Positions 1-64,000 of a stretch of 64,000 bases of DNA are shown here, piece by piece. Origin of the DNA: Nodosilinea sp. P-1105. GTDB lineage: Bacteria; Cyanobacteriota; Cyanobacteriia; Phormidesmidales; Phormidesmidaceae. Below the pieces are notes generated by a model. The model was not told the DNA's origin, did not search any database, and saw only the letters and a program-made list of their open reading frames with translations. Each line of letters opens with the position of its first letter. Position 1 is the first letter of the stretch. The stretch covers positions 62,001 to 126,000 of the forward strand of contig NZ_SMDQ01000001.1 of assembly GCF_012911975.1 (NCBI RefSeq), read 5' to 3'. The position numbers and the translations under genes are program-made.

Positions 1-187
1 GCGGCCGCTTCGGACCAGCGATCGTTGTGTTGCACGATAGCGATATCGGCAAAGTCCACTGAAAACAAGATAATTTTGGCTGAGTGCAACCCCCCCAATC
101 GATCGCTGGTGAGTTGATTAATCATGCGGTAGTACTCCAGAGACGACTGCCAACTCATGCCGCCGATCAAGCCAATGGTTTTCATCG
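1..187 (-). CDS. Aspartate/glutamate racemase family protein, N-terminal part
   Basis: The window cuts this gene, leaving its first 62 codons. Translation from the ATG at 187 gives MKTIGLIGGMSWQSSLEYYR, the typical opening of the Asp/Glu/hydantoin racemase superfamily: a first beta strand, a GGMSW loop and a first helix, followed by IINQLTSDRLGG-like residues. These enzymes interconvert L- and D-aspartate or glutamate with two catalytic cysteines; neither cysteine lies in the visible part, so activity cannot be judged. It is divergent from the rhodanese gene that starts at 331. The family call is firm; the substrate is unknown. Confidence 0.8.
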
Positions 188-330
188 AAAAATTTAGGGT
201 AAAGGGCAGAGGATAGGTGGCATCGGGGATACCACTGTTTAGGGTAAACCGCCAGGGCCAGACTATTCTCTAGAAACGGTGAATTTCATGGCACCATGGA
301 AAAACCGCAACGAATCGATAGGCTAACCCG

Positions 331-687
331 ATGACAGCTTCCCCCGATGCCATCCCCTATGCACCGATCAGCGTTGAGCTTCTGGCCCAGCGGTTGGCTG
401 CTGGCGATGATCTGCAACTGATTGATGTGCGGGAACCCGACGAAGTCGCCATAGCCCAGTTGGCTGGCTTTGTAAACTTGCCCCTCAGTCAATTTGGCCA
501 CTGGTCAGAGGGCATCCACAGCCAATTTGAGGCCGATAAAGAGACGGTGGTGCTGTGCCACCACGGCATGCGATCGGCCCAAATGTGTACCTGGTTAGCC
601 CAGCAAGGATTTTCTCAGCTGAAGAATGTGACCGGCGGCATTGACGCCTATGCCCTGGTGGTCGATCGCTCAGTACCTCGATATTGA
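331..687 (+). CDS. Rhodanese-like domain protein
   Basis: A 118-residue single-domain rhodanese. It shows the LIDVREPDE strand-turn near residue 30 and the active-site loop CHHGMRSA around residue 72, in which the cysteine would carry the persulfide. It ends with the VTGGIDAYA segment common to single-domain rhodaneses of the GlpE/PspE type. Such proteins move sulfane sulfur to acceptors in the cytoplasm; the acceptor here is unknown. Its 3' end overlaps the convergent DUF2949 gene by about 40 bp. It starts with ATG at 331 and lacks a signal peptide. Confidence 0.85.
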   Translation: MTASPDAIPYAPISVELLAQRLAAGDDLQLIDVREPDEVAIAQLAGFVNLPLSQFGHWSEGIHSQFEADKETVVLCHHGMRSAQMCTWLAQQGFSQLKNVTGGIDAYALVVDRSVPRY

Positions 688-929
688 GGACTCAAAGCCG
701 TCGGAATGACCGGTAGTTCAGGACCGTATGAAACAGAGCTGGTTTGCTCTAGCCAGTCAAAAATTTGCCCCAGCTGATCGGTGGTGACTAATCCGTATTG
801 CCACAACACCATCGGTAGCAAGCTGGGCACCTGCTGGGTTTGGCGCATTCCTAGGGCGATTGACTCTGGGGGAATAGCCAAATCTGACTGCAAAAAATTG
901 ACCAGCTGGTGTTGGTGCTGCGGACTCAT
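648..929 (-). CDS. DUF2949 family protein
   Basis: A 93-residue protein when started at the ATG at 929; a longer reading needs a TTG at 956. The core contains FLQSDLAIPPESIALGMR followed by PMVLWQYGLVTTDQLGQIF, which I recognise as the DUF2949 pattern, a short cyanobacteria-restricted family of unknown function. The C-terminal 30 residues after the core look unstructured and overlap the 3' end of the convergent rhodanese gene, so that tail may be a read-through extension. No catalytic motif or membrane segment is visible. Confidence 0.65.
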   Translation of the reverse strand: MSPQHQHQLVNFLQSDLAIPPESIALGMRQTQQVPSLLPMVLWQYGLVTTDQLGQIFDWLEQTSSVSYGPELPVIPTALSPQYRGTERSTTRA

Positions 930-1181
930 ATCAGCGATGAAGAACAATTGAGGCAAGTGTATCGGCTATTGCCCAATTGATCCCATGTTTTTTTGAAGAA
1001 AATCAGAATTTTTAGACTGGATCTGGTAGGGTCGAGCCACTGGCTGAGCGGATTCTTCGGGGTTGACTTCAGGCGCTACAATGAGCGAGCAGGGGCATAC
1101 ACTAAGGATTTGGGTGACTTTGGCCTTGATGCCATAGTGCCCTGGTTGGGTTCTGAGAGTAACGTTAGGCCCCTTGCCCCC

Positions 1182-2954
1182 ATGGTTTTAACCGCACTTA
1201 TCAAGTTTGCTCCGATTCGCCCGCCTAACCTGGCCGATCGGCAGGCCTTAATCATGGCGGCAAAGCAACAGCTCCAGTTCTATCGGGCGGGGCTGCCTTT
1301 GCTCGAGGGGGAGACTGGAAAAGCGATCGAGATTCCCTTGAATTACAAAATTTGGGGGTTGCAATACGGCCAGCAGTCGACCCAGGTGCTGCAATCCTAC
1401 GGCGCGATCGCCGATTACTTTCACAGCGGTGGGGTGGGTGGACGGCTGCTGCTACTGGGGGAACCTGGGATGGGCAAAACCCATACTCTGCTAGCGGTGG
1501 GCGAACTGCTGCTACACCAGGCCAGTCGCAACCAGGCCCCGGTCCCTATTCTGGTAGATCTTTCCGCCTGGTCTGGGGATACCCTGCGCAACTGGTTAAT
1601 TGACTATTTTTGGCAGCATTATCGGATTGCTAAAACCGTGGCCGAGGTGTGGATCGACACTGGCCAGCTGACTCTGCTGCTGGACGGCTTTGACCATTTG
1701 CCCTCTGGCCAGCAGCGCACCTGTGCTCAAGCGATCGATGCCCTATTGCGCACTAACCCCAACCAAGCAGCTCTCCTCTGCTGCCGCCGCAAAGTACTGG
1801 AGGAAAGTGGTATTGCCTTTGGTGAATTTAACAGCGGGGTCAATATCGTGCCCCTGATGGCCCAGCAGGTGAAAGACTATGTGATGGCGTTTGCCTTGCC
1901 AGAGGTGTGGCAAGGCATCAAGAGTAGCAAAACTCTGCAACAGTTGGCCCGCTGCCCCCTGTTGCTGTCCATGCTGGTGACTACTGGGACGACAACCAAG
2001 GACAATGGACAACCCATCACCAATCGCAGCAGCTTAGTCGACCATTACCTGACCCACCAATTGGCCCAGGGGGGCCACCGGGGCGATCGCGCTGCCCTGG
2101 GCTGGCTGGCCCAACAGCTGGCCACCCGTTCCCGCCTGTTTTACTTAGACGACCTCTGCCACCTCTGGCTACCTGAATCTACCCGGCTGCTCTATCGGCT
2201 CTTGCTGGGGCTGGCCCTGGCCCTGACCTTTGGCCTGGTGGGGGGCAATGTGGTGTTGGGGCTAGCCCTGGGGTTAGTGGCGTCCCAGGTGGATTTAGAG
2301 TCCTTGCCCCGGCTACGCTTCAGCCTGGCCACGGCTTCCTTCGCCCGGTTGAGCAGTTTGGCCCTGGTCAGCACCCTGGGCGCAGGGATTTTAGGCCTGG
2401 GGTTGGCCAGCCTCAGTGCCACCCTACTGAGTCCCCTGAACCTGGGGACCCAGGCCTTTGCGGGCGGGGGGCTGGTGGGGGCGATCGCCGGTTGGGGTCT
2501 GGGCTTAAGCAGTTTAATGTGGGGAGGGCTGCACAACACGATTCAGGTGCGGCGCAGCCCCAACCAGGATGTGCAAATGGCCTTTCGCAATAGTTTGGTG
2601 CTGGTGGCACTGCTGGGGCTGGTGATTGTGCTACTGGCGGTGCTGCCAGCGATCGCCAACAACCAGTCACCCCTGACGGTATTGTCCCCCAGTCGCGGCC
2701 GACTCCTCCTGGCCAGTTTGGTGGGGGCCGTAGTGTGGCTGTCCTTTGGGTTGCAGCAGGCCCTGGTACGGCTTTTGCTAGCCTCCCGCTGGCCTCTAAC
2801 CAGCCAACCAGTACTCCATCGTCTGGTGAAGCTGAAGCTCCTGCGTCGGGTGGGGGGCGGCTACGGCTTCTGCCATGACCTGCTACGCGAAGCCCTGGCC
2901 CAACCACAAAACCAAAAATCGGGGCGATCGCCTAGCCCAGTTTCTCGACCATGA
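1182..2954 (+). CDS. Membrane-anchored NACHT-type ATPase
   Basis: About 590 residues from the ATG at 1182. The frame is open back to a TTG at 993, but the extra 63 residues look unstructured. A NACHT/STAND ATPase domain fills the first half: Walker A GEPGMGKTH about 95 residues in, Walker B LTLLLDGFDHL, and the sensor-like ALLCCRRKV. The second half has about six hydrophobic Gly/Ala/Leu-rich segments (roughly residues 335-545) and ends in a short basic tail. Membrane NACHT proteins of this design recur in filamentous cyanobacteria with no proven role; STAND ATPases generally act as ligand-triggered signalling switches. No effector domain is visible. Confidence 0.75.
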   Translation: MVLTALIKFAPIRPPNLADRQALIMAAKQQLQFYRAGLPLLEGETGKAIEIPLNYKIWGLQYGQQSTQVLQSYGAIADYFHSGGVGGRLLLLGEPGMGKTHTLLAVGELLLHQASRNQAPVPILVDLSAWSGDTLRNWLIDYFWQHYRIAKTVAEVWIDTGQLTLLLDGFDHLPSGQQRTCAQAIDALLRTNPNQAALLCCRRKVLEESGIAFGEFNSGVNIVPLMAQQVKDYVMAFALPEVWQGIKSSKTLQQLARCPLLLSMLVTTGTTTKDNGQPITNRSSLVDHYLTHQLAQGGHRGDRAALGWLAQQLATRSRLFYLDDLCHLWLPESTRLLYRLLLGLALALTFGLVGGNVVLGLALGLVASQVDLESLPRLRFSLATASFARLSSLALVSTLGAGILGLGLASLSATLLSPLNLGTQAFAGGGLVGAIAGWGLGLSSLMWGGLHNTIQVRRSPNQDVQMAFRNSLVLVALLGLVIVLLAVLPAIANNQSPLTVLSPSRGRLLLASLVGAVVWLSFGLQQALVRLLLASRWPLTSQPVLHRLVKLKLLRRVGGGYGFCHDLLREALAQPQNQKSGRSPSPVSRP

Positions 2955-3117
2955 CCCCATTAATACCAGGGCAGTAGTCAGCGGTCAGGTACTAGGCTGT
3001 GGCATAAGTCGGCCAACTGTTCTTGAAACCTTACACCCTCAACAAAGGTAGTCATAGTTTTGCCAGCCGGTACCAGCCTTTACCCCTATAGTCCTTATCC
3101 AGTCAGGAGCAATACCC

Positions 3118-4029
3118 GTGAGCGTCATCTTTGATCTAGAGCACGTCACCACCTATCGGTACAGCCAGCCGGTCAGCTTTGGCGAGCATCGGGCTATTTT
3201 TCTGCCCCGGGGCAGCCATGGTGGACGCTTGCTCAGCTACGACCTAGACACTAACATTCCAGCCGATGTGCGCTGGTTGATGGATACCCTATCGAATAAT
3301 GTGGCTATCCTGAAGTTTGAACAACCAGCCAAAGAACTGGTTGTCACCTACCGCGTCAAAGGGGAGCATTTTGGCTACCGGGCGATCTCTAACTTCCCCC
3401 TAGAAGCCAGGGCTGAAGAACTGCCAGTGCAGTATACCCCCGATGAATGGACGGACCTGGCTGCGTTTATTCGTCCCCATGCGGAAGACCCTGACGGCAG
3501 TGTGGCCGCCTGGACCAAAGCGTTTGTGGCCGGGGACCAGGACCAAACCCTGGATGTGCTGCAACGGATGATGGATACGATCAACGGCACCATGGCTTAC
3601 CAGGCTAGGGAAGCCGAGGGCACCCAGTCCCCAGGTGAGACCCTACGCCTGGCCTCCGGGACCTGCCGTGACTATGCCTGGTTGATGATTGAAGCCGTGC
3701 GGCGACTGGGGTTGGCTTGCCGGTTTGTCAGTGGCTACCTGTACGACCCGGCTCTGGACGGCGGCGATGTGGGGATGACTGGCTCTGGGGCGACCCATGC
3801 CTGGCTACAGGTGTATCTACCGGGGGCGGGCTGGCGCAACTATGACCCGACCAACCGCATCACCCAAGGGTTTGACTTAATCCCGGTGGCGATCGCCCGT
3901 CACCCGGCCCAGGTGATTCCCCTCTCTGGCTCTTGGATGGGAGCGGCGGATGCCTATCTGGGTATGGAGGTGTCTGTGGCCATTCGCAAGCTCGGTAATC
4001 TACCTGAGTTTGAGCAACAGGGGCGATAG
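3118..4029 (+). CDS. Transglutaminase-like family protein
   Basis: A 303-residue protein read from a GTG at 3118, with AGGAGC about 8 bases upstream supporting that start. The N-terminal beta-rich part (HVTTYRYSQPVSFGEHR) is the transglutaminase N-terminal region found in bacterial proteins. The catalytic core follows: the Cys is in ASGTCRDYAWL, the His in GATHAWLQVYLPG, and the Asp in WRNYDPTNR. No signal peptide is visible, so it is probably cytoplasmic. Members are often described as putative cysteine proteases or amide hydrolases; the substrate is unknown. It converges on the WYL regulator gene with a 10-bp gap. Confidence 0.85.
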   Translation: MSVIFDLEHVTTYRYSQPVSFGEHRAIFLPRGSHGGRLLSYDLDTNIPADVRWLMDTLSNNVAILKFEQPAKELVVTYRVKGEHFGYRAISNFPLEARAEELPVQYTPDEWTDLAAFIRPHAEDPDGSVAAWTKAFVAGDQDQTLDVLQRMMDTINGTMAYQAREAEGTQSPGETLRLASGTCRDYAWLMIEAVRRLGLACRFVSGYLYDPALDGGDVGMTGSGATHAWLQVYLPGAGWRNYDPTNRITQGFDLIPVAIARHPAQVIPLSGSWMGAADAYLGMEVSVAIRKLGNLPEFEQQGR

Positions 4030-4039
4030 GGGCGATCGC

Positions 4040-4906
4040 CTATTCCGAGCCACCGCCATAGCGATCGACTAAAACGCGCAATTCACTGACAAACCGCTGG
4101 CGGATGTCCTCAGGCTCCACAATCACACAATCGGCCCCGTAGCGGCGCACCTCTCGAAAGAACCAGAAGGTACTGGTAATCCGCCGTACGACCCGCCGCA
4201 CTTGCCGTTCAGCGTCCCATTCGTTAACCCGATCCACTTTTGACTTGGTGCGGTAAGCCAAGGCCAGCCTACCCAGCAAGTGCATCTCCACATCCACAAA
4301 TGCCAGCTCTGGCTGCCAAGGCCCATCGATCGGACTAATCACCGCTTCTTCGGGAATGCGGTCTAAGCGCAGGGTCCAGTTGTGCTGAAGCTGAGAGATA
4401 TCTTGGTTGCCGTCAGTTTCGTCGCACCAGCACACCAGGTACTGGCGCTCTTCAATGGCGGCAATTTTGGCGTGGCGCACGGAAAAGCTCCACAGTAGCC
4501 CCGCAGCATCCTGGTAGGTGAGGCGGAAGGGCCGCTGGCGTCGCAAGCAGCGATCGATATCGGCCCGCCAGGGAGGGGCAGGATAGTCGACAAAAGCCTG
4601 AATGTCTTGGCGCAGGGGGTGACTGAGTTCGCTGCGTTCTAAGAGCAGATTCGCGATCGCCAGGGCTTCGGCCCCATAGCCCTGGTCGTGGAGCTGACCC
4701 CGAGCTAGGTTTAGGGCTTTGATGCGCTCTGGACTCCAGTCGTGGTTGACGGCCAGGCGCAGTGTGCCCTGGGCGATCGCTTTGATAAGTTTTGAAACAT
4801 TGGGGCGATCGCCCCAGGTCTGGTCAAAGTCTAGGGCAAGCTGCTCTAGCTGGGCTTTTTCGGCCTCGTCAATCGATAGGGTAATGGAGCGTTTTTGGCG
4901 GGTCAT
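4040..4906 (-). CDS. WYL-domain transcriptional regulator
   Basis: About 288 residues from the ATG at 4906; a TTG at 4921 is the alternative start. The first 70 residues resemble a ribbon-helix-helix or helical DNA-binding segment (KRSITLSIDEAEKAQLEQLA). The rest carries a WYL-type sensor region: RPFRLTYQDAAGLLWSFSVR, the strand with LVCWCDE, a NWTLRLDRI segment, and a C-terminal WCX-like part ending in RFVSELRVLVDRY. WYL regulators often sit beside CRISPR-Cas loci, and one in Synechocystis 6803 (Sll7009) affects a CRISPR array. Being about 1.3 kb upstream of a I-D operon makes this a candidate cas regulator, which is an inference from position. Confidence 0.75.
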   Translation of the reverse strand: MTRQKRSITLSIDEAEKAQLEQLALDFDQTWGDRPNVSKLIKAIAQGTLRLAVNHDWSPERIKALNLARGQLHDQGYGAEALAIANLLLERSELSHPLRQDIQAFVDYPAPPWRADIDRCLRRQRPFRLTYQDAAGLLWSFSVRHAKIAAIEERQYLVCWCDETDGNQDISQLQHNWTLRLDRIPEEAVISPIDGPWQPELAFVDVEMHLLGRLALAYRTKSKVDRVNEWDAERQVRRVVRRITSTFWFFREVRRYGADCVIVEPEDIRQRFVSELRVLVDRYGGGSE

Positions 4907-5010
4907 AGGGAGTCGCGTCAAATTTGTACGGACACTTTGTCATTATTTCTCTGGACACCCCCATGGTAGCTCTGCCACCATGGGGTCATACCAGCAGGTA
5001 CGGATAGGTT

Positions 5011-5268
5011 ATGGAGACAAAAGATAGGGAGGGGCGATCGCCCCTGGGCCGGATTGCCCTGGGCGCTGGTGACAACAAACCAGTCATTCGCGGGCAAACG
5101 GTGTTGGTGGAAGCGGTGCTACGTAAGCTGGCGGATGGGGCGACCTATGAAGCGGTGCTGGCAGAATGGCCGCAGTTGCAGCGGGAGGATATCTTGGCCT
5201 GCCTGGAGTATGCGGCTCGCCTGGTGGTCTACCGGCAACTGCGGGAGTCTGATTTGCCGCCGGACTGA
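5011..5268 (+). CDS. DUF433 family protein
   Basis: An 85-residue protein. The segment KPVIRGQTVLVEAVLRKLAD followed by EVLAEWPQL-like residues and REDILACLEYAAR is the DUF433 signature, a small helical DNA-binding-like fold found in antitoxin-type genes usually paired with a PIN-like (DUF5615) toxin. No PIN toxin gene follows; the next ORF is an unrelated 63-residue protein. It is therefore either an orphan antitoxin-like regulator or the remnant of a pair. It begins about 100 bp from the divergent WYL regulator. Confidence 0.75.
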   Translation: METKDREGRSPLGRIALGAGDNKPVIRGQTVLVEAVLRKLADGATYEAVLAEWPQLQREDILACLEYAARLVVYRQLRESDLPPD

Positions 5269-5382
5269 GGTGGGTTTGCAACAGCAGGTTACACCTTGTA
5301 CCGGAGCATTCTGTTTTGTGTCGCTTTGCTTAAGGTTGCAGGGTTTGTCTTTTATATCGGGAGTAATGCAAGGGGAAACGTA

Positions 5383-5574
5383 ATGACCATGACAGAAAGG
5401 CTGGCACAGGTGCTAGGAGATGGCCAGTGGCATTCCACCAGGGAGTTGGTGGAATTGGTGGGCCATCGGTTTTCGGCAGTGCTGCACCGAGCTAAGCAAA
5501 AAGGATGGCAGGTAGAAAAGCGACGGGCAGATAAGCAGATGTTTGAGTATCGGTTGGTCAACTACCAGTCATAG
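5383..5574 (+). CDS. Small winged-helix-like protein
   Basis: A 63-residue protein starting at the ATG at 5383; upstream residues in frame are hydrophobic and lie in the 5' flank. The pattern LGDGQWHSTRELVELVGHR, then SAVLHRAKQKGWQVEKR and a FEYRL strand, looks like a compact winged-helix domain: a Trp-His helix entry, a recognition helix and a wing. Short proteins of this type occur in cyanobacteria as unnamed conserved ORFs. It lies between the DUF433 gene and the degenerate CRISPR-like repeats preceding the cas operon, so it could be a local regulator, but nothing in the sequence proves it. Confidence 0.6.
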   Translation: MTMTERLAQVLGDGQWHSTRELVELVGHRFSAVLHRAKQKGWQVEKRRADKQMFEYRLVNYQS

Positions 5575-5640
5575 GGGGCTAGGAGGAATGAGCTTATGCT
5601 TGCGAAAGGTGGACAAAGACCAAAGCCAGGGCATTCCATG

Positions 5641-5730
5641 GCTTTCAATCCCTAAGAGGGTTATTGGCTAGACAAGAGACTCTAAGTAACGTGGCACTTA
5701 TTTCAATCCCTAAGCAGGGTTTAGAATCCG
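5641..5730. repeat. Two decayed CRISPR-like repeat copies before the cas operon
   Basis: TTTCAATCCCTAAGAGGG begins at 5643 and TTTCAATCCCTAAGCAGGG at 5701. Both resemble the reverse complement of the 3' half of the repeat in the main array, which reads CCCTCTCAGGGATTGAAAC forward. The copies are 58 bp apart, shorter than the 72-bp unit of the main array. They look like relics of an opposite-oriented array. The rest of 5575-5909 holds nothing else that I can identify. Confidence 0.5.
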
Positions 5731-5909
5731 CTCAGAGCCTAAGCTACAGTCTATCTCACATTCAAGATCAAAATTTCTGGTGTAATTTACCTGCCACTTG
5801 ACGTATTTGTGTTGCTAGTATGGAGGTGCAGACTTAAGGCATCCTCGGGGCTCTGCGTAGGCATACCGCCTAGATCCTGTAGGCATGCCCTATATAGGGG
5901 AAAGGTCTT

Positions 5910-6098
5910 ATGGATTACTGGAGCAACAAGAACAAGCGACTGGCCACATACCGAGAAATGCGCGAGCAATGCGAGCGAGAGCTAGCTCAGCTAGATCGAC
6001 TCATTCGGGAAGAAGAATATGAGCCATTCCCAGATGGAGAAGGAAATCTGATTCCTTGGATGGACTACCTAGAAAAGGCCGTAGGTGAAGAGGAATAG
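5910..6098 (+). CDS. Small acidic protein preceding cas10d
   Basis: A 62-residue acidic protein with a predicted amphipathic helix (KRLATYREMREQCERELAQL) followed by a short Pro-containing tail. I do not recognise the family. It ends 68 bp before cas10d on the same strand, so it may share the cas promoter. Codon use looks normal. It could be a small accessory of the I-D locus, or the leftover of another gene. Being a short uncharacterised ORF, its reality rests on position and an intact frame only. Confidence 0.45.
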   Translation: MDYWSNKNKRLATYREMREQCERELAQLDRLIREEEYEPFPDGEGNLIPWMDYLEKAVGEEE

Positions 6099-6166
6099 GC
6101 GAATCAATCCGCTTTGAGCTGTAATTTCATCTTTCATACTATCCCCTGTGGAGGCGGGTTTGAAAA

Positions 6167-8866
6167 ATGAGTTTAAGAATTCTCGGTCGATATCAACTAC
6201 CAAAAACGATAGATGAGCAGTATTTTTGCAAAGTTAGACCGGAGATATATAAAAATCATGCTGGTCATGCTCAACATGGATCTCGCCAAGGACGAAGCTT
6301 AGCTGAGCATCTTGATTCAGCTTGTCAGTTTGTTCTCACCGTCAGCAAGCTTGCTAACGTACCTGACGATAAACGATCGCTCATCCTTGCTGCAACTGCG
6401 GTTCATGATCTCAACAAGCTAGATCCAAGAGAGAGAAATGTAAAAACCTTAGCCCGCGATCGCGAATTTCTCAAAGCACAGCTTGAAAGAGCTGGCGTAG
6501 CTGACTGGGTAAAAACTGACGAAGATTTAGAGCTGGTGCGCCGCCTGATTGAACGTCACTCCGGGCACAACGCCAGTGATGGCATGCGCTTTCTGCCGGA
6601 AGATCCAAATATCAAGCGCTGGGCGGCAATGCTCATCGGGGGCGACCTATACGACTTAGGCATTCCTGAAGAGCAGCGTATTCGCAAGGTTGAAACTGAA
6701 CTAACAGTAGTCCTCCAAAAAGATACTTACTTTTTTAAGGTGCAGTTAGCAGAAGACCGAGGCTACCTAACGGCTCTACTCTTGGCGGCTTGTGAAGAGG
6801 TTCTTCATGAGCGGGGGCTGGCGACTTTATCTGTCGATCCAGATGGGCAGCTTTTCATTGGAGAGCACTTTCCTGAAGAAGATTTGACCCTGGCGATTGC
6901 CCAAAAGTGGTCTCGAAAAATCAACCAGGTTTTCAGCGGCAATGTTGAACAATTGGTCAAGGCCAGCAAAGACGGTATCAAGGTTGACCCGCAAGCCGTA
7001 CAGCAAAATCCTGAGGCTGCGATCGAGCAGGTCGATGCGCTGTTGGTTAAAAAATTTAGTGGCTATAAGGCCGATAAGATTACCCAGGATGTTCAGAAGT
7101 ACAGCGGTGAAGCTGGAGCAACAGCCGTGGCAGCGGCAGCGGAACTGGGCTTGTTACCCATTTCCAACGCTGAAGATTTTGCGGTTTCAGAAGGGCTCAA
7201 AGCCTCTTACCTCAGCTATCGCGAAGCAGCACTTAATCCTAAGGATGCCTGGGATCGTATTGCCGAACAAGTCGAGTTAACCCCTGACCAACGAACGGCT
7301 CTGGAGCCTTTTAATGCTCAGTACGGGCGATGTCTGTTTGCTGCCAAAGCAGTGTCCCGTGGACAAGAGGCGATCGCCCCTCTGCTTCGAGATTCCTTCC
7401 AACTGCGGCAAACCGAAGATACCTCAGTGCCTCAGGAGTTAGTGGCGGCGGTTGCCCAGTTGCTCAATTTTGCCCATCCTTCTACCTGGCAGGGTTTTGC
7501 TGAGCTCACCAGCTACATCGAGGCCAGTCCTCGCCTGCGCTGTTCCCTGGGGCCAACGTCAACGGCTCCAGTGGAGGAGTTGATTTCCGCCAAAATGCCC
7601 CCAGAAACAAAGGTGCAGTCGTTTTCAAATCGGCTACCGGGTGGCATGAGTGCAGAACCCAAACGCCGAGGTGATGCACTGTCAGCCCTGGGGTATCAAC
7701 TACTAAGGGTTGGAGCTAATTTCCCAAAAGCCAGCAAGCAGGCTCCGATGTACCTGCACTTTGCTCTACCCAAGGGATCTAGTGTTGAACTCCAACACAT
7801 TTGGAAGCAGTTTCTCCAGCGCACGGCTGAGACGAACGAAGAGGGTACCGTCACCGTTGATGAGCTACAGCTCTATCGAGACCACCAGATCGTCTTCAAA
7901 GCCAACAAAGTCGTTGGCCTTGCCCTACCTAAGCGACCTGAGTTTATGCATTCCACCGTCACCATTCCTGTACTTTGGGGCGATGTGAATAACTCACTGG
8001 CGTTGCTGAAGTCCTTGCGACTAGCCCTTGAGATGGCCCTAGCTTTGGATATTGGGTTCCCCTTTGTGCTCAGTGCCAACCTGGAAATTGAGCCTAGCTG
8101 GGACATTTTTGGTCGGGTAGAGGGCATTCCATCTACCCTCCAACCGCTCTTAGGCCCAGGTCAATACCTCCGGGAAGGCAATCTCTCTGAGCAAGAGCGC
8201 CAGCAGCAAGTGACCGCCGAAGCAGTATTAGATCGTTTGCGATGCCTCGGCCAATTATCAATAGCCGTAGCCAGTCTGCCTAAAAAGGACGACTGCCTGT
8301 ACGACCTCGCTCGGTCTGCTGCTCGCCCCCTAGACCTCTATCACGTCCTCCTGCGCTGGCTATTGCGAGAACAGGATGATCCCAACTTGGAGGCTACCTG
8401 GACTCGAATTCAAGAACCTTTAACCATCCTTTTGGAGAGTTTAATGTCAGAAGAACATGATCGTGTTTCGCGCTACCTCAAGCAGGCAGCTCACATTGCA
8501 GAGGTCGGTAAACTGCGCGGTAGTTCCTTCCGCCGCACGGCCCAAGCCGAACCTTTTTCAGAGTTTATCAAGGCTATCCGTGCCCGGAAGCCTCACATGG
8601 ATTGGGATACGGTTTTTGCTGCTCTAGTGCAGCAATACCACAATCGCCTCGATCGCATTCGAGAGCATGGGGTTGGGGCCACCAAGTACGAGCAAATTTC
8701 TCAGTACTATGACGTCCTCAAAGAACTGTTTGTCGAGGTCTACAACTCTCGCCCCGACAGGCTCTTAAGCGACAGCAAAACGCTGGAAGCCGCCTACCTC
8801 TTTTTCCTTCAGGAAGCCCGAAAAGAACTGAAGGCCCAAACTGAACAACAATCCACCCAAGCTTAG
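6167..8866 (+). CDS. cas10d: Type I-D CRISPR-associated protein Cas10d/Csc3 with HD nuclease domain
   Basis: An 899-residue large subunit of the I-D effector. An HD domain occupies the first 170 residues: H48, the H80-D81 pair in AATAVHDLNKL, the RHSGH segment near 130-134 and D160 in MLIGGDLYDL. In I-D the HD nuclease is carried by Cas10d rather than by Cas3, which fits the HD-less Cas3 encoded here. The middle and C-terminal parts are the divergent palm and helical domains; I see no GGDD polymerase motif. The operon order cas10d-csc2-csc1-cas3 with 12-bp or smaller gaps supports the call. Start is the ATG at 6167. Confidence 0.9.
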   Translation: MSLRILGRYQLPKTIDEQYFCKVRPEIYKNHAGHAQHGSRQGRSLAEHLDSACQFVLTVSKLANVPDDKRSLILAATAVHDLNKLDPRERNVKTLARDREFLKAQLERAGVADWVKTDEDLELVRRLIERHSGHNASDGMRFLPEDPNIKRWAAMLIGGDLYDLGIPEEQRIRKVETELTVVLQKDTYFFKVQLAEDRGYLTALLLAACEEVLHERGLATLSVDPDGQLFIGEHFPEEDLTLAIAQKWSRKINQVFSGNVEQLVKASKDGIKVDPQAVQQNPEAAIEQVDALLVKKFSGYKADKITQDVQKYSGEAGATAVAAAAELGLLPISNAEDFAVSEGLKASYLSYREAALNPKDAWDRIAEQVELTPDQRTALEPFNAQYGRCLFAAKAVSRGQEAIAPLLRDSFQLRQTEDTSVPQELVAAVAQLLNFAHPSTWQGFAELTSYIEASPRLRCSLGPTSTAPVEELISAKMPPETKVQSFSNRLPGGMSAEPKRRGDALSALGYQLLRVGANFPKASKQAPMYLHFALPKGSSVELQHIWKQFLQRTAETNEEGTVTVDELQLYRDHQIVFKANKVVGLALPKRPEFMHSTVTIPVLWGDVNNSLALLKSLRLALEMALALDIGFPFVLSANLEIEPSWDIFGRVEGIPSTLQPLLGPGQYLREGNLSEQERQQQVTAEAVLDRLRCLGQLSIAVASLPKKDDCLYDLARSAARPLDLYHVLLRWLLREQDDPNLEATWTRIQEPLTILLESLMSEEHDRVSRYLKQAAHIAEVGKLRGSSFRRTAQAEPFSEFIKAIRARKPHMDWDTVFAALVQQYHNRLDRIREHGVGATKYEQISQYYDVLKELFVEVYNSRPDRLLSDSKTLEAAYLFFLQEARKELKAQTEQQSTQA

Positions 8867-8877
8867 GAGCAATCACC

Positions 8878-9885
8878 ATGTCTTTTGAAAAACTGCAACC
8901 CTTTCTCGCCACCAGCTACGAAAACTTTCCCAAAGGTCGCACCATTGGTGCCGTGGTGCTGCGAACCACCCAATCAGAAACCATCTTCCGTACCGAGGGT
9001 ACTGGAGAACCCATGTGCAGCGAGTATGTACAAGCGGGCGTAGCAGATACCGATACTATTCCCCGCCTCGTGATGACCAAGCGTAAGCAGATTGCCCCAG
9101 AGCGGCGCAAAGGTCGCGAGTTTTTGCGGGTTCACGAACTCCTGTACCCCGACCCCAAAGGTAATTCCATTTGCTCCCTCAACACCAATGCCCCCTGTGA
9201 GATGTGTGTTGACTGCTTTCTCTACGGCTTTGCCGCTGGTGGCGAAGGAGCACAGAAAAGCCGGGTGTGGACAGAAGATGCCTTTAGCGTATTGCCTTCT
9301 ACGGAACTGATTGGTGATCGCACCATCAATGCCATCTTTGAAACGGGCACGATGCGGGACGAAGAAGGCAAAGCCTCCACTGCCCTCAACACTAGCGAAT
9401 ACATTAAACCAGGTGTTCATTTCCTCGATATTGTCACCTTCAAAGATGTGACAGCCGACGAGTTGCGCTACGCCCTGGGCAACATTTTGCTGACCACCCG
9501 CTATGGTGCTGTCTCCAGCCGCGTTGGCCGCATGGAGAACCAGATTCTTGGCATCTTTGGCGGCATTGCCGAACTTCCCAGTTCCCTGGAAGTAGTGCAG
9601 GGCATCTACGACAAGCTACCCCTGGATAAGCGAGAACACCCCCTCAATACTGGTGCATTAGTTGCAGCCACCCAAGATGTAATTTCCACCTGGACAAATA
9701 AACGAGGTATTTCAGTGCAGCTCTCGGCCACCGAACTAGACGAGTTAATCGCTGACGTAGACCGTCACCTCTCGATCGATGACCAAGCCGCTTTTCTCAA
9801 GCGACTCAACGCATCCTACGAACCCATACGTAAGGTCAAAGCCACCTCCAAGAAAAAAGGCAAGAGCAAAGATCAGGAGGCTTAA
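8878..9885 (+). CDS. csc2: Type I-D effector backbone subunit Csc2 (Cas7d)
   Basis: A 335-residue RAMP-fold protein of the Cas7 family that polymerises along the crRNA. It shows the Csc2 hallmarks: FEKLQPFLATSYENFPKG at the start, FRTEGTGEPMCSEYVQAG near 40, and a Cys cluster NAPCEMCVDCFLYG at residues 107-113 that probably binds zinc. TTRYGAVSSRVGRMEN near 210 is the central RNA-binding strand. It starts 12 bp after the cas10d stop and ends in a Lys-rich tail. Csc1 follows directly with a strong AGGAGG site inside its 3' end. Confidence 0.95.
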   Translation: MSFEKLQPFLATSYENFPKGRTIGAVVLRTTQSETIFRTEGTGEPMCSEYVQAGVADTDTIPRLVMTKRKQIAPERRKGREFLRVHELLYPDPKGNSICSLNTNAPCEMCVDCFLYGFAAGGEGAQKSRVWTEDAFSVLPSTELIGDRTINAIFETGTMRDEEGKASTALNTSEYIKPGVHFLDIVTFKDVTADELRYALGNILLTTRYGAVSSRVGRMENQILGIFGGIAELPSSLEVVQGIYDKLPLDKREHPLNTGALVAATQDVISTWTNKRGISVQLSATELDELIADVDRHLSIDDQAAFLKRLNASYEPIRKVKATSKKKGKSKDQEA

Positions 9886-9888
9886 GTG

Positions 9889-10674
9889 ATGACCCAAGTT
9901 GAGCTAGAGCCTCAAACTACTCCGCTACCCTATCCAACGGCTCAACTAATTGAGCTATGGTGTGCTGAACCTGTCTTTTTTGCCTCCAGAGAGCTATCGG
10001 ACACTTACTATACCGAGGGCACCATCGGAAACTATGCCCTGGCCTATGCTCTCGGATGGGCGCGATCGCCCTATCGCTTACTGGGGGCAGCTACCGGGCG
10101 ACCCACTTATCTCGAAGACCTTACCCCTTTAACAGGCCAGCGCTACATTCTCCCCGCTTGGCCTCTAGACACCTCAGCCTCTTTTCGCTTTGAGCGATTC
10201 AATGCCCTGTCCGACTCCTATTGGTACGCCATGACCAACAACCGGGTAGCTATTGCTAGAGAAGATCTGCCTTTGAAGCGCACTGGTAAAAAGCCCAGCA
10301 CCTTTCGACCCAGCAATTTTCCGCAAACGGGTCGCCTACGGGTGATTGAGCGCGGCAACCGTTTTCAAACCATTGTTTTTGGCAATGGCGATCTGCCTGA
10401 GTACATTCGGGTTGGCAAGTTTATGAGCAAAGTTAGGGTTGAAATTGTGAAAACGTTTAGTGTCACTGCTCTTTCCCCAGGGGAATACAACTGCCATGCC
10501 TACCTCAACTCAGCTGATCTTCCCTCTGGCCTTAGTCTATTGAGTTTTGACCTAATCTCAATTCCGCCCGCCTCGTTGCTTAAAAATCTACGATTTAGCG
10601 GAGCAGCGTGGCAAGTAGGTGACTATACTCTCCCCGCCAACCTAGAATTTTGTGGAGGTCGCAACCATGGATAG
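9889..10674 (+). CDS. csc1: Type I-D effector subunit Csc1 (Cas5d)
   Basis: A 261-residue Cas5-like RAMP protein that caps the 5' handle of the crRNA in I-D Cascade. The N-terminal segment LIELWCAEPVFFASRELSD followed by TEGTIGNYALAYALG is typical of Csc1, and the PSNFPQTGRLRVIERGNRFQ region forms the thumb. ATG at 9889 is preferred over GTG at 9886 because AGGAGG lies at a good distance upstream. Its 3' end overlaps the cas3 start by 8 bp, implying coupled translation. Confidence 0.9.
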   Translation: MTQVELEPQTTPLPYPTAQLIELWCAEPVFFASRELSDTYYTEGTIGNYALAYALGWARSPYRLLGAATGRPTYLEDLTPLTGQRYILPAWPLDTSASFRFERFNALSDSYWYAMTNNRVAIAREDLPLKRTGKKPSTFRPSNFPQTGRLRVIERGNRFQTIVFGNGDLPEYIRVGKFMSKVRVEIVKTFSVTALSPGEYNCHAYLNSADLPSGLSLLSFDLISIPPASLLKNLRFSGAAWQVGDYTLPANLEFCGGRNHG

Positions 10675-12997
10675 CATCAAAATTCAACTTGGACCCCGCA
10701 GCATTGCCACTTGCCCTAACCCTAAACTTCCGAATGAACTGCTAAATGCCTTTGACCATGGCGTTCTCCAACATCAGGCTGAAGTCTATGAAGCAGCCAA
10801 GACTCACGATATTATTCTTGACTTAGCTCCTACAGGTACGGGCAAAACCAAAGCAGGCTTGAGCGTTATTCATCAAAACCGCGATCGCAGTGCTATTTAC
10901 ATTGCCCCTACTAACGCCCTAATTGAGCAACAGACTGAAGCTGCCAAGAAGTTCGTCAGAGCAGTAGGGCTTCCCCATGTGGTCAAGGCTGCATCTGCAC
11001 GACACGTTAAGGAGTGGAGTAATGATCGGGTAGGTCATCGCTCAGGTAAGAAACTCTATAACGTTCTTCGAGAACCCGCCACCATTTTTCCAGAATGTGC
11101 AGGCAAGCCAATTTTGCTAGTAACCAATCCAGATATTTTCTACTACTCGACGTTTTTTGCCTATAACCGACTAGACCGCAGTAATATCGCCAGCGCTTTC
11201 TACAGCAGTTTTGCGACCGTCATCTTTGATGAATTTCACCTCTATGATTCAAAACAGCTCGTTAGTTTGCTATTTTACTTAGCCTTGTCTCATTCATTTG
11301 GCTATTTTCGAGATGATCGCAAAGTCGTTCTTCTAACTGCGACACCTGAAGAGGCTTGTGAAGCAGCACTTGCTACTCTCGCAGAGGCAGGAGCCAAGAT
11401 CTATCGCGTTAATGGTGAGACCCAGACAGACTGTGTCATCCCCTCACAAACGGCTGTCAGCCTAGAAATTCGGAAGCAGCTAGAAAAGAAAGCACTTATT
11501 TTAGAAATAGCTAACGAAGTCTTGACAAGACTCAAGGAAAAACCTGATCAGTTTGGAGCCGTTATTCTAGATTCACTAGATCAAGTCAATCAGTTAAATG
11601 ACCACTTATGTAAATCAGGAATTGAACATTTGCGTGGGCGAATTACAGGTGCTGTTAAATCTCAGCATGAGCGCCATGAGGCAGCACAGAAACAAGTTAT
11701 TCTTGCGACTAGTACAGTAGATGTTGGCTTTAATTTTGAGCGAGACGCTGAATCTGAGCGCCAAAATCTGGATTGGTTGATCTTTTCGACCCGCGATCGC
11801 TTCTCTTTCTGGCAACGAATTGGACGCGTAGGTCGAGTTTTGGGTAAAACACAGACTGATTTGCCATCTGAAGCGATCGCCTACCTTCCAGAAAAAGCCT
11901 GGGAAGAAGGCATCGAAAGCTTAGATTGTGCTGGTGGTCGTGATGCATTGAAACAAAATCTTGAAAACTTAAGCTGTATGAAACGCCCATTTCTAGAAAT
12001 CTACTGGAAATCCGAGGCATTCCTAGAAATCGCTCGTCCACTGCTAGAGCTTGAAAGCGCCCTCTACAATTTAGAAGAAGAGAGGCTGATTCAAGAGCTA
12101 TACGCGACTTTACAGAAGTTATTGGGCGGCTCTCGCTCTTGGAAATATTACAAGCATCGAATGATGCAAATCAATACTGCCGAAGCATTAGCTAAAGCTC
12201 CGCTCCAACCAACAAAACCTGGGCAGTGGTCGTTTATTAAGACCCTCTTTAAGCAGCCAAAGCATATACGCCAAAATTTCATCAAGAAGTTTTTGGATTT
12301 CAACTATCCAGAACAGCTAGAATCACTGAACAGGCAAGAGTTTTCGATAGAAGAGATTGAAAAGGAAATCAAGGATTATGAAGATTCTGCCTCTGAGCTA
12401 AAGGAATTTTCAGTCTTCTGGAAAACCGTTTGGTCACCCCTATTTCGATTCCGAGACGGTTTGTTTGATAGCTTAGTTGTATATGATCCACATAACTTTC
12501 TCTTAGATAACATCGGAGAGACCAATCTTGATCCTTTTCACCTGCTTAGATTCTATGAATTTGTTTCAGACGATTCACGGGTAGAAGTTTCTGCGAGAAC
12601 TGAAGAAACCTATCAACTCAGCTTCACGCTTGATATTGAATCGCTTTCCGATTTTGAAGCTACGAAACTTGGAAAGTTATGGGCGTACCCGAAACTTAAT
12701 GTAAGGCGGACATCTGGTGGAGCTGTCAGACCCACTAAGCTACCTGAACCTTTGGCAAAGGGGTTGAGGGACAACCTCATTCCAGGGGTCATCATCAAAG
12801 AGCACGGTCAAACCAAATGGGCAATTGTCAAACTACGTAAGCAAGGTTTAGAATGCTATCCCATTCATGTCTCCGGTTACGACAGTCCAAGTTCCAAGGA
12901 ATATCTTTTTTTTCCTAGTTTTTCCGGTATTCTCGCGATCGCCGCTGCCGGAGTCGCCTTGCAAAGTCCTGATAATGAAGAATTCTGGGTCGCCTAG
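10667..12997 (+). CDS. cas3: Type I-D Cas3 helicase (Cas3', no HD domain)
   Basis: About 776 residues from the ATG at 10667. Superfamily-2 helicase motifs are clear: Walker A APTGTGKT at 54-61, Walker B DEFH at 188-191 in VIFDEFHLYDSK, LLTATPEE for motif III, and STVDVGFNFERD with FWQRIGRVGRV for motifs V and VI. No HD nuclease domain is present, as expected for subtype I-D, where it resides in Cas10d. The protein unwinds target DNA after Cascade binding. The stop codon is followed after 2 bp by the start of a nucleotidyltransferase gene, so the toxin-antitoxin pair is probably translated from the same message. Confidence 0.9.
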   Translation: MDSIKIQLGPRSIATCPNPKLPNELLNAFDHGVLQHQAEVYEAAKTHDIILDLAPTGTGKTKAGLSVIHQNRDRSAIYIAPTNALIEQQTEAAKKFVRAVGLPHVVKAASARHVKEWSNDRVGHRSGKKLYNVLREPATIFPECAGKPILLVTNPDIFYYSTFFAYNRLDRSNIASAFYSSFATVIFDEFHLYDSKQLVSLLFYLALSHSFGYFRDDRKVVLLTATPEEACEAALATLAEAGAKIYRVNGETQTDCVIPSQTAVSLEIRKQLEKKALILEIANEVLTRLKEKPDQFGAVILDSLDQVNQLNDHLCKSGIEHLRGRITGAVKSQHERHEAAQKQVILATSTVDVGFNFERDAESERQNLDWLIFSTRDRFSFWQRIGRVGRVLGKTQTDLPSEAIAYLPEKAWEEGIESLDCAGGRDALKQNLENLSCMKRPFLEIYWKSEAFLEIARPLLELESALYNLEEERLIQELYATLQKLLGGSRSWKYYKHRMMQINTAEALAKAPLQPTKPGQWSFIKTLFKQPKHIRQNFIKKFLDFNYPEQLESLNRQEFSIEEIEKEIKDYEDSASELKEFSVFWKTVWSPLFRFRDGLFDSLVVYDPHNFLLDNIGETNLDPFHLLRFYEFVSDDSRVEVSARTEETYQLSFTLDIESLSDFEATKLGKLWAYPKLNVRRTSGGAVRPTKLPEPLAKGLRDNLIPGVIIKEHGQTKWAIVKLRKQGLECYPIHVSGYDSPSSKEYLFFPSFSGILAIAAAGVALQSPDNEEFWVA

Positions 12998-12999
12998 TC

Positions 13000-13443
13000 A
13001 TGTCTATTACTCAACCGCTAGAGCAACTTCAAACGTTCAGTCAATGGTCTAGACACCATCCAGGCCTTAGGTTGCTCATCCTCTTTGGCTCCAGGGCCAG
13101 AAGCGACCACGACCCTACAAGTGATTGGGATATTGCTTTTCTGTCAGATTCTAATATCTCCACAAAGCATTCATCATCCTGGTTCCCTGACTTGGAGATA
13201 CTAACCACCTTAAGCGACTTCGCTGGTATCACCCAAGATCGCATTGACCTTGTCGATCTGAGTGTCTGCAACGATATTCTGGCCCATGTCGTTGCCCGCG
13301 ATGGCCAACTTATTTACGAGCGTCATCCCGGTGAATTTGCTCGCTTCCAGCAGCAAGCTCTAAAGACCCCAGACGAACTTCAGCAATTTCGCCAAGCCCA
13401 GCGACAGAAAGTTCTAGATGCTTTAGTAAGGTGGGGAGTATGA
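13000..13443 (+). CDS. mntA: MNT-type nucleotidyltransferase, probable antitoxin MntA
   Basis: A 147-residue minimal nucleotidyltransferase. The catalytic motif GSX10DXD is complete: G30-S31, then D42 and D44 in SDWDIAFLSD. The LFGSRARSDHD strand precedes it. In characterised MntA/HepT pairs this enzyme adds AMP residues to a tyrosine of the HEPN partner and so silences it. The ATG lies 2 bp after the cas3 stop, and its own stop overlaps the HEPN start in an ATGA. It is therefore embedded in the cas interference operon. A few HEPN-MNT pairs act as plain phage-defence modules, so a role independent of CRISPR remains possible. Confidence 0.9.
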   Translation: MSITQPLEQLQTFSQWSRHHPGLRLLILFGSRARSDHDPTSDWDIAFLSDSNISTKHSSSWFPDLEILTTLSDFAGITQDRIDLVDLSVCNDILAHVVARDGQLIYERHPGEFARFQQQALKTPDELQQFRQAQRQKVLDALVRWGV

Positions 13444-13886
13444 CTCAGCTTGACAGAGAGGCGATCGCCCAAAAACTTAGCCGTATGGTCGACCGCCTAG
13501 ATCGGCTCATAGGCTTTGAGGCTGTGACTTTAGAAATCTACCTAGCCAATGAAGACTATCAAGACATTATCGAACGTCAACTTGAGCTACTGATCCAGTC
13601 AGCCGTTGATATCAATAAAACCCTGCTCAAACGAGTAGCAGGTATTCGTCCATCCGAAAGTGCCAATGTCTTGAGCAATTTTGATTCCTTTCTCTTAATG
13701 GGAGCGCACGGTTTCCTACCAACCGAACTATCCGATCAGCTTGCTCCCTCTGGGAGTTTCCGCAATATCCTTGCCCATGAATATGATGACATAGATCCTA
13801 ACCAAGTTTATGCTGCCTTCCAAAAAGCCCTGATCCAGTATCCTCAATATGTGAGAGCCATTCAAACCTATCTTGATACCTTATAA
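13440..13886 (+). CDS. hepT: HEPN ribonuclease toxin, HepT-like (DUF86)
   Basis: A 148-residue helical protein from the ATG at 13440, sharing ATGA with the upstream gene. The HEPN active-site motif RX4HXY is intact: R108, H113 and Y115 in FRNILAHEYDD. Y115 is the residue that MntA modifies in studied pairs. Helical HEPN pattern QLELLIQSAVDINKTLLKR also fits. HepT cleaves RNA when its partner is lost. The GTG at 13431 would add three residues but the overlapping ATG fits antitoxin-toxin coupling better. No frame damage is visible, so the pair is likely functional. Confidence 0.9.
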   Translation: MTQLDREAIAQKLSRMVDRLDRLIGFEAVTLEIYLANEDYQDIIERQLELLIQSAVDINKTLLKRVAGIRPSESANVLSNFDSFLLMGAHGFLPTELSDQLAPSGSFRNILAHEYDDIDPNQVYAAFQKALIQYPQYVRAIQTYLDTL

Positions 13887-13919
13887 AACCAATTTTTGTC
13901 AGAAACTTGGAAAATAAAA

Positions 13920-14531
13920 ATGGAAACTTCTAACTCAAACAAGCCCTGTAACCTTAATAGAAATTTTGACCTAGATGCAGAATCTGCTGACCTTGGGTAT
14001 TCGCTCTCTCAACGAAGACTCAGTCTTTCCGGTTGTCAAGGTGAATTAGAAAAAATCCATCAATTGAGCAACCGTATTAAAGAAGTTCTACCATTTGTTA
14101 GCCTCACTACTGAGAGATCTCGTCGAGAGATTCTGGTTGCCCCTATTGTTACAGAAGTTATCCACTATACCCAAGCACAACTGAGAATTGAGTATTCCCT
14201 TAGAATATCTGGGCAACCCTACCAAGCTATAAATTACTTATTGAGAACGGAAAACCAGATTTTTACCATTCAAACTGTGGAAGAAGATGCAAATAACTGT
14301 GGAATAGAGAAATTGGCTGCTGCAATGACTGCTCTAGATCAATGGAGTCATACCCCCAAACAGTCCACATTGTTAGGGGCTGTCACCACCGGGACTGTCT
14401 GGCGATTTGCTTGCTTTCATCGAGTCAGTAGGCATATCGATCTAGGGCTTGAGAGCTATCTCATTCCCAATGATATTGAACCCCTAATGAGGATTTTAAT
14501 TAATGCGCTCTATCCAGCAGATTACGAATAA
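13920..14531 (+). CDS. PD-(D/E)XK-like protein with catalytic residues lost
   Basis: About 203 residues from the ATG at 13920; a TTG at 13896 is the alternative. It matches, from memory, a cyanobacterial HSDR_N-like nuclease family: SRREILVAPIVTEV, a strand ending in NYLL, then a Q-rich strand, EKLAAAMTALDQW, and LLGAVTTGTVWRF. The family usually carries an Asp in the DYLL position and Glu-x-Lys in the next strand. Here the Asp position is N105 and the next strand reads Q118-T119-V120, so the metal site seems destroyed. It follows hepT by 33 bp on the same strand, suggesting co-transcription. It may serve as a binding partner rather than a nuclease. Confidence 0.6.
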   Translation: METSNSNKPCNLNRNFDLDAESADLGYSLSQRRLSLSGCQGELEKIHQLSNRIKEVLPFVSLTTERSRREILVAPIVTEVIHYTQAQLRIEYSLRISGQPYQAINYLLRTENQIFTIQTVEEDANNCGIEKLAAAMTALDQWSHTPKQSTLLGAVTTGTVWRFACFHRVSRHIDLGLESYLIPNDIEPLMRILINALYPADYE

Positions 14532-14535
14532 CCTA

Positions 14536-14937
14536 CTAGCCAAACCCCTTACGTTTTGGTTTCCTTTTACCCAGCGACTCCTTCTCCAGTAGTTCCGCTG
14601 CAAAACCCCGCCGATTTTGCAGCATTAGCCTTCGAGTCCGCTGCCGCTGATACTCCAACACCTCCGCCGCCAACTCATGCTCCGGGTCAAACACCACATG
14701 GGTCAACGACGTCGAGTAGACCGTTTTTGTCCTATCCCCACTTGGCAGCAAATTCACCATTATGCCGCCCTCATCTCCTAGATACATCACCGTATCGACA
14801 TCCAACCAGGTCGCCGGAGTAATTGACTTATCCTCGATCGCCTTCATCAACTGTTTTCCAGGCCGCACCCGAAACGGCAACGCCGCCTCCAGTTTATTCT
14901 TCAGCGCGATCGCCTGCCCATAGTCATCAATCTGCAT
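14536..14937 (-). CDS. Conserved hypothetical protein, convergent to the nuclease-like gene
   Basis: A 133-residue protein from the ATG at 14937. It begins MQIDDYGQAIALKNKLEAAL, has a central segment with WLDVDTVMYLGDEGGIMVNL, and ends in an Arg/Lys-rich tail (RQRTRRLMLQNRRGF, GKRKPKRKGFG) that could contact nucleic acid. I do not recognise the family. It is on the minus strand, with its stop 4 bp from the stop of the preceding gene, so it separates the cas interference operon from cas6. Confidence 0.6.
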   Translation of the reverse strand: MQIDDYGQAIALKNKLEAALPFRVRPGKQLMKAIEDKSITPATWLDVDTVMYLGDEGGIMVNLLPSGDRTKTVYSTSLTHVVFDPEHELAAEVLEYQRQRTRRLMLQNRRGFAAELLEKESLGKRKPKRKGFG

Positions 14938-15007
14938 CCCAACCCTCAATAGAAAGTTAATAGCGCTGAGTTTTTAGCCTTGAATTAAAGCCCACAGCCG
15001 TCAACTC

Positions 15008-15047
15008 AAACCTTCATCCACCCATCCACTCTCCCACCCATCCACCA
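15008..15047. repeat. Octameric C-rich repeat tract upstream of cas6
   Basis: A short run of degenerate octamers of the type CCACCCAT and CCACTCTC immediately precedes the cas6 ATG. It belongs to the same family as the tracts between cas6, cas4, cas1 and cas2. Confidence 0.6.
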
Positions 15048-15049
15048 CT

Positions 15050-15970
15050 ATGCCACACAGCCTCGTCCTCAACCTGCTGCCCGACTCCCCCATTCCCCCC
15101 GGCTTCACCACCGGCAAACACCTCCATGCCCTCTTTCTCAGCCTGGTCAGCTCCGTCGATGCGGCCATGGGTAACCAGCTCCACGCCAACGAAGGCAACA
15201 AATCCTTTACCCTCAGCCCCCTGCAAGTAATTTTGAATTCTAAATTCTCAGTTTTGAATTCAAGCCGGAAATCATCAATTCAACATTCAAAACTCAAAAC
15301 TCAAAACTCAAAATTCCTCCACTGGCACCACCCCCACCCTATCCCCCCCTCTACCCCCTGCTGGTGGCGCATCTCCCTGCTGGACGATCGCCTCTTCAGC
15401 CAGCTCAGCCCCCTCTGGCTCAACCTCAACCCTAACCAACCCTGGCATCTCGGCCCCGCCGACCTGCATATCACCAGCATTCTCGGCACCCCCCAGAGCA
15501 CCCAGCCCTGGGCCAATTTTTGCAACTACCCGCAGCTCTACGACCAGGCGTCTGAGACAGACCGCAAGCTCACCCTCCAGTTCTACACCCCCACCGCCTT
15601 CCGTCAGGGCAAGTATGACTCAGCCATGCCCACCCCTACCAGCGTCTTCAGTAGCCTGCTGCGCCGCTGGAACCATTACAGCAACATCGAATTCTCCCCC
15701 GAGATTATCGACGCGCTCCAACCCAGCTACTTCAACATTCGTACTGAGCTGGCCCAAGACCCCCGTGCCCAGTTTCAACACACCGGGGCCAGGGTCAACC
15801 CCGCCAATCAGTTCATGGGCTGCGTCGGCAAAGTCACTTACCAAATTTTAGGCAACTGCGATCGCGCCACTATCAAGCAACTCAATACCTTAGCCGATTT
15901 TGCGCTCTACGCCGGGGTCGGGAGAAAGACACCAATGGGGATGGGGATGTGTAGGAGGGTGGATGTGTAG
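15050..15970 (+). CDS. cas6: CRISPR pre-crRNA endonuclease Cas6 with an in-frame repeat insertion
   Basis: A 306-residue Cas6. The N-terminal ferredoxin-like fold starts MPHSLVLNLLPDSPIPPG, and the C-terminal glycine-rich loop GVGRKTPMGMGM is the Cas6 signature for RNA binding. Cas6 cuts the pre-crRNA within each repeat to leave an 8-nt 5' handle ATTGAAAC. About residues 60-91 are low-complexity (VILNSKFSVLNSS, KLKTQNSKF) and correspond exactly to an A/T-rich dispersed repeat that has inserted in frame, so the protein is longer than most Cas6 proteins. The last few residues come from the 16-bp tandem repeat that starts at the stop codon. Activity depends on the insertion lying in a loop. Confidence 0.85.
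   Translation: MPHSLVLNLLPDSPIPPGFTTGKHLHALFLSLVSSVDAAMGNQLHANEGNKSFTLSPLQVILNSKFSVLNSSRKSSIQHSKLKTQNSKFLHWHHPHPIPPSTPCWWRISLLDDRLFSQLSPLWLNLNPNQPWHLGPADLHITSILGTPQSTQPWANFCNYPQLYDQASETDRKLTLQFYTPTAFRQGKYDSAMPTPTSVFSSLLRRWNHYSNIEFSPEIIDALQPSYFNIRTELAQDPRAQFQHTGARVNPANQFMGCVGKVTYQILGNCDRATIKQLNTLADFALYAGVGRKTPMGMGMCRRVDV
15226..15318. repeat. A/T-rich dispersed repeat inserted inside cas6
   Basis: A run of units such as AATTCTAAATTCTCAG and CAAAACTCAAAACTCAAAA. The same sequence type occurs at 21574-21625 next to the broken end of the CRISPR array. It keeps the cas6 reading frame open. Confidence 0.75.
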
Positions 15971-16039
15971 GAGGGTGGATGGGTAGGAGGGTGGATGTGT
16001 AGGAGGGTGGATGTGTAGGAGGGTGGATGGGTGGATGGG
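15952..16039. repeat. 16-bp tandem repeat after cas6
   Basis: About five copies of TAGGAGGGTGGATGTG (or ...GGG), then shorter GGTGGATG pieces. The first copies supply the cas6 stop codon. This is the G-rich counterpart of the C-rich tract at 16438-16492. Confidence 0.8.
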
Positions 16040-16423
16040 TTATTGGATTGTCCAGGTGGGGGCGTTTCTGACCATGTTGACGAGCTGGCCCAAGATTTGG
16101 TCGGAGTTGCGATAGAAGGTTCTGCCCACCTCGGCATCAAGATAGTGGCATTTCACCGCAAACTCCAGCCAAATCTGCGTTTCAGTGGCCTCTGCCTGAC
16201 AATCGCTGATTTTGGCAATAAAAGCAGCTTGGTAACGGCGTTTGCGCCATGCCTCACCCAAGTTTGCACAAACAGATCGAGACGACCTCCGCATTTGATC
16301 CGTCAGTGAATACCGTTCCTCAATCGGAAATGCCTTTGAAATCTCAAAAATTTCCATGGCCGCTGCAAACGCCGCCTGATAAACCTCTAAATCCCGATAA
16401 ACCTTCACCAAACCCTTTGCCAT
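16040..16423 (-). CDS. Four-helix-bundle protein (23S rRNA intervening-sequence family)
   Basis: A 127-residue protein from the ATG at 16423; upstream residues are repeat-derived. The pattern VYRDLEVYQAAFAAAMEIF, then SLTDQMRRSSRSVCANLGEA, and QIWLEFAVKCHYLD is typical of the bacterial four-helix-bundle (bIVP) family, first seen within 23S rRNA intervening sequences and related to the Avd protein of diversity-generating retroelements. No reverse transcriptase or rRNA is present here. It sits on the opposite strand between cas6 and cas4, flanked by G-rich and C-rich octamer tracts, which looks like an insertion into the adaptation block. A role in CRISPR is unproven. Confidence 0.85.
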   Translation of the reverse strand: MAKGLVKVYRDLEVYQAAFAAAMEIFEISKAFPIEERYSLTDQMRRSSRSVCANLGEAWRKRRYQAAFIAKISDCQAEATETQIWLEFAVKCHYLDAEVGRTFYRNSDQILGQLVNMVRNAPTWTIQ

Positions 16424-16437
16424 GCCCAAAACCCCAT

Positions 16438-16492
16438 CCCACCCGCCCACCCGCCCACCCGCCCACTCATCCACTCATCCACTCATCCACTC
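16438..16492. repeat. Octameric C-rich repeat tract before cas4
   Basis: Copies of CACCCGCC and CCACTCAT run directly up to the cas4 ATG and include the upstream in-frame extension of the four-helix-bundle gene. Confidence 0.85.
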
Positions 16493-17086
16493 ATGCACCC
16501 TCCCGACCCCATCCCCATCGCCGCCCTCAACCAATACGCCTACTGCCCCCACCGCTGCTGGCGAATGTTCTGCGCTGGCGAATTCACCGACAACCAGTAC
16601 ACCCTGGAAGGCACCGGCCTGCACGATCGCGTCCACACCCTGAGCAGCAATCATCGAGAAGACACCTGGCAGGTGCGGGCGATCTGGCTGAAGAGCGATC
16701 GCTATGGTCTGATCGGCAAATCTGATCTGATTGAAGAAACCGATGGCCAGCTCTACCCCGTGGAATACAAGCGTGGCCACCGAGGCGAGTTTGACAATGA
16801 CGAACTCCAGGTCTGTGCCCAGGCCCTCTGCCTGGAGGATATGACCGGTCAGACGATCACCCAGGGCTTTATCTACTACGCCCAGTCCCACCAGCGCCAG
16901 CCAGTGATGATTACCGATGAATTGCGAGACGATGCGATCGCCACCATCGCCGCCGTCCGCACCCTACTGCACACCGGCACCATGCCTCCACCGATCTACA
17001 GCAAACGTTGTCGCGGCTGTAGCCTTTACAGCCAATGCCTACCCCAGGCGGCAAAGAAGGTCGGCCGATATCGGGAAGGCGGGTAG
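16493..17086 (+). CDS. cas4: CRISPR adaptation nuclease Cas4
   Basis: A 197-residue RecB-type nuclease that trims prespacers for Cas1-Cas2. The N-terminal cysteine region NQYAYCPHRCWRMFCAGEF holds C18 and C22, and the C-terminal cluster CRGCSLYSQC holds C173, C176 and C182: together these can bind the 4Fe-4S cluster. The catalytic core has D78 in GKSDLIEE and E91-x-K93 in VEYKRG. Translation starts at the ATG at 16493, next to an octamer tract. Followed by cas1 after a 200-bp repeat-rich gap. Confidence 0.9.
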   Translation: MHPPDPIPIAALNQYAYCPHRCWRMFCAGEFTDNQYTLEGTGLHDRVHTLSSNHREDTWQVRAIWLKSDRYGLIGKSDLIEETDGQLYPVEYKRGHRGEFDNDELQVCAQALCLEDMTGQTITQGFIYYAQSHQRQPVMITDELRDDAIATIAAVRTLLHTGTMPPPIYSKRCRGCSLYSQCLPQAAKKVGRYREGG

Positions 17087-17280
17087 AGGGGTAGAGGGGT
17101 GGATGGGTGGGTGGGTTAGGCATTGAACATTCATCCACTCCCTCACTCCCTCACTCATCCATTCCCTCACTCATCCATTCCCTCACTCCCTCACTCCCTC
17201 ACTCCCTCACTCCCTCACTCATCCATTCCCTCACTCCCCCACTCATCCACCCTCCCACTCATCTACTCATCCACTCCAAC
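17083..17280. repeat. Octameric repeat tract between cas4 and cas1 (G-rich then C-rich)
   Basis: Begins with G-rich GGGTAGAG/GGTGGATG units (about 17083-17115), then a core GGTTAGGCATTGAACA, then C-rich CCCTCACT and CATCCATT octamers up to 17280. The two arms could pair. The same layout with a similar core is present between cas1 and cas2. Confidence 0.85.
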
Positions 17281-17287
17281 AAAAACC

Positions 17288-18289
17288 ATGGGAACTATCT
17301 ACATCTCCACCGACGATGCCTTTATTGGCAAGACCGACGAACGCCTGCGGGTGCGGGCTCAAAAAGAAACCCTGTTGGATGTGCCGCTGATCAAAGTTGA
17401 TGGGGTGGTGGTGCTGGGGCGGGCCACTGTCTCCCCGGCGGCGCTGATTGAACTGCTAGAGCGCAAGATTCCCCTGAGCTTTATGACCGGCACCGGACGG
17501 TTTTTGGGGCGGCTAGAGCCGGAGCTAAATAAGAATATCTTTGTGCGATCGGCCCAGTGGCGGGCGGCTGGGGAAAGCGATCGCGCCATCCACGCGGTGC
17601 AGGGATTCATTCGGGGCAAGTTAAAGAACTACCGCACGTTGCTACTGCGCGCCCAGCGGGAGGGCATCACCGCTCTGGAGCCCGGCATCACCCGGCTGGA
17701 GCAGGCCATCAACCCGATTAACCAAACCGCCGTCATCGATGCCCTGCGAGGGTTAGAAGGAGCTGGCAGCGCCGCCTACTTTGGCCATTTTGGTCGGCTA
17801 CTTCGCAATGGCCACTTCAGCTTTACCAACCGCGTCCGCCGCCCACCCACTGACCCGGTCAATGCCCTACTCAGCTTTGGCTACGCCCTGCTAGGCCACG
17901 ATGTCCAGGGGGCGATCAATATTGTTGGCTTCGATCCCTATTTGGGCTATCTCCATACCCAGCGCTATGGTCGCCCTTCATTGGCCCTTGACCTGATGGA
18001 GGAGTTTCGCCCCCTGGTGGTGGATGCCATGGTGCTGGCTGCTATCAACCGTAAAGCCCTCACCCCCGAGGATTTTGCTAGCGAGCCCGTCAGCCATGCG
18101 GTGGCGCTCACCGATGAGGGTCGTCGTAAGTTTCTCCGTCTCTATGAACAAAAAAAGCAGTCAAAATTCAAGCACCCAGTCATGGGCCGTCAATGCACTT
18201 ATCAGGAAGCTTTTGAAATTCAGGCCCGCCTGTTGGCCAAATACCTGATGGCCGAGACCGAACAGTATCCGCCACTAATTTTGAAGTAG
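17288..18289 (+). CDS. cas1: CRISPR integrase Cas1
   Basis: A 333-residue Cas1 starting MGTIYISTDDAFIGKTDERL at the ATG at 17288. The open frame upstream consists only of octameric repeat translation (LPHSLTPSLPHS) and is not part of the protein. Conserved metal-binding residues appear in order: Glu in GLEGAGSAAYFG, His in LGYLHTQRYGRPSLA, and the acidic DLMEEFRP. Cas1 forms the integrase complex with Cas2 that inserts new spacers at the leader end. The gene looks intact. Confidence 0.95.
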   Translation: MGTIYISTDDAFIGKTDERLRVRAQKETLLDVPLIKVDGVVVLGRATVSPAALIELLERKIPLSFMTGTGRFLGRLEPELNKNIFVRSAQWRAAGESDRAIHAVQGFIRGKLKNYRTLLLRAQREGITALEPGITRLEQAINPINQTAVIDALRGLEGAGSAAYFGHFGRLLRNGHFSFTNRVRRPPTDPVNALLSFGYALLGHDVQGAINIVGFDPYLGYLHTQRYGRPSLALDLMEEFRPLVVDAMVLAAINRKALTPEDFASEPVSHAVALTDEGRRKFLRLYEQKKQSKFKHPVMGRQCTYQEAFEIQARLLAKYLMAETEQYPPLILK

Positions 18290-18395
18290 ATGGGTGGATG
18301 GGTAGATGGGTAGATGGGGTTAGGCCATGAACACCCTCCACCCTCCCACTCATCCACCCCCCCTTACCCTCCCACTCATCCACTCTCCCCCTCTT
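18288..18395. repeat. Octameric repeat tract between cas1 and cas2 (G-rich then C-rich)
   Basis: Starts with GATGGGTG/GGTAGATG units overlapping the cas1 stop, then the core GGTTAGGCCATGAACACC, then C-rich octamers to just before cas2. It parallels the tract between cas4 and cas1. Confidence 0.85.
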
Positions 18396-18397
18396 CC

Positions 18398-18670
18398 ATG
18401 CACATCGTTGTCACCTACGACATTTCCGACGACAAACGTCGCACTAAGATCCACAAGATCCTCTCGTCCTATGGGCAGTGGATGCAGTTCAGTGTGTTTG
18501 AATGCAGCTTGACGCCGACGCAATACACTAAGTTACGGAATCGCCTCAACAAGTTGATCAAGGCTGAGGAAGATAGCATTCGATTTTACTTTCTCTGTGA
18601 ATGCTGCCAGCAAAAGGTGGAGCGCATTGGCGGCGAGGCGGTGCGGGATGAGACGGTGTTTTTTGCCTGA
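18398..18670 (+). CDS. cas2: CRISPR adaptation protein Cas2
   Basis: A 90-residue Cas2 from the ATG at 18398, within a longer open frame derived from repeats. It begins MHIVVTYDISDDKRRTKI, with D8 being the conserved acidic residue, and contains QFSVFECSLT and the SIRFYFLC strand. Ferredoxin-like dimer that bridges two Cas1 dimers. It is the last protein gene before the leader and array. Confidence 0.95.
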   Translation: MHIVVTYDISDDKRRTKIHKILSSYGQWMQFSVFECSLTPTQYTKLRNRLNKLIKAEEDSIRFYFLCECCQQKVERIGGEAVRDETVFFA

Positions 18671-18935
18671 TGGCTTGGCGCGAGCAGGGGGGTGTGCTGG
18701 GGCGATCGCGCTTCGTATTGGCCAAAGTGCTGGTTAATGGTGGGTTTGGAGACTTTTGTACTGAGTTGGGGTTCGCGCAATGGTTCTAGAGTTTGCTCTG
18801 AGGCTGTTTGAGGAGTTTAGGGTTTGTCTTGGAGGCTGTTTTTCTGGGGTAGGGATGCTAGGATTGGAGGGTTCGCGCTTTTGGACCTCGAAAACTAAAT
18901 ATAGCAAGGCTTTCAGAGGGCCGCCGCAGTAGCAG
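18671..18935 (+). promoter_or_regulatory. CRISPR leader
   Basis: The 265-bp sequence between cas2 and the first repeat should carry the array promoter and the integration signals. It is T- and G-rich, with GGCTGTTT repeats. The A/T-rich stretch AACTAAATATAGCAAGG at about 18893-18909 may hold a -10 box, but no good -35 pairing is seen. The last 16 bases, GCCGCCGCAGTAGCAG, recur at the end of spacer 1. Confidence 0.75.
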
Positions 18936-20915
18936 GCGCCAAACCCCCCCAAACCCTCTCAGGGATTGAAACAATCAAACTCAACCAACGCGCCGCCGCA
19001 GTAGCAGGCGCCAAACCCCCCCAAACCCTCTCAGGGATTGAAACAAGCGTATGCGGGATATTTATTTTCAGCAACACCGCGCCAAACCCCCCCAAACCCT
19101 CTCAGGGATTGAAACGGCAATAGCCCTATGCAGTAGCGCATCTCAGCGATCGCGCCAAACCCCCCCAAACCCTCTCAGGGATTGAAACATGTAAGATTTT
19201 CCGATTTGCGTTATGAGCATAGGCGCCAAACCCCCCCAAACCCTCTCAGGGATTGAAACCGGCGATGTGACCGTTGTCATCTGCAAAACGGCCAAGCGCC
19301 AAACCCCCCCAAACCCTCTCAGGGATTGAAACAAGGTTGGCAGAGTTAGCGGGCATCGACATCGACCGCGCCAAACCCCCCCAAACCCTCTCAGGGATTG
19401 AAACAGTTTAATTTCGCCAAAACGAACATTCCCATTCCGCGCCAAACCCCCCCAAACCCTCTCAGGGATTGAAACAGCCAGTAGTTTGCTGCCGACGATA
19501 CGGATCAACTGCGCCAAACCCCCCCAAACCCTCTCAGGGATTGAAACCGGAATGTACTCGATCGCGCCAGTGACCGGGTTTAGTGCGCCAAACCCCCCCA
19601 AACCCTCTCAGGGATTGAAACTCCAGCAGTATCAAAATCAGGGTCACTGGCATCAAGCGCCAAACCCCCCCAAACCCTCTCAGGGATTGAAACAGTTTGA
19701 ACTATTAACTGATGATCATTTTCTCTCTAGCGCCAAACCCCCCCAAACCCTCTCAGGGATTGAAACAAAACGCCGCTCTACCACAGCCGCCCACAACGCA
19801 GCGCCAAACCCCCCCAAACCCTCTCAGGGATTGAAACCGGTCCCGGTGAAATAAATGTGCTGGTTAGCGATGCGCCAAACCCCCCCAAACCCTCTCAGGG
19901 ATTGAAACTGGGTCGATGGTAAAAACGATGTGGCCTGATTCGCGCCAAACCCCCCCAAACCCTCTCAGGGATTGAAACCTCATTATCAAGCTGTACAAAT
20001 TGATTCCTCTCAAGGCGCCAAACCCCCCCAAACCCTCTCAGGGATTGAAACTAGGCCGTGGGCCAGGACGGTGCCCGTCGGTGATGGCGCCAAACCCCCC
20101 CAAACCCTCTCAGGGATTGAAACCTTGCCAAGCCGTTGCTGTAGCTCCGGTGGTAGCGCGCCAAACCCCCCCAAACCCTCTCAGGGATTGAAACTCCAGA
20201 CTTGACGGCTTTGCTATTTCATTCGGTGCGCTGCGCCAAAACCCCCCAAACCCTCTCAGGGATTGAAACCGGTTGCCAAACATTCCCCTTACGGTGCTTT
20301 TAAGGCGCCAAAACCCCCCAAACCCTCTCAGGGATTGAAACCAAGTAGCTCCTGGCCCTGGGAGTTTCCTTTATGCGCCAAAACCCCCCAAACCCTCTCA
20401 GGGATTGAAACGTTGGGTGATGGGTCGAACGGGGATAGGCAGGATGGCGCCAAACCCCCCCAAACCCTCTCAGGGATTGAAACAAAGGCGTCCGAGGCAG
20501 CCCGTTGCTCCTGCTCAAGCGCCAAACCCCCCCAAACCCTCTCAGGGATTGAAACGGTGTACTCGTCCCCCAGCTCATCCGATCGCAGGAGCGCCAAACC
20601 CCCCCAAACCCTCTCAGGGATTGAAACGAACCAATAGCGTAGGATCTACCGTCATCAACCCTGCGCCAAACCCCCCCAAACCCTCTCAGGGATTGAAACC
20701 CGCCAGCAGAGGGTACCCCGGCATGGGCGTGGGGGCGCCAAACCCCCCCAAACCCTCTCAGGGATTGAAACTTTTCAGTAGTTTCATTGCAATGGCGATC
20801 GCCCTGGCGCCAAACCCCCCCAAACCCTCTCAGGGATTGAAACCAGCACTTATCGCGCTACACGTCTCCCTTCGGATGGCGCCAAACCCCCCCAAACCCT
20901 CTCAGGGATTGAAAC
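18936..20915 (+). CRISPR. CRISPR array, 28 repeats and 27 spacers, type I-D
   Basis: The 37-bp direct repeat begins GCGCCAAACCCCCCC and ends CTCAGGGATTGAAAC. Copies start at 18936, 19008, 19079, 19152, 19223, 19296, 19368, 19439, 19511, 19585, 19657, 19730, 19801, 19872, 19942, 20015, 20087, 20158, 20233, 20305, 20375, 20447, 20519, 20591, 20663, 20735, 20807 and 20879. Spacers are 33-38 bp. The GATTGAAAC 3' end and the cas2-side leader show transcription on the plus strand. The three copies at 20233-20411 carry a C-to-A change at position 9. Spacer 1 ends in a copy of the leader end. Spacer 26 contains a HIP1-like GCGATCGC, a hint of a cyanobacterial or cyanophage source. Confidence 0.98.
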
Positions 20916-21030
20916 TGGATACATAGGCCCCATCGTGAGGCTGAGCGTAGTAAGGTAGATGTGTTGTTTCCACATGCCTAGGGGTGTGCCGGATAGAGGG
21001 GATATCCCTCAGCCCAAACGCAAGAGAGAA

Positions 21031-21342
21031 ATGAGCGAGAACTATAATCCTGATACCGTTGCCGGTTTCCAGAACTGGCCAAAGCCAGAACAAAAGAAGG
21101 ACTACGGTGGCTTCAGAATTTTATCGGTATGCCTTTTTGTGCTTCTGTTTTTTACTTGGTGGGAGATGCTAGAGCAGCGAGAAAGGGCCAGCGAACTGGA
21201 GGATCTGCTTTGGGCCTACGACGAAATCTTGCAGCCTACAGAGCCAGAACTTGATGCGATCTACGATCAGGTTTTCCGTATGGAGAACATGCGCAGAGAT
21301 GCCCATCACCCAGAGTCACCCAGAGGGCCAGGACCATTCTGA
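21031..21342 (+). CDS. Small membrane protein gene inside the distal end of the CRISPR array
   Basis: A 103-residue protein from the ATG at 21031. It has a hydrophilic N-terminus, one membrane segment (ILSVCLFVLLFFTWWEML, about residues 28-45), a helical region with ERASELEDLLWAYDEIL and a Pro-rich tail. I do not recognise the family. It lies between the last good repeat (ending 20915) and a degenerate repeat (21353), so it occupies the place of spacer-repeat units. It could be an insertion that split the array, or an accessory protein. An upstream in-frame extension to 20959 looks non-coding. Confidence 0.5.
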   Translation: MSENYNPDTVAGFQNWPKPEQKKDYGGFRILSVCLFVLLFFTWWEMLEQRERASELEDLLWAYDEILQPTEPELDAIYDQVFRMENMRRDAHHPESPRGPGPF

Positions 21343-21352
21343 ATTTATGTAG

Positions 21353-21389
21353 GCGCCAAAACCCTCCAAACCCCCTCAGGGATTGAAAC
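21353..21389 (+). repeat. Degenerate CRISPR repeat beyond the inserted ORF
   Basis: A full-length 37-bp copy with three changes (positions 9, 13 and 22), ending CCCCTCAGGGATTGAAAC. It shows the array formerly extended past 20915. Confidence 0.9.
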
Positions 21390-21573
21390 TTCTGAATATG
21401 AAAGCGCAGTAAGTAGGTAGGCTCAATTACTTTGTAGACGGGTTTCGGCTTCGCTCAACCCTCAAATCCTTACCGGACAAAGGATCTAGCTAATTGAGCG
21501 GAGTCGTTCGCGTGAGCATCTCCCTTCGGGAGAAAATCAGCGGCGGGTGTGACATTTGATTAGCCTCGGCTAC

Positions 21574-21625
21574 TTCAAAACTCAAAATTCAAAACTTAAA
21601 ATTCAAAACTCAAAACTCAAAATCC
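21574..21625. repeat. A/T-rich dispersed repeat near the array end
   Basis: Units AAACTCAAAATTC and AAAACTTAAAATTC, related to the sequence inserted inside cas6 at 15226-15318. The rest of 21390-21573 contains no gene that I can see. Confidence 0.7.
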
Positions 21626-21660
21626 CCCCCCATTCCCCAAACCCTCTCAGGGATTGAAAC
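21626..21660 (+). repeat. Truncated terminal CRISPR repeat abutting ligA
   Basis: The last 26 bases match the repeat exactly (CCCCAAACCCTCT through GGGATTGAAAC); the 5' part is CCCCCCCATT-like and diverged. It stops at the base before the ligA stop codon complement. Confidence 0.85.
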
Positions 21661-23817
<2,157 letters not shown>

Positions 23818-23892
23818 TTAACCGCAACGATATGTTGATTTTTCCCAGGGGGTGGGCGGGGGGGTGTTGCTTTCGGTGATATGATGCAGAGC

Positions 23893-24072
23893 ACTGTCGG
23901 TTCTAGTGGGGAACAGCCACTAGAGGAAACGGGGAAAGTGCAGTGCAAGTCTGCCACTGTCCCGCAGCTGTAAGCCGATTTTAGATTTCGGATTTTAGAT
24001 TTTGGTTGGATATCTCTCCAAAATTCAAAATCGCAAATCTAAAATTGTGTAAGTCAGAATGCCCGCCGATGG
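23893..24072 (+). promoter_or_regulatory. Cobalamin (B12) riboswitch with an enlarged variable arm
   Basis: The conserved core is recognisable: GAGGAAACGGGGAAAGTG, then GTGCAAGTCTGCCACTGT, CCCGCAGCTGTAAGCCGA, and the B12-box end AAGTCAGAATGCCCGCC. The usual ligand is adenosyl- or methylcobalamin, which shuts off downstream uptake genes. A long imperfect inverted repeat (arms about 23977-24008 and 24017-24047) sits in the variable arm. It precedes a TonB-dependent receptor gene and the B12-uptake cluster. 24073-24627 contains dispersed repeats and the palindromic element but no gene. Confidence 0.9.
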
Positions 24073-24318
24073 CCTGTTCATGCTCTACAACATCTGCGAG
24101 GTACGGATGATGACTGGTTTAGATTTTTACGTCGCTGTTTTAAGCCAACGCCCAGGCCAGACTTGAGGTTTTGTCCACCTTCCTGGCACCTGGGTAGCCC
24201 ACCCCTGCCCACTTCGACAAGTTGCCCCTCCGGGGCCGCTAACAGATCCCAGCGTTTCCTGGGGCTGGGGCTGGTGGGCAAAGCCCACCCTACGATCGGA
24301 GCACTAGACACTGGCACA

Positions 24319-24384
24319 GATCCCAGGGTTCTGCCCTGGGATACCCCGAGACTCATGGCCCATCAGCCTAAGAACCCTGGGATC
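24319..24384. repeat. 66-bp palindromic dispersed element, copy A
   Basis: Begins GATCCCAGGGTTCT and ends AGAACCCTGGGATC, a 14-bp perfect inverted terminal pair. Related copies lie at 54151, 56772 and 58555. Confidence 0.85.
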
Positions 24385-24627
24385 TTGACATCTGGTCCGA
24401 TGCCCAGGGGTGAAAGGTTTCCACGGCCTTGGGGCATACCATCACCCGATGTTTTTCTAGCCTGACCGCGACGCCACCCGGCTTACCAATTGCTGGCATC
24501 TGTACAGGCATGCTCTGCGATCGCGTTGCCCGAGCTACCAGGTGCTTTAGCCCATGGACGCCCCGTTTGGGAGCGGTCCATCCCAAGTTTTTTAATCCAT
24601 CACTACCCTTCATTAGCGTCAGAATCT

Positions 24628-26910
24628 ATGCGCCACATTCAACCGACAACGTTTCGCCTGATTAGACCTGAGTGGATCAAAGCTCTGCCTCGGCCAGGGG
24701 CGCTTTTGGTTTGGGCCGTGACCTGTGGATGGCTGCCACTCCCAGGGCGGGCCGAGTCTCCCCAGCCTGCTTTCGATCCCCACCCCCTGGCTGGGGCAGA
24801 GATCACCTTCGACCGGATCAACCCACCAGCCACGGAGGCTGCAGCTCTGCAACCCCTCACCCAGCCGGAGCCGGAGCAGATCCAGGCCGATCAATGGGCC
24901 GACCAGCTCCAAGCCGATCGGTGGGCCGATAGCCAAATTGCCCTGGATGAGGGTCAATTTTTTGATACTGACCTGGGGCAACTCCAGGCTCAGGAAGAGG
25001 GGGAGCCGATCCGAATTCAGGTGATCGAGCGGATTCTGGACCAGCCGGTGTTTTCCCCCTTTCGGCGGGAAGGGACGGTGCGGGAGGCCAGCCAGCCGGT
25101 GTATGTGATTAACCGGGAGCAGATCGAAGCCCAGGGGGCGCGCACGGTGCAGGAGGCCCTGCGCTATTTGCCGGGCATCCTCAGCGACGGCACCACGGGG
25201 GGACAGCTAGGCGCCCCCAGTAGCCAATTCATTCGAGGTGGGTCCTCATCCCAAACGCTGATTTTGATTGATGGTCGGCCGATCAACGAAATTGGCACCT
25301 TTGGGGCTTTTGACCTGTCCCGCATTACTACTGATGCGGTGGAGCAAATTGAGGTGTTGCCCGGTGGCGGTTCGGTGCTGTACGGCTCTAACGCCATTGG
25401 CGGGGTAATCAACATCATCACTCGCCGTCCCCTAACGGAACCGGGGGAGGAGGTTTCTGTGTCGGCAGCGGTGGGTAGCTTTGGCTTTAACGACCAGACA
25501 ATCCAACTGCGCGGGGCGGATGAACAGGGCAGTTGGGTGTTGGGCTTTAATCGCACTTCGGCAGATGGGAATTTCCCCTTTCGCCTGACCACGGCCGATG
25601 TGGAGGGCACCCGGACCAATGCCGATGTGCTTTACAACAACGTCAACCTGGGACTGGTGGGCAATATTAACGATCGCAGTCGGCTACGGTTCGGGCTGTT
25701 GTTTCTGACTAAGGACCAGGGGGCTCCTGGGGGGGTGCCGGTACCGGGGAGTGGGGCGGGGGGCTTTAATACTCTCAGTGCCACCAATCGCCAGTACAGC
25801 GAAAACTGGCTGATCGATGCCACCTACGAGGCAGACCTGGGCCAGGGGGATGATTCCCGGCTGACGGCCCGGATTTTTGCGGACCTGCTGGACTTTACCT
25901 TTAGTTCCCCAGTCCCCAACAACCCCTTTGCGTCCCCCATTCAAGATCAGGTGAACCAGACTTCCATTGGGGCGCAGGTGCAGCACGCCTGGCAGTTTGC
26001 CCCCAATCAAAACATCACCTACGGGGCCGACTACCGCACGGTGCAGGCCGATAACAACACGGTGAATTTGCTCACCAACTTGACGACGGAAAACTACAGC
26101 GATCGGATCAACCAGGGCAGCCTATTTGCCCGCTACCAGGCGGCCTTTACCGATCGCTTTAGCGCCAACCTGGGGGTACGCCAAGATTTTAACGATCTGG
26201 CCGATGGCGCCTTTACCTCCTTTAGCCTGGGTACCCAGATAGCCGTGACCGACAGTACCAACTTTCGAGCCAATCTGGCCCGCAACTTCCGGGTACCCAC
26301 CCTGGGGGATCTGTTCTTTGCCCCGTTCAACAATCCTGATCTAGGCCCCGAATCCGGCATTAGCTTTGATGTGGGCTTTGATCAACAACTGGGCGATCGC
26401 GGCCTCTGGCGGTTTACCTTTTTCCGCAACGATATCCGTGATGCCATCAGCTTTGATTTAGCCACCTTTACTCCCCAAAATATCGGCCAGGTGAAGGCGA
26501 TTGGCATCGAGACCGAAGTCAGTGTGCAGGTGGTCGACAACCTGTTTGCCTTTGCCAACTACACCTGGAACCAGCCCACTATTCAGGCTGGACCCAACCC
26601 GGCAGACAATGGCAACCTACTGCCGTTTACCCACGCCGACAGCTTCAACCTGGGCCTGGCCTATGAAACGCCCCAGGGGCTCTACGGGGCGCTGTTCCTG
26701 CGCCACATCAGTGACTTTTTTGTAGACCGCAGTAACAGCGAATCCCTGGCGGGGCGCACCACCCTGGATGCCAAACTACGGCTGCCCCTGACCCAGACCC
26801 TGGCCCTAAATGCTAGCGTGGATAACCTGTTCGACACTCAGTTTGAACTGTTTCCTGGCTTTCCCGGTGTAGGACGCAGCTTCCAGGTGGGAATCCGGGG
26901 CCAGTTTTAA
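24628..26910 (+). CDS. btuB: TonB-dependent outer-membrane receptor, probable B12 transporter
   Basis: About 760 residues from the ATG at 24628, giving a signal peptide (GALLVWAVTCGWLPLPGRA). A plug domain starts near residue 170 with TVREASQPVYVINREQI, RTVQEALRYLPGI and IRGGSSSQTLILIDGRPI and closes with GGVINIITRRPL; the remaining 500 residues are barrel strands ending in FQVGIRGQF. An Ala/Asp/Gln-rich linker of about 120 residues lies between signal peptide and plug. The cobalamin riboswitch 550 bp upstream and the following binding-protein and permease genes indicate B12 or another corrinoid as cargo; siderophore transport cannot be excluded from sequence alone. Confidence 0.85.
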   Translation: MRHIQPTTFRLIRPEWIKALPRPGALLVWAVTCGWLPLPGRAESPQPAFDPHPLAGAEITFDRINPPATEAAALQPLTQPEPEQIQADQWADQLQADRWADSQIALDEGQFFDTDLGQLQAQEEGEPIRIQVIERILDQPVFSPFRREGTVREASQPVYVINREQIEAQGARTVQEALRYLPGILSDGTTGGQLGAPSSQFIRGGSSSQTLILIDGRPINEIGTFGAFDLSRITTDAVEQIEVLPGGGSVLYGSNAIGGVINIITRRPLTEPGEEVSVSAAVGSFGFNDQTIQLRGADEQGSWVLGFNRTSADGNFPFRLTTADVEGTRTNADVLYNNVNLGLVGNINDRSRLRFGLLFLTKDQGAPGGVPVPGSGAGGFNTLSATNRQYSENWLIDATYEADLGQGDDSRLTARIFADLLDFTFSSPVPNNPFASPIQDQVNQTSIGAQVQHAWQFAPNQNITYGADYRTVQADNNTVNLLTNLTTENYSDRINQGSLFARYQAAFTDRFSANLGVRQDFNDLADGAFTSFSLGTQIAVTDSTNFRANLARNFRVPTLGDLFFAPFNNPDLGPESGISFDVGFDQQLGDRGLWRFTFFRNDIRDAISFDLATFTPQNIGQVKAIGIETEVSVQVVDNLFAFANYTWNQPTIQAGPNPADNGNLLPFTHADSFNLGLAYETPQGLYGALFLRHISDFFVDRSNSESLAGRTTLDAKLRLPLTQTLALNASVDNLFDTQFELFPGFPGVGRSFQVGIRGQF

Positions 26911-26953
26911 GCCCGGTTGACTAGCCTGAGCAGAGCGGAGCAGCGCCCCAGAT

Positions 26954-28255
26954 ATGAGCACCATGGATCACCGTAACGTCAAGACCAGCGATCGCATCGG
27001 CAGTAGACTCTGGCCCCGGGTCCATTCCCAGGCTGCCAGGGGGAGGAACGGTCAGCGGTTCCCGCTGGCCCTGGGCCTGGGCCTGGTCGGTCTGGTGGCG
27101 ACCGGCTGCCAGGGCGCCCCCCCCACGGCCACCCTAGACCCTGCACCGGAGCCGACCGCCGAGGGGTGCGCCGCCCCCTTTGACCCAGGGATCGACTACT
27201 TCCCGGAAAAAGTCGACCTGGACTATGCCACTGGCTTCACGGTGGACTACCACAACCATTACAAGCGGGTCACCATCACAGACCCCTGGCCAGGGGCGAG
27301 CCAGCGCTTTGAGTATCTGCTGGTGCAGTGCGGAGCGCCGGTTCCCGATGGGTATGACCAGGCCCAGGTGGTGACTGTGCCCGTAGAGCGGGTAGTGGCC
27401 CTTTCCACGACCCATCTGCCCCATTTCGAGCAGCTGGATCGGGTGGATGCCCTGGTGGGGGTGGGTCAGTTTGATCAGATCAGCAGCCCCGGGGTGCGGG
27501 CCAAAATCGACCAGGGAGAGCTGACTGAGTTCACCTCGGGAGCTAGCTTAGATGGGGAGCGGTTGCTGGTGGCCGCCCCTGACCTGGTGATGACCTTTAG
27601 TATGGGCAATGACAACGACCCGTACCTGCGGCTGATGCAGGCAGGGGTACCGGTGGCCTTCGTCGCCGAGTATCGGGAGGCGTCCCCCCTGGCCCGGGCC
27701 GAATGGCTAAAGTTTACGGCCCTGCTGGTGAACCAAGAAGCCCAGGCCCAGGCGCAGTTTGCTGCCATTGCCCAGGAGTACCACGCCCTGGTGGACCTGG
27801 CCCAGACGCCGGCGGAGCGACCGACGGTGTTTACCGGCTCTAGCTATGAGGGCACCTGGCATGTGGCCCAGGGGGAAAGCTATGCTGCCCAACTGCTGCG
27901 GGATGCCGGGGCCGACTACCTGTGGGCCGATGTCCCCGGTACCGGCAGTACCCCCCTGGACATTGAGGCGGTGTATGGTCGGGCGGCCACAGCCGACTTT
28001 TGGGTGAACCTCAGCCAGGACTGGCAGACCCAAGCCGATGCGATCGCCGCTGACCCCCGCTATGGCCAGTTCCAAGCCCTGCAACGGAACCGGGCCTACA
28101 ACAACAATGCCCGGGTCAACCCCAGTGGCGGCAACGACTTTTGGGAAAGTGGCCCCGTCAACCCCCACCGGGTGCTGGCGGATTTGATTGCTATTTTCCA
28201 CCCTGCACTGCTACCAGACCACGAGTTGATCTACTACCAACCCCTACTACCATGA
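26954..28255 (+). CDS. btuF: ABC transporter substrate-binding lipoprotein, B12-type (BtuF-like)
   Basis: A 433-residue lipoprotein. The lipobox VATGC lies near residue 52 after a hydrophobic stretch (FPLALGLGLVGL), with a longer-than-usual N-terminus. The type-III periplasmic-binding fold is visible: VERVVALSTTHLPHFEQL, AAPDLVMTFSMG, and the SYEGTWHVAQG loop. Such proteins bind corrinoids or siderophores in the periplasm and feed the BtuCD permease. It is 43 bp after the receptor gene, and its stop overlaps the next gene in an ATGA. Confidence 0.85.
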   Translation: MSTMDHRNVKTSDRIGSRLWPRVHSQAARGRNGQRFPLALGLGLVGLVATGCQGAPPTATLDPAPEPTAEGCAAPFDPGIDYFPEKVDLDYATGFTVDYHNHYKRVTITDPWPGASQRFEYLLVQCGAPVPDGYDQAQVVTVPVERVVALSTTHLPHFEQLDRVDALVGVGQFDQISSPGVRAKIDQGELTEFTSGASLDGERLLVAAPDLVMTFSMGNDNDPYLRLMQAGVPVAFVAEYREASPLARAEWLKFTALLVNQEAQAQAQFAAIAQEYHALVDLAQTPAERPTVFTGSSYEGTWHVAQGESYAAQLLRDAGADYLWADVPGTGSTPLDIEAVYGRAATADFWVNLSQDWQTQADAIAADPRYGQFQALQRNRAYNNNARVNPSGGNDFWESGPVNPHRVLADLIAIFHPALLPDHELIYYQPLLP

Positions 28256-29037
28256 CCCTCACCCTGGCCCAGATCACCGACACCCACCTGCTGTCCGACC
28301 CCGACGCCCGACTGCGGGGCTGCCCCACCTGGCAGACCCTGCAGACGGTGCTACGGCAGGTCGCCCCCTACCAACCGGACGGCTTACTGCTGACCGGCGA
28401 TCTGGCCGAGCGGGGCGATGCCATCGCCTATGAACGGTTGCGCGAGGCGATCGCTCCGTTTAACCGCCCGGCCTACTGGCTGCCTGGCAACCACGACAAT
28501 GTGGCCACCGCTGCACAGGTGTTCCAGGCAGACTGGTTGCAGGGACCAGCCGCCCATGGGCTGCAATCCATCGATTTAGGAGCCTGGCGATTGGTGCTAC
28601 TGAACTCAGTCAAATCCCCCGCCCGGTACGGCGAAGGGGAACTGTCCCCCACGCTGCTAACCGCCCTGGCCGATACCCTGGCCAGCCACCCGGCCCAACC
28701 CACCGCCATCGCTCTGCACCACCACCCGGTCCCCACCGGCATCGACTGGCTCGACCAGATTCAGGTGCAAAACGCCAATGACCTCTGGGCCATCCTCGAC
28801 CCCCATCCCCAGGTGCAGTTGGTCGTCTGCGGCCACATTCACCTGGACCTGCACCACCGCCACCAGCGCCCCGCCGCCGCTCCGATCGCCGTCTACGGCA
28901 CCCCCTCCACCGGCCTGCAGCTGAAACACCCCCACCCCACCCCCGACCACCACCAACCCGGCTTCCGCCTGCTCAGCCTCAACGACGATGGCAGTCATCA
29001 CACCAGGATGGTGAGGGTTGGGGAAAGGGAGGAGTGA
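28252..29037 (+). CDS. Calcineurin-like metallophosphoesterase (CpdA family)
   Basis: A 261-residue phosphoesterase from the ATG at 28252, sharing ATGA with the binding-protein gene. Metal-binding motifs in order: QITDTHLL, GDLAERGDA, PGNHDN, LHHHPVP and CGHIHLD. The family splits cyclic nucleotides or other phosphodiesters. Its place inside a B12-uptake cluster is notable: a phosphatase acting on a corrinoid intermediate would be one guess, cAMP turnover another. Neither is shown by sequence. No signal peptide is seen. Confidence 0.85.
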   Translation: MTLTLAQITDTHLLSDPDARLRGCPTWQTLQTVLRQVAPYQPDGLLLTGDLAERGDAIAYERLREAIAPFNRPAYWLPGNHDNVATAAQVFQADWLQGPAAHGLQSIDLGAWRLVLLNSVKSPARYGEGELSPTLLTALADTLASHPAQPTAIALHHHPVPTGIDWLDQIQVQNANDLWAILDPHPQVQLVVCGHIHLDLHHRHQRPAAAPIAVYGTPSTGLQLKHPHPTPDHHQPGFRLLSLNDDGSHHTRMVRVGEREE

Positions 29038-29400
29038 AGAAGGAAGAACGAAAAACGAAAAACGAAGAAGGAAGAACGTAGGGCGTAGTTTGTGCGCAGT
29101 AGAAGGAAGAACGTAGGGCGTAGCCCGTGCGCAGCAGAAGTCAGAAGTCAGAAGCCAGAAGCCAAAATCCTCGCAAACCCACCCCTAGCCCCTCCCAAGA
29201 GGGGAACCGGACTGCGGCAAGCCGCTCCGCGTCTACCACCCATCCACCCGTTTTCCCATTCCCTCCCCAGGGCGGACACACAGGTCCGCCCCTACCTCCC
29301 CACCCCCCCATCTTCCCCACCCATCCACCCATCCACCCATCCACCCATCCACCCATCCACCCATCCACCCCCTTCGACTTCGCTCAGGACAGGCATCCCC
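29038..29400. repeat. Mixed low-complexity repeats between the phosphoesterase and the permease
   Basis: 29038-29165 carries degenerate GAAGGAAGAACG/GTAGGGCGTAG units, and 29320-29370 carries the CCACCCAT octamer about six times. Several open frames here come from these repeats and are not genes. Confidence 0.8.
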
Positions 29401-29410
29401 CCATCCCACC

Positions 29411-30499
29411 ATGCTCCACAACACCCCCTGGCCCAAATCCCTCACTGCCAAGCGGTTGAACCAGGCCGCCACCGGCTCGGCTCGGCTGATCCGCTGTGGT
29501 GGCCTGGGGCTGCTGACCCTGCTGGTGGGGGTTGGGTTTGTGGCCAGTTTGGCTCTGGGGTCGGTGGCGATTCCCCCTGCGGAGGTGGTGACGGTGTTGT
29601 TGGGGGGCCAGGCGAGTAACCCGGTTTGGGGGGACATTATCTGGCAATTTCGCCTGCCTCGGGCGTTGACGGCGGCGGCGGCGGGGGCGGCCCTAGGAAT
29701 CAGCGGGGTGCAATTGCAGGCCCTGTTCCGTAACCCCCTGGCGGGGCCGTCGGTGCTGGGGATTAACGCTGGAGCCAGTTTGGGGGCGGCCCTGGTGGTG
29801 CTAACGGGTAGCGCGGTGGGCTATGGGTTTAGCGGCTGGTGGTCGCAGCTGAGCCTGGCGGGGGCGGCGAGTTTGGGGGCCGCCCTGGCCATGGGGTTGG
29901 TGATGCTGGTGGCCCAGCGGGTGCGCAGTTCTCTGGCTTTGCTGATTTTTGGGTTGATGTTGGGCTACACCACCACTGCTTTGGTGACGATTTTGCTGCA
30001 CTTCAGTACCATCGAGCAGACTGTTGCCTACATCAGCTGGACCTTTGGCAGCTTTGCCGGGGTGACTTGGCAGCAAATGCCAGTGTTGCTGCCGGTGATT
30101 GGCCTGGGCCTGGGGATGTCGCTACTATTCTGGCGATCGCTGAACCTGCTATTGCTGGGCGATGAGCAGGCCCAAAGTTTGGGGTTATCCATGGGCCTGG
30201 TGCGGTTATATCTAATTTTTAGCGCCTCATTACTGGCGGGGACGGTGACTGCCTTTTGTGGCCCCATTGCCTTTTTAGGCGTAGCTGTCCCCCACCTGGG
30301 CAGGACTCTGTTTCGCACCTTCGACCATCGTTTGCTGCTACCGGCTTCGGCCCTGCTAGGGGCGCTGCTGGCCCTGGTGGCCGATGGGGTGGCCCAACTG
30401 CCGGGCAGTCAGACGGTGTTGCCCTTAAATGCCGTGACGGCCCTGATTGGGGCACCGATTTTGATTTGGCTCATGCTCAAGCAATTTCGCCTGTTTTAA
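29411..30499 (+). CDS. btuC: FecCD-type ABC transporter permease (BtuC-like)
   Basis: A 362-residue membrane protein with about ten hydrophobic segments. It begins with a Ser/Lys-rich N-terminus, then LTLLVGVGFVASLALGS, LRLPRALTAAAAGAALG-type loop (here FRLPRALTAAA), GVQLQALFRNPLAGPSVLGI, and CGPIAFLGVAVPHLGR. These are the FecCD/BtuC signatures. It imports corrinoid or siderophore across the inner membrane with an ATPase subunit that is not encoded in the window. It follows the phosphoesterase after a repeat-rich gap, probably in the same transcription unit. Confidence 0.9.
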   Translation: MLHNTPWPKSLTAKRLNQAATGSARLIRCGGLGLLTLLVGVGFVASLALGSVAIPPAEVVTVLLGGQASNPVWGDIIWQFRLPRALTAAAAGAALGISGVQLQALFRNPLAGPSVLGINAGASLGAALVVLTGSAVGYGFSGWWSQLSLAGAASLGAALAMGLVMLVAQRVRSSLALLIFGLMLGYTTTALVTILLHFSTIEQTVAYISWTFGSFAGVTWQQMPVLLPVIGLGLGMSLLFWRSLNLLLLGDEQAQSLGLSMGLVRLYLIFSASLLAGTVTAFCGPIAFLGVAVPHLGRTLFRTFDHRLLLPASALLGALLALVADGVAQLPGSQTVLPLNAVTALIGAPILIWLMLKQFRLF

Positions 30500-30557
30500 G
30501 ATGGAGAAAAGGTATTTTTACCGTTAATGTGCATGGCACTGGCCAGAGGGAAAGCCG

Positions 30558-30998
30558 ATGCTAGCGACCGATCTGGAGTCTATGGGAAAAGTTGTTACAA
30601 CCCTGAAGGTTGCTAACTTTGTAGATACTGTGTTGGCAGAACGGGGGTTTATTCGCCCGGAGCAGGTGCGCTGCCAGAGCGTAGATGGGGTGGTGGTGGA
30701 TACAGGGGCATCAATGCTCTGTTTGCCTGCCAATGTGATCCAGGCTCTGGGGTTGCGCTATGCCGGAGACGTGGCCACCCGGACGACGACGGGGTCTGGG
30801 GTGGCTCGTCTTTTCCAGGGGGTGCTGCTAGACATTCAGGGGCGTGAAGGTACGTTCGACTGTTTGGAGCTGCCAGAAGGGGTTGACCCGCTGTTGGGTG
30901 TGATTCCCCAAGAGCAACTGGGCTTGGAGCCAGATCTGCAAAATCAGCAACTGCGCCTGCTACCGGCGACGCCTAAAGACTCTTACATTTCGCTATGA
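30558..30998 (+). CDS. Clan-AA aspartic protease-like protein
   Basis: A 146-residue protein with VDGVVVDTGASMLCLPANVI around residue 45. The DTGAS triplet in a retropepsin-like fold marks clan AA aspartic proteases, which act as dimers. A second strand is EGTFDCLELPEGVDPLLG. Cyanobacteria commonly carry such small single-domain proteins, possibly in a Uma2/retropepsin family of unknown function. No signal peptide. It begins 59 bp after btuC; the ATG at 30558 has a GAGGG site upstream. Role unknown. Confidence 0.75.
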   Translation: MLATDLESMGKVVTTLKVANFVDTVLAERGFIRPEQVRCQSVDGVVVDTGASMLCLPANVIQALGLRYAGDVATRTTTGSGVARLFQGVLLDIQGREGTFDCLELPEGVDPLLGVIPQEQLGLEPDLQNQQLRLLPATPKDSYISL

Positions 30999-31223
30999 GT
31001 TGACCCACCCCTACCTCCTTCGACAAGTTACCCCTCCTTTCGACAAGCTCAGGGCGAACGTAAACAGTACGGTTCGGGCTGAGCTTGTCGTTTCGCAAGC
31101 GACATGAAACACAACGTTGCTCCCTTTGGGAGCAAGCCCTAATTTTTAGCCTTGACGCTGCACTAAGCCCGTCCTACGGCCTACTCCCAAAACTGCAAGA
31201 AGGAAGGCCAGAAGCTGTTAAAG

Positions 31224-31447
31224 CCCCTCTCCCAAGCTTGCTACTAAGTACACACATCTTGGCCCTCACCCCCTCAGTCCCCCTCTCCCAAAAATGGGCG
31301 AGGGGGAAGCAAGACAAGCATTTCTGGCTGTTTCCGGCCCCCCTTCCTCCCGTTTTGGGAGGAAGGGGATGGGGGATGGAGGGAAAGCCCTGCCCACAAG
31401 GGTCTCAGGACTTATGTGTACTTAGTAGCCCAAGCTTGGGAGAGGGG
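31224..31447. mobile_element. MITE-like element with inverted ends
   Basis: The left end CCCCTCTCCCAAGCTTGC (31224) and the right end complementing it (CAAGCTTGGGAGAGGGG, to 31447) match over about 33 bp with a small gap. The whole is 224 bp. It holds no gene; a 142-residue frame across it is the repeat read through. A half copy is at 48555-48661. Confidence 0.65.
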
Positions 31448-31502
31448 TTTGGGGTGAGGGCAGAGCCAGGACTGAGGGAAGCCTTACCCGAGCAAGTATA
31501 CT

Positions 31503-33305
31503 TCAGCCACTGAGTAGGGCTTCCACAAACTCGTAGCTGGAAAACGGTCGCAGGTCTTCGATGCCCTCCCCGGCGCCGATGAACCGGATGGGCAGGCCCA
31601 GTTGCTCTACCACGGCCAGGGCCACGCCACCCCGGGCGGTACCGTCGAGCTTGGTGAGCACCACCCCACTCAGGTTAGCGGCTTCGGCAAACACCTCTGC
31701 CTGGCGCAGGCCGTTTTGGCCCAGGGTGGCGTCCAGCACCAGCAAGGCTTCGATGTTGGCATCGGGGGCTTTTTTGTCGATGATGCGGCGAATTTTGGCC
31801 AGCTCATCCATCAGGTTTTTCTTGTTTTGCAGACGACCTGCGGTGTCGACAAGCAGCAGCTCGATATTACGGGACTGGGAGGCGGCGATCGCATCGTAGA
31901 CCACCGCCGCTGGGTCCGTATTTTTGGCGGGGTTGGCAATCACCTCCACGTCGCTGCGGGCCCCCCAGGCTTTCACCTGCTCGACGGCGGCAGCTCGAAA
32001 GGTGTCGGCGGCGGCAATCAGGGTGTTGTAGCCCGACTTTTTGGCAATGTGGGCCAGCTTGCCAATGGTGGTGGTTTTACCGGCTCCGTTGACCCCGGTC
32101 ATCAGCCAGATGTTGAAAGTGTCTTTTTCGGGTACAAAGGTGAGGTTATGGGAACTGCCCAAGGGGGCATCCAGCATCTCTCGCAGAATGGACTTGAGGT
32201 AGGCGATCGCCTGGTCTGGGGGTAGCACTTCTTCTCGCATTTGGGCTTGCAACGCCTCGATCACCTTATCGGTGGCGGCTACCCCCACATCCGCTTGCAG
32301 TAGCAGCGCCTCAATTTCCATCACCGCATCGTCGTTGAGCGGCCCCTGCCCGACGATTGCTTTCAGTTGGTTCACCAGGCCCAGCCGGGTTTTGTTGAGC
32401 CCCTGGCGTAGTTTGTTCAGCCAGGTGATTTCTTCGGCGGAAATGTCGTCGGGGCGGCGACCCTGGGCGGCGAGCACCTCTGCTGACCAGAGAAAGGCTT
32501 CGTCTAGATCAAGATCGGGGAGGACAGGAGCGGGCTGTACAGAAGTATCAGGGACTGTGGCTACGGGCTCCGGCTCTGGCTCGGTAATGGCGGTTTCTTT
32601 TAGTCGCTCTAACCGCTGCTGCCGCTCGGCTTCAGCTTTGGCCCAAAAGGGGGTGGCCGCAGCTTGGGGGGCGGGTTCTGGGGCGGGTTCTGGGGCTGGC
32701 TCTGGCTCTACTGGGGCGTCATCCAGGGCGGTGGAGGGAGTGGCGGCTTGGGGTGCCGCTTGGGGTTCTGCTTCTACTGTGGGCGAGCTGGTCTCTGGTT
32801 CAGGGAGCTCGGGTTCAGGGGGTTCGGGCACCGCCGTCGTTTCTGCAGGGGCTGGGGCCTCCGGAGCGATCGCAGTCTCTGTACCGGCAGCCGTTTCCTC
32901 AGTGGCCTCCGGAGCAGGGGGCGGCTCCAGGTCAGCGACTGGTGCGGTTCCGGGGGCGTCTGGGGATGCTGTGAGCTCTGGTTGGGGTTCTGGTTCTATA
33001 ACTTCTGGTTCTGCAGCCTCTGGTTCTATAGCCTCTGGTTCTGTAGCCTCTGGTTCTGTAGCCTCTGGTTCTGTAGCCTCTGGTTCGGCCTCCGCTGGGG
33101 CAGCCTGTTGCTTTTGAATATTCTGGTAAGCCGCCTTGGCCCACTGCAGATAGTCCTCTGGGGATAGGGCCGTAGGGGCATCCTCCGCTTTAGGGGCGGC
33201 TTCTGACGGGGTGGGAGCCTCTGGTTTGGCGGTCTCAGGCTTAGTCGCCTCTGATGGTGAGGCGTCAGACTTGTCGAAACTACGGCGAAACCAGTTGAAT
33301 GCCAT
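31503..33305 (-). CDS. ftsY: Signal recognition particle receptor FtsY with an acidic repeat extension
   Basis: A 600-residue FtsY. The C-terminal NG GTPase domain (about the last 300 residues) shows GVNGAGKTTTIGKLAH, ADTFRAAA, DTAGRLQNKKNLM, and TKLDGTARGG. The N-terminal 260 residues are an acidic Pro/Glu/Ala region with a repeated pentapeptide EPEAT, encoded by a 15-bp repeat. The A domain of FtsY is usually acidic and shorter. The protein docks SRP-ribosome complexes at the thylakoid or plasma membrane. Downstream order nusB-DUF502 is conserved in cyanobacteria. Confidence 0.97.
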   Translation of the reverse strand: MAFNWFRRSFDKSDASPSEATKPETAKPEAPTPSEAAPKAEDAPTALSPEDYLQWAKAAYQNIQKQQAAPAEAEPEATEPEATEPEATEPEAIEPEAAEPEVIEPEPQPELTASPDAPGTAPVADLEPPPAPEATEETAAGTETAIAPEAPAPAETTAVPEPPEPELPEPETSSPTVEAEPQAAPQAATPSTALDDAPVEPEPAPEPAPEPAPQAAATPFWAKAEAERQQRLERLKETAITEPEPEPVATVPDTSVQPAPVLPDLDLDEAFLWSAEVLAAQGRRPDDISAEEITWLNKLRQGLNKTRLGLVNQLKAIVGQGPLNDDAVMEIEALLLQADVGVAATDKVIEALQAQMREEVLPPDQAIAYLKSILREMLDAPLGSSHNLTFVPEKDTFNIWLMTGVNGAGKTTTIGKLAHIAKKSGYNTLIAAADTFRAAAVEQVKAWGARSDVEVIANPAKNTDPAAVVYDAIAASQSRNIELLLVDTAGRLQNKKNLMDELAKIRRIIDKKAPDANIEALLVLDATLGQNGLRQAEVFAEAANLSGVVLTKLDGTARGGVALAVVEQLGLPIRFIGAGEGIEDLRPFSSYEFVEALLSG

Positions 33306-33441
33306 GCCAGCGTTACCTTAGGGACGTTTTACAGTTTGTTATGATGCCACTCTACTATCCGGATAGCGGGTTTAACCAAATCCAGCGCCAGACCTGGAAT
33401 GCTGCTGGTGGGCAAACGCCAGATCGCGAGCTGGACCGGGT

Positions 33442-34095
33442 CTAGTTGATCGGCGCATCGGGTACTTTAGCCGCAGACGGGGCGGCCACCTCACCGCTGA
33501 CTACCCGTCGTAACACCCCATTAATGAACCGATAGCCGTCTTCGCCACTGTAGCGTTTTGCCAGTTCTACGGCTTCGTTGATCGCGACCCGGTCGGGGGT
33601 GCCCAAGTATTCAATTTCGACCACGGCCAAGCGCAAAATGTCGCGATCGATGCGGGGGAGGCGTTTGAGTTGCCAGGCTACCATGGCGGTGTTCAGCCGT
33701 TCGTCGACGTCCGCCTGGTATTTAGCGGCATTGCTGAGCAACTCTTGGGCAAAGGCGCGCACCTCTTTTTGGTTGGTTAGCTGAATGAACTCAGGTAGCT
33801 CTAGGGCGGTGGCCAAACGGTTAATGGCGGCCTGGGTGAGGGTGATGGCCTGTTCTACCATGGAGCGACCGCTGTCTAAATCATTCGCCTTAATATCGCT
33901 ATCGACGAGCTGACTACTCCCCCGCTTGAGTTCGTCGGCAGCGGTTTCCAGGGTATCTTTAGCCTCTACGGTGAGGGTGTTGACAGCCGCTTGCAGCAGC
34001 GCCTGAAAATCTTGGTGGGCGAGTTGGCCGGGTTTGTCAGAAAGCTGACTCATGCCCAGTAGGGCTAACTCGCGGGCAATACTGCGAGCCTGCAT
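33442..34095 (-). CDS. nusB: Transcription antitermination factor NusB
   Basis: A 217-residue NusB from the ATG at 34095. It begins MQARSIARELALLGMSQLS and carries a cyanobacterial insertion of about 75 helical residues; the conserved core is RLPRIDRDILRLAVVEI, then GTPDRVAINEAVELAKRYS and RFINGVLRRV. With NusE (S10) it binds boxA during rRNA transcription. The gene is directly upstream of ftsY on the same strand, an arrangement common in the phylum. Confidence 0.95.
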   Translation of the reverse strand: MQARSIARELALLGMSQLSDKPGQLAHQDFQALLQAAVNTLTVEAKDTLETAADELKRGSSQLVDSDIKANDLDSGRSMVEQAITLTQAAINRLATALELPEFIQLTNQKEVRAFAQELLSNAAKYQADVDERLNTAMVAWQLKRLPRIDRDILRLAVVEIEYLGTPDRVAINEAVELAKRYSGEDGYRFINGVLRRVVSGEVAAPSAAKVPDAPIN

Positions 34096-34188
34096 AATCG
34101 GTATCTCCCAGAGGCGATGCAACGATCAAGCTAGGGCCAGGAATTTCTGGCCTAACCTGACTCTATGGACAATGAAACGACCCCCATC

Positions 34189-35058
34189 TTAGCAATCTTC
34201 GTCCAGGGGTAGGACCGAAAGTTGCTGGTCTTGGGTAAGATCCATGGGCTCTACAGGGGCCAGGTTCTGGCTCCCCTTGCTTAGGGATATAGGATTGTTG
34301 GGGGGACCACTATCAACAGTAGACTCTCCCAGGGCGGCATCAATTCGCTCTGGGGGGACCGCTGCCGCCAGGTTAGGTCCGACAATTCCCCCAGAGAGAA
34401 GTACTTTAAAAGCCTCCTCGATGGAGATGGCCAGGTTGACCACATCACTTTCGGGCACCACGGCATACCAACCACTGGTGGGGTTTGGGGTGGTGGGGAC
34501 AAACACACTCAGCATTTTGGGCAGGCCAGGATTAGTGGCGGTCATGGCGCCGGTAACAAAGGCGATCGCCCATATGCCTCGCCGGGGATACTCCACCAAT
34601 ACCACCCGCCGAAAGCGGGTTTTAGAGTCCTGAAAGACAGTTTGCAGCAGCTGTTGCAGGGTTTTGTACACCGAACCAGCCAGGGGGATGGACTGGACTG
34701 TGCGTTCTCCCAGGTCTAGCAGCCACCGCCCAGCAATGTTACGGGCCATCAGACCGATGATCAAAATGGCCAGCAGGGGTACGGTTAAACCCACCAGCAG
34801 GTTAATGCCATCCACCAGCCATGGGTTGAACCCCTGAAATGGATTGAGCTGCTTGGGAAAGCGCGTCAGTAGTCGGATCACCCAATTGGCGATGGTTATG
34901 GTCAGCCAGATAGTTGTGGCCAACGGAATCACCACCAGGAGACCGGCAATCAAGTCGTTTTTGAGGTCTTGCTTGATTTTTTGTAGCACGGGTAAAGAAT
35001 GGGGGTCTTGCCCTGATAACGGTGATTGATTGAGGATAGGAGAACCGTTTAGATCCAT
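34189..35058 (-). CDS. DUF502 family membrane protein
   Basis: A 289-residue protein with two strong membrane segments (LIAGLLVVIPLATTIWLTIT and LVGLTVPLLAILIIGLMA). Conserved DUF502 residues follow: GERTVQSIPLAGSVYKTLQQ, then RVVLVEYPRRGIWAIAFVTG and TPNPTSGWY. Function is unknown; the family occurs widely in cyanobacteria and plants. It precedes nusB-ftsY on the same strand with an 85-bp gap. The C-terminal 60 residues are less conserved. Confidence 0.9.
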   Translation of the reverse strand: MDLNGSPILNQSPLSGQDPHSLPVLQKIKQDLKNDLIAGLLVVIPLATTIWLTITIANWVIRLLTRFPKQLNPFQGFNPWLVDGINLLVGLTVPLLAILIIGLMARNIAGRWLLDLGERTVQSIPLAGSVYKTLQQLLQTVFQDSKTRFRRVVLVEYPRRGIWAIAFVTGAMTATNPGLPKMLSVFVPTTPNPTSGWYAVVPESDVVNLAISIEEAFKVLLSGGIVGPNLAAAVPPERIDAALGESTVDSGPPNNPISLSKGSQNLAPVEPMDLTQDQQLSVLPLDEDC

Positions 35059-35331
35059 AGGTCCACAACAGCGATAGGTGGTGAAGAGGGCAAAAGCCCA
35101 CTCTTAGGTCAGTGCGCCGATGCAAATTGACTTAGAACAACCCAGATGCCCACAGGGCAACATTCAATGAATCACAATGCAATAACTATAGTGTAAACAT
35201 TTGTATCTAAAACGGTCACTAAACCGGCCAACTTAGCCAGGGTGATCTTTCCCTATGGTAGATCAAACCGGTATACCACCTAACCATTCACTCCCATGGC
35301 AACTTGACCGGGGTTGTGACGGGGTCGCCCA

Positions 35332-36735
35332 TTAGGACGACCCGATGCCCAAAATATAGCGGGCTAAGCTGAGATATAGCAGCACCCCCAGCACATCCAC
35401 AACGGTGGTGATAAAGGGTGCCGACATCAAGGCCGGGTCAAAGCCAATGCGCTGGAACAGAATCGGCAGGGCTCCCCCCGTGGTAGACGCCAAAACCGAA
35501 ATGGCGATTAAGCTAATGCCAACGGTGAAGGCTACCTCTGCATTGTCCTGGAGCAAATAGGCCCAACCCATCACCACAACCCCTAGCATAATGCCCAAAA
35601 TCAGACCAGCGATCGCTTCCCGCCAAATCACAGATAGGGCTTGCTTGGTGGTGATGTCTGCGGTGTTGAGACCCCGGATCACCACGGTGGACGATTGAGC
35701 CCCGACATTACCACCGCTGCCAATCAGTAGTGGGATAAAGGCGGCTAGGACCACCACCTGCTGTAGGACATCCTCCTGGCTGCGAATTACGGTGGTGGTC
35801 AAGGTGTTGGTAATCAACAGCACAAACAGCCACACTACTCGTCGCCGGGCAATATTGAACAGGCTGGATTGGAAATAGCTATCTCCGCCTGTCTGGACGC
35901 CCCCCGAGGTATAGATATCTTCGGTGGTTTCAGCCTCGATCACGTCGATCAAGTCGTCAATGGTGATGATGCCCACCAGTCGATTTTCAGTATCCACAAC
36001 AGGGACGGCCAAAAAGTCGTAGCGCTGCACCAGGCGGGCTACATCTTCCTGGTCGGCGTCGGTGCGTACGGAAATTACCTCTCGGGTCATTAGGTCGCCA
36101 ATGGTTTGCTCGGGGTGCCCGGTGACTAGATGTCTTAGGGAGAGAATGCCGGTCAGTCGCCGGGCGGCGTCAGTGACATATAAGTAATAGATGGTTTCGC
36201 TGACAAAGGCGCGACTACGGATATAGTCGAGGGCACGGAGCACGGTCCACTGCTCTTTTAGGGCAATGTACTCGGGGGTCATGATCCGCCCGGCGGTGTC
36301 TGCCCCGTAGCCTAGCAGCAGGGCGGTGGCTTGCCGCTCTTGGGGGCTGAGCTGGGCGACTAAATTGCGCACTACCTTGGCGGGCAATTCGTCAAACAGT
36401 CGCGCCCGATCGTCAGGGGACATTTTGTCCACAATGTCCCGCACGTCCTGGCGCTTAAAGTCTTCGATCAGGGCCTGCTGCACGGTGGAGTCGAGGTTTT
36501 CATAGACTTCGATCGCCTCGCTTTTGGGCAACAGGCGGAAGGCAATGGCTTGCATAGTCTCGGGCAGGCCTTCGATCGCCTCGGCAATGTCAGCAGGCTG
36601 AACGGGCACTAGCAGGACCTTGGCCCCTTGCAGGTTATTTTTTTCCAGCAGCACCTGTAGCTGCGATCGCACCAGATCTTGCAGCTCCCGACGGTCTACC
36701 GCCACCATAGAGGGTATGTTTGGCGCTTCGCTCAA
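35332..36735 (-). CDS. mgtE: Magnesium transporter MgtE
   Basis: About 467 residues from a TTG at 36735; the ATG at 36708 would remove nine residues. Typical MgtE layout: an N-terminal helical superhelix domain (DIAEAIEGLPETMQAIAFRL), two CBS domains (residues about 140-260, with VPVVDTENRLVGIITIDD), a connecting helix and five membrane helices with SGGNVGAQSSTVVIRG, the pore signature. Gates open when internal magnesium is low. No M-box riboswitch is visible upstream. Confidence 0.95.
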   Translation of the reverse strand: MSEAPNIPSMVAVDRRELQDLVRSQLQVLLEKNNLQGAKVLLVPVQPADIAEAIEGLPETMQAIAFRLLPKSEAIEVYENLDSTVQQALIEDFKRQDVRDIVDKMSPDDRARLFDELPAKVVRNLVAQLSPQERQATALLLGYGADTAGRIMTPEYIALKEQWTVLRALDYIRSRAFVSETIYYLYVTDAARRLTGILSLRHLVTGHPEQTIGDLMTREVISVRTDADQEDVARLVQRYDFLAVPVVDTENRLVGIITIDDLIDVIEAETTEDIYTSGGVQTGGDSYFQSSLFNIARRRVVWLFVLLITNTLTTTVIRSQEDVLQQVVVLAAFIPLLIGSGGNVGAQSSTVVIRGLNTADITTKQALSVIWREAIAGLILGIMLGVVVMGWAYLLQDNAEVAFTVGISLIAISVLASTTGGALPILFQRIGFDPALMSAPFITTVVDVLGVLLYLSLARYILGIGSS

Positions 36736-37296
36736 CGCTGGTCCCCTACGCTAAATGTCACTCTAGTCTAGTGGGCCATGGTCTTGGAGAGAAGAGCTAG
36801 CCACAAGATTATTGAGGGTTTTGGTCATGGTGCCTGACAACATTGATAAACTCGTAGGTCCAAAAGTTGGAAAAGATTTTTTAGGAGGTGGTTTTTTGTG
36901 AGGACATTTTGCCCGAGAACAAACCTCAATGCAGGGAAATGTACATTGACCCAATTTATCTTCAGACATGTTCTGAGAGGCTGGAGAACTATTGCAAGGC
37001 CATTGAGGTAAATCCCAAATAGCTAGTACTGCCTGGCAGAAATATGACCACCGTTGCTGAGGGTGTCAGGTGTCGGCATCCCCTCCTGGGAGGGGCAGGG
37101 GTGGGTTACACAGGTATCAGGAGTGGTGGGCCGACTTATGCCTCAGAGTACTAGGCATTGGGTTTACTTACTTCACTACAAGCACCAGGTAAGAGATTCC
37201 CGAAACTATCAAATTTGGTCGGCTGCATCCCGGTTTCGAATGCTCTGCTCAGAATGACAAAATTGACATGACTCCAGTTGTCCTAGCAGGCTTAGG
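36736..37296. other. Gene-poor gap between mgtE and cobU
   Basis: No convincing gene. It holds a pyrimidine-rich repeat piece (CATCCCCTCCTGGGAGGGGCAG, a hairpin at about 37079-37102) and GGGCCGACTTATGCC..AGAGTACTAGG, which resembles the complement of 2990-3010. A 68-residue Cys-containing frame at 36763-36969 on the minus strand is unsupported. Confidence 0.5.
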
Positions 37297-37884
37297 ATGA
37301 GAAGTGTTGCTTTTCTCTCTTTGATCTTGCTGATCAAAAGCACTCTTTACCTGGTTACCGGTCCAGCCCGATCGGGCAAAAGCGAATGGGCCGAGGCCCT
37401 GGCCGCCCAGTTTGGCCAATCTGTGATTTATGTAGCCACCTCTAAGCTGGACCCAGCGGATCAAGAATGGCAACGGCGGATTCAACAACACCGCGATCGC
37501 CGTCCCGAGCACTGGCAATTGTGGGAAGTGCCCCTGGCCCTGCCGGAGGCGATTTTGGCGGCTACGGCCCAGGACTGTTTGCTGGTGGACTCCCTCGGCA
37601 CCTGGTTGGCCAATACCCTAGACCAAGACGACGACACCTGGCGAGGTACGGTGGAGACGCTCCTGGATAGTCTGCAACGCACCCCCAGCCACGTGATTTT
37701 AGTAGCGGAAGAAACCGGCTGGGGGCTGGTACCGGCCTATCCGGTGGGGCGCTTGTTTCGCGATCGCCTGGGGAGTTTAACCCGTCAGGTGGGGGCGATC
37801 GCTGGGTCAGTCTATTTAGTGGTGGCGGGCTATGCGTTGGATGTACGACGTTTGGGTGAAGGGGTGGGGGAGATGGGGAGGTAG
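37297..37884 (+). CDS. cobU: Adenosylcobinamide kinase/guanylyltransferase CobU
   Basis: A 195-residue bifunctional enzyme that phosphorylates adenosylcobinamide and adds GMP in B12 nucleotide-loop assembly. The P-loop is GPARSGKSEWAEALA at residues 20-34, then YVATSKLDPADQEWQ, the nucleotide-binding HRDRRPEHW, and the second part LLVDSLGTWLAN and EETGWGLVPAYPVGRLFRDR. The start ATG gives a hydrophobic leader-like stretch before the P-loop. The 3' end is made of an octameric repeat (GEGVGEMGR) just before the stop. It completes the link to B12 in this region. Confidence 0.9.
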   Translation: MRSVAFLSLILLIKSTLYLVTGPARSGKSEWAEALAAQFGQSVIYVATSKLDPADQEWQRRIQQHRDRRPEHWQLWEVPLALPEAILAATAQDCLLVDSLGTWLANTLDQDDDTWRGTVETLLDSLQRTPSHVILVAEETGWGLVPAYPVGRLFRDRLGSLTRQVGAIAGSVYLVVAGYALDVRRLGEGVGEMGR

Positions 37885-37968
37885 GGGAGATGGGGAGGTA
37901 GGGGAGATGGGGAGATGGGGAGGTAGGGGAGGTAGGGGAGATGGGGAGATGGGGAGATGGGGGAGACG
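37870..37968. repeat. G-rich octameric repeat tract before the MscS gene
   Basis: GGGAGATG and GGGAGGTA units repeated about ten times, running from the cobU end to the MscS start. Same style as at the cas genes and in ligA. Confidence 0.8.
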
Positions 37969-39324
37969 ATGATTCGTGTGCGGTTTAGAGTTATTGGCCT
38001 GGGGCTGGCCTTTCTGGTGGGGCTGTGTTGCGCCCTGGGGCAACCGGCGGTGGTGCTGGGCCAGGACGAGCTGCCGGACCTCTTTCCAGAACCGGCGGAG
38101 GAAGCGGCCCCGGCCCCTAGTCCCCAAGATACCCGAGAGCAATTTTTTGCCGATGTGCTGGTGCGGGGTCGACCGGTGTTGCAGGTGGGTAGCCTGGAGG
38201 GCCTTAGTGCGGTGGATCGAGCCCAGCGGATTAACCGCCGCATTGCAGGGTTGCTAAACCAGCAGGTTACGGAACCGATTGCGGTCAATGTTGATCCTGA
38301 TCAGGAGCTTGCCACTTTGCAGATCAGCAACCGGGTGCTGATGACGGTCACCAGTCAAGACGCCCTGGACTTTGGCACCTCGGTACCGGAGCTGGCCAAG
38401 GGCTGGGCCGAGGATTTGACCCAAGCCATGCAGCAGCCTAATTTAGCGGTGGATGTGGCCCAGCGGTTGCAGGGCACTTCGCGGCTCTTGGTGAATGGCC
38501 TCATTGAGAACCTGCCTTTCTTACTGGGGGCCTTGCTGGTGATGATTCTGACCTGGCTGGTGGCCCTGCTTGTGCGCCATGCAGCTCTACTTTGGGCGGA
38601 GCGCACCGAGGGCGATCGCAATACTGAGCTACTCATTGGCCGCCTCTGCTACGGTGGCGTTTGGGTGTTGGGTAGCATCGTGGCCCTGGGCATTATGGGC
38701 CTTAACTTTACCGCCTTGCTGGGTACCCTGGGGCTTACCAGTGTGGCCATTGGCTTCAGTCTGCGGGACATTTTGAGTAACTATATTTCTGGCGTTATTT
38801 TGCTAGCGGCTCGGCCCTTTCGCATTGGCGATCAAATTGTGGTGCAAACCTATGAAGGCACCATCACCCAAATTCAGCTGCGGGCTACCACCCTGCAAAC
38901 CTACGATGGCCGCCTGATATATATCCCCAACCAGGCGATGTTCCGTAGCAGCATTACCAACAATACGGCCTCACCCGTGCGTCGCAGTTCAGCCATGGTG
39001 GGCATTAGCTACGAGGCGGATATTGAGCAAGCCATGCAGATTATTCAGGCATCTGTGGCCCAGGTGGAGGGGGTAGAGACGGTTCCGTCCCCGCTGGTGC
39101 TGGTGCGAGAACTGGGGCCAAGTACGGTCAACTTAGAAATTTGGTTTTGGGTCAACTCGCGGCGGCAGTCATTTTTAGAGGTGACCTCTAGGGTGCTCAA
39201 GGCGATTAAGTCGGCCCTTGAGGGGGCCAAAATTGATATGCCCACCGAGATCTATACAGTCATATTGCAACCGCATGCTGCCAGTAAGACTGATGAAACC
39301 GCCATATCTTCCGAGTTGCCATAA
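37969..39324 (+). CDS. MscS-type mechanosensitive ion channel
   Basis: About 451 residues from the ATG at 37969 (an earlier in-frame ATG at 37957 belongs to the repeat tract). A cleavable signal-type hydrophobic segment (VIGLGLAFLVGLCCALG) leads to a 120-residue soluble domain, a membrane segment (LLGALLVMILTWLVALLV), and the MscS core with the pore helix LGTLGLTSVAIGFSLRDI. A beta domain and C-terminal domain follow. It releases solutes on hypo-osmotic shock. Periplasmic N-terminal domain is longer than in MscS of E. coli. Confidence 0.85.
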   Translation: MIRVRFRVIGLGLAFLVGLCCALGQPAVVLGQDELPDLFPEPAEEAAPAPSPQDTREQFFADVLVRGRPVLQVGSLEGLSAVDRAQRINRRIAGLLNQQVTEPIAVNVDPDQELATLQISNRVLMTVTSQDALDFGTSVPELAKGWAEDLTQAMQQPNLAVDVAQRLQGTSRLLVNGLIENLPFLLGALLVMILTWLVALLVRHAALLWAERTEGDRNTELLIGRLCYGGVWVLGSIVALGIMGLNFTALLGTLGLTSVAIGFSLRDILSNYISGVILLAARPFRIGDQIVVQTYEGTITQIQLRATTLQTYDGRLIYIPNQAMFRSSITNNTASPVRRSSAMVGISYEADIEQAMQIIQASVAQVEGVETVPSPLVLVRELGPSTVNLEIWFWVNSRRQSFLEVTSRVLKAIKSALEGAKIDMPTEIYTVILQPHAASKTDETAISSELP

Positions 39325-39365
39325 TCTTATAAAGGAATGGACGTTGGTAGCCGTCAAGGTACGAG

Positions 39366-39659
39366 ATGACCTACACCCCAGCCAAAACCCTCACCCTGGA
39401 AGCCTTTCTCGCCCAGTATGGCGATAACCCCCGCTACGAACTGATCGATGGAGAGCTGCGCGACTTGGAACCTACCGGCCCCCATGAGCTAGTGGCTGGC
39501 AAAATTGCCGGGTACTTGTTTGCGGAAATTTTGCGCCTCAACCGACCTTGGACGGTTCCTAAAACCTGCTTAATTCAGCCCCCAGCAGCCATAGTCACGG
39601 CCCTGAGACCAGATGTGGTGGTGCTAGACGAGGCGGCTTTCGGCTGGGAGAGCCGTTAG
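39366..39659 (+). pseudogene. Truncated Uma2-family (DUF820) nuclease gene
   Basis: 97 residues: TLEAFLAQYGDNPRYELIDG and RPDVVVLDEAAFGW follow the Uma2 family, restriction-endonuclease-like proteins of about 190 residues. A stop codon follows immediately, where the strand carrying VVEVVS would normally continue. About half of the family length is missing, so it is probably a remnant. It lies 42 bp after the MscS gene and may be read from the same transcript. Confidence 0.7.
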
Positions 39660-39821
39660 TGTCCCCTACGTTTCCAGAGTTATCGCTCCGGCTGGAGGAT
39701 GTGGGCTAACCAGGGCGATCGCGGCCCCTGAATTCCCTAAAACTGGGCGATTTAATTGACCAACGGCGGAAAATCCCGCATTCTAGAGTTTGGCTGCTGC
39801 CCCGTCCCAAAAGGAGTCCCC

Positions 39822-41531
39822 ATGAGCTATCGGATGGATCGTCGTGCCTATGCAGAGACCTTTGGCCCTACGGTGGGCGATCGCGTTCGCCTGGCTGATA
39901 CGGAGCTAATCATTGAAGTGGAGCAAGACTTCACCACCTATGGCGACGAGGTGAAATTTGGCGGCGGCAAAGTCATCCGCGACGGCATGGGCCAGTCTCC
40001 CATTGGCCGCGAGGCGGGGGCGGTGGATACGGTGATTACCAACGCCCTGATTTTGGACTGGTGGGGCATTGTGAAGGCAGACATTGGCCTCAAAGACGGT
40101 AAGATTCATAAAATTGGTAAAGCGGGTAACCCCTACATTCAAGACAATGTAGACATCATCATTGGCCCTGGCACCGAAGTCGTGGCGGGGGAGGGGATGA
40201 TTGTCACCGCTGGGGGTATCGATAGCCACATTCACTTTATTTGCCCGCAGCAGATTGAAACTGCGATCGCCTCGGGCGTCACCACCATGATCGGCGGCGG
40301 CACCGGCCCGGCCACGGGCACCAACGCCACCACTTGCTCCCCCGGGGCCTGGAACATCTGGCGGATGCTGCAGGCGGCGGATGCTTTTCCGATGAATTTG
40401 GGGTTTCTGGGCAAGGGCAATAGCGCCCAACCCGAGGCCCTGGTGGAGCAGGTAAAGGCTGGGGCCATGGGCTTGAAGCTGCATGAGGACTGGGGCACCA
40501 CCCCGGCGGCGATCGATACCTGTTTGGCGGTGGCCGATGAGTTTGATGTGCAGGTGGCAATCCACACCGACACCCTGAACGAGGCAGGCTTTGTGGAGGA
40601 CACCATTGCTGCCTTTAAAAATCGAGTGATTCACACCTACCATACGGAAGGGGCCGGGGGCGGCCATGCCCCGGACATTATTAAGGTGTGTGGCGAGGCC
40701 AATGTGCTGCCCTCTTCCACTAACCCCACCCGTCCCTATACCCGTAACACTCTGGACGAGCACCTGGACATGCTGATGGTCTGCCACCACCTCAGCCCTA
40801 GCATCCCCGAAGATATTTCCTTCGCCGAATCTCGCATTCGTCGGGAGACCATCGCCGCCGAAGACATTCTCCACGACCTGGGGGCCTTTAGCATGATTGC
40901 TTCCGACTCCCAGGCCATGGGGCGGGTGGGGGAAGTGATTCTGCGCACCTGGCAGACGGCCCACAAAATGAAGCTGCAACGGGGACCGCTGCCGGAGGAT
41001 TCAGAGCGCAACGATAACCACCGGGCCAAGCGCTATGTGGCCAAGTACACCATCAACCCGGCAATCACCCACGGCATTGCCGACCAGGTGGGTTCCCTGG
41101 AGGAGGGCAAGCTGGCGGACATTTGCCTGTGGAAGCCTGCTTTCTTTGGGGTAAAGCCCGAAATTGTGATTAAGGGCGGGGCGATCGCTTGGGCTCAAAT
41201 GGGCGACCCCAATGCCAGCATTCCCACTCCACAGCCGGTGCATATGCGACCGATGTTTGGCAGCTTTGGCGGCGCGATCGCGGCCACATCCCTGACCTTT
41301 GTCTCAAAAGTGGCCCTGGATGCTGGAATTCCGGCTCAAATTGGTTTGACCACTCCGGCGGTAGCCTCTACCAATTGCCGCAACCTCAGCAAAGCTGACA
41401 TGAAACTTAACGACTACCAACCCCGCATTGAGGTGAACTCAGAAACCTACGAGGTGCGGGCCGATGGGGAGTTGCTCACCTGCGAACCGGCTGATGTATT
41501 GCCCATGGCCCAGCGGTACTTTCTTTTCTAG
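39822..41531 (+). CDS. ureC: Urease alpha subunit UreC
   Basis: A 569-residue urease alpha subunit from the ATG at 39822, preceded by an AAAGGAG site. Nickel ligands appear in [23 protein letters not shown] (the carbamylated Lys), [15 protein letters not shown] and [15 protein letters not shown]; the mobile flap is [14 protein letters not shown]. It hydrolyses urea to ammonia and carbamate. The other urease genes are not next to it: upstream is a Uma2 remnant, downstream a TPR remnant. That dispersal is seen in many cyanobacteria. Confidence 0.97.
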
Positions 41532-41534
41532 CTT

Positions 41535-41705
41535 TAGTCGGAGATCGGGAGCGTCGGGAAACTGCTCAATGGCTGGCTGGTAGAGGGCAATAGCCTGTTG
41601 GACCGCACCTGACCAACAGGGACCTGGGCGCATCCGGCCAGGGCGGTGGTGGAATCTGGATGGGTCTTGAGAGTGGCATCGTAGCGATCAATGGCGTCCC
41701 TTGCC
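41535..41705 (-). pseudogene. TPR-repeat gene remnant
   Basis: On the minus strand, AIDRYDATLKTHPDSTTALAG reads in one frame, and AVQQAIALYQPAIEQFPDAP in another. These are consecutive tetratricopeptide helices separated by a frameshift near 41630. Outside this the reading is broken, so it is a decayed fragment. The rest of 41706-41839 shows nothing else. Confidence 0.5.
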
Positions 41706-41839
41706 AACTAAGGACTTGCGCTAGCTGGCGTTGGGTTCGCTGCTGATTTCTCGAGGTCAGGTCAGGTAAGATAAACGTGATATAAAAGACTACTTTTTTC
41801 GGCTGTTTCAACTCACCTTTAGGATGCTTTTTTTACTGT

Positions 41840-44149
41840 ATGGCCAAGCGATCGCTAAAGGCCTCCCCCGCCGGGATTCAGCGGGCTAAACGCGCGTTTG
41901 CGCTCAAGGGGTGGACCCAGGACAATTTGGCCGGAGAGGTGAATCTCAAAACCCGGCAGCCAGTCTGGCGATTTTTTACCGGGCAGCCGGTCGATCGGCA
42001 GGTATTTATGGAACTTTGCCAGGTTTTAGATCTGGACTGGCGCGAGATTGCCCTCAACCCGCCCGCCGATTTTTTGGAGCCAGGGGAAGACCTAGAGCCC
42101 CAGCCGATGACGGTGGATGAGCTGGTTGCAGAGGTGCGATCGCAGCACTACGACACTATTCAGCACCAGTGCGGCGTGCTGCAACTGCTCGACATCAGGT
42201 ACCCCGTCAACATTGACGACATCTATGTGGATATCAACATTCTCGAAGCCGTTGCCAACCAGCAGTGTTTGGAGGTGGCTGCCCTCAACAATCTAGACCC
42301 CGCCAACTTTAACCGCATGGGGTTGGGGATCATCGATCAGCCTCAGATCCCCGGCGTGGAAGCGGTCAAAAACTACGGCAAGCTGCGGGTGCTGGGCAAA
42401 CCAGGCGTCGGCAAAACCACCTTTTTGCAGCACCTAGCCGTGCAGTGCAACCAGGGCGAGTTCGCCGCCGATCAAGTGCCCATTTTTATTGCTCTGCGGG
42501 AGTTTGTCGAAACGTCCAAACGCCAGGGTGATTTTAGTTTGTTCAACTACAGTCGCCAAGCCCTTAGCCTCAGCAGCCCCGACCAGCTTGAAACCCTGCT
42601 CACAGAGGGGCGGGTATTGATGCTGATGGACGGCATGGATGAGGTGCTAAATCAGGACATTAACGCCGTTCTGCGAGAAATTCGCAGCTTTTCAGACAAG
42701 TACCATCGCAATCGGTATGTCGTGTCGTGCCGCACGGCAGCGCAAAAGCTGGCTCTGCACGGCTTTACCGATGTGGAAATCGCTCCCTTTAGCGAAGCGC
42801 AGATCACCACCTTTGTCCAAAAGTGGTTTGTGGCCCTGGGCAAAGCCGCCACCCCCCAGGGACAGGCCAAGGCGGCAGAGTTTGTCGAGAAATTAGATCT
42901 GCCCGAAAACTGGCAGTTTCGCCAGCTGGTGGTGACGCCCCTGTTTTTGCACCTGGCTTGCTGGGTGTTTCAGGGGGAGGGGCAGTTCCCCACCAAGCGC
43001 ACAGCGTTTTATAAGCAGGGTCTCGACCTGCTGCTGGGCAAGTGGGATGAGACCAAGGGCGTAGAGCGCGACGACGCCTATCGAGGGTTTTTGCTGCCCC
43101 AAAAAATGCGGCTGCTGAGTCAGCTGGCCGCTGTCACCTTTGAGCAGGGGCAATACTTTTTTGAGCAGCGCACCATCGAGCAATACATCGAAGACTACCT
43201 GCAAAATTTGCCCGGGGCGGGCCTCGAACCCGAAGAACTTCAGCTCGAAAGCGAGGCCATGCTGAAGGCGATCGAGGCCCAGCACGGGCTGCTGATTGAG
43301 CGGGCCCGGGGCATTTTTTCGTTCTCTTATTTAGCGTTTCAAGAATATTTGACCGCCCGCAAAATCGTTGCCACCCATAACCTGCGGGCGCTAGAGCAGG
43401 CTCTGGGAGGGCTGGTCAGCCACATCACCGACCCCCACTGGCACGAGGTGTTTTTGCTCACCGCTGCCATGCTGCGTAGCGCCGACTCGCTGGTGCAGCT
43501 GATGAAGCAGGAGATCGACGCCCTAGTAGCCCAGGACCCGCACCTGCAAGATTTTTTGCGGTGGGCCAGCGAGAAATCCCAGACCATTCCCCCCGATCCC
43601 AAGCTGGCCACCACCCGCGCCTTTTACCTGGCCCTGGCCCAAAGCACCCACACCGCCGACCAGTTTGCCCTGGCCAGTACCCTCGACCAGGGTATCTTTC
43701 TCGATGCGGCGCTGGAAAATTTGCTGATGGAGTTTGCCAGTGACCACAGCCAAGATTTTGCCTACGCCCATGCCTGTAGCGAAGCCCTCAAGAACATTCT
43801 GGTGATGGTGCTTGATGCAGGGTTTTACAAGTCGCTACAGCAAATTAAAGACCAGCTGCCCGCCTCTAACCAACACCAGGAGCGGCTGCAAGCCTGGTGG
43901 CAAGACAACTACTCGACCTGGGTTGAACAGCTCAAAAGCACTATTATTCACTACCGCAATATTCACCACCCCTGGCAGTTTAGCCCCGAGCAAGAGCAGG
44001 TGCTCAAGCGCTACTACGACGCCAACCAGCTGCTGGTGGATTGCCTCAACAGCAACTGCGAAGTGACCGAAACCATTCGCCAGGAAATTGAAGCCACGCT
44101 GCTGCTGCCCCAGAAAGAACTGGAGGAGCGGGAATGGCAGGGCAATTGA
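41840..44149 (+). CDS. NACHT-family STAND ATPase with N-terminal helix-turn-helix-like domain
   Basis: A 769-residue protein. The first 80 residues read as a helix-turn-helix (GWTQDNLAGEVNLKTRQPVW). A NACHT domain follows: Walker A LGKPGVGKTTFLQHLAV (about residue 190), the strand with VPIFIALREFVE, Walker B VLMLMDGMDEVL, and the sensor YVVSCRTAAQK. The C-terminal 350 residues are helical with VFLLTAAMLRSA and, at the end, LKRYYDANQLLVDCLNS, typical of the C-terminal helical domain of cyanobacterial NACHT proteins. Some bacterial NACHT proteins defend against phages. This one has no recognised toxic effector domain. Confidence 0.85.
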   Translation: MAKRSLKASPAGIQRAKRAFALKGWTQDNLAGEVNLKTRQPVWRFFTGQPVDRQVFMELCQVLDLDWREIALNPPADFLEPGEDLEPQPMTVDELVAEVRSQHYDTIQHQCGVLQLLDIRYPVNIDDIYVDINILEAVANQQCLEVAALNNLDPANFNRMGLGIIDQPQIPGVEAVKNYGKLRVLGKPGVGKTTFLQHLAVQCNQGEFAADQVPIFIALREFVETSKRQGDFSLFNYSRQALSLSSPDQLETLLTEGRVLMLMDGMDEVLNQDINAVLREIRSFSDKYHRNRYVVSCRTAAQKLALHGFTDVEIAPFSEAQITTFVQKWFVALGKAATPQGQAKAAEFVEKLDLPENWQFRQLVVTPLFLHLACWVFQGEGQFPTKRTAFYKQGLDLLLGKWDETKGVERDDAYRGFLLPQKMRLLSQLAAVTFEQGQYFFEQRTIEQYIEDYLQNLPGAGLEPEELQLESEAMLKAIEAQHGLLIERARGIFSFSYLAFQEYLTARKIVATHNLRALEQALGGLVSHITDPHWHEVFLLTAAMLRSADSLVQLMKQEIDALVAQDPHLQDFLRWASEKSQTIPPDPKLATTRAFYLALAQSTHTADQFALASTLDQGIFLDAALENLLMEFASDHSQDFAYAHACSEALKNILVMVLDAGFYKSLQQIKDQLPASNQHQERLQAWWQDNYSTWVEQLKSTIIHYRNIHHPWQFSPEQEQVLKRYYDANQLLVDCLNSNCEVTETIRQEIEATLLLPQKELEEREWQGN

Positions 44150-44392
44150 GAAAAATTGCTGGGCTACCGATACCTCGTAGGGGCGAAAGTCCGGGCTGAG
44201 TGCGTCACGCTGAGCGATGACGCACCCTACCATATTCAGGCGTTTTACTGACTTCAGTATTTGAATCAGCTATTTCTGTACCTAAACCAACCCGAGGCGT
44301 ACTGAATTTTGCATTGGGCCAATGGGGTCAACCAATTTAATCAAGTAATCAAGCGCCCCTCTATTACCGTGACAAATTATGGAGATTGTCTT

Positions 44393-44602
44393 ATGAATAA
44401 AGGATTGATCGGATCGCCCAGCTTTTGCCCTGCCCAACACGTTAGTTTTTTGGGTGGCGAAGGTTCTGTAACAAGCTTCAAGTATGAAGCTGAAACTTGG
44501 TTCTACATTATTGAAATGATGCCGGGGCCAGAACCAGACTTTGGCAGAGTTGGTGGAGAGACTGCCATATTGCTGAGCGAGGCCGACTTACATGCGGTAT
44601 GA
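44393..44602 (+). CDS. Small conserved hypothetical protein, overlapping crtW
   Basis: A 69-residue protein from the ATG at 44393. The pattern VTSFKYEAETWFYIIEMM and GPEPDFGRVGGETAILLSEA is familiar from unnamed short cyanobacterial proteins with a beta-barrel-like fold. Its stop lies inside the start of the crtW gene (11-bp overlap), so the two are translationally linked. It has no known function. Confidence 0.6.
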   Translation: MNKGLIGSPSFCPAQHVSFLGGEGSVTSFKYEAETWFYIIEMMPGPEPDFGRVGGETAILLSEADLHAV

Positions 44603-45317
44603 CTCGCACCCAGATCCCTTAACAGGGGTTTTAATTGCCTCAGTTATTTTGTTGCTGTGGGTGGTCAGTCTAGGGGCGCTCTTGTGGGTTGACATCGGTC
44701 AGCACAACCTTCTCTGGGTTCTGCCTGCCGTTTTGGGGCGCATTTATATTCAAACTGGTTTATTTATTTTGGCCCATGATGCCATTCACGGGGTGGTCAT
44801 ACCCAGCGATCGCCGTCTGGATCAGGGCGTTGGGCGGTTAGCCGTTACGCTCTATGCTCTATTGCCTTACGAAAAGCTTGCTCTCAACCACTGGAAGCAC
44901 CACCGATATCCTGGTCAAGCCAAAGACCCCGACTTTCACAATGGCACTGATCGCAGCTTTTTCTTTTGGTATTGGAAATTTATGGACGGCTATATAAATG
45001 GCAGGGAAAAGGTTGTCATGCTGTTCAAAATAGCAGCCATAGTTTTAGTAGCTAGTGTTGGGTTTCACATTGTCTTTGCCAATCTATTCCTGTTCTGGCT
45101 ATTGCCGATCGCGCTCAGTTCAATGCAGCTATTCTTTTTCGGCACCTATCTGCCTCATGGCTCAGAGACTGCTGGATGCGACCATCATGCCGTTAGCAGC
45201 AATTATCCGCTGCTTCTTTCACTCTTAACCTGCTATCACTTTGGCTACCATTGGGAGCACCATGAATACCCTGATCTGCCTTGGTATAATTTGCCTTCTG
45301 TACGTCAACATCAATAG
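44592..45317 (+). CDS. crtW: Beta-carotene ketolase CrtW
   Basis: A 241-residue membrane di-iron enzyme of the fatty-acid-desaturase superfamily. The His boxes are HDAIHG (about residue 58), HWKHHRYPGQ and GYHWEHHEYP. The last two and the FFFGTYLPHG segment match CrtW ketolases, which convert beta-carotene to echinenone and canthaxanthin in the thylakoid or plasma membrane. Echinenone is also the chromophore of orange carotenoid protein. It starts with ATG at 44592 within the end of a short ORF. Confidence 0.85.
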   Translation: MRYDSHPDPLTGVLIASVILLLWVVSLGALLWVDIGQHNLLWVLPAVLGRIYIQTGLFILAHDAIHGVVIPSDRRLDQGVGRLAVTLYALLPYEKLALNHWKHHRYPGQAKDPDFHNGTDRSFFFWYWKFMDGYINGREKVVMLFKIAAIVLVASVGFHIVFANLFLFWLLPIALSSMQLFFFGTYLPHGSETAGCDHHAVSSNYPLLLSLLTCYHFGYHWEHHEYPDLPWYNLPSVRQHQ

Positions 45318-45717
45318 GGACATAACTCTATCCCCCAGCGATCTCAGTTAAATATTGAGATTAAGCAAGTAAGAAAAAATAACATATTTTAAAATCTATC
45401 TATATCGAAAGACAGGTTATTGTTTTTGCTTAACTCTGTATCATACAAACGTAAATACCAAGTTTGCTTAGCGCTTCGATGGTCTCACAGGTAGACTTTC
45501 ATCGCCGTTCTGATTTTAGTGATTCTGCTATTGACTTTACACAGAATGCTTTAAGGAAGTGCCTTTCGAGAACTTAAAAAACAGTTTGAGCAGTCTCAGA
45601 TTTTGAGTGGATGTAGACCTTTTGAAGCGGCAGCAATAAAAATTAAAAAATGTTGACGAGCTCTTCCACTGCATCATTCAACTAATTGTCAGCTTTTACT
45701 CTATCAGGAGATTACAA
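45318..45717. other. A/T-rich intergenic gap
   Basis: About 400 bp without a recognisable gene, terminator or structured RNA. It is richer in A/T than its flanks. Confidence 0.5.
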
Positions 45718-46407
45718 TGACGTACTCTAATCAACCCATTGGCGATCAACATTGGCGATCAACCCCGAGATAGTCAGCCCTTGGGAAATTATGTTGAGCC
45801 TGCTGTTGTTGGCCCGAGTCAGGAATATCACGATATCGTGCGCTGGGGGCCAATTTTTGCTGGTTTGTTTACTGCGATCGCCACTCAACTCGTTCTAGGT
45901 GCCCTGGGGGTTGCCGTTGGTCTCACTACCATTGCCAATTCAGGTGCACCCCGATCTAACCTCGGAGATGTAGGTTCGGCTGTGGGTATTTGGTCGATTA
46001 TTAGCCTGCTAATTGCCCTGTTTATTGGGGGTTGGGTGACTGCGCGAGCCGCTGGCCCGATGAATAAAAGCAGCGCCCTGCTAAATGCCACTATTCTATG
46101 GGCTACAACCCTCGCCATTAGTGCTTGGCTACTTTCTGCTGGTGTTTCTGGAGCCTTCGGCATCGTGGCGTCTAACGCCGGTGATGCCATTGGTCAGGCT
46201 CAGCAGGGTGGGCTAACGTTACCGGACACAGCGCCCAATGTAACAGCCGATCAAACCAGAGATACTGCGGGTAATGCTGCAAAAGCAGGCTGGTCGTTCT
46301 TTATTGGCTCTTTGTTAGCCCTGGCCGCGGCTCTATTTGGTGCCAGTACCGGCACTCGTAGCGTTCGCACCAACTCAAAGTACGCTCCAGCTAAAGCTAG
46401 GGTTTAG
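45718..46407 (+). CDS. Membrane protein gene with a frame-shifting 13-bp duplication at its 5' end
   Basis: The main frame (45739-46407) gives 222 residues with three or four hydrophobic segments (FAGLFTAIATQLVLGALG, VGIWSIISLLIALFIGG, LWATTLAISAWLLSAGV, FFIGSLLALAAALFG). The natural start appears to be the ATG at 45718 preceded by AGGAG, reading MTYSNQPIGDQ. The 13 bases ATTGGCGATCAAC are present twice in tandem; deleting one joins that start in frame with PRDSQPLGNY. As it stands, translation must begin from a TTG at 45739 or the gene is broken. Family unknown; resembles short stress-related membrane proteins. Follows a gap after crtW. Confidence 0.6.
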
Positions 46408-46616
46408 AACCTAGTACTCTGAGGCAAAGGTAACCCCTATTGGCCTGATTGGCTGACAAAACCTGTGAAATGCCTGCTATCGCGCCACCCAACCTACGAA
46501 GGCAGGGTCTACGGTATACGGTGCAAGGTCTACGGCTCGCCTTAAACCGCCTACCGTAAACCGTGGCCCCTAAATCGCATCTCTCGTCATTATTTTTTTG
46601 ACTGACTACTAGTTTC

Positions 46617-47948
46617 TTAAAGCTGCTCGATCGCACCAATAGTGTCTAAGTATTGCGCTTTAATATCCTGGCGGTCGAGCTCTTCGACGATGGCATCATG
46701 GCTGCCCCGCTTAATCATCTGGGCCTGGCGCCTAAGGGCGGCGCGGTCGGCGGGTCGGTAGGTAAAGGGGGCAATCACCGCGATCGCCTCCAGCAGCCGT
46801 ATGGTCACCGCCACACTTGACCGCCCATTCTGCCGAATTTGGTTAAAGGCGGCATCGGTGACATCCTCAAATGACAGAGATACCGTCACCAATCGCAGCT
46901 GGTTTTGATTATCGTAGCGGTGGGACCAGGGAATGTCACGCCGGGCCAGATGGCACAGGGTGGCACTGATTTGGTCTATACAGCGGATGGCCGTAAACGG
47001 ATCATTAATGCCTGGCGACAGGGCTCGTACGGCAATCTCGACCAGCTGGTTGATGGAAAATTCTAGGTCTTGCTGGTTGGTGCGCTTAGATCCAAGTACA
47101 AAGGCCCCATCAATTTGGGATCTCAGGGACTTATTGACCTTGTCTTTAGGAAAGACCCGCGCCAGTTCGCTACCCTGCACCACAAAGCGACCGGCCCGCA
47201 ACTGCACTTGAATCATCAGATCGTTCTCTGTGGCAATCTGCATGAGTCGGCCATCGTCAAAAGCCTGGAGATAGCCGTCACCTTTAGCATTGACGGGGTA
47301 AGAGTGGCGGTTAAAATCTGCGGGTATATCGGCGGCGGCGGCGGCTCTTTGGCTTAAGAAGCTGTGTTCAGTAGCTTCAGGAAACAGCCGCTGGATGGCT
47401 TGCTCTAGGTCGTCGCCGACGGCTGTGATCACGTTATCCACCTGAATGGATGAGGCGGCATGGTGCAGAAAATAAATTAGCACGCCGATGCTGGCGATCG
47501 CTAAGCCAATGGCGCAGGTTACCGCTATATGGGGCACAAACTCGCGGCCCTCTGATTCATTGACCGTGCGCAGCACCATCAGGGAGTACACAAAGGTAGA
47601 AATAAACGTACCCAGCACTACCTGGTTGCCAGTATCTTGCATAAAATTTCGCAGCAGACGCGGCCCAAATTGGGAAGAGGCCAGCTGCAGCGCCACAATC
47701 GTGATGGAAAATGCGGTGGTGGCCACACTCACCATAGAACCCGCGATCGCAGAGAGCACCGCCCGCGACCCGCTAGGCCCCAATGAATATATCAAGTTCA
47801 CCTCACTGATGACGTCAGACCCTAGCCAGTGGTCAATACCAATGGTAAAAAACGAAAGCCCGATGGCTAGCCCTACCATTAGTGACGGCAAAAACCAAAA
47901 GCTAGAGTTTAAGGAATCCCACCATTTGCTTAACTTTGCAGCTTCCAT
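46617..47948 (-). CDS. DUF2254 family membrane protein
   Basis: About 443 residues from the ATG at 47948. The N-terminal half has four membrane segments (FWFLPSLMVGLAIGLSFF, AIAGSMVSVATTAFSITI, QVVLGTFISTFVYSLMVL, CAIGLAIASIGVLIYFL). The conserved DUF2254 sequence SSQFGPRLLRNFM lies between. The C-terminal half is soluble and contains SPGINDPFTAIRCID, a family signature. Function unknown. The preceding 46408-46616 gap holds short inverted TACGGT motifs only. Confidence 0.85.
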   Translation of the reverse strand: MEAAKLSKWWDSLNSSFWFLPSLMVGLAIGLSFFTIGIDHWLGSDVISEVNLIYSLGPSGSRAVLSAIAGSMVSVATTAFSITIVALQLASSQFGPRLLRNFMQDTGNQVVLGTFISTFVYSLMVLRTVNESEGREFVPHIAVTCAIGLAIASIGVLIYFLHHAASSIQVDNVITAVGDDLEQAIQRLFPEATEHSFLSQRAAAAADIPADFNRHSYPVNAKGDGYLQAFDDGRLMQIATENDLMIQVQLRAGRFVVQGSELARVFPKDKVNKSLRSQIDGAFVLGSKRTNQQDLEFSINQLVEIAVRALSPGINDPFTAIRCIDQISATLCHLARRDIPWSHRYDNQNQLRLVTVSLSFEDVTDAAFNQIRQNGRSSVAVTIRLLEAIAVIAPFTYRPADRAALRRQAQMIKRGSHDAIVEELDRQDIKAQYLDTIGAIEQL

Positions 47949-48266
47949 CAAACGTTAAACCTCCTGAGAACCTTCCTTAATCTAATAATAGAATTGAGGA
48001 AATTTGCTACATTTTTAGCTAAATCAATCAATTCGAACAGGACTAAAACAGTAGTTCAACTTCTCGGCACCCAAGACCCCAGGTATACGCAAAGTCTCAA
48101 CGCTTTTTTTCTCGATGACTAAGTTGACTGATTCAACCTGTAATCAGTTGACGCTGTCAAACAACTCATGCATGAAATAGAACTTCCACAGGTAACAATA
48201 GACCCATAGGCCGATAAATCTGGACAGACAGAGTCGGTCTAGACCAACTTACAGAAGGATACCTCC

Positions 48267-48449
48267 ATGAGCATTGAAGATAGAGCTAAGGCCGCTGCCA
48301 AAAAAGTTGAAGGCAAAGTTGAAGAAACTGCTGGCGATCTAACCGGAAACCACGAAACCCAGGCCAAGGGAAAGGCTAAACAGGCCGAAGGTGACCTGCG
48401 CAACACCGTCGAAGACGGCAAAGACAAGGTCAAAAAAGTCATCGACTAG
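48267..48449 (+). CDS. CsbD-like stress protein
   Basis: A 60-residue Lys/Ala/Glu-rich helical protein beginning MSIEDRAKAAAKKVEGKVEE. The pattern GKVEETAGDLTGNHETQAKG is that of the CsbD family, small general-stress proteins of unknown mechanism. It has a GAAGGATACC ribosome-binding region. The preceding 47949-48266 shows no other gene. Confidence 0.9.
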   Translation: MSIEDRAKAAAKKVEGKVEETAGDLTGNHETQAKGKAKQAEGDLRNTVEDGKDKVKKVID

Positions 48450-48479
48450 CCCATCGACTAGCCCACCAACATCAACGGT

Positions 48480-48509
48480 CTGAGTTGATTCCCCGGGGAA
48501 TCAACTCAG
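48480..48509. terminator. Perfect 30-bp palindrome after csbD
   Basis: CTGAGTTGATTCCCC followed immediately by its reverse complement GGGGAATCAACTCAG. It lies 30 bp after the csbD-like stop, which suggests a terminator hairpin, but no T-run follows. Confidence 0.5.
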
Positions 48510-48554
48510 GGTGCATCCCACTTTTGTAACCCACTCCCAGAGAAGCAAGCTACA

Positions 48555-48661
48555 CCCTAGACCCTCTCCCAGGGAGGGCTACTAAGTCACATAAGTCCCG
48601 AAACCCTCGCGGACAGGGCTTTCCCTCCATCCCCCAGCCCCTTCCGCCCTGGGAGGAAGGT
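48555..48661. repeat. Half copy of the 224-bp MITE-like element
   Basis: GGGCTACTAAGTCACATAAG, AGGGCTTTCCCTCCATCCC and the CCTTCC...GGGAGGAAGG end match the right half of the element at 31224-31447, in the other orientation. Confidence 0.75.
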
Positions 48662-48754
48662 AGCACCTTGTGCTTGTCAGCGATGCTTTTGGGGCCAGCA
48701 CTACTGCTGCGAAAGCAAGTCACGCGAAAGCAAGTCAACCTTAAGGAGTAAGTT

Positions 48755-49024
48755 ATGAACATCATTGCCTGGATTATTTTAGGGCTGCTGGCGGGAGCGA
48801 TCGCAAAGGCAATCGTCCCCGGCTATCAGGGCGGCAACTGGCTAGCCACCATGCTGCTGGGCATTGTCGGCGCGTTTATCGGCGGCACCCTGCACACGTT
48901 TCTTCAGAATGGCAACTTCCAAATTACGGCCCCAGGGCTGAGCTTTTTTGGGGTGTTTTTAGCCGTTCTGGGGGCAATCATTGCGATTTTCCTCTACGGC
49001 ACACTGACGCACAGAAATGTGTAG
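48755..49024 (+). CDS. GlsB/YeaQ/YmgE family stress membrane protein
   Basis: An 89-residue protein with three hydrophobic segments: IIAWIILGLLAGAIAKAIVPG, NWLATMLLGIVGAFIGGTL, and FGVFLAVLGAIIAIFLYG. That pattern with Gly-rich loops marks the transglycosylase-associated/GlsB-YeaQ family linked to stress. A TAAGGAG ribosome-binding site precedes the ATG. It belongs to a row of small stress genes (CsbD, DUF2254) in this part of the window. Confidence 0.9.
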   Translation: MNIIAWIILGLLAGAIAKAIVPGYQGGNWLATMLLGIVGAFIGGTLHTFLQNGNFQITAPGLSFFGVFLAVLGAIIAIFLYGTLTHRNV

Positions 49025-49162
49025 ATCGGTGCAGGCGATCGCAGCTTTGGCCACGGCCCGAGCTGCGATCAGAAGAGGTGCAGGGCACCGCCCATCCCAG
49101 CAAACTATTTAGGACGGACGGCTCCGCTGCCCGTGGTCCAGCAACCTAAAAAGGCGATAGAA

Positions 49163-49648
49163 ATGAGCATTGTAAAAACTCTAATTGTCAATGCCGATGC
49201 CGAGTGCCGCTACCTGACCCCTGGGGAAGTGGATCAGATCAAGATTTTTGTCGCTAGCGGTAGCCGGCGGGTGCGGTTGGTGCAGGCATTGGCGGATGGG
49301 CGCGATCGCATCGTCAAACAAGCGGCCAACCAACTCTTTCAAAAGAACCCCAGTTTAGTGGCCCCCGGCGGCAACGCCTACGGCAAAGACATGACCGCCA
49401 CCTGCCTGCGCGATATGGACTATTACCTGCGGTTGGTCAGCTACGGAGTCGCCGCCGGAGACACCACCCCCATCGAAGAGATTGGCGTAATTGGCGTGCG
49501 CCAAATGTACAACTCCCTGGGCACCCCGCTGGCGGGAATAGGCGAAAGCATTCGCGCCATGAAAACCGCCACCACTTCACTGCTGTCTTCGGCTGACAGC
49601 AGTGAAGTGGGCGCGTATTTCGACTACCTGATTCAGGTATTTCGGTAG
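49163..49648 (+). CDS. Allophycocyanin alpha-like phycobiliprotein (ApcA paralog)
   Basis: A 161-residue phycobiliprotein from the ATG at 49163. It opens [20 protein letters not shown], has [20 protein letters not shown], and carries the bilin-binding C81 in [18 protein letters not shown]. The C-terminal portion ([20 protein letters not shown]) differs from standard ApcA. No apcB or apcC follows, so it is an isolated gene away from the phycobilisome core operon. Orphan ApcA-like subunits exist in several cyanobacteria and may absorb at other wavelengths or form special cores. A perfect 16-bp hairpin lies inside the gene near its 3' end. Confidence 0.85.
49572..49610 (+). other. 16-bp perfect hairpin inside the ApcA-like gene
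   Basis: CCACTTCACTGCTGTC pairs exactly with GACAGCAGTGAAGTGG across a 7-base loop (TTCGGCT). It encodes part of the [14 protein letters not shown] segment. Confidence 0.85.
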
Positions 49649-49681
49649 GTCGCCCAGCCTGACCTTTAGACAGATTATTTT

Positions 49682-49900
49682 ATGAACACCAACCTTGCCA
49701 CAGCTGTATCGACTTTGGAGAAAACCTACGGTTGTCCCAGCGTGATCGCGCAAAAGCGGTCCCTAGGCGTTAGACACCTGTGCCCCTGCTGCTCAAATGT
49801 ACTGCTGCGGCATGCACGATCAAACCAGGTTTACTGGCGCTGCGGCCACTGCTATCAAACCATGCCCTTACTCGGAGATAGCGTAGACTTTACGATCTAG
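49682..49900 (+). CDS. Small zinc-ribbon protein
   Basis: A 72-residue protein with CPCCSNVLLRH and WRCGHCYQTMPL, giving two Cys-x-x-Cys pairs 19 residues apart that suit a zinc ribbon. The N-terminus is a short helix. I do not know the family. It follows the ApcA-like gene on the same strand. Zinc-ribbon proteins of this size often bind nucleic acid or partners. Confidence 0.6.
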   Translation: MNTNLATAVSTLEKTYGCPSVIAQKRSLGVRHLCPCCSNVLLRHARSNQVYWRCGHCYQTMPLLGDSVDFTI

Positions 49901-49932
49901 GTAATCCGGTAAGCGTCCCTAGAACTATGTTG

Positions 49933-49990
49933 GCTGAGCGAAGTCGAAGCCAAAACCTAGTCGAAAGTTCCCTTCGACTCCGCTCAGGGG
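49933..49990. repeat. Inverted repeat in the intergenic gap
   Basis: CTGAGCGAAGTCGAAG and CTTCGACTCCGCTCAGG face each other across about 20 bases. Similar words occur at 29378 and 54519-54562. Confidence 0.6.
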
Positions 49991-50065
49991 ACGGTTACGT
50001 AATCCGTACCCCATGGCAGTCTTTGCCCCTGAAGAATTCCTTATACCTTATAGTGGGTTGTCACG

Positions 50066-50578
50066 ATGATCTATGACAGTCAGCTTCTTCTCAACCCTAG
50101 CATTCTAGCGGGTGCTCAGATACTGGTCGTTGACAACGATGACGACAGCCGCTGTATTTGCAAAACTTTGTTTGAAACCTGCGGCGCTCAGGTGACAACC
50201 CTGGAGTCGATCGCCGATGCAGTGACTCTTTTAGATTACCTAGTTCCCGATATATTGATCTGTGAAATTAGGTTTTTCAATGAAGACTTTTTACCACTGA
50301 TTCAGAAAGCAAAAAATATTATTTTAGGCCAGAAGGAGGCGATTCCAATCTTGATGGTTTCAGCCTTCTGTGCAGCTAGTTTTTCTCATGACCTGCTGGC
50401 AATGGCGGAAGGCCACCTGCTCAAGCCCATTGACATTGGCGATCTCGTCGACGAGGTTCAGAACTTAGTTCGCCCAACACAGGTACTCCAGACCGTCAAC
50501 AGCCAAGACCGAGTTGTCAAGCCCAGAGCCTGGAAGAAGTCCCACGCTGCAGCCACAGCTCACTTGGCAGCATGCTGA
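50066..50578 (+). CDS. Receiver-domain protein with Glu at the phosphoacceptor position
   Basis: A 170-residue protein dominated by a response-regulator receiver fold: ILVVDNDDDSRCICK near residue 20 gives the acidic pocket (D23, D25, D26), the switch strand ends PDILICEIRF, and the conserved Lys is in HLLKPIDIGDLV. The residue at the usual phospho-Asp place is E67, which often mimics the phosphorylated state. A 45-residue basic/Ala-rich tail follows. No DNA-binding or enzyme output domain is present. It may be a constitutive partner for a larger system. Confidence 0.75.
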   Translation: MIYDSQLLLNPSILAGAQILVVDNDDDSRCICKTLFETCGAQVTTLESIADAVTLLDYLVPDILICEIRFFNEDFLPLIQKAKNIILGQKEAIPILMVSAFCAASFSHDLLAMAEGHLLKPIDIGDLVDEVQNLVRPTQVLQTVNSQDRVVKPRAWKKSHAAATAHLAAC

Positions 50579-50701
50579 ATTAAAGGAGCTTGTCTAAATG
50601 TAAACATTAGCTACATTGTCAAACAAATCATACATCCAATTAGACAGCCCGGTGGGAAGTTTGTAGGTAATCATTTATGTCGGCATAGCCTTCTAAAAAT
50701 C

Positions 50702-50983
50702 ATGGCTTACATCCTTTCTCTATTAAAGTCTAGATCGCCCGATCAATTACCGAGTCCAGTCTCTTCACCGATTCTTTGCTACTACATCAACAATACGGTA
50801 GATACGCAAATTATTCGGATGATAAGTGATTCAGTACACTATTTTGAGCGCATCGTCTTTCCAGAAGAGAGAGTCTTATTTGAGGCATTTTTAGAGTCTT
50901 ATCTAGAAATTTATTCACCTCTTCCAGATGGGGCTCGAATAACTCGATCTGAGTGCAGACTGTTTCAGGTCAATGAAAGCTAA
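50702..50983 (+). CDS. DUF1830-like small protein
   Basis: A 93-residue protein. ILCYYINNTVDTQIIRMISD followed by FERIVFPEERVLFEAFLES fits the DUF1830 pattern, a cyanobacterial family of unknown function with a CYYIN-type N-terminus. The gap from 50579 holds nothing else. It lacks a membrane segment. Confidence 0.6.
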   Translation: MAYILSLLKSRSPDQLPSPVSSPILCYYINNTVDTQIIRMISDSVHYFERIVFPEERVLFEAFLESYLEIYSPLPDGARITRSECRLFQVNES

Positions 50984-51015
50984 ATCCCTAACGGTAGTTT
51001 TTCTCAGGAGGCCCC

Positions 51016-51324
51016 ATGACTAATGAAAAAGCCCAGGCACAGGATGCAAACTCAATTCCTAAAAATGCTAGTGACGGCAGCGAGCTGATTCCCGCTGAGG
51101 TGAAGGCCAATCTTCGCCACGACGATGATCAGCTCACTAGCGATGTTGCCATCCCAGGTACGACGGTAGACGATGAAGGGCTGATTAACAATTTCGCCAC
51201 CGAGCCCACGGTATACCCCTCGACTTACCCTTCACCCCGGCAGCAGCGACGATATATTTTTCTAGGGGCCGCAGCCATTTTGCTGGTGGCTATTTTGGTG
51301 CTGATTTCTGTCTCGGTTAGTTAA
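51016..51324 (+). CDS. Acidic protein with a C-terminal membrane segment
   Basis: A 102-residue protein starting after a strong AGGAGG site. The first 75 residues are hydrophilic and acidic; one membrane helix (YIFLGAAAILLVAILVLISV) closes it, so it is likely a tail-anchored protein facing the cytoplasm. I do not recognise the family. Confidence 0.6.
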   Translation: MTNEKAQAQDANSIPKNASDGSELIPAEVKANLRHDDDQLTSDVAIPGTTVDDEGLINNFATEPTVYPSTYPSPRQQRRYIFLGAAAILLVAILVLISVSVS

Positions 51325-51500
51325 AATTTTGGCCTGGTAGAGGGCCTGATCGGCGTGGCGAAGCAGGGTAGTGAGGTTAGCACCATCTTGCGGAAATAGG
51401 GTAATGCCAATAGCTGGTGCTGATGTGCAGCTGATGGTTATCGATGGCGAAGGTAGAGGTCAACTGTTCGAGGCCGACCGGTGGTTTTTGGGCCAGGTAA
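51325..51500 (-). pseudogene. Decayed GGDEF-domain fragment
   Basis: Read on the minus strand, GLEQLTSTFAIDNHQLHIST continues after a one-base shift as IGITLFPQDGANLTTLLRHA and DQALYQAK. This is the C-terminal third of a GGDEF (diguanylate cyclase) domain. The frameshift, missing GGDEF motif and lack of a start show it is a relic. Confidence 0.6.
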
Positions 51501-51539
51501 CAAGGAGGATAAGAAATCCCACTGGTCACGGGTCAGGTT

Positions 51540-52110
51540 GCTGGCATAGAACGACCGCCGATTGATGGACCGACAACAAGATCTGGGATCTAGTCTTACA
51601 AAAAGACTCTAGTATCCTAAAATGGGTCTCCATATAAGACCCATGAGTCTTCTAGGTGTACTTTGGGTTCACGGTGATTTTGCCAGGGGTTTAAACGTTT
51701 TCCTCTAAAGACAGGAAAAACTAATCAAAGGATCTCATTCCAAGACTAGGCTTAGGAGTAATGAGTCCCATGAAAACAACGCTGAGTCTCATATTGGTGC
51801 AATTAGTCAGCCGCCTGGTAGCTACCCAGAGGACGTGAAAAATGCGGGTAATGTTTGCTGGGGTTAGATAAGATCGAGGGTGAAAGCAGCGATCGCCCAG
51901 GCAGGTAAAGGGGCTCATGTAGGTGCGATCGCCAGAGTAATGGGCCAAAACAGGGTCTGCAGGGGCCAAAAATTTAGTCCATTTATAGTCCTGTCAATAT
52001 CAACCCGCCCTGAAACCCTTTTCAAGAAGCAGTTCTAGCAATTTGACTATTTGCATTACCCACAACTACTCAACCGTCACATTAAAGTGTCTATTCACGG
52101 ACAGGGTGCG
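51540..52110. other. Gap without recognised genes
   Basis: Contains TAAGACCCATGAGTCTTC-type short inverted words near 51600-51660. An 82-residue minus-strand frame at 51721-51969 is not supported by any motif. Confidence 0.5.
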
Positions 52111-52129
52111 GGATGGGTGAACTGAACAT

Positions 52130-52345
52130 CAGGACCTTTCATCCCCTCCCACGGAGGGGTGCCCGTTCGCGTTCGCGAAGCGTTCCGAGGAAAAGCGTTC
52201 CGCAGGAAAGGGCGGGGTGGTCCCCTCCCACGGAGGGGTGCCCGGAGGGCGGGGTGGGTTCTTCTGGCTTGCTTGACCCACCCCTACCTACTTCGACAGG
52301 CTCAGCACAGGCCTCCAAAGGAGGGGATTTTGGACCTTGATGCCA
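52130..52345. repeat. Dispersed repeat of about 210 bp, forward copy
   Basis: Includes CCCACGGAGGGGTGCCCG twice, GCGAAGCGTTCCGAGG and CTTCGACAGGCTCAGC. An inverted copy lies at 62430-62645 and partial copies at 56560-56630 and 31009-31050. The translated frames over it are not genes. Confidence 0.8.
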
Positions 52346-52620
52346 TCAAACCTTTACATCTGGAAACCCTAAATTCAAGTCTTGACGCTGCACTAAGCAC
52401 CAGTCCGGGAATTAAGCATCTCCACTATCTTTATTTGGGACCAGAGCAAGCCAAAAGAAGACTAGATAAAATATGAATTAGTCTCATTTTGAGATGTACT
52501 CTATCTGGCGTTAGCAATCGAGGTGATTCGTCAAAGTGGGATGAGCATCTTGCCTATATAGGCGGGCCACCTACTATACGGATCCTCACGATTCATGCAG
52601 GATTGCCATAGCCCCTGAGA

Positions 52621-52869
52621 TCAGTCCTCCAAATCCTCAGGGCTGATTAGCTCTCCTAAGTAAAGCGTCACAAACTCCTGTGCCGCTTTGGGATTCACAG
52701 AATTTAGCGCCTTCACAATCTCGGAGACAGTCTCCGCTGTAGGATCTCGCTGCTCGTGAAACCACCGAAACACCACTGACCGACGCACGCCCAAAAGCGT
52801 CGCCAACTTGTTCTGGCTAATCTCGTAGGTTTCCAAAACTGTTTTCAAGGCATGCCCGGCTCTTCCCAT
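52621..52869 (-). CDS. XRE-type helix-turn-helix regulator
   Basis: About 82 residues from the ATG at 52869; an earlier ATG at 52926 would add 19. The HTH unit is ISQNKLATLLGVRRSVVFRW with FHEQRDPTAETVSEIV. The rest is a helical cap. It is divergent from a small ORF at 52966 and may regulate the shared 100-bp region. Chromosomal single-domain XRE proteins of this kind often control their own promoter or a nearby partner. Confidence 0.75.
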   Translation of the reverse strand: MGRAGHALKTVLETYEISQNKLATLLGVRRSVVFRWFHEQRDPTAETVSEIVKALNSVNPKAAQEFVTLYLGELISPEDLED

Positions 52870-52965
52870 GCCCTGAATGATCTCAGAGGGAAGAAACGTC
52901 GTAAATGGACACTTAATGGCGTACATTCACTATATGATGACAGTGTAAGCCAATGAGTGTCCATC

Positions 52966-53220
52966 ATGATCTCTAACTTCCAGGCCACTGACGCGAAATC
53001 CAAATCCCTAAACCCTCTGGAGCAGCCTGCTCCTGTGCCCCAGCCCCATCAAGAAACCGTTCGCATTACCGTCACCGGCTCCCCTGAAGGGGTAAAAGCC
53101 GTCATCTACGACCTGCACAGCCGCCGCTTTGCTGAAGCTAACGACTGGTGCCCCCTAGTACCCACTGGCAAGGTAGGTGAGGTTATGACAGTTCTGATAA
53201 AGCGAGTGTGGGTTGATTGA
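52966..53220 (+). CDS. Small hypothetical protein
   Basis: About 84 residues from the ATG at 52966; a GTG at 52957 is possible. ETVRITVTGSPEGVKAVIYD followed by HSRRFAEANDWCPLVP looks like a small beta-alpha fold common in unnamed cyanobacterial proteins. No motif of known function. It is divergent from the XRE regulator. Confidence 0.55.
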   Translation: MISNFQATDAKSKSLNPLEQPAPVPQPHQETVRITVTGSPEGVKAVIYDLHSRRFAEANDWCPLVPTGKVGEVMTVLIKRVWVD

Positions 53221-53399
53221 GCGCTGATCGACAAGCCCCTATTGCCCTATTTGTCAGGGCCGCTAATTCTCGGGGCCAATGAAAGCGGCCCAGTAATAAT
53301 GCTGACAGTCCCCACCCTGGTGTCCAGGCGGAGCATTAGTTTTAGTCTTGACGCTACAGTCTTGACGCTGCGTGGCCTAACCCTGACCCCAGCGCACCG

Positions 53400-54031
53400 T
53401 CAAAAGAATTGACTCACAGTCACCCTAAACCCAGGCAGAACGGGGCTCGTCAGTTGATCATCAGCATAGAGAGAAACCGCTAACTTCAGTAGCCCCCCCT
53501 CGTGGCGATACACCTCTAGTTTGCGCTGTTTGCGGTCCGCGATCCAATATTCCAACACCCCATAGGCAGGCTCTCGCGGCGATAGACCTCTAGCTTACGC
53601 TGTTTGCGGTCTGCGATCCAATATTCCAACACCCCATAGGCAGAGTAGATTTTCAGCTTTGCGTCTTTGTCCCGCCGTTCGTTCTTTTCCCCAGGCGACA
53701 AAATTTCCACGACTAGTTCTGGGGCGGCAATCAAGTGCCCGGCCTCGTCCAGCATGGTATCTAACCGCTCATGACTGGCCCACACCATGTCTGGAATCAC
53801 ACTATCAATCTCAGAAAACACCAATCCTGGGTTGACTGCGGCCTCGCCCAAGCCGATCTGTACCGACCAGCCTTCTAAAGCCATACCAATTTTGACAGAG
53901 ACATTTTGATGCTTCCAGTGAGGGGCTCTGGTCGCAAACAGCTCTCCATCAATAATTTCGTAGCGCCGCCCGTCCTCAGGCAACACCTCTAAATCCGCAA
54001 CCGTCCAACGGACATTTGTGTTGGCAGACAT
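53400..54031 (-). pseudogene. Uma2-family nuclease gene frameshifted by a 74-bp tandem duplication
   Basis: From the ATG at 54031 the sequence follows the Uma2 family: RWTVADLEVLPEDGRRYEII, then VIPDMVWASHERLD, APELVVEILSPGEKNERRDKD and KLKIYSAYGVLEYWIADRKQ, where the catalytic Asp/Glu/Lys positions seem intact. A 74-bp tandem duplication (53499-53644) then shifts the frame and ends the main ORF at 53516. Without it the reading would continue from VYRHEGGLLKLAVSLYADD to a stop at 53400. The copies differ by several bases, so the duplication is not very recent. The truncated protein might still fold. Confidence 0.75.
53499..53644. repeat. 74-bp tandem duplication inside the Uma2 gene
   Basis: Two direct copies containing CCAATATTCCAACACCCCAT, offset by 74 bp, with a few mismatches. 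It causes the frameshift. Confidence 0.9.
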
Positions 54032-54150
54032 CATTGCGATCGCGGCCTCATAACCACTACTGGGCATTAAGCGTGGTGAAAACTGTTCCCCTTTGTGAAA
54101 ACTTTTCCCCATTCTAACCACCTACCTTGAGCAGCGGTGCAGTAGGTCAA

Positions 54151-54212
54151 GATCCCAGGGTTCTTAAGTTGATTGGCCATGAGTTTCTGGGTATTCCAGG
54201 GCAGAACCCTCC
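54151..54212. repeat. Palindromic dispersed element, copy B (degenerate)
   Basis: Starts GATCCCAGGGTTCT; the other end GCAGAACCCTCC has lost the last bases. The region from 54213 to 54582 shows a short inverted repeat with GCGAAGTCGAA words and no gene. Confidence 0.8.
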
Positions 54213-54582
54213 TAAGGAAACAGTGCTCCAATCGTAGGGTGGGCTCTGCCCACCAGCCCCAGGAAACACCCTCACAAGGTTTCTGCCCGCTCCATCGAAG
54301 GGCACCGCCGTTAGTCAACCGCTGGGATCTATACCGGTGGCCTAGCTCCCCACCGCTTAACCGATTTGAAAGTCAGTTATGAGACTCAAGCGTATTTTAT
54401 TGGGTCTTTTAACTGGCAGGACTGGTCTCAGGTTGAGATAGATCTTGTTTAGGGACGTGCAGGCAAATAAACTACCCGCTGATCGGGCTTGCTCCCCAGG
54501 GGAGCCATGACATGAACGACTTCGCTCAGCCCTCGATCACTGAAGGTTGAGCGAAGTCGAAACCTGGCCACTGGGTACACTA

Positions 54583-56244
54583 TTAACCCGCAGATCTCTC
54601 AATCATCGCCCAGGCCTCTTCGCCGTTAATCAGCGCCTGGGTCACAGGATGGTCCGAGAGTTGATCCGCCTGTCCCGCCTCCAGGACAGCCTGGATAAAG
54701 GTCTTGAAGTTGTTGTAAACGGTTTTAAGAGAGGGATGATTTTCTGGGAGAGCTTTTGAAAAAATCGCCAACGCCCGCAGATAGAGCGGTTCTGCCTCCC
54801 CATAGCGGCCCATCGACTCGTACAACGCAGCCAGGTTATTCAGGCTGGTGGCCACATCAGGGTGATCTGCCCCGAGTTGGTGTTCTCGAATCGCCAGCGA
54901 TCGCTCATAAAGCGGTTCCGCCTCCCCATAGCGGCCCATCACACGATACAACTCGGCCAGGTTATTCAAGCTGGTGGCCACATCAGGATGATCTGCCCCA
55001 AGCTGGTGTTCATAAATTGCCAGCGACAGCTCAAAGAGCGGTTCCGCCTCCCCATAGCGGCCCATCGACTTGTACAACAAAGCCAGGTTATTCAGGCTTT
55101 GGGCCACATCAGGGTGATCTGCCCCGAGCTGGTGTTCCTTAATCGCCAGCGATCGCTCATAAAGCGGTTCGGCATCTCCATAGTAGCCCATTGCACGATA
55201 CAACTCGGCCAGGTTATTCAGGCTGTTAGCCACATCAGGGTGATCTGCCCCGAGCTGGTGTTCTCGAATCGCCAGCGATCGCTCATAGAGTGGTTCCGCC
55301 TCCCCATAGCGGCCCATCGCGTAGTACAACGCAGCCAGGTTATTCAGGCTAATGGCCACAGAGGGGTGGTCCGCCCCGAGCTGCTGTTCATAAATCGCCA
55401 ACGCCCGTAGGTATAGCGGTTCCGCCTCCCCATAGCGGCCCATTGCACGATACAACTCGGCCAGGTTATTCAAGCTGGTGGCCACATCAGAATGATCTGC
55501 CCCGAGCTGTTGCTCCCGCCGCTGTAGCGCCTGACGATAGGCCCCTTCAGCCTCCGCATAGCGCACCTGGTCTTTCAGGGCTTGCCCCAAACTGTGATAC
55601 AGGCTCGCCAACAGCGGCGAGTCGGGGTCCTGGACCAGCAACTCATCAATCTGCCGCTGCAAGTTAGCCGGGTCGGCGGTGGTGGCGGTCTGCTCCTGGC
55701 GTTGTATCTGGGTCTGGCTCGGGTAACGCTCTGGGGCAAAGGCCCAGGCCATCGGCTGGGAAAACTCAAACACCCCTCCCCGCCAGCTCCAAAAGTCTGG
55801 GGCCTGGTTTGCCAGGGCGGCGGCAATTCTGGGGGTCAGCCACAGCACCAGGGGCAACTGAAACCCCCGCAACGACTCCCGAGTCCACTGCAACGAAAAC
55901 AAAAACTGCTCCAGGGCCGATTTGTCCTGGTTTAGCCGCAACCCCAGCAGTTCGTCGGCCCCCAACACCGTCACCACCGTTGCCGGATGGGTGGCCAGGT
56001 CGGGCTGTTGTGCCAGATGTGCTTGCAGACTGCGTTTTAGGCTGGGTTGCTGGGGGTCCAGGCGCAGGCGATCGCAGCGGGCTCCTTTACCCCGCAGTTC
56101 CGTTTCATAGGTAGCGATAATCTCATCTCGATACTTCCAGTTATCGCAGATTGCCACCAGCAGGTTCAGCCGCCCATAGCTGGACTGAATCGACCACACC
56201 AACCGGCGCAACTGGTGTTGATTTTCGGCCGCCCCATCCTCCAT
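54583..56244 (-). CDS. TPR-repeat protein with an N-terminal ATPase-like region lacking a P-loop
   Basis: About 553 residues from the ATG at 56244; a GTG at 56256 is possible. The first 190 residues resemble a family domain with RLNLLVAICDNWKYRDEIIA and TRESLRGFQLPLVLWLTPRI, without Walker motifs. Eight or nine 42-residue kinesin-light-chain-type TPRs follow, each like YGEAEPLYERSLAI with HQLGADHPDVA and SLNNLAELY. TPRs of this kind bind peptides. The stop of an upstream P-loop fragment overlaps its GTG start, so the two were probably parts of one module. Upstream truncation suggests the system has lost its ATPase. Confidence 0.8.
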   Translation of the reverse strand: MEDGAAENQHQLRRLVWSIQSSYGRLNLLVAICDNWKYRDEIIATYETELRGKGARCDRLRLDPQQPSLKRSLQAHLAQQPDLATHPATVVTVLGADELLGLRLNQDKSALEQFLFSLQWTRESLRGFQLPLVLWLTPRIAAALANQAPDFWSWRGGVFEFSQPMAWAFAPERYPSQTQIQRQEQTATTADPANLQRQIDELLVQDPDSPLLASLYHSLGQALKDQVRYAEAEGAYRQALQRREQQLGADHSDVATSLNNLAELYRAMGRYGEAEPLYLRALAIYEQQLGADHPSVAISLNNLAALYYAMGRYGEAEPLYERSLAIREHQLGADHPDVANSLNNLAELYRAMGYYGDAEPLYERSLAIKEHQLGADHPDVAQSLNNLALLYKSMGRYGEAEPLFELSLAIYEHQLGADHPDVATSLNNLAELYRVMGRYGEAEPLYERSLAIREHQLGADHPDVATSLNNLAALYESMGRYGEAEPLYLRALAIFSKALPENHPSLKTVYNNFKTFIQAVLEAGQADQLSDHPVTQALINGEEAWAMIERSAG

Positions 56245-56252
56245 GGACAACC

Positions 56253-56504
56253 TCACTTAATCAGCTGTTTCGGCTGCATGTCAATGGCCAACCGCTTCAG
56301 CAGGGTCGACTTGCCGCAGCCCCGGTGCCCGGCAAACACAAACTTGCCATTCTTCACCGACGCCTCGATCTCGCGCTTCAGCCGCACCATCACCGCCAAG
56401 CCATAGTCCACCCGAAACCGCTCGATATCCTCCGGCTCCACCAGGGGGAACAGGCCCAAGTCTTTGTAGGCTTGCTGAAATCGCTCTAAAAGCGCCTGAT
56501 CCAT
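56253..56504 (-). pseudogene. Truncated P-loop ATPase gene
   Basis: 83 residues from the ATG at 56504: MDQALLERFQQAYKDLGLFP, then VMVRLKREIEASVKNGKFVF and the Walker A loop AGHRGCGKSTLLKRLA. It stops about 20 residues after Walker A, so Walker B and the rest are missing. From memory, full-length relatives in cyanobacteria continue for hundreds of residues. The stop codon overlaps the next gene's start (GTGA). Confidence 0.7.
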
Positions 56505-56771
56505 ACCACCCAACACCGATGAAACCCCTCTATGGTACCGCCAAAGCCCATGGCTGCGTCAGCTTGGGTCAACTCAAGCCTGAAGAGACCCACCCCGCCC
56601 TCCGGGCACCCCTCCCAGGAGGGGATGTGGCCGACTGTCCTACTGCATGAGATTCCATCGAACTGGTAATCCCTCTTAGAGCTAGACTCAGGTGATTCAA
56701 TTTGGGTCTCAAAAAGAGTTCACCGAGTATCAACAAGAGATGGGCTATCTGGCTACTAACTCCCCCGTACA

Positions 56772-56836
56772 GATCCCAGGGTTCTTGAACTCATGGGTGT
56801 GAGTTACCCGGCACCCTGAGGCAGAACCCTGGGATC
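56772..56836. repeat. 65-bp palindromic dispersed element, copy C
   Basis: GATCCCAGGGTTCT at 56772 and AGAACCCTGGGATC ending at 56836. Confidence 0.9.
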
Positions 56837-56846
56837 TTGCTCCTCT

Positions 56847-56881
<35 letters not shown>

Positions 56882-56894
56882 TCCTCCTGCCTTC

Positions 56895-57821
56895 CTACAG
56901 CTCTAGAGAGCGGTTGCGACGGCTGCCAAACAGGTAGGCATAGATATAAGAAAACTCACACCCCAAGAAAAAAATCTGAAAAGTTAAATAGATCCACATC
57001 ATCAAAATCATCACCCCGCCGATCACCCCGTAGGAGCTGTACTGGGCCCCAATTTCAATCACACTGTTACTCACTAGTTGTTGCAAGGCAAGCAACAACA
57101 CCGTCGATAGTAACGCCCCTGGCCATACATCCTTCCAGGGGGTATGAGTGGAGGGTAAAAATCGCAGGAGTAGCAGCACCGCTAGGGCTAAAATCAACGT
57201 CGAAGACCCGAGCTGCAACAACCGAGCAATGGGCAGGTTATCGAGGTCTACGAACTGCACTGTGTCTTCAAACTGAGCAATCACTGTCATCACCACTCGA
57301 ATAATGATCGTAGACAAAAGGGAGAGTAAGAGTAAGGCCGCCGTACCCAAGACCAGGGCAAAGGAAACCAACTTTTTACTCACCACCGCGATCGCTGTTG
57401 CTTTAAGACCTTCATTATCATTTTGAGAGGGTTCTATTTGCCAAATCCGATCAATCGATCGATCGAGCGCCCCAAAAACACTACTTGCTGTAAACAGCAG
57501 CACCACAAAACTAATAGCTCCAGCGGCGACGCTATCCTGGTTCAGGTTTGTTAGTGTATCTTCGACGATGCCCACTGCCCCCGGTGGCAAGGTTTCATCA
57601 ACGAAATTCAGCACCTGGGGAAAGGCATCGCTCTCTGGTCCCAGCAAAAAACCGGTCACGCTCAAAATCACTAGCAGCACTGGAAATAGGGAAAATATGG
57701 CGTAGTAAGACAGGGCGGCCCCCATTTCTAGACAGTTATCCTGTAACCATTTCATCACAGTTTTGATCATCAGCTGGGCTGGCTTCGAGGGCAGGAGAGT
57801 GTGTCGAACGTAATCAATCAT
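56895..57821 (-). CDS. YihY/virulence factor BrkB family membrane protein
   Basis: About 308 residues from the ATG at 57821. Six hydrophobic segments, beginning with ALSYYAIFSLFPVLLVILS, which is the YihY/BrkB signature; AGAISFVVLLFTASSVFGAL and the W-I-Y-L-T-F-Q segment near the end also fit. It is an inner-membrane protein of unknown function, once thought to be RNase BN. The extra 16 residues from a TTG at 57869 are unlikely. Confidence 0.9.
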   Translation of the reverse strand: MIDYVRHTLLPSKPAQLMIKTVMKWLQDNCLEMGAALSYYAIFSLFPVLLVILSVTGFLLGPESDAFPQVLNFVDETLPPGAVGIVEDTLTNLNQDSVAAGAISFVVLLFTASSVFGALDRSIDRIWQIEPSQNDNEGLKATAIAVVSKKLVSFALVLGTAALLLLSLLSTIIIRVVMTVIAQFEDTVQFVDLDNLPIARLLQLGSSTLILALAVLLLLRFLPSTHTPWKDVWPGALLSTVLLLALQQLVSNSVIEIGAQYSSYGVIGGVMILMMWIYLTFQIFFLGCEFSYIYAYLFGSRRNRSLEL

Positions 57822-57981
57822 CGGCTTGATGTCTAAGCTACTTTTCTCTGACGTATGAACCCTGCACAAAATGGCTTAGGTTTGAATAAGAAAGCCTGGG
57901 GAAATCTGTCTTCAGAATTCATATTTCTACCTAATAGTAGTGGGTTTTAGCCTGTAGCGAATCTCACTTGGGTAAGGTACA

Positions 57982-58482
57982 TCATGACAATTCCCCTTTA
58001 GTTTCAGAGGCCAGCCTTTGCAAACACGCCTGCAGGGCAACTCGTACCGACTCATGGGTGTACTCGTCATCAGGGTGGGGAGCTTGCCCTGGCTGCTGAA
58101 AGTGGGGGCGCTCATCGTAGAGCTGACCCCAGGTGACATCAGCCTGCCGTACCAGTTCATACAGCGTTTCAGAGGATTGCAATACCCCTTCTAACAGCTC
58201 CTTTAGAGCATTTTCAGGGTCATCTAAGTGGCGGCTGATGCGGCTGTCATCGCCATCAATCCACCGCAACAACACCTGGTATAGCGCTCCATGTAAATCC
58301 TTTAGATGGCTGGCTAAACACTGGCGCACCTGGCTTTTGGCCTGCACCAGGCGAGGGACCGGCGACTCCCCTTTCATGAAATTTCCGGCCTCTTGGCCAA
58401 TGGCATCGGCCAGGGAAAACTGACGTCCTAGGCGCAATTCTTGCTGCACGTCTCTGTCGTAATTGGTTTCATCGTGAGTCAT
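57982..58482 (-). CDS. Conserved hypothetical helical protein
   Basis: A 166-residue protein. It starts MTHDETNYDRDVQQELRLG and is helical and acidic, with KSQVRQCLASHLKDLHGALY and LLEGVLQSSETLYELVRQ. I recognise no motif. It may be a cyanobacterial conserved protein; the good codon use and clean ATG (with GGAGG-like GCCTCCTGG complement upstream) suggest a real gene. Confidence 0.6.
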   Translation of the reverse strand: MTHDETNYDRDVQQELRLGRQFSLADAIGQEAGNFMKGESPVPRLVQAKSQVRQCLASHLKDLHGALYQVLLRWIDGDDSRISRHLDDPENALKELLEGVLQSSETLYELVRQADVTWGQLYDERPHFQQPGQAPHPDDEYTHESVRVALQACLQRLASETKGELS

Positions 58483-58554
58483 TTCAGGGGCCTCCTGGGG
58501 GTAAGAACGTTGCCGCTAGTGCCCCGGTACACAAGGCCGAGATCCCGATGCCAA

Positions 58555-58620
58555 GATCCCAGGGTTCTGGAGCCTATTGGCTAGGAACTTCAGGGTATCC
58601 CAGGAAAGAACCCTGGGATC
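58555..58620. repeat. 66-bp palindromic dispersed element, copy D
   Basis: GATCCCAGGGTTCT at 58555 and AGAACCCTGGGATC ending at 58620. Confidence 0.9.
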
Positions 58621-58670
58621 TGTCCGGTGGTCTAGTACAACCAGAGCATACTGACCATATCTAGCCAAGG

Positions 58671-58811
58671 CTAGCGGCGGCGGCGGCAGCGTTCAGAACA
58701 GTACCTCACCTGCTCCCAGCAGCCAGCCCATTTTTTGCGCCAGGTGAAGGGCCGCTGGCAGACCGGACAGACTTTGGTGGGCAAATCAGCTTTGCGCCGT
58801 TGCTTGGCCAC
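58671..58811 (-). CDS. DUF2256 family protein, short gene after gun4
   Basis: A 46-residue protein read from a GTG at 58811, 4 bases after the gun4 stop. It reads [20 protein letters not shown], then [20 protein letters not shown]: a treble-clef or zinc-ribbon of CxxC...CxxxC type. This is the DUF2256 pattern, small proteins of unknown function. Coupled to gun4 by proximity. Confidence 0.75.
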
Positions 58812-58814
58812 CGC

Positions 58815-59519
58815 CTAACTCCCTTGGCTCCAGGCAGGATGAGACAGTAACGACGCCAGCATCCGCACCCCCCGCAGTTGGTTAGATAGGGGCAGGTGAC
58901 CGTCGGGGGCGCTGAGGTCCCAAATAAACTCACCGGGGTAGCGGGTCCAGATGTTGTCATCTTTCCACCCCAGGCGAGGCCAAAGCTTGTCCCAATTCTG
59001 CCCCAGACCCAGCCAGATCCGCCGCTGCACGGAAAATCCAAACTTGCCTTCAGAGTAGGCTAACCACAATTGATCAATGGTCTGTAAATCTACAGAGGCG
59101 AACTGGTCGACTTCGGTAAAGTATACCCACTTCCGTTGCACCGCCCCAGGTCCAGCCAACTCACAGAGCTTTTCGAGGGTGAGCCGGTCAGCGGTTTGAA
59201 AGTCTTGCCGAATCAAGCTGTCTTGTAGGGGCCAGTAGTCAACGCCAGAGGCTGTGGCCATCGGTAGCCGCCCCTGGGGCCAATGTTGGGCCAAAAAATC
59301 ACGCAAGTCTTCATTTTGAGAGGCGTAGAGCACTTGGACGATCCGCCCATCCAGCACCGTCGCGGGCTGATCGTTGCGATCGCTCAAGGTTCTGGTTAAC
59401 ACCTCCATGCCGCTACCCCCCAAGGCGGCCAGCTCATGGACAGCCGAGAGCTGCTTTTTAAGTGAATCGCCCCCGAGCTGCGCCCGTAGTCCCTCCAATG
59501 TGTCGCTATCCGAAACCAT
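58815..59519 (-). CDS. gun4: GUN4 domain protein, tetrapyrrole biosynthesis regulator
   Basis: A 234-residue protein. The GUN4 core begins near residue 92: GVDYWPLQDSLIRQDFQTAD, ETDRLTLEKLCELAG-like helix (here RLTLEKLCELAG), and WVYFTEVDQFASVDLQTID, SEGKFGFSVQRRIW, then the conserved WPRLGWKDDNIWTRYPGEF. The first 85 residues form a helical N-terminal domain as in cyanobacterial GUN4. It binds porphyrins and stimulates magnesium chelatase (ChlH) at the chlorophyll branch. A DUF2256 ORF follows. Confidence 0.95.
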   Translation of the reverse strand: MVSDSDTLEGLRAQLGGDSLKKQLSAVHELAALGGSGMEVLTRTLSDRNDQPATVLDGRIVQVLYASQNEDLRDFLAQHWPQGRLPMATASGVDYWPLQDSLIRQDFQTADRLTLEKLCELAGPGAVQRKWVYFTEVDQFASVDLQTIDQLWLAYSEGKFGFSVQRRIWLGLGQNWDKLWPRLGWKDDNIWTRYPGEFIWDLSAPDGHLPLSNQLRGVRMLASLLSHPAWSQGS

Positions 59520-59689
59520 AGATACTGAGTGATATGTGCCGAAAATTTGCCCTTGTTCAATGATATGGCAATATCGGCGGTTGTTGGGGAAGGGAGGATG
59601 AGTCCATGGGTTGCCCCTGGGGGGCAGCTAATCCCACTAGGATGGTAGTGATTTGAATGATTGCAGCACGGTACCCCGCCCTGATTGTT

Positions 59690-60502
59690 ATGGTGAACCA
59701 CAAACTTGACCAGCTTAAAGCCCTCTTTGCCACCATGGATAAGGCCTTGATTGCCTATTCTGGCGGCATTGACAGCACCCTAGTGGCCCAGGTGGCCTAC
59801 GATGTGTTGGGCGATCGCGCCCTGGCCGTCACCGCTGACTCGCCATCATTGCTGCCCGAGGACCTGGAGGACGCTAAGTTGCAAGCGGCCACCATTGGCA
59901 TTGCCCACGAGATTGTCCGGACCCACGAGTTGGATAACCCCAACTACGCCAGCAACCCGGTGAATCGCTGTTATTTCTGCAAGAGCGAGCTGCACGACAC
60001 CCTCCGCCCCCTGGCCCTAGAGCGGGGTTACCCCTACGTGGTAGATGGGGTGAATGCCGACGACCTCAGCGACTATCGCCCAGGCATTCAGGCAGCCAAA
60101 GAGCGGGGGGCGCGATCGCCCCTGGCTGAGGTGGGCATCAGTAAATTGGAGGTACGACAAATCGCCCAGGCCCTGGGGATGCCCTGGTGGGATAAACCCG
60201 CCCAACCCTGCCTCAGTTCCCGGTTTCCCTATGGCGAGGCGATTACCCAGGAAAAATTACAGCGGGTGGGGCGGGCCGAACGCTACCTGCGCCAGTTGGG
60301 GTTGCGGACCCTGCGGGTGAGGTCAGCGGCGGATACCGCCCGGATCGAGCTACCTGCTACCGACATCAAAACCTTTGTTGCCAATACCGACATGGCCAGT
60401 CTGGTGGCCGCCTTTCAAAGTTACGGGTTTACCTATGTCACACTGGATCTGGAAGGCTTTCGTAGCGGCAAGCTCAATCAAGACTTACCAGTTGTTGTTT
60501 AG
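59690..60502 (+). CDS. larE: LarE-type ATP-dependent sacrificial sulfur transferase
   Basis: About 270 residues from the ATG at 59690; an upstream ATG at 59657 gives 281. The PP-loop SGGIDSTLVAQVAYD binds ATP, and NRCYFCKSELHDTL holds the Cys pair near residue 105. LSSRFPYGEAIT and YVTLDLEGFRSGKLN at the C-terminus are family marks. LarE supplies sulfur to the nickel-pincer cofactor of lactate racemase, but cyanobacterial LarE-like proteins are common without LarA, so the true target is unsure. Confidence 0.9.
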   Translation: MVNHKLDQLKALFATMDKALIAYSGGIDSTLVAQVAYDVLGDRALAVTADSPSLLPEDLEDAKLQAATIGIAHEIVRTHELDNPNYASNPVNRCYFCKSELHDTLRPLALERGYPYVVDGVNADDLSDYRPGIQAAKERGARSPLAEVGISKLEVRQIAQALGMPWWDKPAQPCLSSRFPYGEAITQEKLQRVGRAERYLRQLGLRTLRVRSAADTARIELPATDIKTFVANTDMASLVAAFQSYGFTYVTLDLEGFRSGKLNQDLPVVV

Positions 60503-60525
60503 TGTTTCTAGGGTAAGCAAGTCCA

Positions 60526-61587
60526 ATGACCTATTTACTGGCCGGTGATATTGGCGGCACCAAAACCATTCTGCGCCTGGTCAAGTACACCACCACCGAT
60601 ACCGCCAGGGCTGAAAAGCTTAGCCTCGCTAACTGCTTTGAAGCCACCTACTCCAGCCAGGCTTACCCCGACCTGGTGCCCATGGTCAAAACGTTTTTGC
60701 AGCAGGCGGAAGCATCCCTGGGTCAGGCTTACCTGCCGCAGCGGGCCTGCTTTGCCATTGCCGGTCCGGTGGTTGATAACTGCTCTAGTTTGACCAACCT
60801 GGCCTGGTCCCTGGAGGGTGATCGCCTGCAAGCAGAATTGGAGCTGCAAAGCGTTGAGCTGATCAACGACTTTGAGGCAGTGGGCTATGGTGTGTTTGGC
60901 CTAGAAGCAGAGGATTTACACACCCTGCAATCGGGAGACCTCCATCCCCAGGCCCCCGTCGCGATTTTGGGAGCGGGGACAGGCCTGGGCCAGGGGTTTG
61001 CCCTTCCCCAGGGGCAGCGGCAGGTGGTGTTTCCCTCGGAAGGGGGCCATGCGGATTTTGCCCCCCGCTCTGAGCTGGAGTTTCAACTGCTGCGCTACCT
61101 GCTGGATAAGCACCAAATTTCGCGGGTGTCAGTGGAACGGGTGGTGTCGGGCCAGGGGATTGTCTCGATCTATCAATTTCTGCGCGATCGCGAATTTGCC
61201 AGCGAATCCCCTGACATCGCTGACACCATCACCCAGTGGGAGCGACAAACGGGGCTGAAGACCAAAACCATAGACCCAGCCGCTGTGATTGCCCAGGCGG
61301 CGGCAGAAGGGCGCGATCGCCTCTGCCACAAGGCGATGGAAATTTTTGTCGAAGCCTATGGGGCGGAAGCGGGCAACCTGGCCCTAAAACTGCTGCCCTA
61401 TGGTGGCCTCTACGTGGCTGGGGGTATTGCCGCTAAAAACCTGCCCCTGATCCAAGCGGGCCTATTTATGCAGGCCTTTGGCCACAAGGGCCGCGTCAGT
61501 CACCTGCTGGACAAAGTGCCGGTCCACATTGTGCTCAATCCCCAGGTGGGTTTGATTGGGGCAGCGATGCGGGCGGCGGCCAGCTAG
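60526..61587 (+). CDS. glk: Glucokinase
   Basis: A 353-residue glucokinase of the ROK-unrelated bacterial Glk family. The ATP-binding motif LAGDIGGTKTILRLV opens the protein; ELINDFEAVGYGV and the phosphate-binding LGAGTGLGQGF follow, with GGHADFAPRSELEFQLL near residue 180. It phosphorylates glucose with ATP. It follows larE by 23 bp on the same strand, which suggests co-transcription. Confidence 0.95.
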   Translation: MTYLLAGDIGGTKTILRLVKYTTTDTARAEKLSLANCFEATYSSQAYPDLVPMVKTFLQQAEASLGQAYLPQRACFAIAGPVVDNCSSLTNLAWSLEGDRLQAELELQSVELINDFEAVGYGVFGLEAEDLHTLQSGDLHPQAPVAILGAGTGLGQGFALPQGQRQVVFPSEGGHADFAPRSELEFQLLRYLLDKHQISRVSVERVVSGQGIVSIYQFLRDREFASESPDIADTITQWERQTGLKTKTIDPAAVIAQAAAEGRDRLCHKAMEIFVEAYGAEAGNLALKLLPYGGLYVAGGIAAKNLPLIQAGLFMQAFGHKGRVSHLLDKVPVHIVLNPQVGLIGAAMRAAAS

Positions 61588-61653
61588 GGATCGCCTCAAG
61601 AATCCCAACCCCACAAGATAAAATAAACCATGCTGTTGTTTTAACTGTGGGGT

Positions 61654-62421
61654 ATGGCAGGTCATAGCAAGTGGGCCAATATCAAACGACAAAAGGCCCG
61701 AGTCGATGCGGTCAAGGGCAAAGTCTTTGCCAAAATGTCGCGGGAAATTATTGTGGCCGCTCGGTTGGGCGGCCCCGACCCCGCTGGCAACTTTCAACTG
61801 CGCACCGCCATCGATAAAGCTAAGGCCGCCGGGGTACCCAATGACAACATCGATCGGGCGATCGCTAAGGGATCCGGCCAACTGGGGGCAGACGATAACT
61901 ACGAAGCAATTCGCTACGAGGGGTATGGCCCAGGGGGAGTGGCCATCTTAATTGAAGCCCTGACCGATAACCGTAACCGCACCGCCGCCGATCTCCGGGC
62001 CGCCTTTAGCAAAAGCAATGGCAACCTGGGGGAAACCGGCTGCGTCGGCTGGATGTTTGATCAAAAAGGAGTGGTCACCATCGCTGAGCCCGGCAACGAA
62101 GACACCCTGCTGGAAGCCGCCATGGCCGGTAGTGCTGAGTCCTATGAACCCACGGACCTGGATGACGACACCCCCGGCGCCGATGTGTTTTGCGATCCTG
62201 CTGATTTGGAACAGCTGGACACCGCCCTGAAGACCCATGGTTACCCGGTCAAGCAAGTGGAACTGCGGTGGATCCCCAGTAACACTGTGATGGTCGACGA
62301 CCCGGATCAAGCCCGCTTGCTGCTGAAACTGATGGACGCCCTGGAGGACTTGGACGACGTGCAGTCGGTCACGGCCAATTTTGACCTGGCGGAGGAACTA
62401 CTAGAGGCGATGGCCGCCTAG
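61654..62421 (+). CDS. YebC/PmpR-family protein
   Basis: A 255-residue protein of the YebC family. It starts [20 protein letters not shown], contains [20 protein letters not shown] and the last domain with [16 protein letters not shown]. Members were called transcription regulators; recent work links some to translation of proline-rich sequences. The gene is intact and follows glk by 66 bp. Confidence 0.95.
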
Positions 62422-62429
62422 GGCAAGAT

Positions 62430-62645
62430 CCGAAATCCCCTCCTTTGGAGGCCTGCGCTGAGCCTGTCGAAGTGGGTAGGGGTGGGTCAACTCCAGCCCG
62501 AAAGAACCCACCCCGCCCTCCGGGCACCCCTCCCAGGAGGGGACCACCCCGCCCTTTCCTGCGGAACGCTTTTCCTCGGAACGCTTTTCCTCGGAACGCT
62601 TCGCGAACGCGAACGCGAACGGGCACCCCGCCGTGGGAGCAGGGC
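62430..62645. repeat. Dispersed repeat of about 210 bp, inverted copy
   Basis: TCCTTTGGAGGCCTGCGCTG, GAACGCTTTTCCTCGGAACG (twice in tandem) and GGGCACCCCGCCGTGGGAG are the reverse of the copy at 52130-52345. Confidence 0.8.
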
Positions 62646-62701
62646 TGTTTCATGCTTGTGAGCAAAAAACTAGTCAACAGCCTTAACCTGAAAACCGGCC
62701 G

Positions 62702-63538
62702 TTAAGTCTGGCGATCGTAGCAGCACAACACCAACGTTTTATCATCATCCGTTTTTTGATTCAGCCGCTCGGAAGTCAAAAAGCTAACTAAATAGGCGTC
62801 ATCCGCCTCAGGATGAGGCGTCTCCCACAGATACTCCTCCAGGGGGCGAAAGAAGGGGGTAAACGGCTGCCAGTCTTTAAAGCGCAGGGCCACCCGCTCA
62901 ATGCCATCGGTGGCCGCACAGATAAACTGCGGCGGTTCTGTGACCACCCGCACCTGCATGGCCTCCAGGGCATTGGCAGCGGTAACAAAGGTGGTCTGGT
63001 TGGCAAATTCCCCCCGATCTGGCTGAAACATCAGGTGGTACTGGGGCTCCGCTGGCATGCCGATGGAGCGGGTACCCTGGGGGGTACAGCGAACCACCAT
63101 AAACCCATCGCCAATTTGCATCGCCGCTATCCAATCTGGGGTGGCCAGGAAGGCCAGCAGGGTGCAGGCCAGATCATCGATGGCATAGCCCTGGCTATCC
63201 GCCTGTTGCTGCAGTCGCGATCGCACCCGCGTTACCACCTTCAAAAACAAATTTTGAATCAGCTCTGCCGAGGGCGACTCTGGCCAGCGCTGCCACGATC
63301 GCTGGTGCTTTTGCAGCCACGCTTCACTGGCCGTCAAAAAATTCAAACTGGTGGATACCGCCAGCTTGGCTCCCACATCGGCATGGGGGGCACTGCCCGC
63401 CCCATCGGCTACGGCCCCCACAATCACCCCCTGGCGATCGCCCGTTGGCACCATCACCGCCCCATAGTCCTGACAGGGCTGCTGCTGCTGTTGATGGCGA
63501 GTGCCAGTGGCCGATCGGGCAATTGCTCTCCAACCCAC
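62702..63538 (-). CDS. PP2C-type protein phosphatase
   Basis: A 278-residue PP2C enzyme from a GTG at 63538. Metal-binding motifs: QDYGAVMVPTG near residue 25, VGAVADGAGSAPHADVGAKL with the DGxG loop, CAATDGIERVALRF, and TDDDKTLVLCCY at the end. It dephosphorylates Ser/Thr in the cytoplasm. It begins 9 bp after a vWA gene on the same strand. Pairs of this kind are known as the TerY-phosphatase part of a triad with a Ser/Thr kinase. Confidence 0.9.
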   Translation of the reverse strand: MGWRAIARSATGTRHQQQQQPCQDYGAVMVPTGDRQGVIVGAVADGAGSAPHADVGAKLAVSTSLNFLTASEAWLQKHQRSWQRWPESPSAELIQNLFLKVVTRVRSRLQQQADSQGYAIDDLACTLLAFLATPDWIAAMQIGDGFMVVRCTPQGTRSIGMPAEPQYHLMFQPDRGEFANQTTFVTAANALEAMQVRVVTEPPQFICAATDGIERVALRFKDWQPFTPFFRPLEEYLWETPHPEADDAYLVSFLTSERLNQKTDDDKTLVLCCYDRQT

Positions 63539-63547
63539 AATGGTTTC

Positions 63548-64000
63548 CTATGTCGTGATTTGACCCCATTCCACCGGGGGTAGGGCCAGGGCCTCCCCCA
63601 CCTTGCTGCTCGACACCCGTTTCATCGAGGTGCTCAGCCAGACAAACATAGGGCTAAAGTCGAGCCCCTTCAGCAGGAGTGGCGGTCGCTCGGCTGGGGC
63701 AATCTGGCTGAGGGTCTTCATATCCGCCCCCTCGACCCCCACCGCAAAGAAGCAGAACTTGCGAGCCGCTTCCCCGGCCCGAATTTTTTCGGCTGCCGTT
63801 TGCCAAACATCGGTGGGGGCCCCATCGGTAATCAAAAAAATCCAGGGCCGATAGTACTGAATGCCATTGGTTTTATACACTTCTTTGCGCCCTTCCAGTA
63901 ATTCCAGGGCGTATTCAACCGCCCCTCCAATGGGGGTTAGCCCATCAGCCACCAACTCGGGGGGCGTCAGGTGGTCAATGGTGGTAAAGTCCTGCACCAG
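63548..64000 (-). CDS. vWA-domain protein (TerY-like), C-terminal part
   Basis: The gene continues past the window. The visible 150 residues cover a vWA domain: LTPIGGAVEYALELLEGR (MIDAS Thr), WIFLITDGAPTDVWQTAA (MIDAS Asp), and KFCFFAVGVEGADMKTL. TerY-type vWA proteins act in regulation linked to PP2C phosphatases and kinases, proposed to mediate stress or metal responses. The 9-bp gap to the phosphatase gene suggests an operon. N-terminus and start are not visible. Confidence 0.85.
   Translation of the reverse strand: MVQDFTTIDHLTPPELVADGLTPIGGAVEYALELLEGRKEVYKTNGIQYYRPWIFLITDGAPTDVWQTAAEKIRAGEAARKFCFFAVGVEGADMKTLSQIAPAERPPLLLKGLDFSPMFVWLSTSMKRVSSSKVGEALALPPVEWGQITT

Follow-up and report, generated by a model that had tools for sequence, protein, structure and literature searches.

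A type VII toxin-antitoxin pair in cyanobacterial type I-D CRISPR-Cas loci and its predicted control by a CreR-like mini-CRISPR

The HEPN-MNT pair of Aphanizomenon flos-aquae, which stands beside a type I-D CRISPR-Cas system, is reportedly the subject of Songailiene et al. 2020 in Mol Cell, and CreR, a Cas-regulating mini-CRISPR, is reportedly described by Liu et al. 2023 in Cell Host Microbe. The types in which CreR has been tested are reportedly I-B, I-E and V-A. According to passages of PMC11676413, the I-D neighbourhood of HEPN-MNT was published in 2020; the Aphanizomenon pair adjoins the I-D system, its HEPN toxin removes four nucleotides from tRNA 3' ends, the toxin is silenced through di-AMPylation, and the pair has been proposed as an ATP sensor. 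The association of the HEPN-MNT pair with type I-D is already known, and the original prediction, which treated use of the pair as a cas-operon component as an inference, undersold this literature. The MntA/HepT pair of Shewanella oneidensis has the motifs GSX10DXD and RX4HXY, the latter with its acceptor tyrosine; the term CRISPR does not occur in that paper (PMC7641770). In CreTA and CrePA, passages of PMC12737573 and PMC9458426 describe Cascade and a crRNA-like RNA holding down the promoter of a toxin; in CrePA this toxin is a KilA-N protein with an RNA antitoxin (PMC12737573, in part). CreR is recognized by degenerate repeats outside the array and a partial match upstream of the cas genes beside a PAM, as outlined in a section of PMC12737573. 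In its expression section, the type I-D review names protein regulators only (WYL Sll7009 and Csa3).

The window analysed here is the whole stretch of 64,000 nucleotides from Nodosilinea sp. P-1105. It carries cas10d, csc2, csc1 and a separate cas3' together with a CRISPR array, the composition of type I-D. The genes run in the order cas10d-csc2-csc1-cas3-mntA-hepT, and a PD-(D/E)XK-like gene comes next:

6167..8866, plus strand: cas10d (csc3), type I-D large subunit (PADLOC Cas10_Id, 1475 bits)
8878..9885, plus strand: csc2 (cas7d) (TIGR03157, 322 bits)
9886..10674, plus strand: csc1 (cas5d) (TIGR03159, 213.5 bits)
10652..12997, plus strand: cas3' helicase (TIGR03158, 309.5 bits)
13000..13443, plus strand: mntA, predicted adenylyltransferase antitoxin, 147 aa (NF047752, 83.3 bits; PDB 7ae2_B, MNT antitoxin, 1e-21)
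13440..13886, plus strand: hepT, predicted HEPN RNase toxin, 148 aa (NF047751, 87.5 bits; PDB 7ae9_A, HEPN toxin, 2.9e-28)
about 13920..14531, plus strand: PD-(D/E)XK-like accessory gene, 3' of hepT (PADLOC PD_DExK, 45.8 bits)
14536-14949, minus strand: ORF separating the hepT side from cas6, cas4 and cas1
15050..15970, plus strand: cas6 (Pfam CRISPR_Cas6_N, 232 bits; TIGR01877, 67.4 bits)
18936..20920, plus strand: CRISPR array, 37-nt repeat, repeat end ATTGAAAC

Cas10d of the window has no match in Pfam or NCBIfam, and the product of the PD-(D/E)XK-like gene has none in Pfam; the family of the latter gene occurs in 9 of 80 I-D loci, the window counted. The pair abuts the cas operon as originally predicted. 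cas3 terminates at 12997, and 2 nt separate its stop from the mntA ATG at 13000; the mntA TGA and the hepT ATG overlap as ATGA (13440-13443). Both active-site motifs are intact, GSX10DXD of MntA as GSRARSDHDPTSDWD and RX4HXY of HepT as RNILAHEY (R108, H113 and Y115). The G, S, D and D residues of the former are invariant across the 24 rows of MntA alignment A2, and HepT Y115 aligns with Y109 of 7ae9_A. Both profile scores exceed the curated cut-off of 60. By these matches and motifs, mntA-hepT is a MntA/HepT type VII toxin-antitoxin pair.

The nearest solved structures of both proteins are those of a HEPN toxin and an MNT antitoxin in entries 7AE2, 7AE6, 7AE8 and 7AE9, the last three of which we take to come from the same work as 7AE2. 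Entry 7AE2 is the MNT protein of A. flos-aquae, as stated in a passage of PMC11586414. The Aphanizomenon pair, the closest solved relative, shares with the window pair the motifs and, in the published passages, the type I-D link. By analogy with this relative, HepT would be an RNase held inactive through AMPylation by MntA at the RX4HXY tyrosine, here Y115. The two differ in position: the pairs of Dolichospermum (L163 and L230, from the host family of the Aphanizomenon pair) stand before cas10d, whereas the window pair lies behind cas3. CreTA and CrePA differ from the window in another respect. Here the toxin is a predicted HEPN RNase that has a protein antitoxin of its own, MntA, and both genes belong to the block that encodes Cascade; CrePA has a KilA-N toxin and an RNA antitoxin.

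We asked how widespread the arrangement is. A cas3' of the cyanobacterial I-D type scored above cut-off in 71 of the 386 genomes of a phylum sample, and 80 I-D places were read (79 and the window locus; weaker matches, split second pieces and G119 were excluded). Of the 80, 26 matched a locally built HMM for mntA and 24 one for hepT; two of each are weak and unrelated. L077 and L100 hold weak, other MNT/HEPN genes (18-58 bits). The loci with cas10d number 109 (102 distinct), 78 found via cas3 and 31 via HepT; frequencies of hepT are taken from the 78 only. Among these, 25 carry mntA or hepT above 100 bits, 20 carry both (window counted) and 53 carry neither. The 2-nt cas3-mntA junction was found again in a second genome of the window's family (G215, that is L087/L227). 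Because this junction recurs and complete pairs are present in 20 of the 78 cas3-found loci, the arrangement of the window is more than chance.

The pair was placed by its neighbours among the cas genes, WYL and YhcG. All 43 distinct loci with hepT above 100 bits encode it on the cas strand. In 35 of them cas10d comes next after the pair, which itself follows cas3 in 17, YhcG in 14 and WYL in 4, and in 21 of these 35 the end of hepT lies 8 nt inside the start of cas10d. Elsewhere, four pairs lie between cas3 and cas6 (the window type), two between cas3 and YhcG, one before cas3, and one before WYL at the limit of the scored stretch. The pair thus stands mostly directly before cas10d, and behind cas3 is a minority site, whose members are the window, L144, L145, L166, Leptolyngbya sp. 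BL0902 (L228) and the hepT-less L087. The complete genome of BL0902 has nearly the arrangement of the window. Non-random placement in related genomes, a point on which the original prediction was staked, is borne out by the strand and by the few preferred sites.

Other modules occupy the same loci. DUF433 with the PIN-like DUF5615 occurs in 14 of the 78 I-D loci, YhcG in 14 and the PD-(D/E)XK gene in 8, and at least one of DUF433-DUF5615, YhcG, PD-(D/E)XK and mntA/hepT is present in 45. DUF433 with PIN is tabulated as a toxin-antitoxin pair in part of PMC4963859, and mntA of L058 shares its reading frame with a DUF433 domain. In Synechocystis 6803, whose I-D locus is compact, cas3 and cas10d are separated by 13 nt, with no pair between them. 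In the window, a scan of positions 5000-19000 found 13 promoter-like sites versus 10.4 in shuffles (sd 3.2) and 10 terminator-like sites versus 14.7; the best promoter-like site (12825-12854) is inside cas3, upstream of mntA, which may have an internal promoter. The mntA-hepT pair is probably a cyanobacterial-clade pair that acts as an exchangeable accessory of type I-D loci and is probably co-transcribed with the Cascade genes.

To what extent is this HepT confined to CRISPR loci? When a model built from 21 of the I-D loci was run over the 386 genomes with a threshold of E 1e-15, it gave 26 matches, 23 of them inside the I-D loci that were read and three outside (G187, G131 and G119); since the model was trained on I-D loci, 23 of 26 speaks for the subfamily and not for HepT in general. 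A general HepT model at E 1e-3 matched 68 of the 96 genomes of the class. A species-wide scan confirmed 228 loci, and in the 80 that scored best, I-D genes stand alongside in 32 of 38 cyanobacterial loci and in 0 of 42 others. Of the 11 matching records in the plasmid collection, 6 are haloarchaeal and 5 cyanobacterial; all five of the latter lie in I-D loci, one without effector genes. In a HepT tree of 96 rows, made by a quick method with SH-aLRT as the only support (no bootstrap, no AU test), one branch with SH-aLRT 98 unites 50 rows, which are exclusively cyanobacterial and of which 42 come from I-D loci. Two of the other eight, L155 and L226, adjoin operons of type I-B, recognised by Cas8b and Cas7b in each and, in L155, also by Cas5b. 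L175 is near a telomere resolvase-like gene, and L154 and L180 are near TPR or NB-ARC genes; in these three the sequence ends no more than about 1.2 kb from the pair on one side, and cas genes may lie beyond. The remaining three, L156, L222 and L224, have no cas gene by the local HMMs. The window genome encodes five other HepT-like proteins, four of which were placed in the tree, all far from the window HepT. By the counts in the genomes and in the species-wide scan, the HepT type of the window is one that keeps to cyanobacterial CRISPR loci. The HepT of L191 is outside the main branch and its pair lies with csc2 on one side and csc1 on the other, pointing to a second recruitment.

Upstream of cas10d, the window contains a candidate mini-CRISPR and a candidate target:

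5764..5802, minus strand: predicted Cascade target upstream of cas10d, PAM GTC (5800-5802) and partly matching protospacer
5700..5725, minus strand: psiR1, first degenerate CRISPR repeat, AAACCCTGCTTAGGGATTGAAAT
5665..5699, minus strand: mini-CRISPR spacer (predicted CreR-like guide), seed AAGTGCCA
5642..5664, minus strand: psiR2, second degenerate CRISPR repeat, AACCCTCTTAGGGATTGAAAG, versus array repeat AAACCCTCTCAGGGATTGAAAC

The two degenerate repeats are both on the minus strand, antisense to the cas operon, and are 58 nt apart. The target matches the spacer at positions 1-5, 7-8, 10-11, 13 and 15-17, 17 of 35 in all, with a break at 9. Leptolyngbya sp. BL0902 has an almost identical spacer and its own site, GTT-AAGTGTCAGGTTACTTA. 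The psiR2 hairpin CCCT/AGGG folds, though with a z of only -0.52, and the mini-CRISPR as a whole folds no better than shuffles (z 0.28). A search of 4900-6200 against Rfam with E up to 1 returned no RNA family; one miRNA match elsewhere is far below threshold. Promoter hexamers near the target were read by eye and are absent from the output of the promoter scan. The window shows the CreR-like features, degenerate repeats outside the array near cas genes and a PAM-flanked partial spacer match upstream. It differs from CreR in that the system is type I-D and in that such mini-CRISPRs are often coupled to protein toxin modules.

The same arrangement recurs across I-D loci. With a strict pattern, at least one antisense degenerate repeat lies upstream of cas10d in 48 of 102 distinct loci (36 of the 78 cas3-found), and 20 of the 48 carry two repeats together. 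The repeats of cas3-first loci are usually found some 18 and 83-99 nt downstream of the cas3 stop; some cas10d-first loci carry them in the interval from WYL to the first gene. Over all 109 loci, the gaps from cas3 to the next gene hold 76 antisense matches versus 2 sense; elsewhere repeat matches are of mixed strand, for example 15 sense inside cas10d.

The type I-D PAM is GTN or GTH, the type I seed spans 8-10 nt with position 6 excluded, and in I-D every sixth base is flipped out, as described in part of PMC10212523. We took the eight bases after the first repeat as the seed and looked in the same intergenic region for GT, any base, and seed positions 1-5, 7 and 8. Such a target is present in 37 of the 48 loci and absent under this rule in 11, compared with 34/9037 for shuffled and 12/1772 for foreign control seeds (0.4-0.7%). 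When the three bases before the seed were left free, GTT or GTC stood at 52 of 56 sites, and in 49 of 52 cases the target starts 71-134 nt from the first repeat. Spacer positions 9 and up are outside the search rule. Taking the best site of each of the 37 loci, the fraction matching is 0.57-0.97 at positions 9-17 except 12, and low at 6 (0.27), 12 (0.38) and 18 (0.14). Because related loci share spacers and the choice of a best site inflates the match, we recounted after reducing each seed to a single locus and scoring the site found first. A target is then found for 21 of 29 distinct seeds; positions 6, 12 and 18 match at 0.29, 0.24 and 0.19, the other positions of 9-17 at 0.48-0.95, and 19-20 at 0.57 and 0.52. 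Drops at 6, 12 and 18 are expected of Cascade pairing. These alignments are strong evidence that the spacer of the antisense mini-CRISPR is a Cascade guide whose target does not extend far enough to pair in full, and Cascade probably represses the unit that encodes Cascade and the pair.

In all 29 distinct loci that have both elements by the strict pattern, the best hepT is encoded on the cas strand and downstream of the mini-CRISPR; one further mntA copy stands before the mini-CRISPR. Both elements are present in 18 of the 78 cas3-found loci, the mini-CRISPR alone in 18, hepT alone in 4 and neither in 38 (Fisher p 1e-4, kinship among loci not removed). A mini-CRISPR without hepT is found in 19 distinct loci. 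Since the mini-CRISPR also occurs in loci without the pair, it would be a regulator of the Cas unit first, with the pair mostly riding in that unit. The plasmid loci of BL0902 and Dolichospermum (L230) have a mini-CRISPR and target with the pair downstream, and the second Dolichospermum locus (L163) likewise has both mini-CRISPR and target. No pseudo-repeat was found by the strict pattern in 14 of the 43 distinct hepT loci, three of which (L058, L147 and L148) pass a looser one. Among the behind-cas3 cases, only the window and BL0902 have pseudo-repeats; L144, L145, L166 and L227 have none. Anabaena sp. 90 has two repeats and no target under the rule. In a Pseudanabaena plasmid (L231), the mini-CRISPR and target lie between hepT and cas10d, which leaves the pair outside the controlled stretch.

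Other toxin-like modules are found on both sides of the mini-CRISPR. Between it and cas10d, on the cas strand, the 48 mini-CRISPR loci hold 15 DUF433, 6 DUF5615 and 24 YhcG genes; before it they hold 10 DUF433, 6 DUF5615 and 1 YhcG, with one extra DUF433 on the opposite strand. A broader reading is that I-D loci contain an exchangeable toxin slot (MNT-HEPN, DUF433-DUF5615 or YhcG) in a unit that Cascade itself would repress via the antisense mini-CRISPR, from which MNT-HEPN would be freed by anti-CRISPRs. This reading is weakened by the Pseudanabaena pair, and we consider it less likely than not.

Natural decay of the pair is one-sided. The pair is intact in 40 of 102 distinct loci. Five distinct loci (L046, L072, L087, L146 and L174) have an intact mntA with hepT broken or missing, and none of the 102 has an intact hepT without mntA; this count excludes L219, which the contig start truncates, and L097, since in both the sequence stops at the pair. 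hepT occurs without mntA in two loci (L066 and L070), and the catalytic R and H are lost in both, as they are in a third case outside the count, Anabaena sp. 90. L081 and L040 are reduced to fragments, of both genes in the former and of hepT in the latter. In the window's family (L087/L227), the likeness to hepT stops, as judged by eye, after some 25-30 codons. Loss of the toxin first is what a real toxin predicts, although five versus none is a small count. Eleven apparent mntA remnants proved to be artefacts and were not counted: the L058, L147 and L148 queries bear an N-terminal DUF433, observed on the mntA query for L058, and match DUF433 genes.

In a first Mantel test, r was 0.21 for HepT with Cas10d (40 loci) and 0.81 for HepT with Cas6 (32 loci), with the same result within each gene order. 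Upon removal of the outlier L098, which has a divergent Cas10d, the HepT-Cas10d correlation rises to 0.80 in 30 cas3-first loci, and a general effector swap, in which the pair ignores the effector module, was dropped for the cas3-first loci. In cas10d-first loci the HepT distances correlate at 0.84 with Cas6 (8 loci) versus 0.21 with Cas10d (9 loci), a weak hint of an effector swap in these nine.

We consider it reasonably probable that the window contains a type VII pair in an I-D unit under CreR-like Cascade autorepression, released as a back-up when immunity fails. In this model, the mini-CRISPR antisense to the operon would yield a crRNA-like RNA, which would guide the I-D Cascade to the PAM-flanked partial site upstream and cause CreR-like autorepression. 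As long as Cascade works, the unit would stay low. If Cascade were inhibited or titrated by crRNAs, the cas genes, mntA and hepT, which we infer to share a single transcript, would rise together. The original prediction had the opposite sign, with repression of the operon lowering the antitoxin; the Cascade-targeted upstream region instead suggests that loss of Cascade raises both genes. Because toxin and antitoxin would share a promoter, derepression need not free the toxin, and HepT would be free only if AMPylation fails as well. An infection that also lowers ATP or breaks the supply of MntA would leave HepT un-AMPylated, and translation would stop; release of this kind may matter in infection.

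A somewhat unlikely alternative is that the pair is a mobile toxin-antitoxin module, functionally unconnected to Cascade, that settled in a defence locus at an expressed position where its presence is tolerated. Such a passenger would explain why DUF433-DUF5615, YhcG and other modules also occur in I-D loci, why the pair is found at five different sites with most I-D loci lacking it, why the Pseudanabaena pair falls outside the controlled stretch, and why L191 has a HepT from outside the main branch between csc2 and csc1. It fits poorly with one branch keeping to CRISPR loci over many cyanobacterial families, with two of the eight branch members outside I-D adjoining I-B operons, with the recurrence of the cas strand and of the 8-nt overlap with cas10d, and with the HepT-Cas10d distance correlation in the cas3-first loci.

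It is less likely still that the pair is a stand-alone ATP sensor, as proposed for Aphanizomenon, in which HepT is freed by a fall in ATP and the cas operon only supplies expression. The conserved catalytic residues are consistent with this, as is the chemistry of the Aphanizomenon relative and the Shewanella pair described in parts of PMC11676413 and PMC7641770. An ATP sensor alone leaves unexplained both the confinement of the branch to CRISPR loci and its position mostly behind the Cascade-targeted region.

Finally, we regard as improbable an addiction module, the guardian role of the original prediction, in which loss or silencing of the operon stops the supply of MntA while HepT persists, making the cas locus hard to lose: an intact two-gene toxin-antitoxin pair abutting the operon, loss of toxin before antitoxin in five loci and HepT distances that track Cas6 over Cas10d in cas10d-first loci would agree with it, but 53 of the 78 I-D loci have neither gene, the covalent silencing of the toxin does not give rapid release after loss, and Kovacikia minuta has a full-length pair with cas6, cas4 and cas1 and no effector genes, so that the pair would protect itself and not Cascade. 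In Kovacikia there is no repeat near the pair, and the effector position is occupied by a nucleotidyltransferase-like and a patatin-like gene, named by eye from their translations.

Relative to the known I-D neighbourhood, what is new is extent and control: the clade-wide spread, the placement behind cas3, the other toxin modules that accompany the pair and the predicted control of CreR type. Among the matches listed from CC-licensed titles and beginnings of abstracts, neither MNT-HEPN behind cas3 nor CreR in type I-D is reported, though Liu 2023 may list I-D; the clade-wide extent and the company of other toxin modules are likewise unreported among the CC-licensed matches listed, in the portions of text that these offer.

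A Cascade-targeted region before a shared block would provide a direct and testable reason why HEPN-MNT stands by CRISPR. If the slot reading is true, type VII would gain a counterpart of CreTA and CrePA, and Aphanizomenon-type HEPN-MNT pairs, such as those of Dolichospermum (L163 and L230), would be under CRISPR control. If the CreR-like control is true, RNA-guided Cas autorepression extends to type I-D, an anti-CRISPR block of Cascade would raise a tRNA-cleaving toxin, and phages that carry anti-CRISPRs would pay a price in cyanobacteria.

Four further open reading frames lie around the window's effector genes, three of them between the WYL regulator and cas10d:

5011-5268 (+), DUF433 gene (50 bits), between the WYL regulator and the mini-CRISPR (degenerate antisense repeats with a spacer)
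about 5383-5574 (+), small gene of a winged-helix-like family (labeled by eye), in the same interval as the DUF433 gene
5910-6098 (+), 62-codon ORF, past the predicted Cascade target and ahead of cas10d
14536-14949 (-), 137-codon ORF, between the cas10d-hepT block and cas6

The family of the small winged-helix-like gene is present in 23 of the 80 I-D loci. DUF433 is presumed to be the antitoxin of another toxin-antitoxin type, and no DUF5615 partner of the window gene was found within the locus. Because the opposite-strand ORF separates the cas10d-hepT block from cas6, the genes cas6, cas4 and cas1 are probably transcribed from a promoter of their own. Behind the main array, two degenerate repeats were also observed, at 21353-21394 and 21624-21665, which are 83% and 69% identical to the reference copy, respectively.

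DUF433 is also found fused to the antitoxin: in one compared locus (L058, 12200-12880, +), an N-terminal DUF433 is in frame with mntA. A search of solved structures returned a chain named Cmr1-MntA (PDB 9z7q, 9z7v and 9z7x), suggesting that an MntA-like domain can be fused to a type III-B protein; a single literature search listed no title on such a protein.

The position of the pair is not constant. On a plasmid of Pseudanabaena sp. ABRG5-3 (L231, 8556-9895, +), hepT is followed by the mini-CRISPR with its target and then by cas10d, in contrast to the other loci having both hepT and a mini-CRISPR. In L191 (344-1224, +), a HepT from outside the main branch, the I-D clade of the HepT tree, lies together with its MntA in the interval from csc2 to csc1, with a 4-nt overlap into csc1.

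The pair also occurs where the effector genes are absent or of another type. On plasmid pA of Kovacikia minuta (L229, 10587-13378, +), the I-D effector genes are missing, and nucleotidyltransferase-like and patatin-like genes (named by eye) occupy the region between WYL and mntA-hepT-cas6-cas4-cas1. In two other loci (L155, 8600-20361; L226, 8539-19901), MNT-HEPN of the I-D clade adjoins type I-B operons that include a WYL regulator, as though the pair had stayed in place while the effector type was exchanged.
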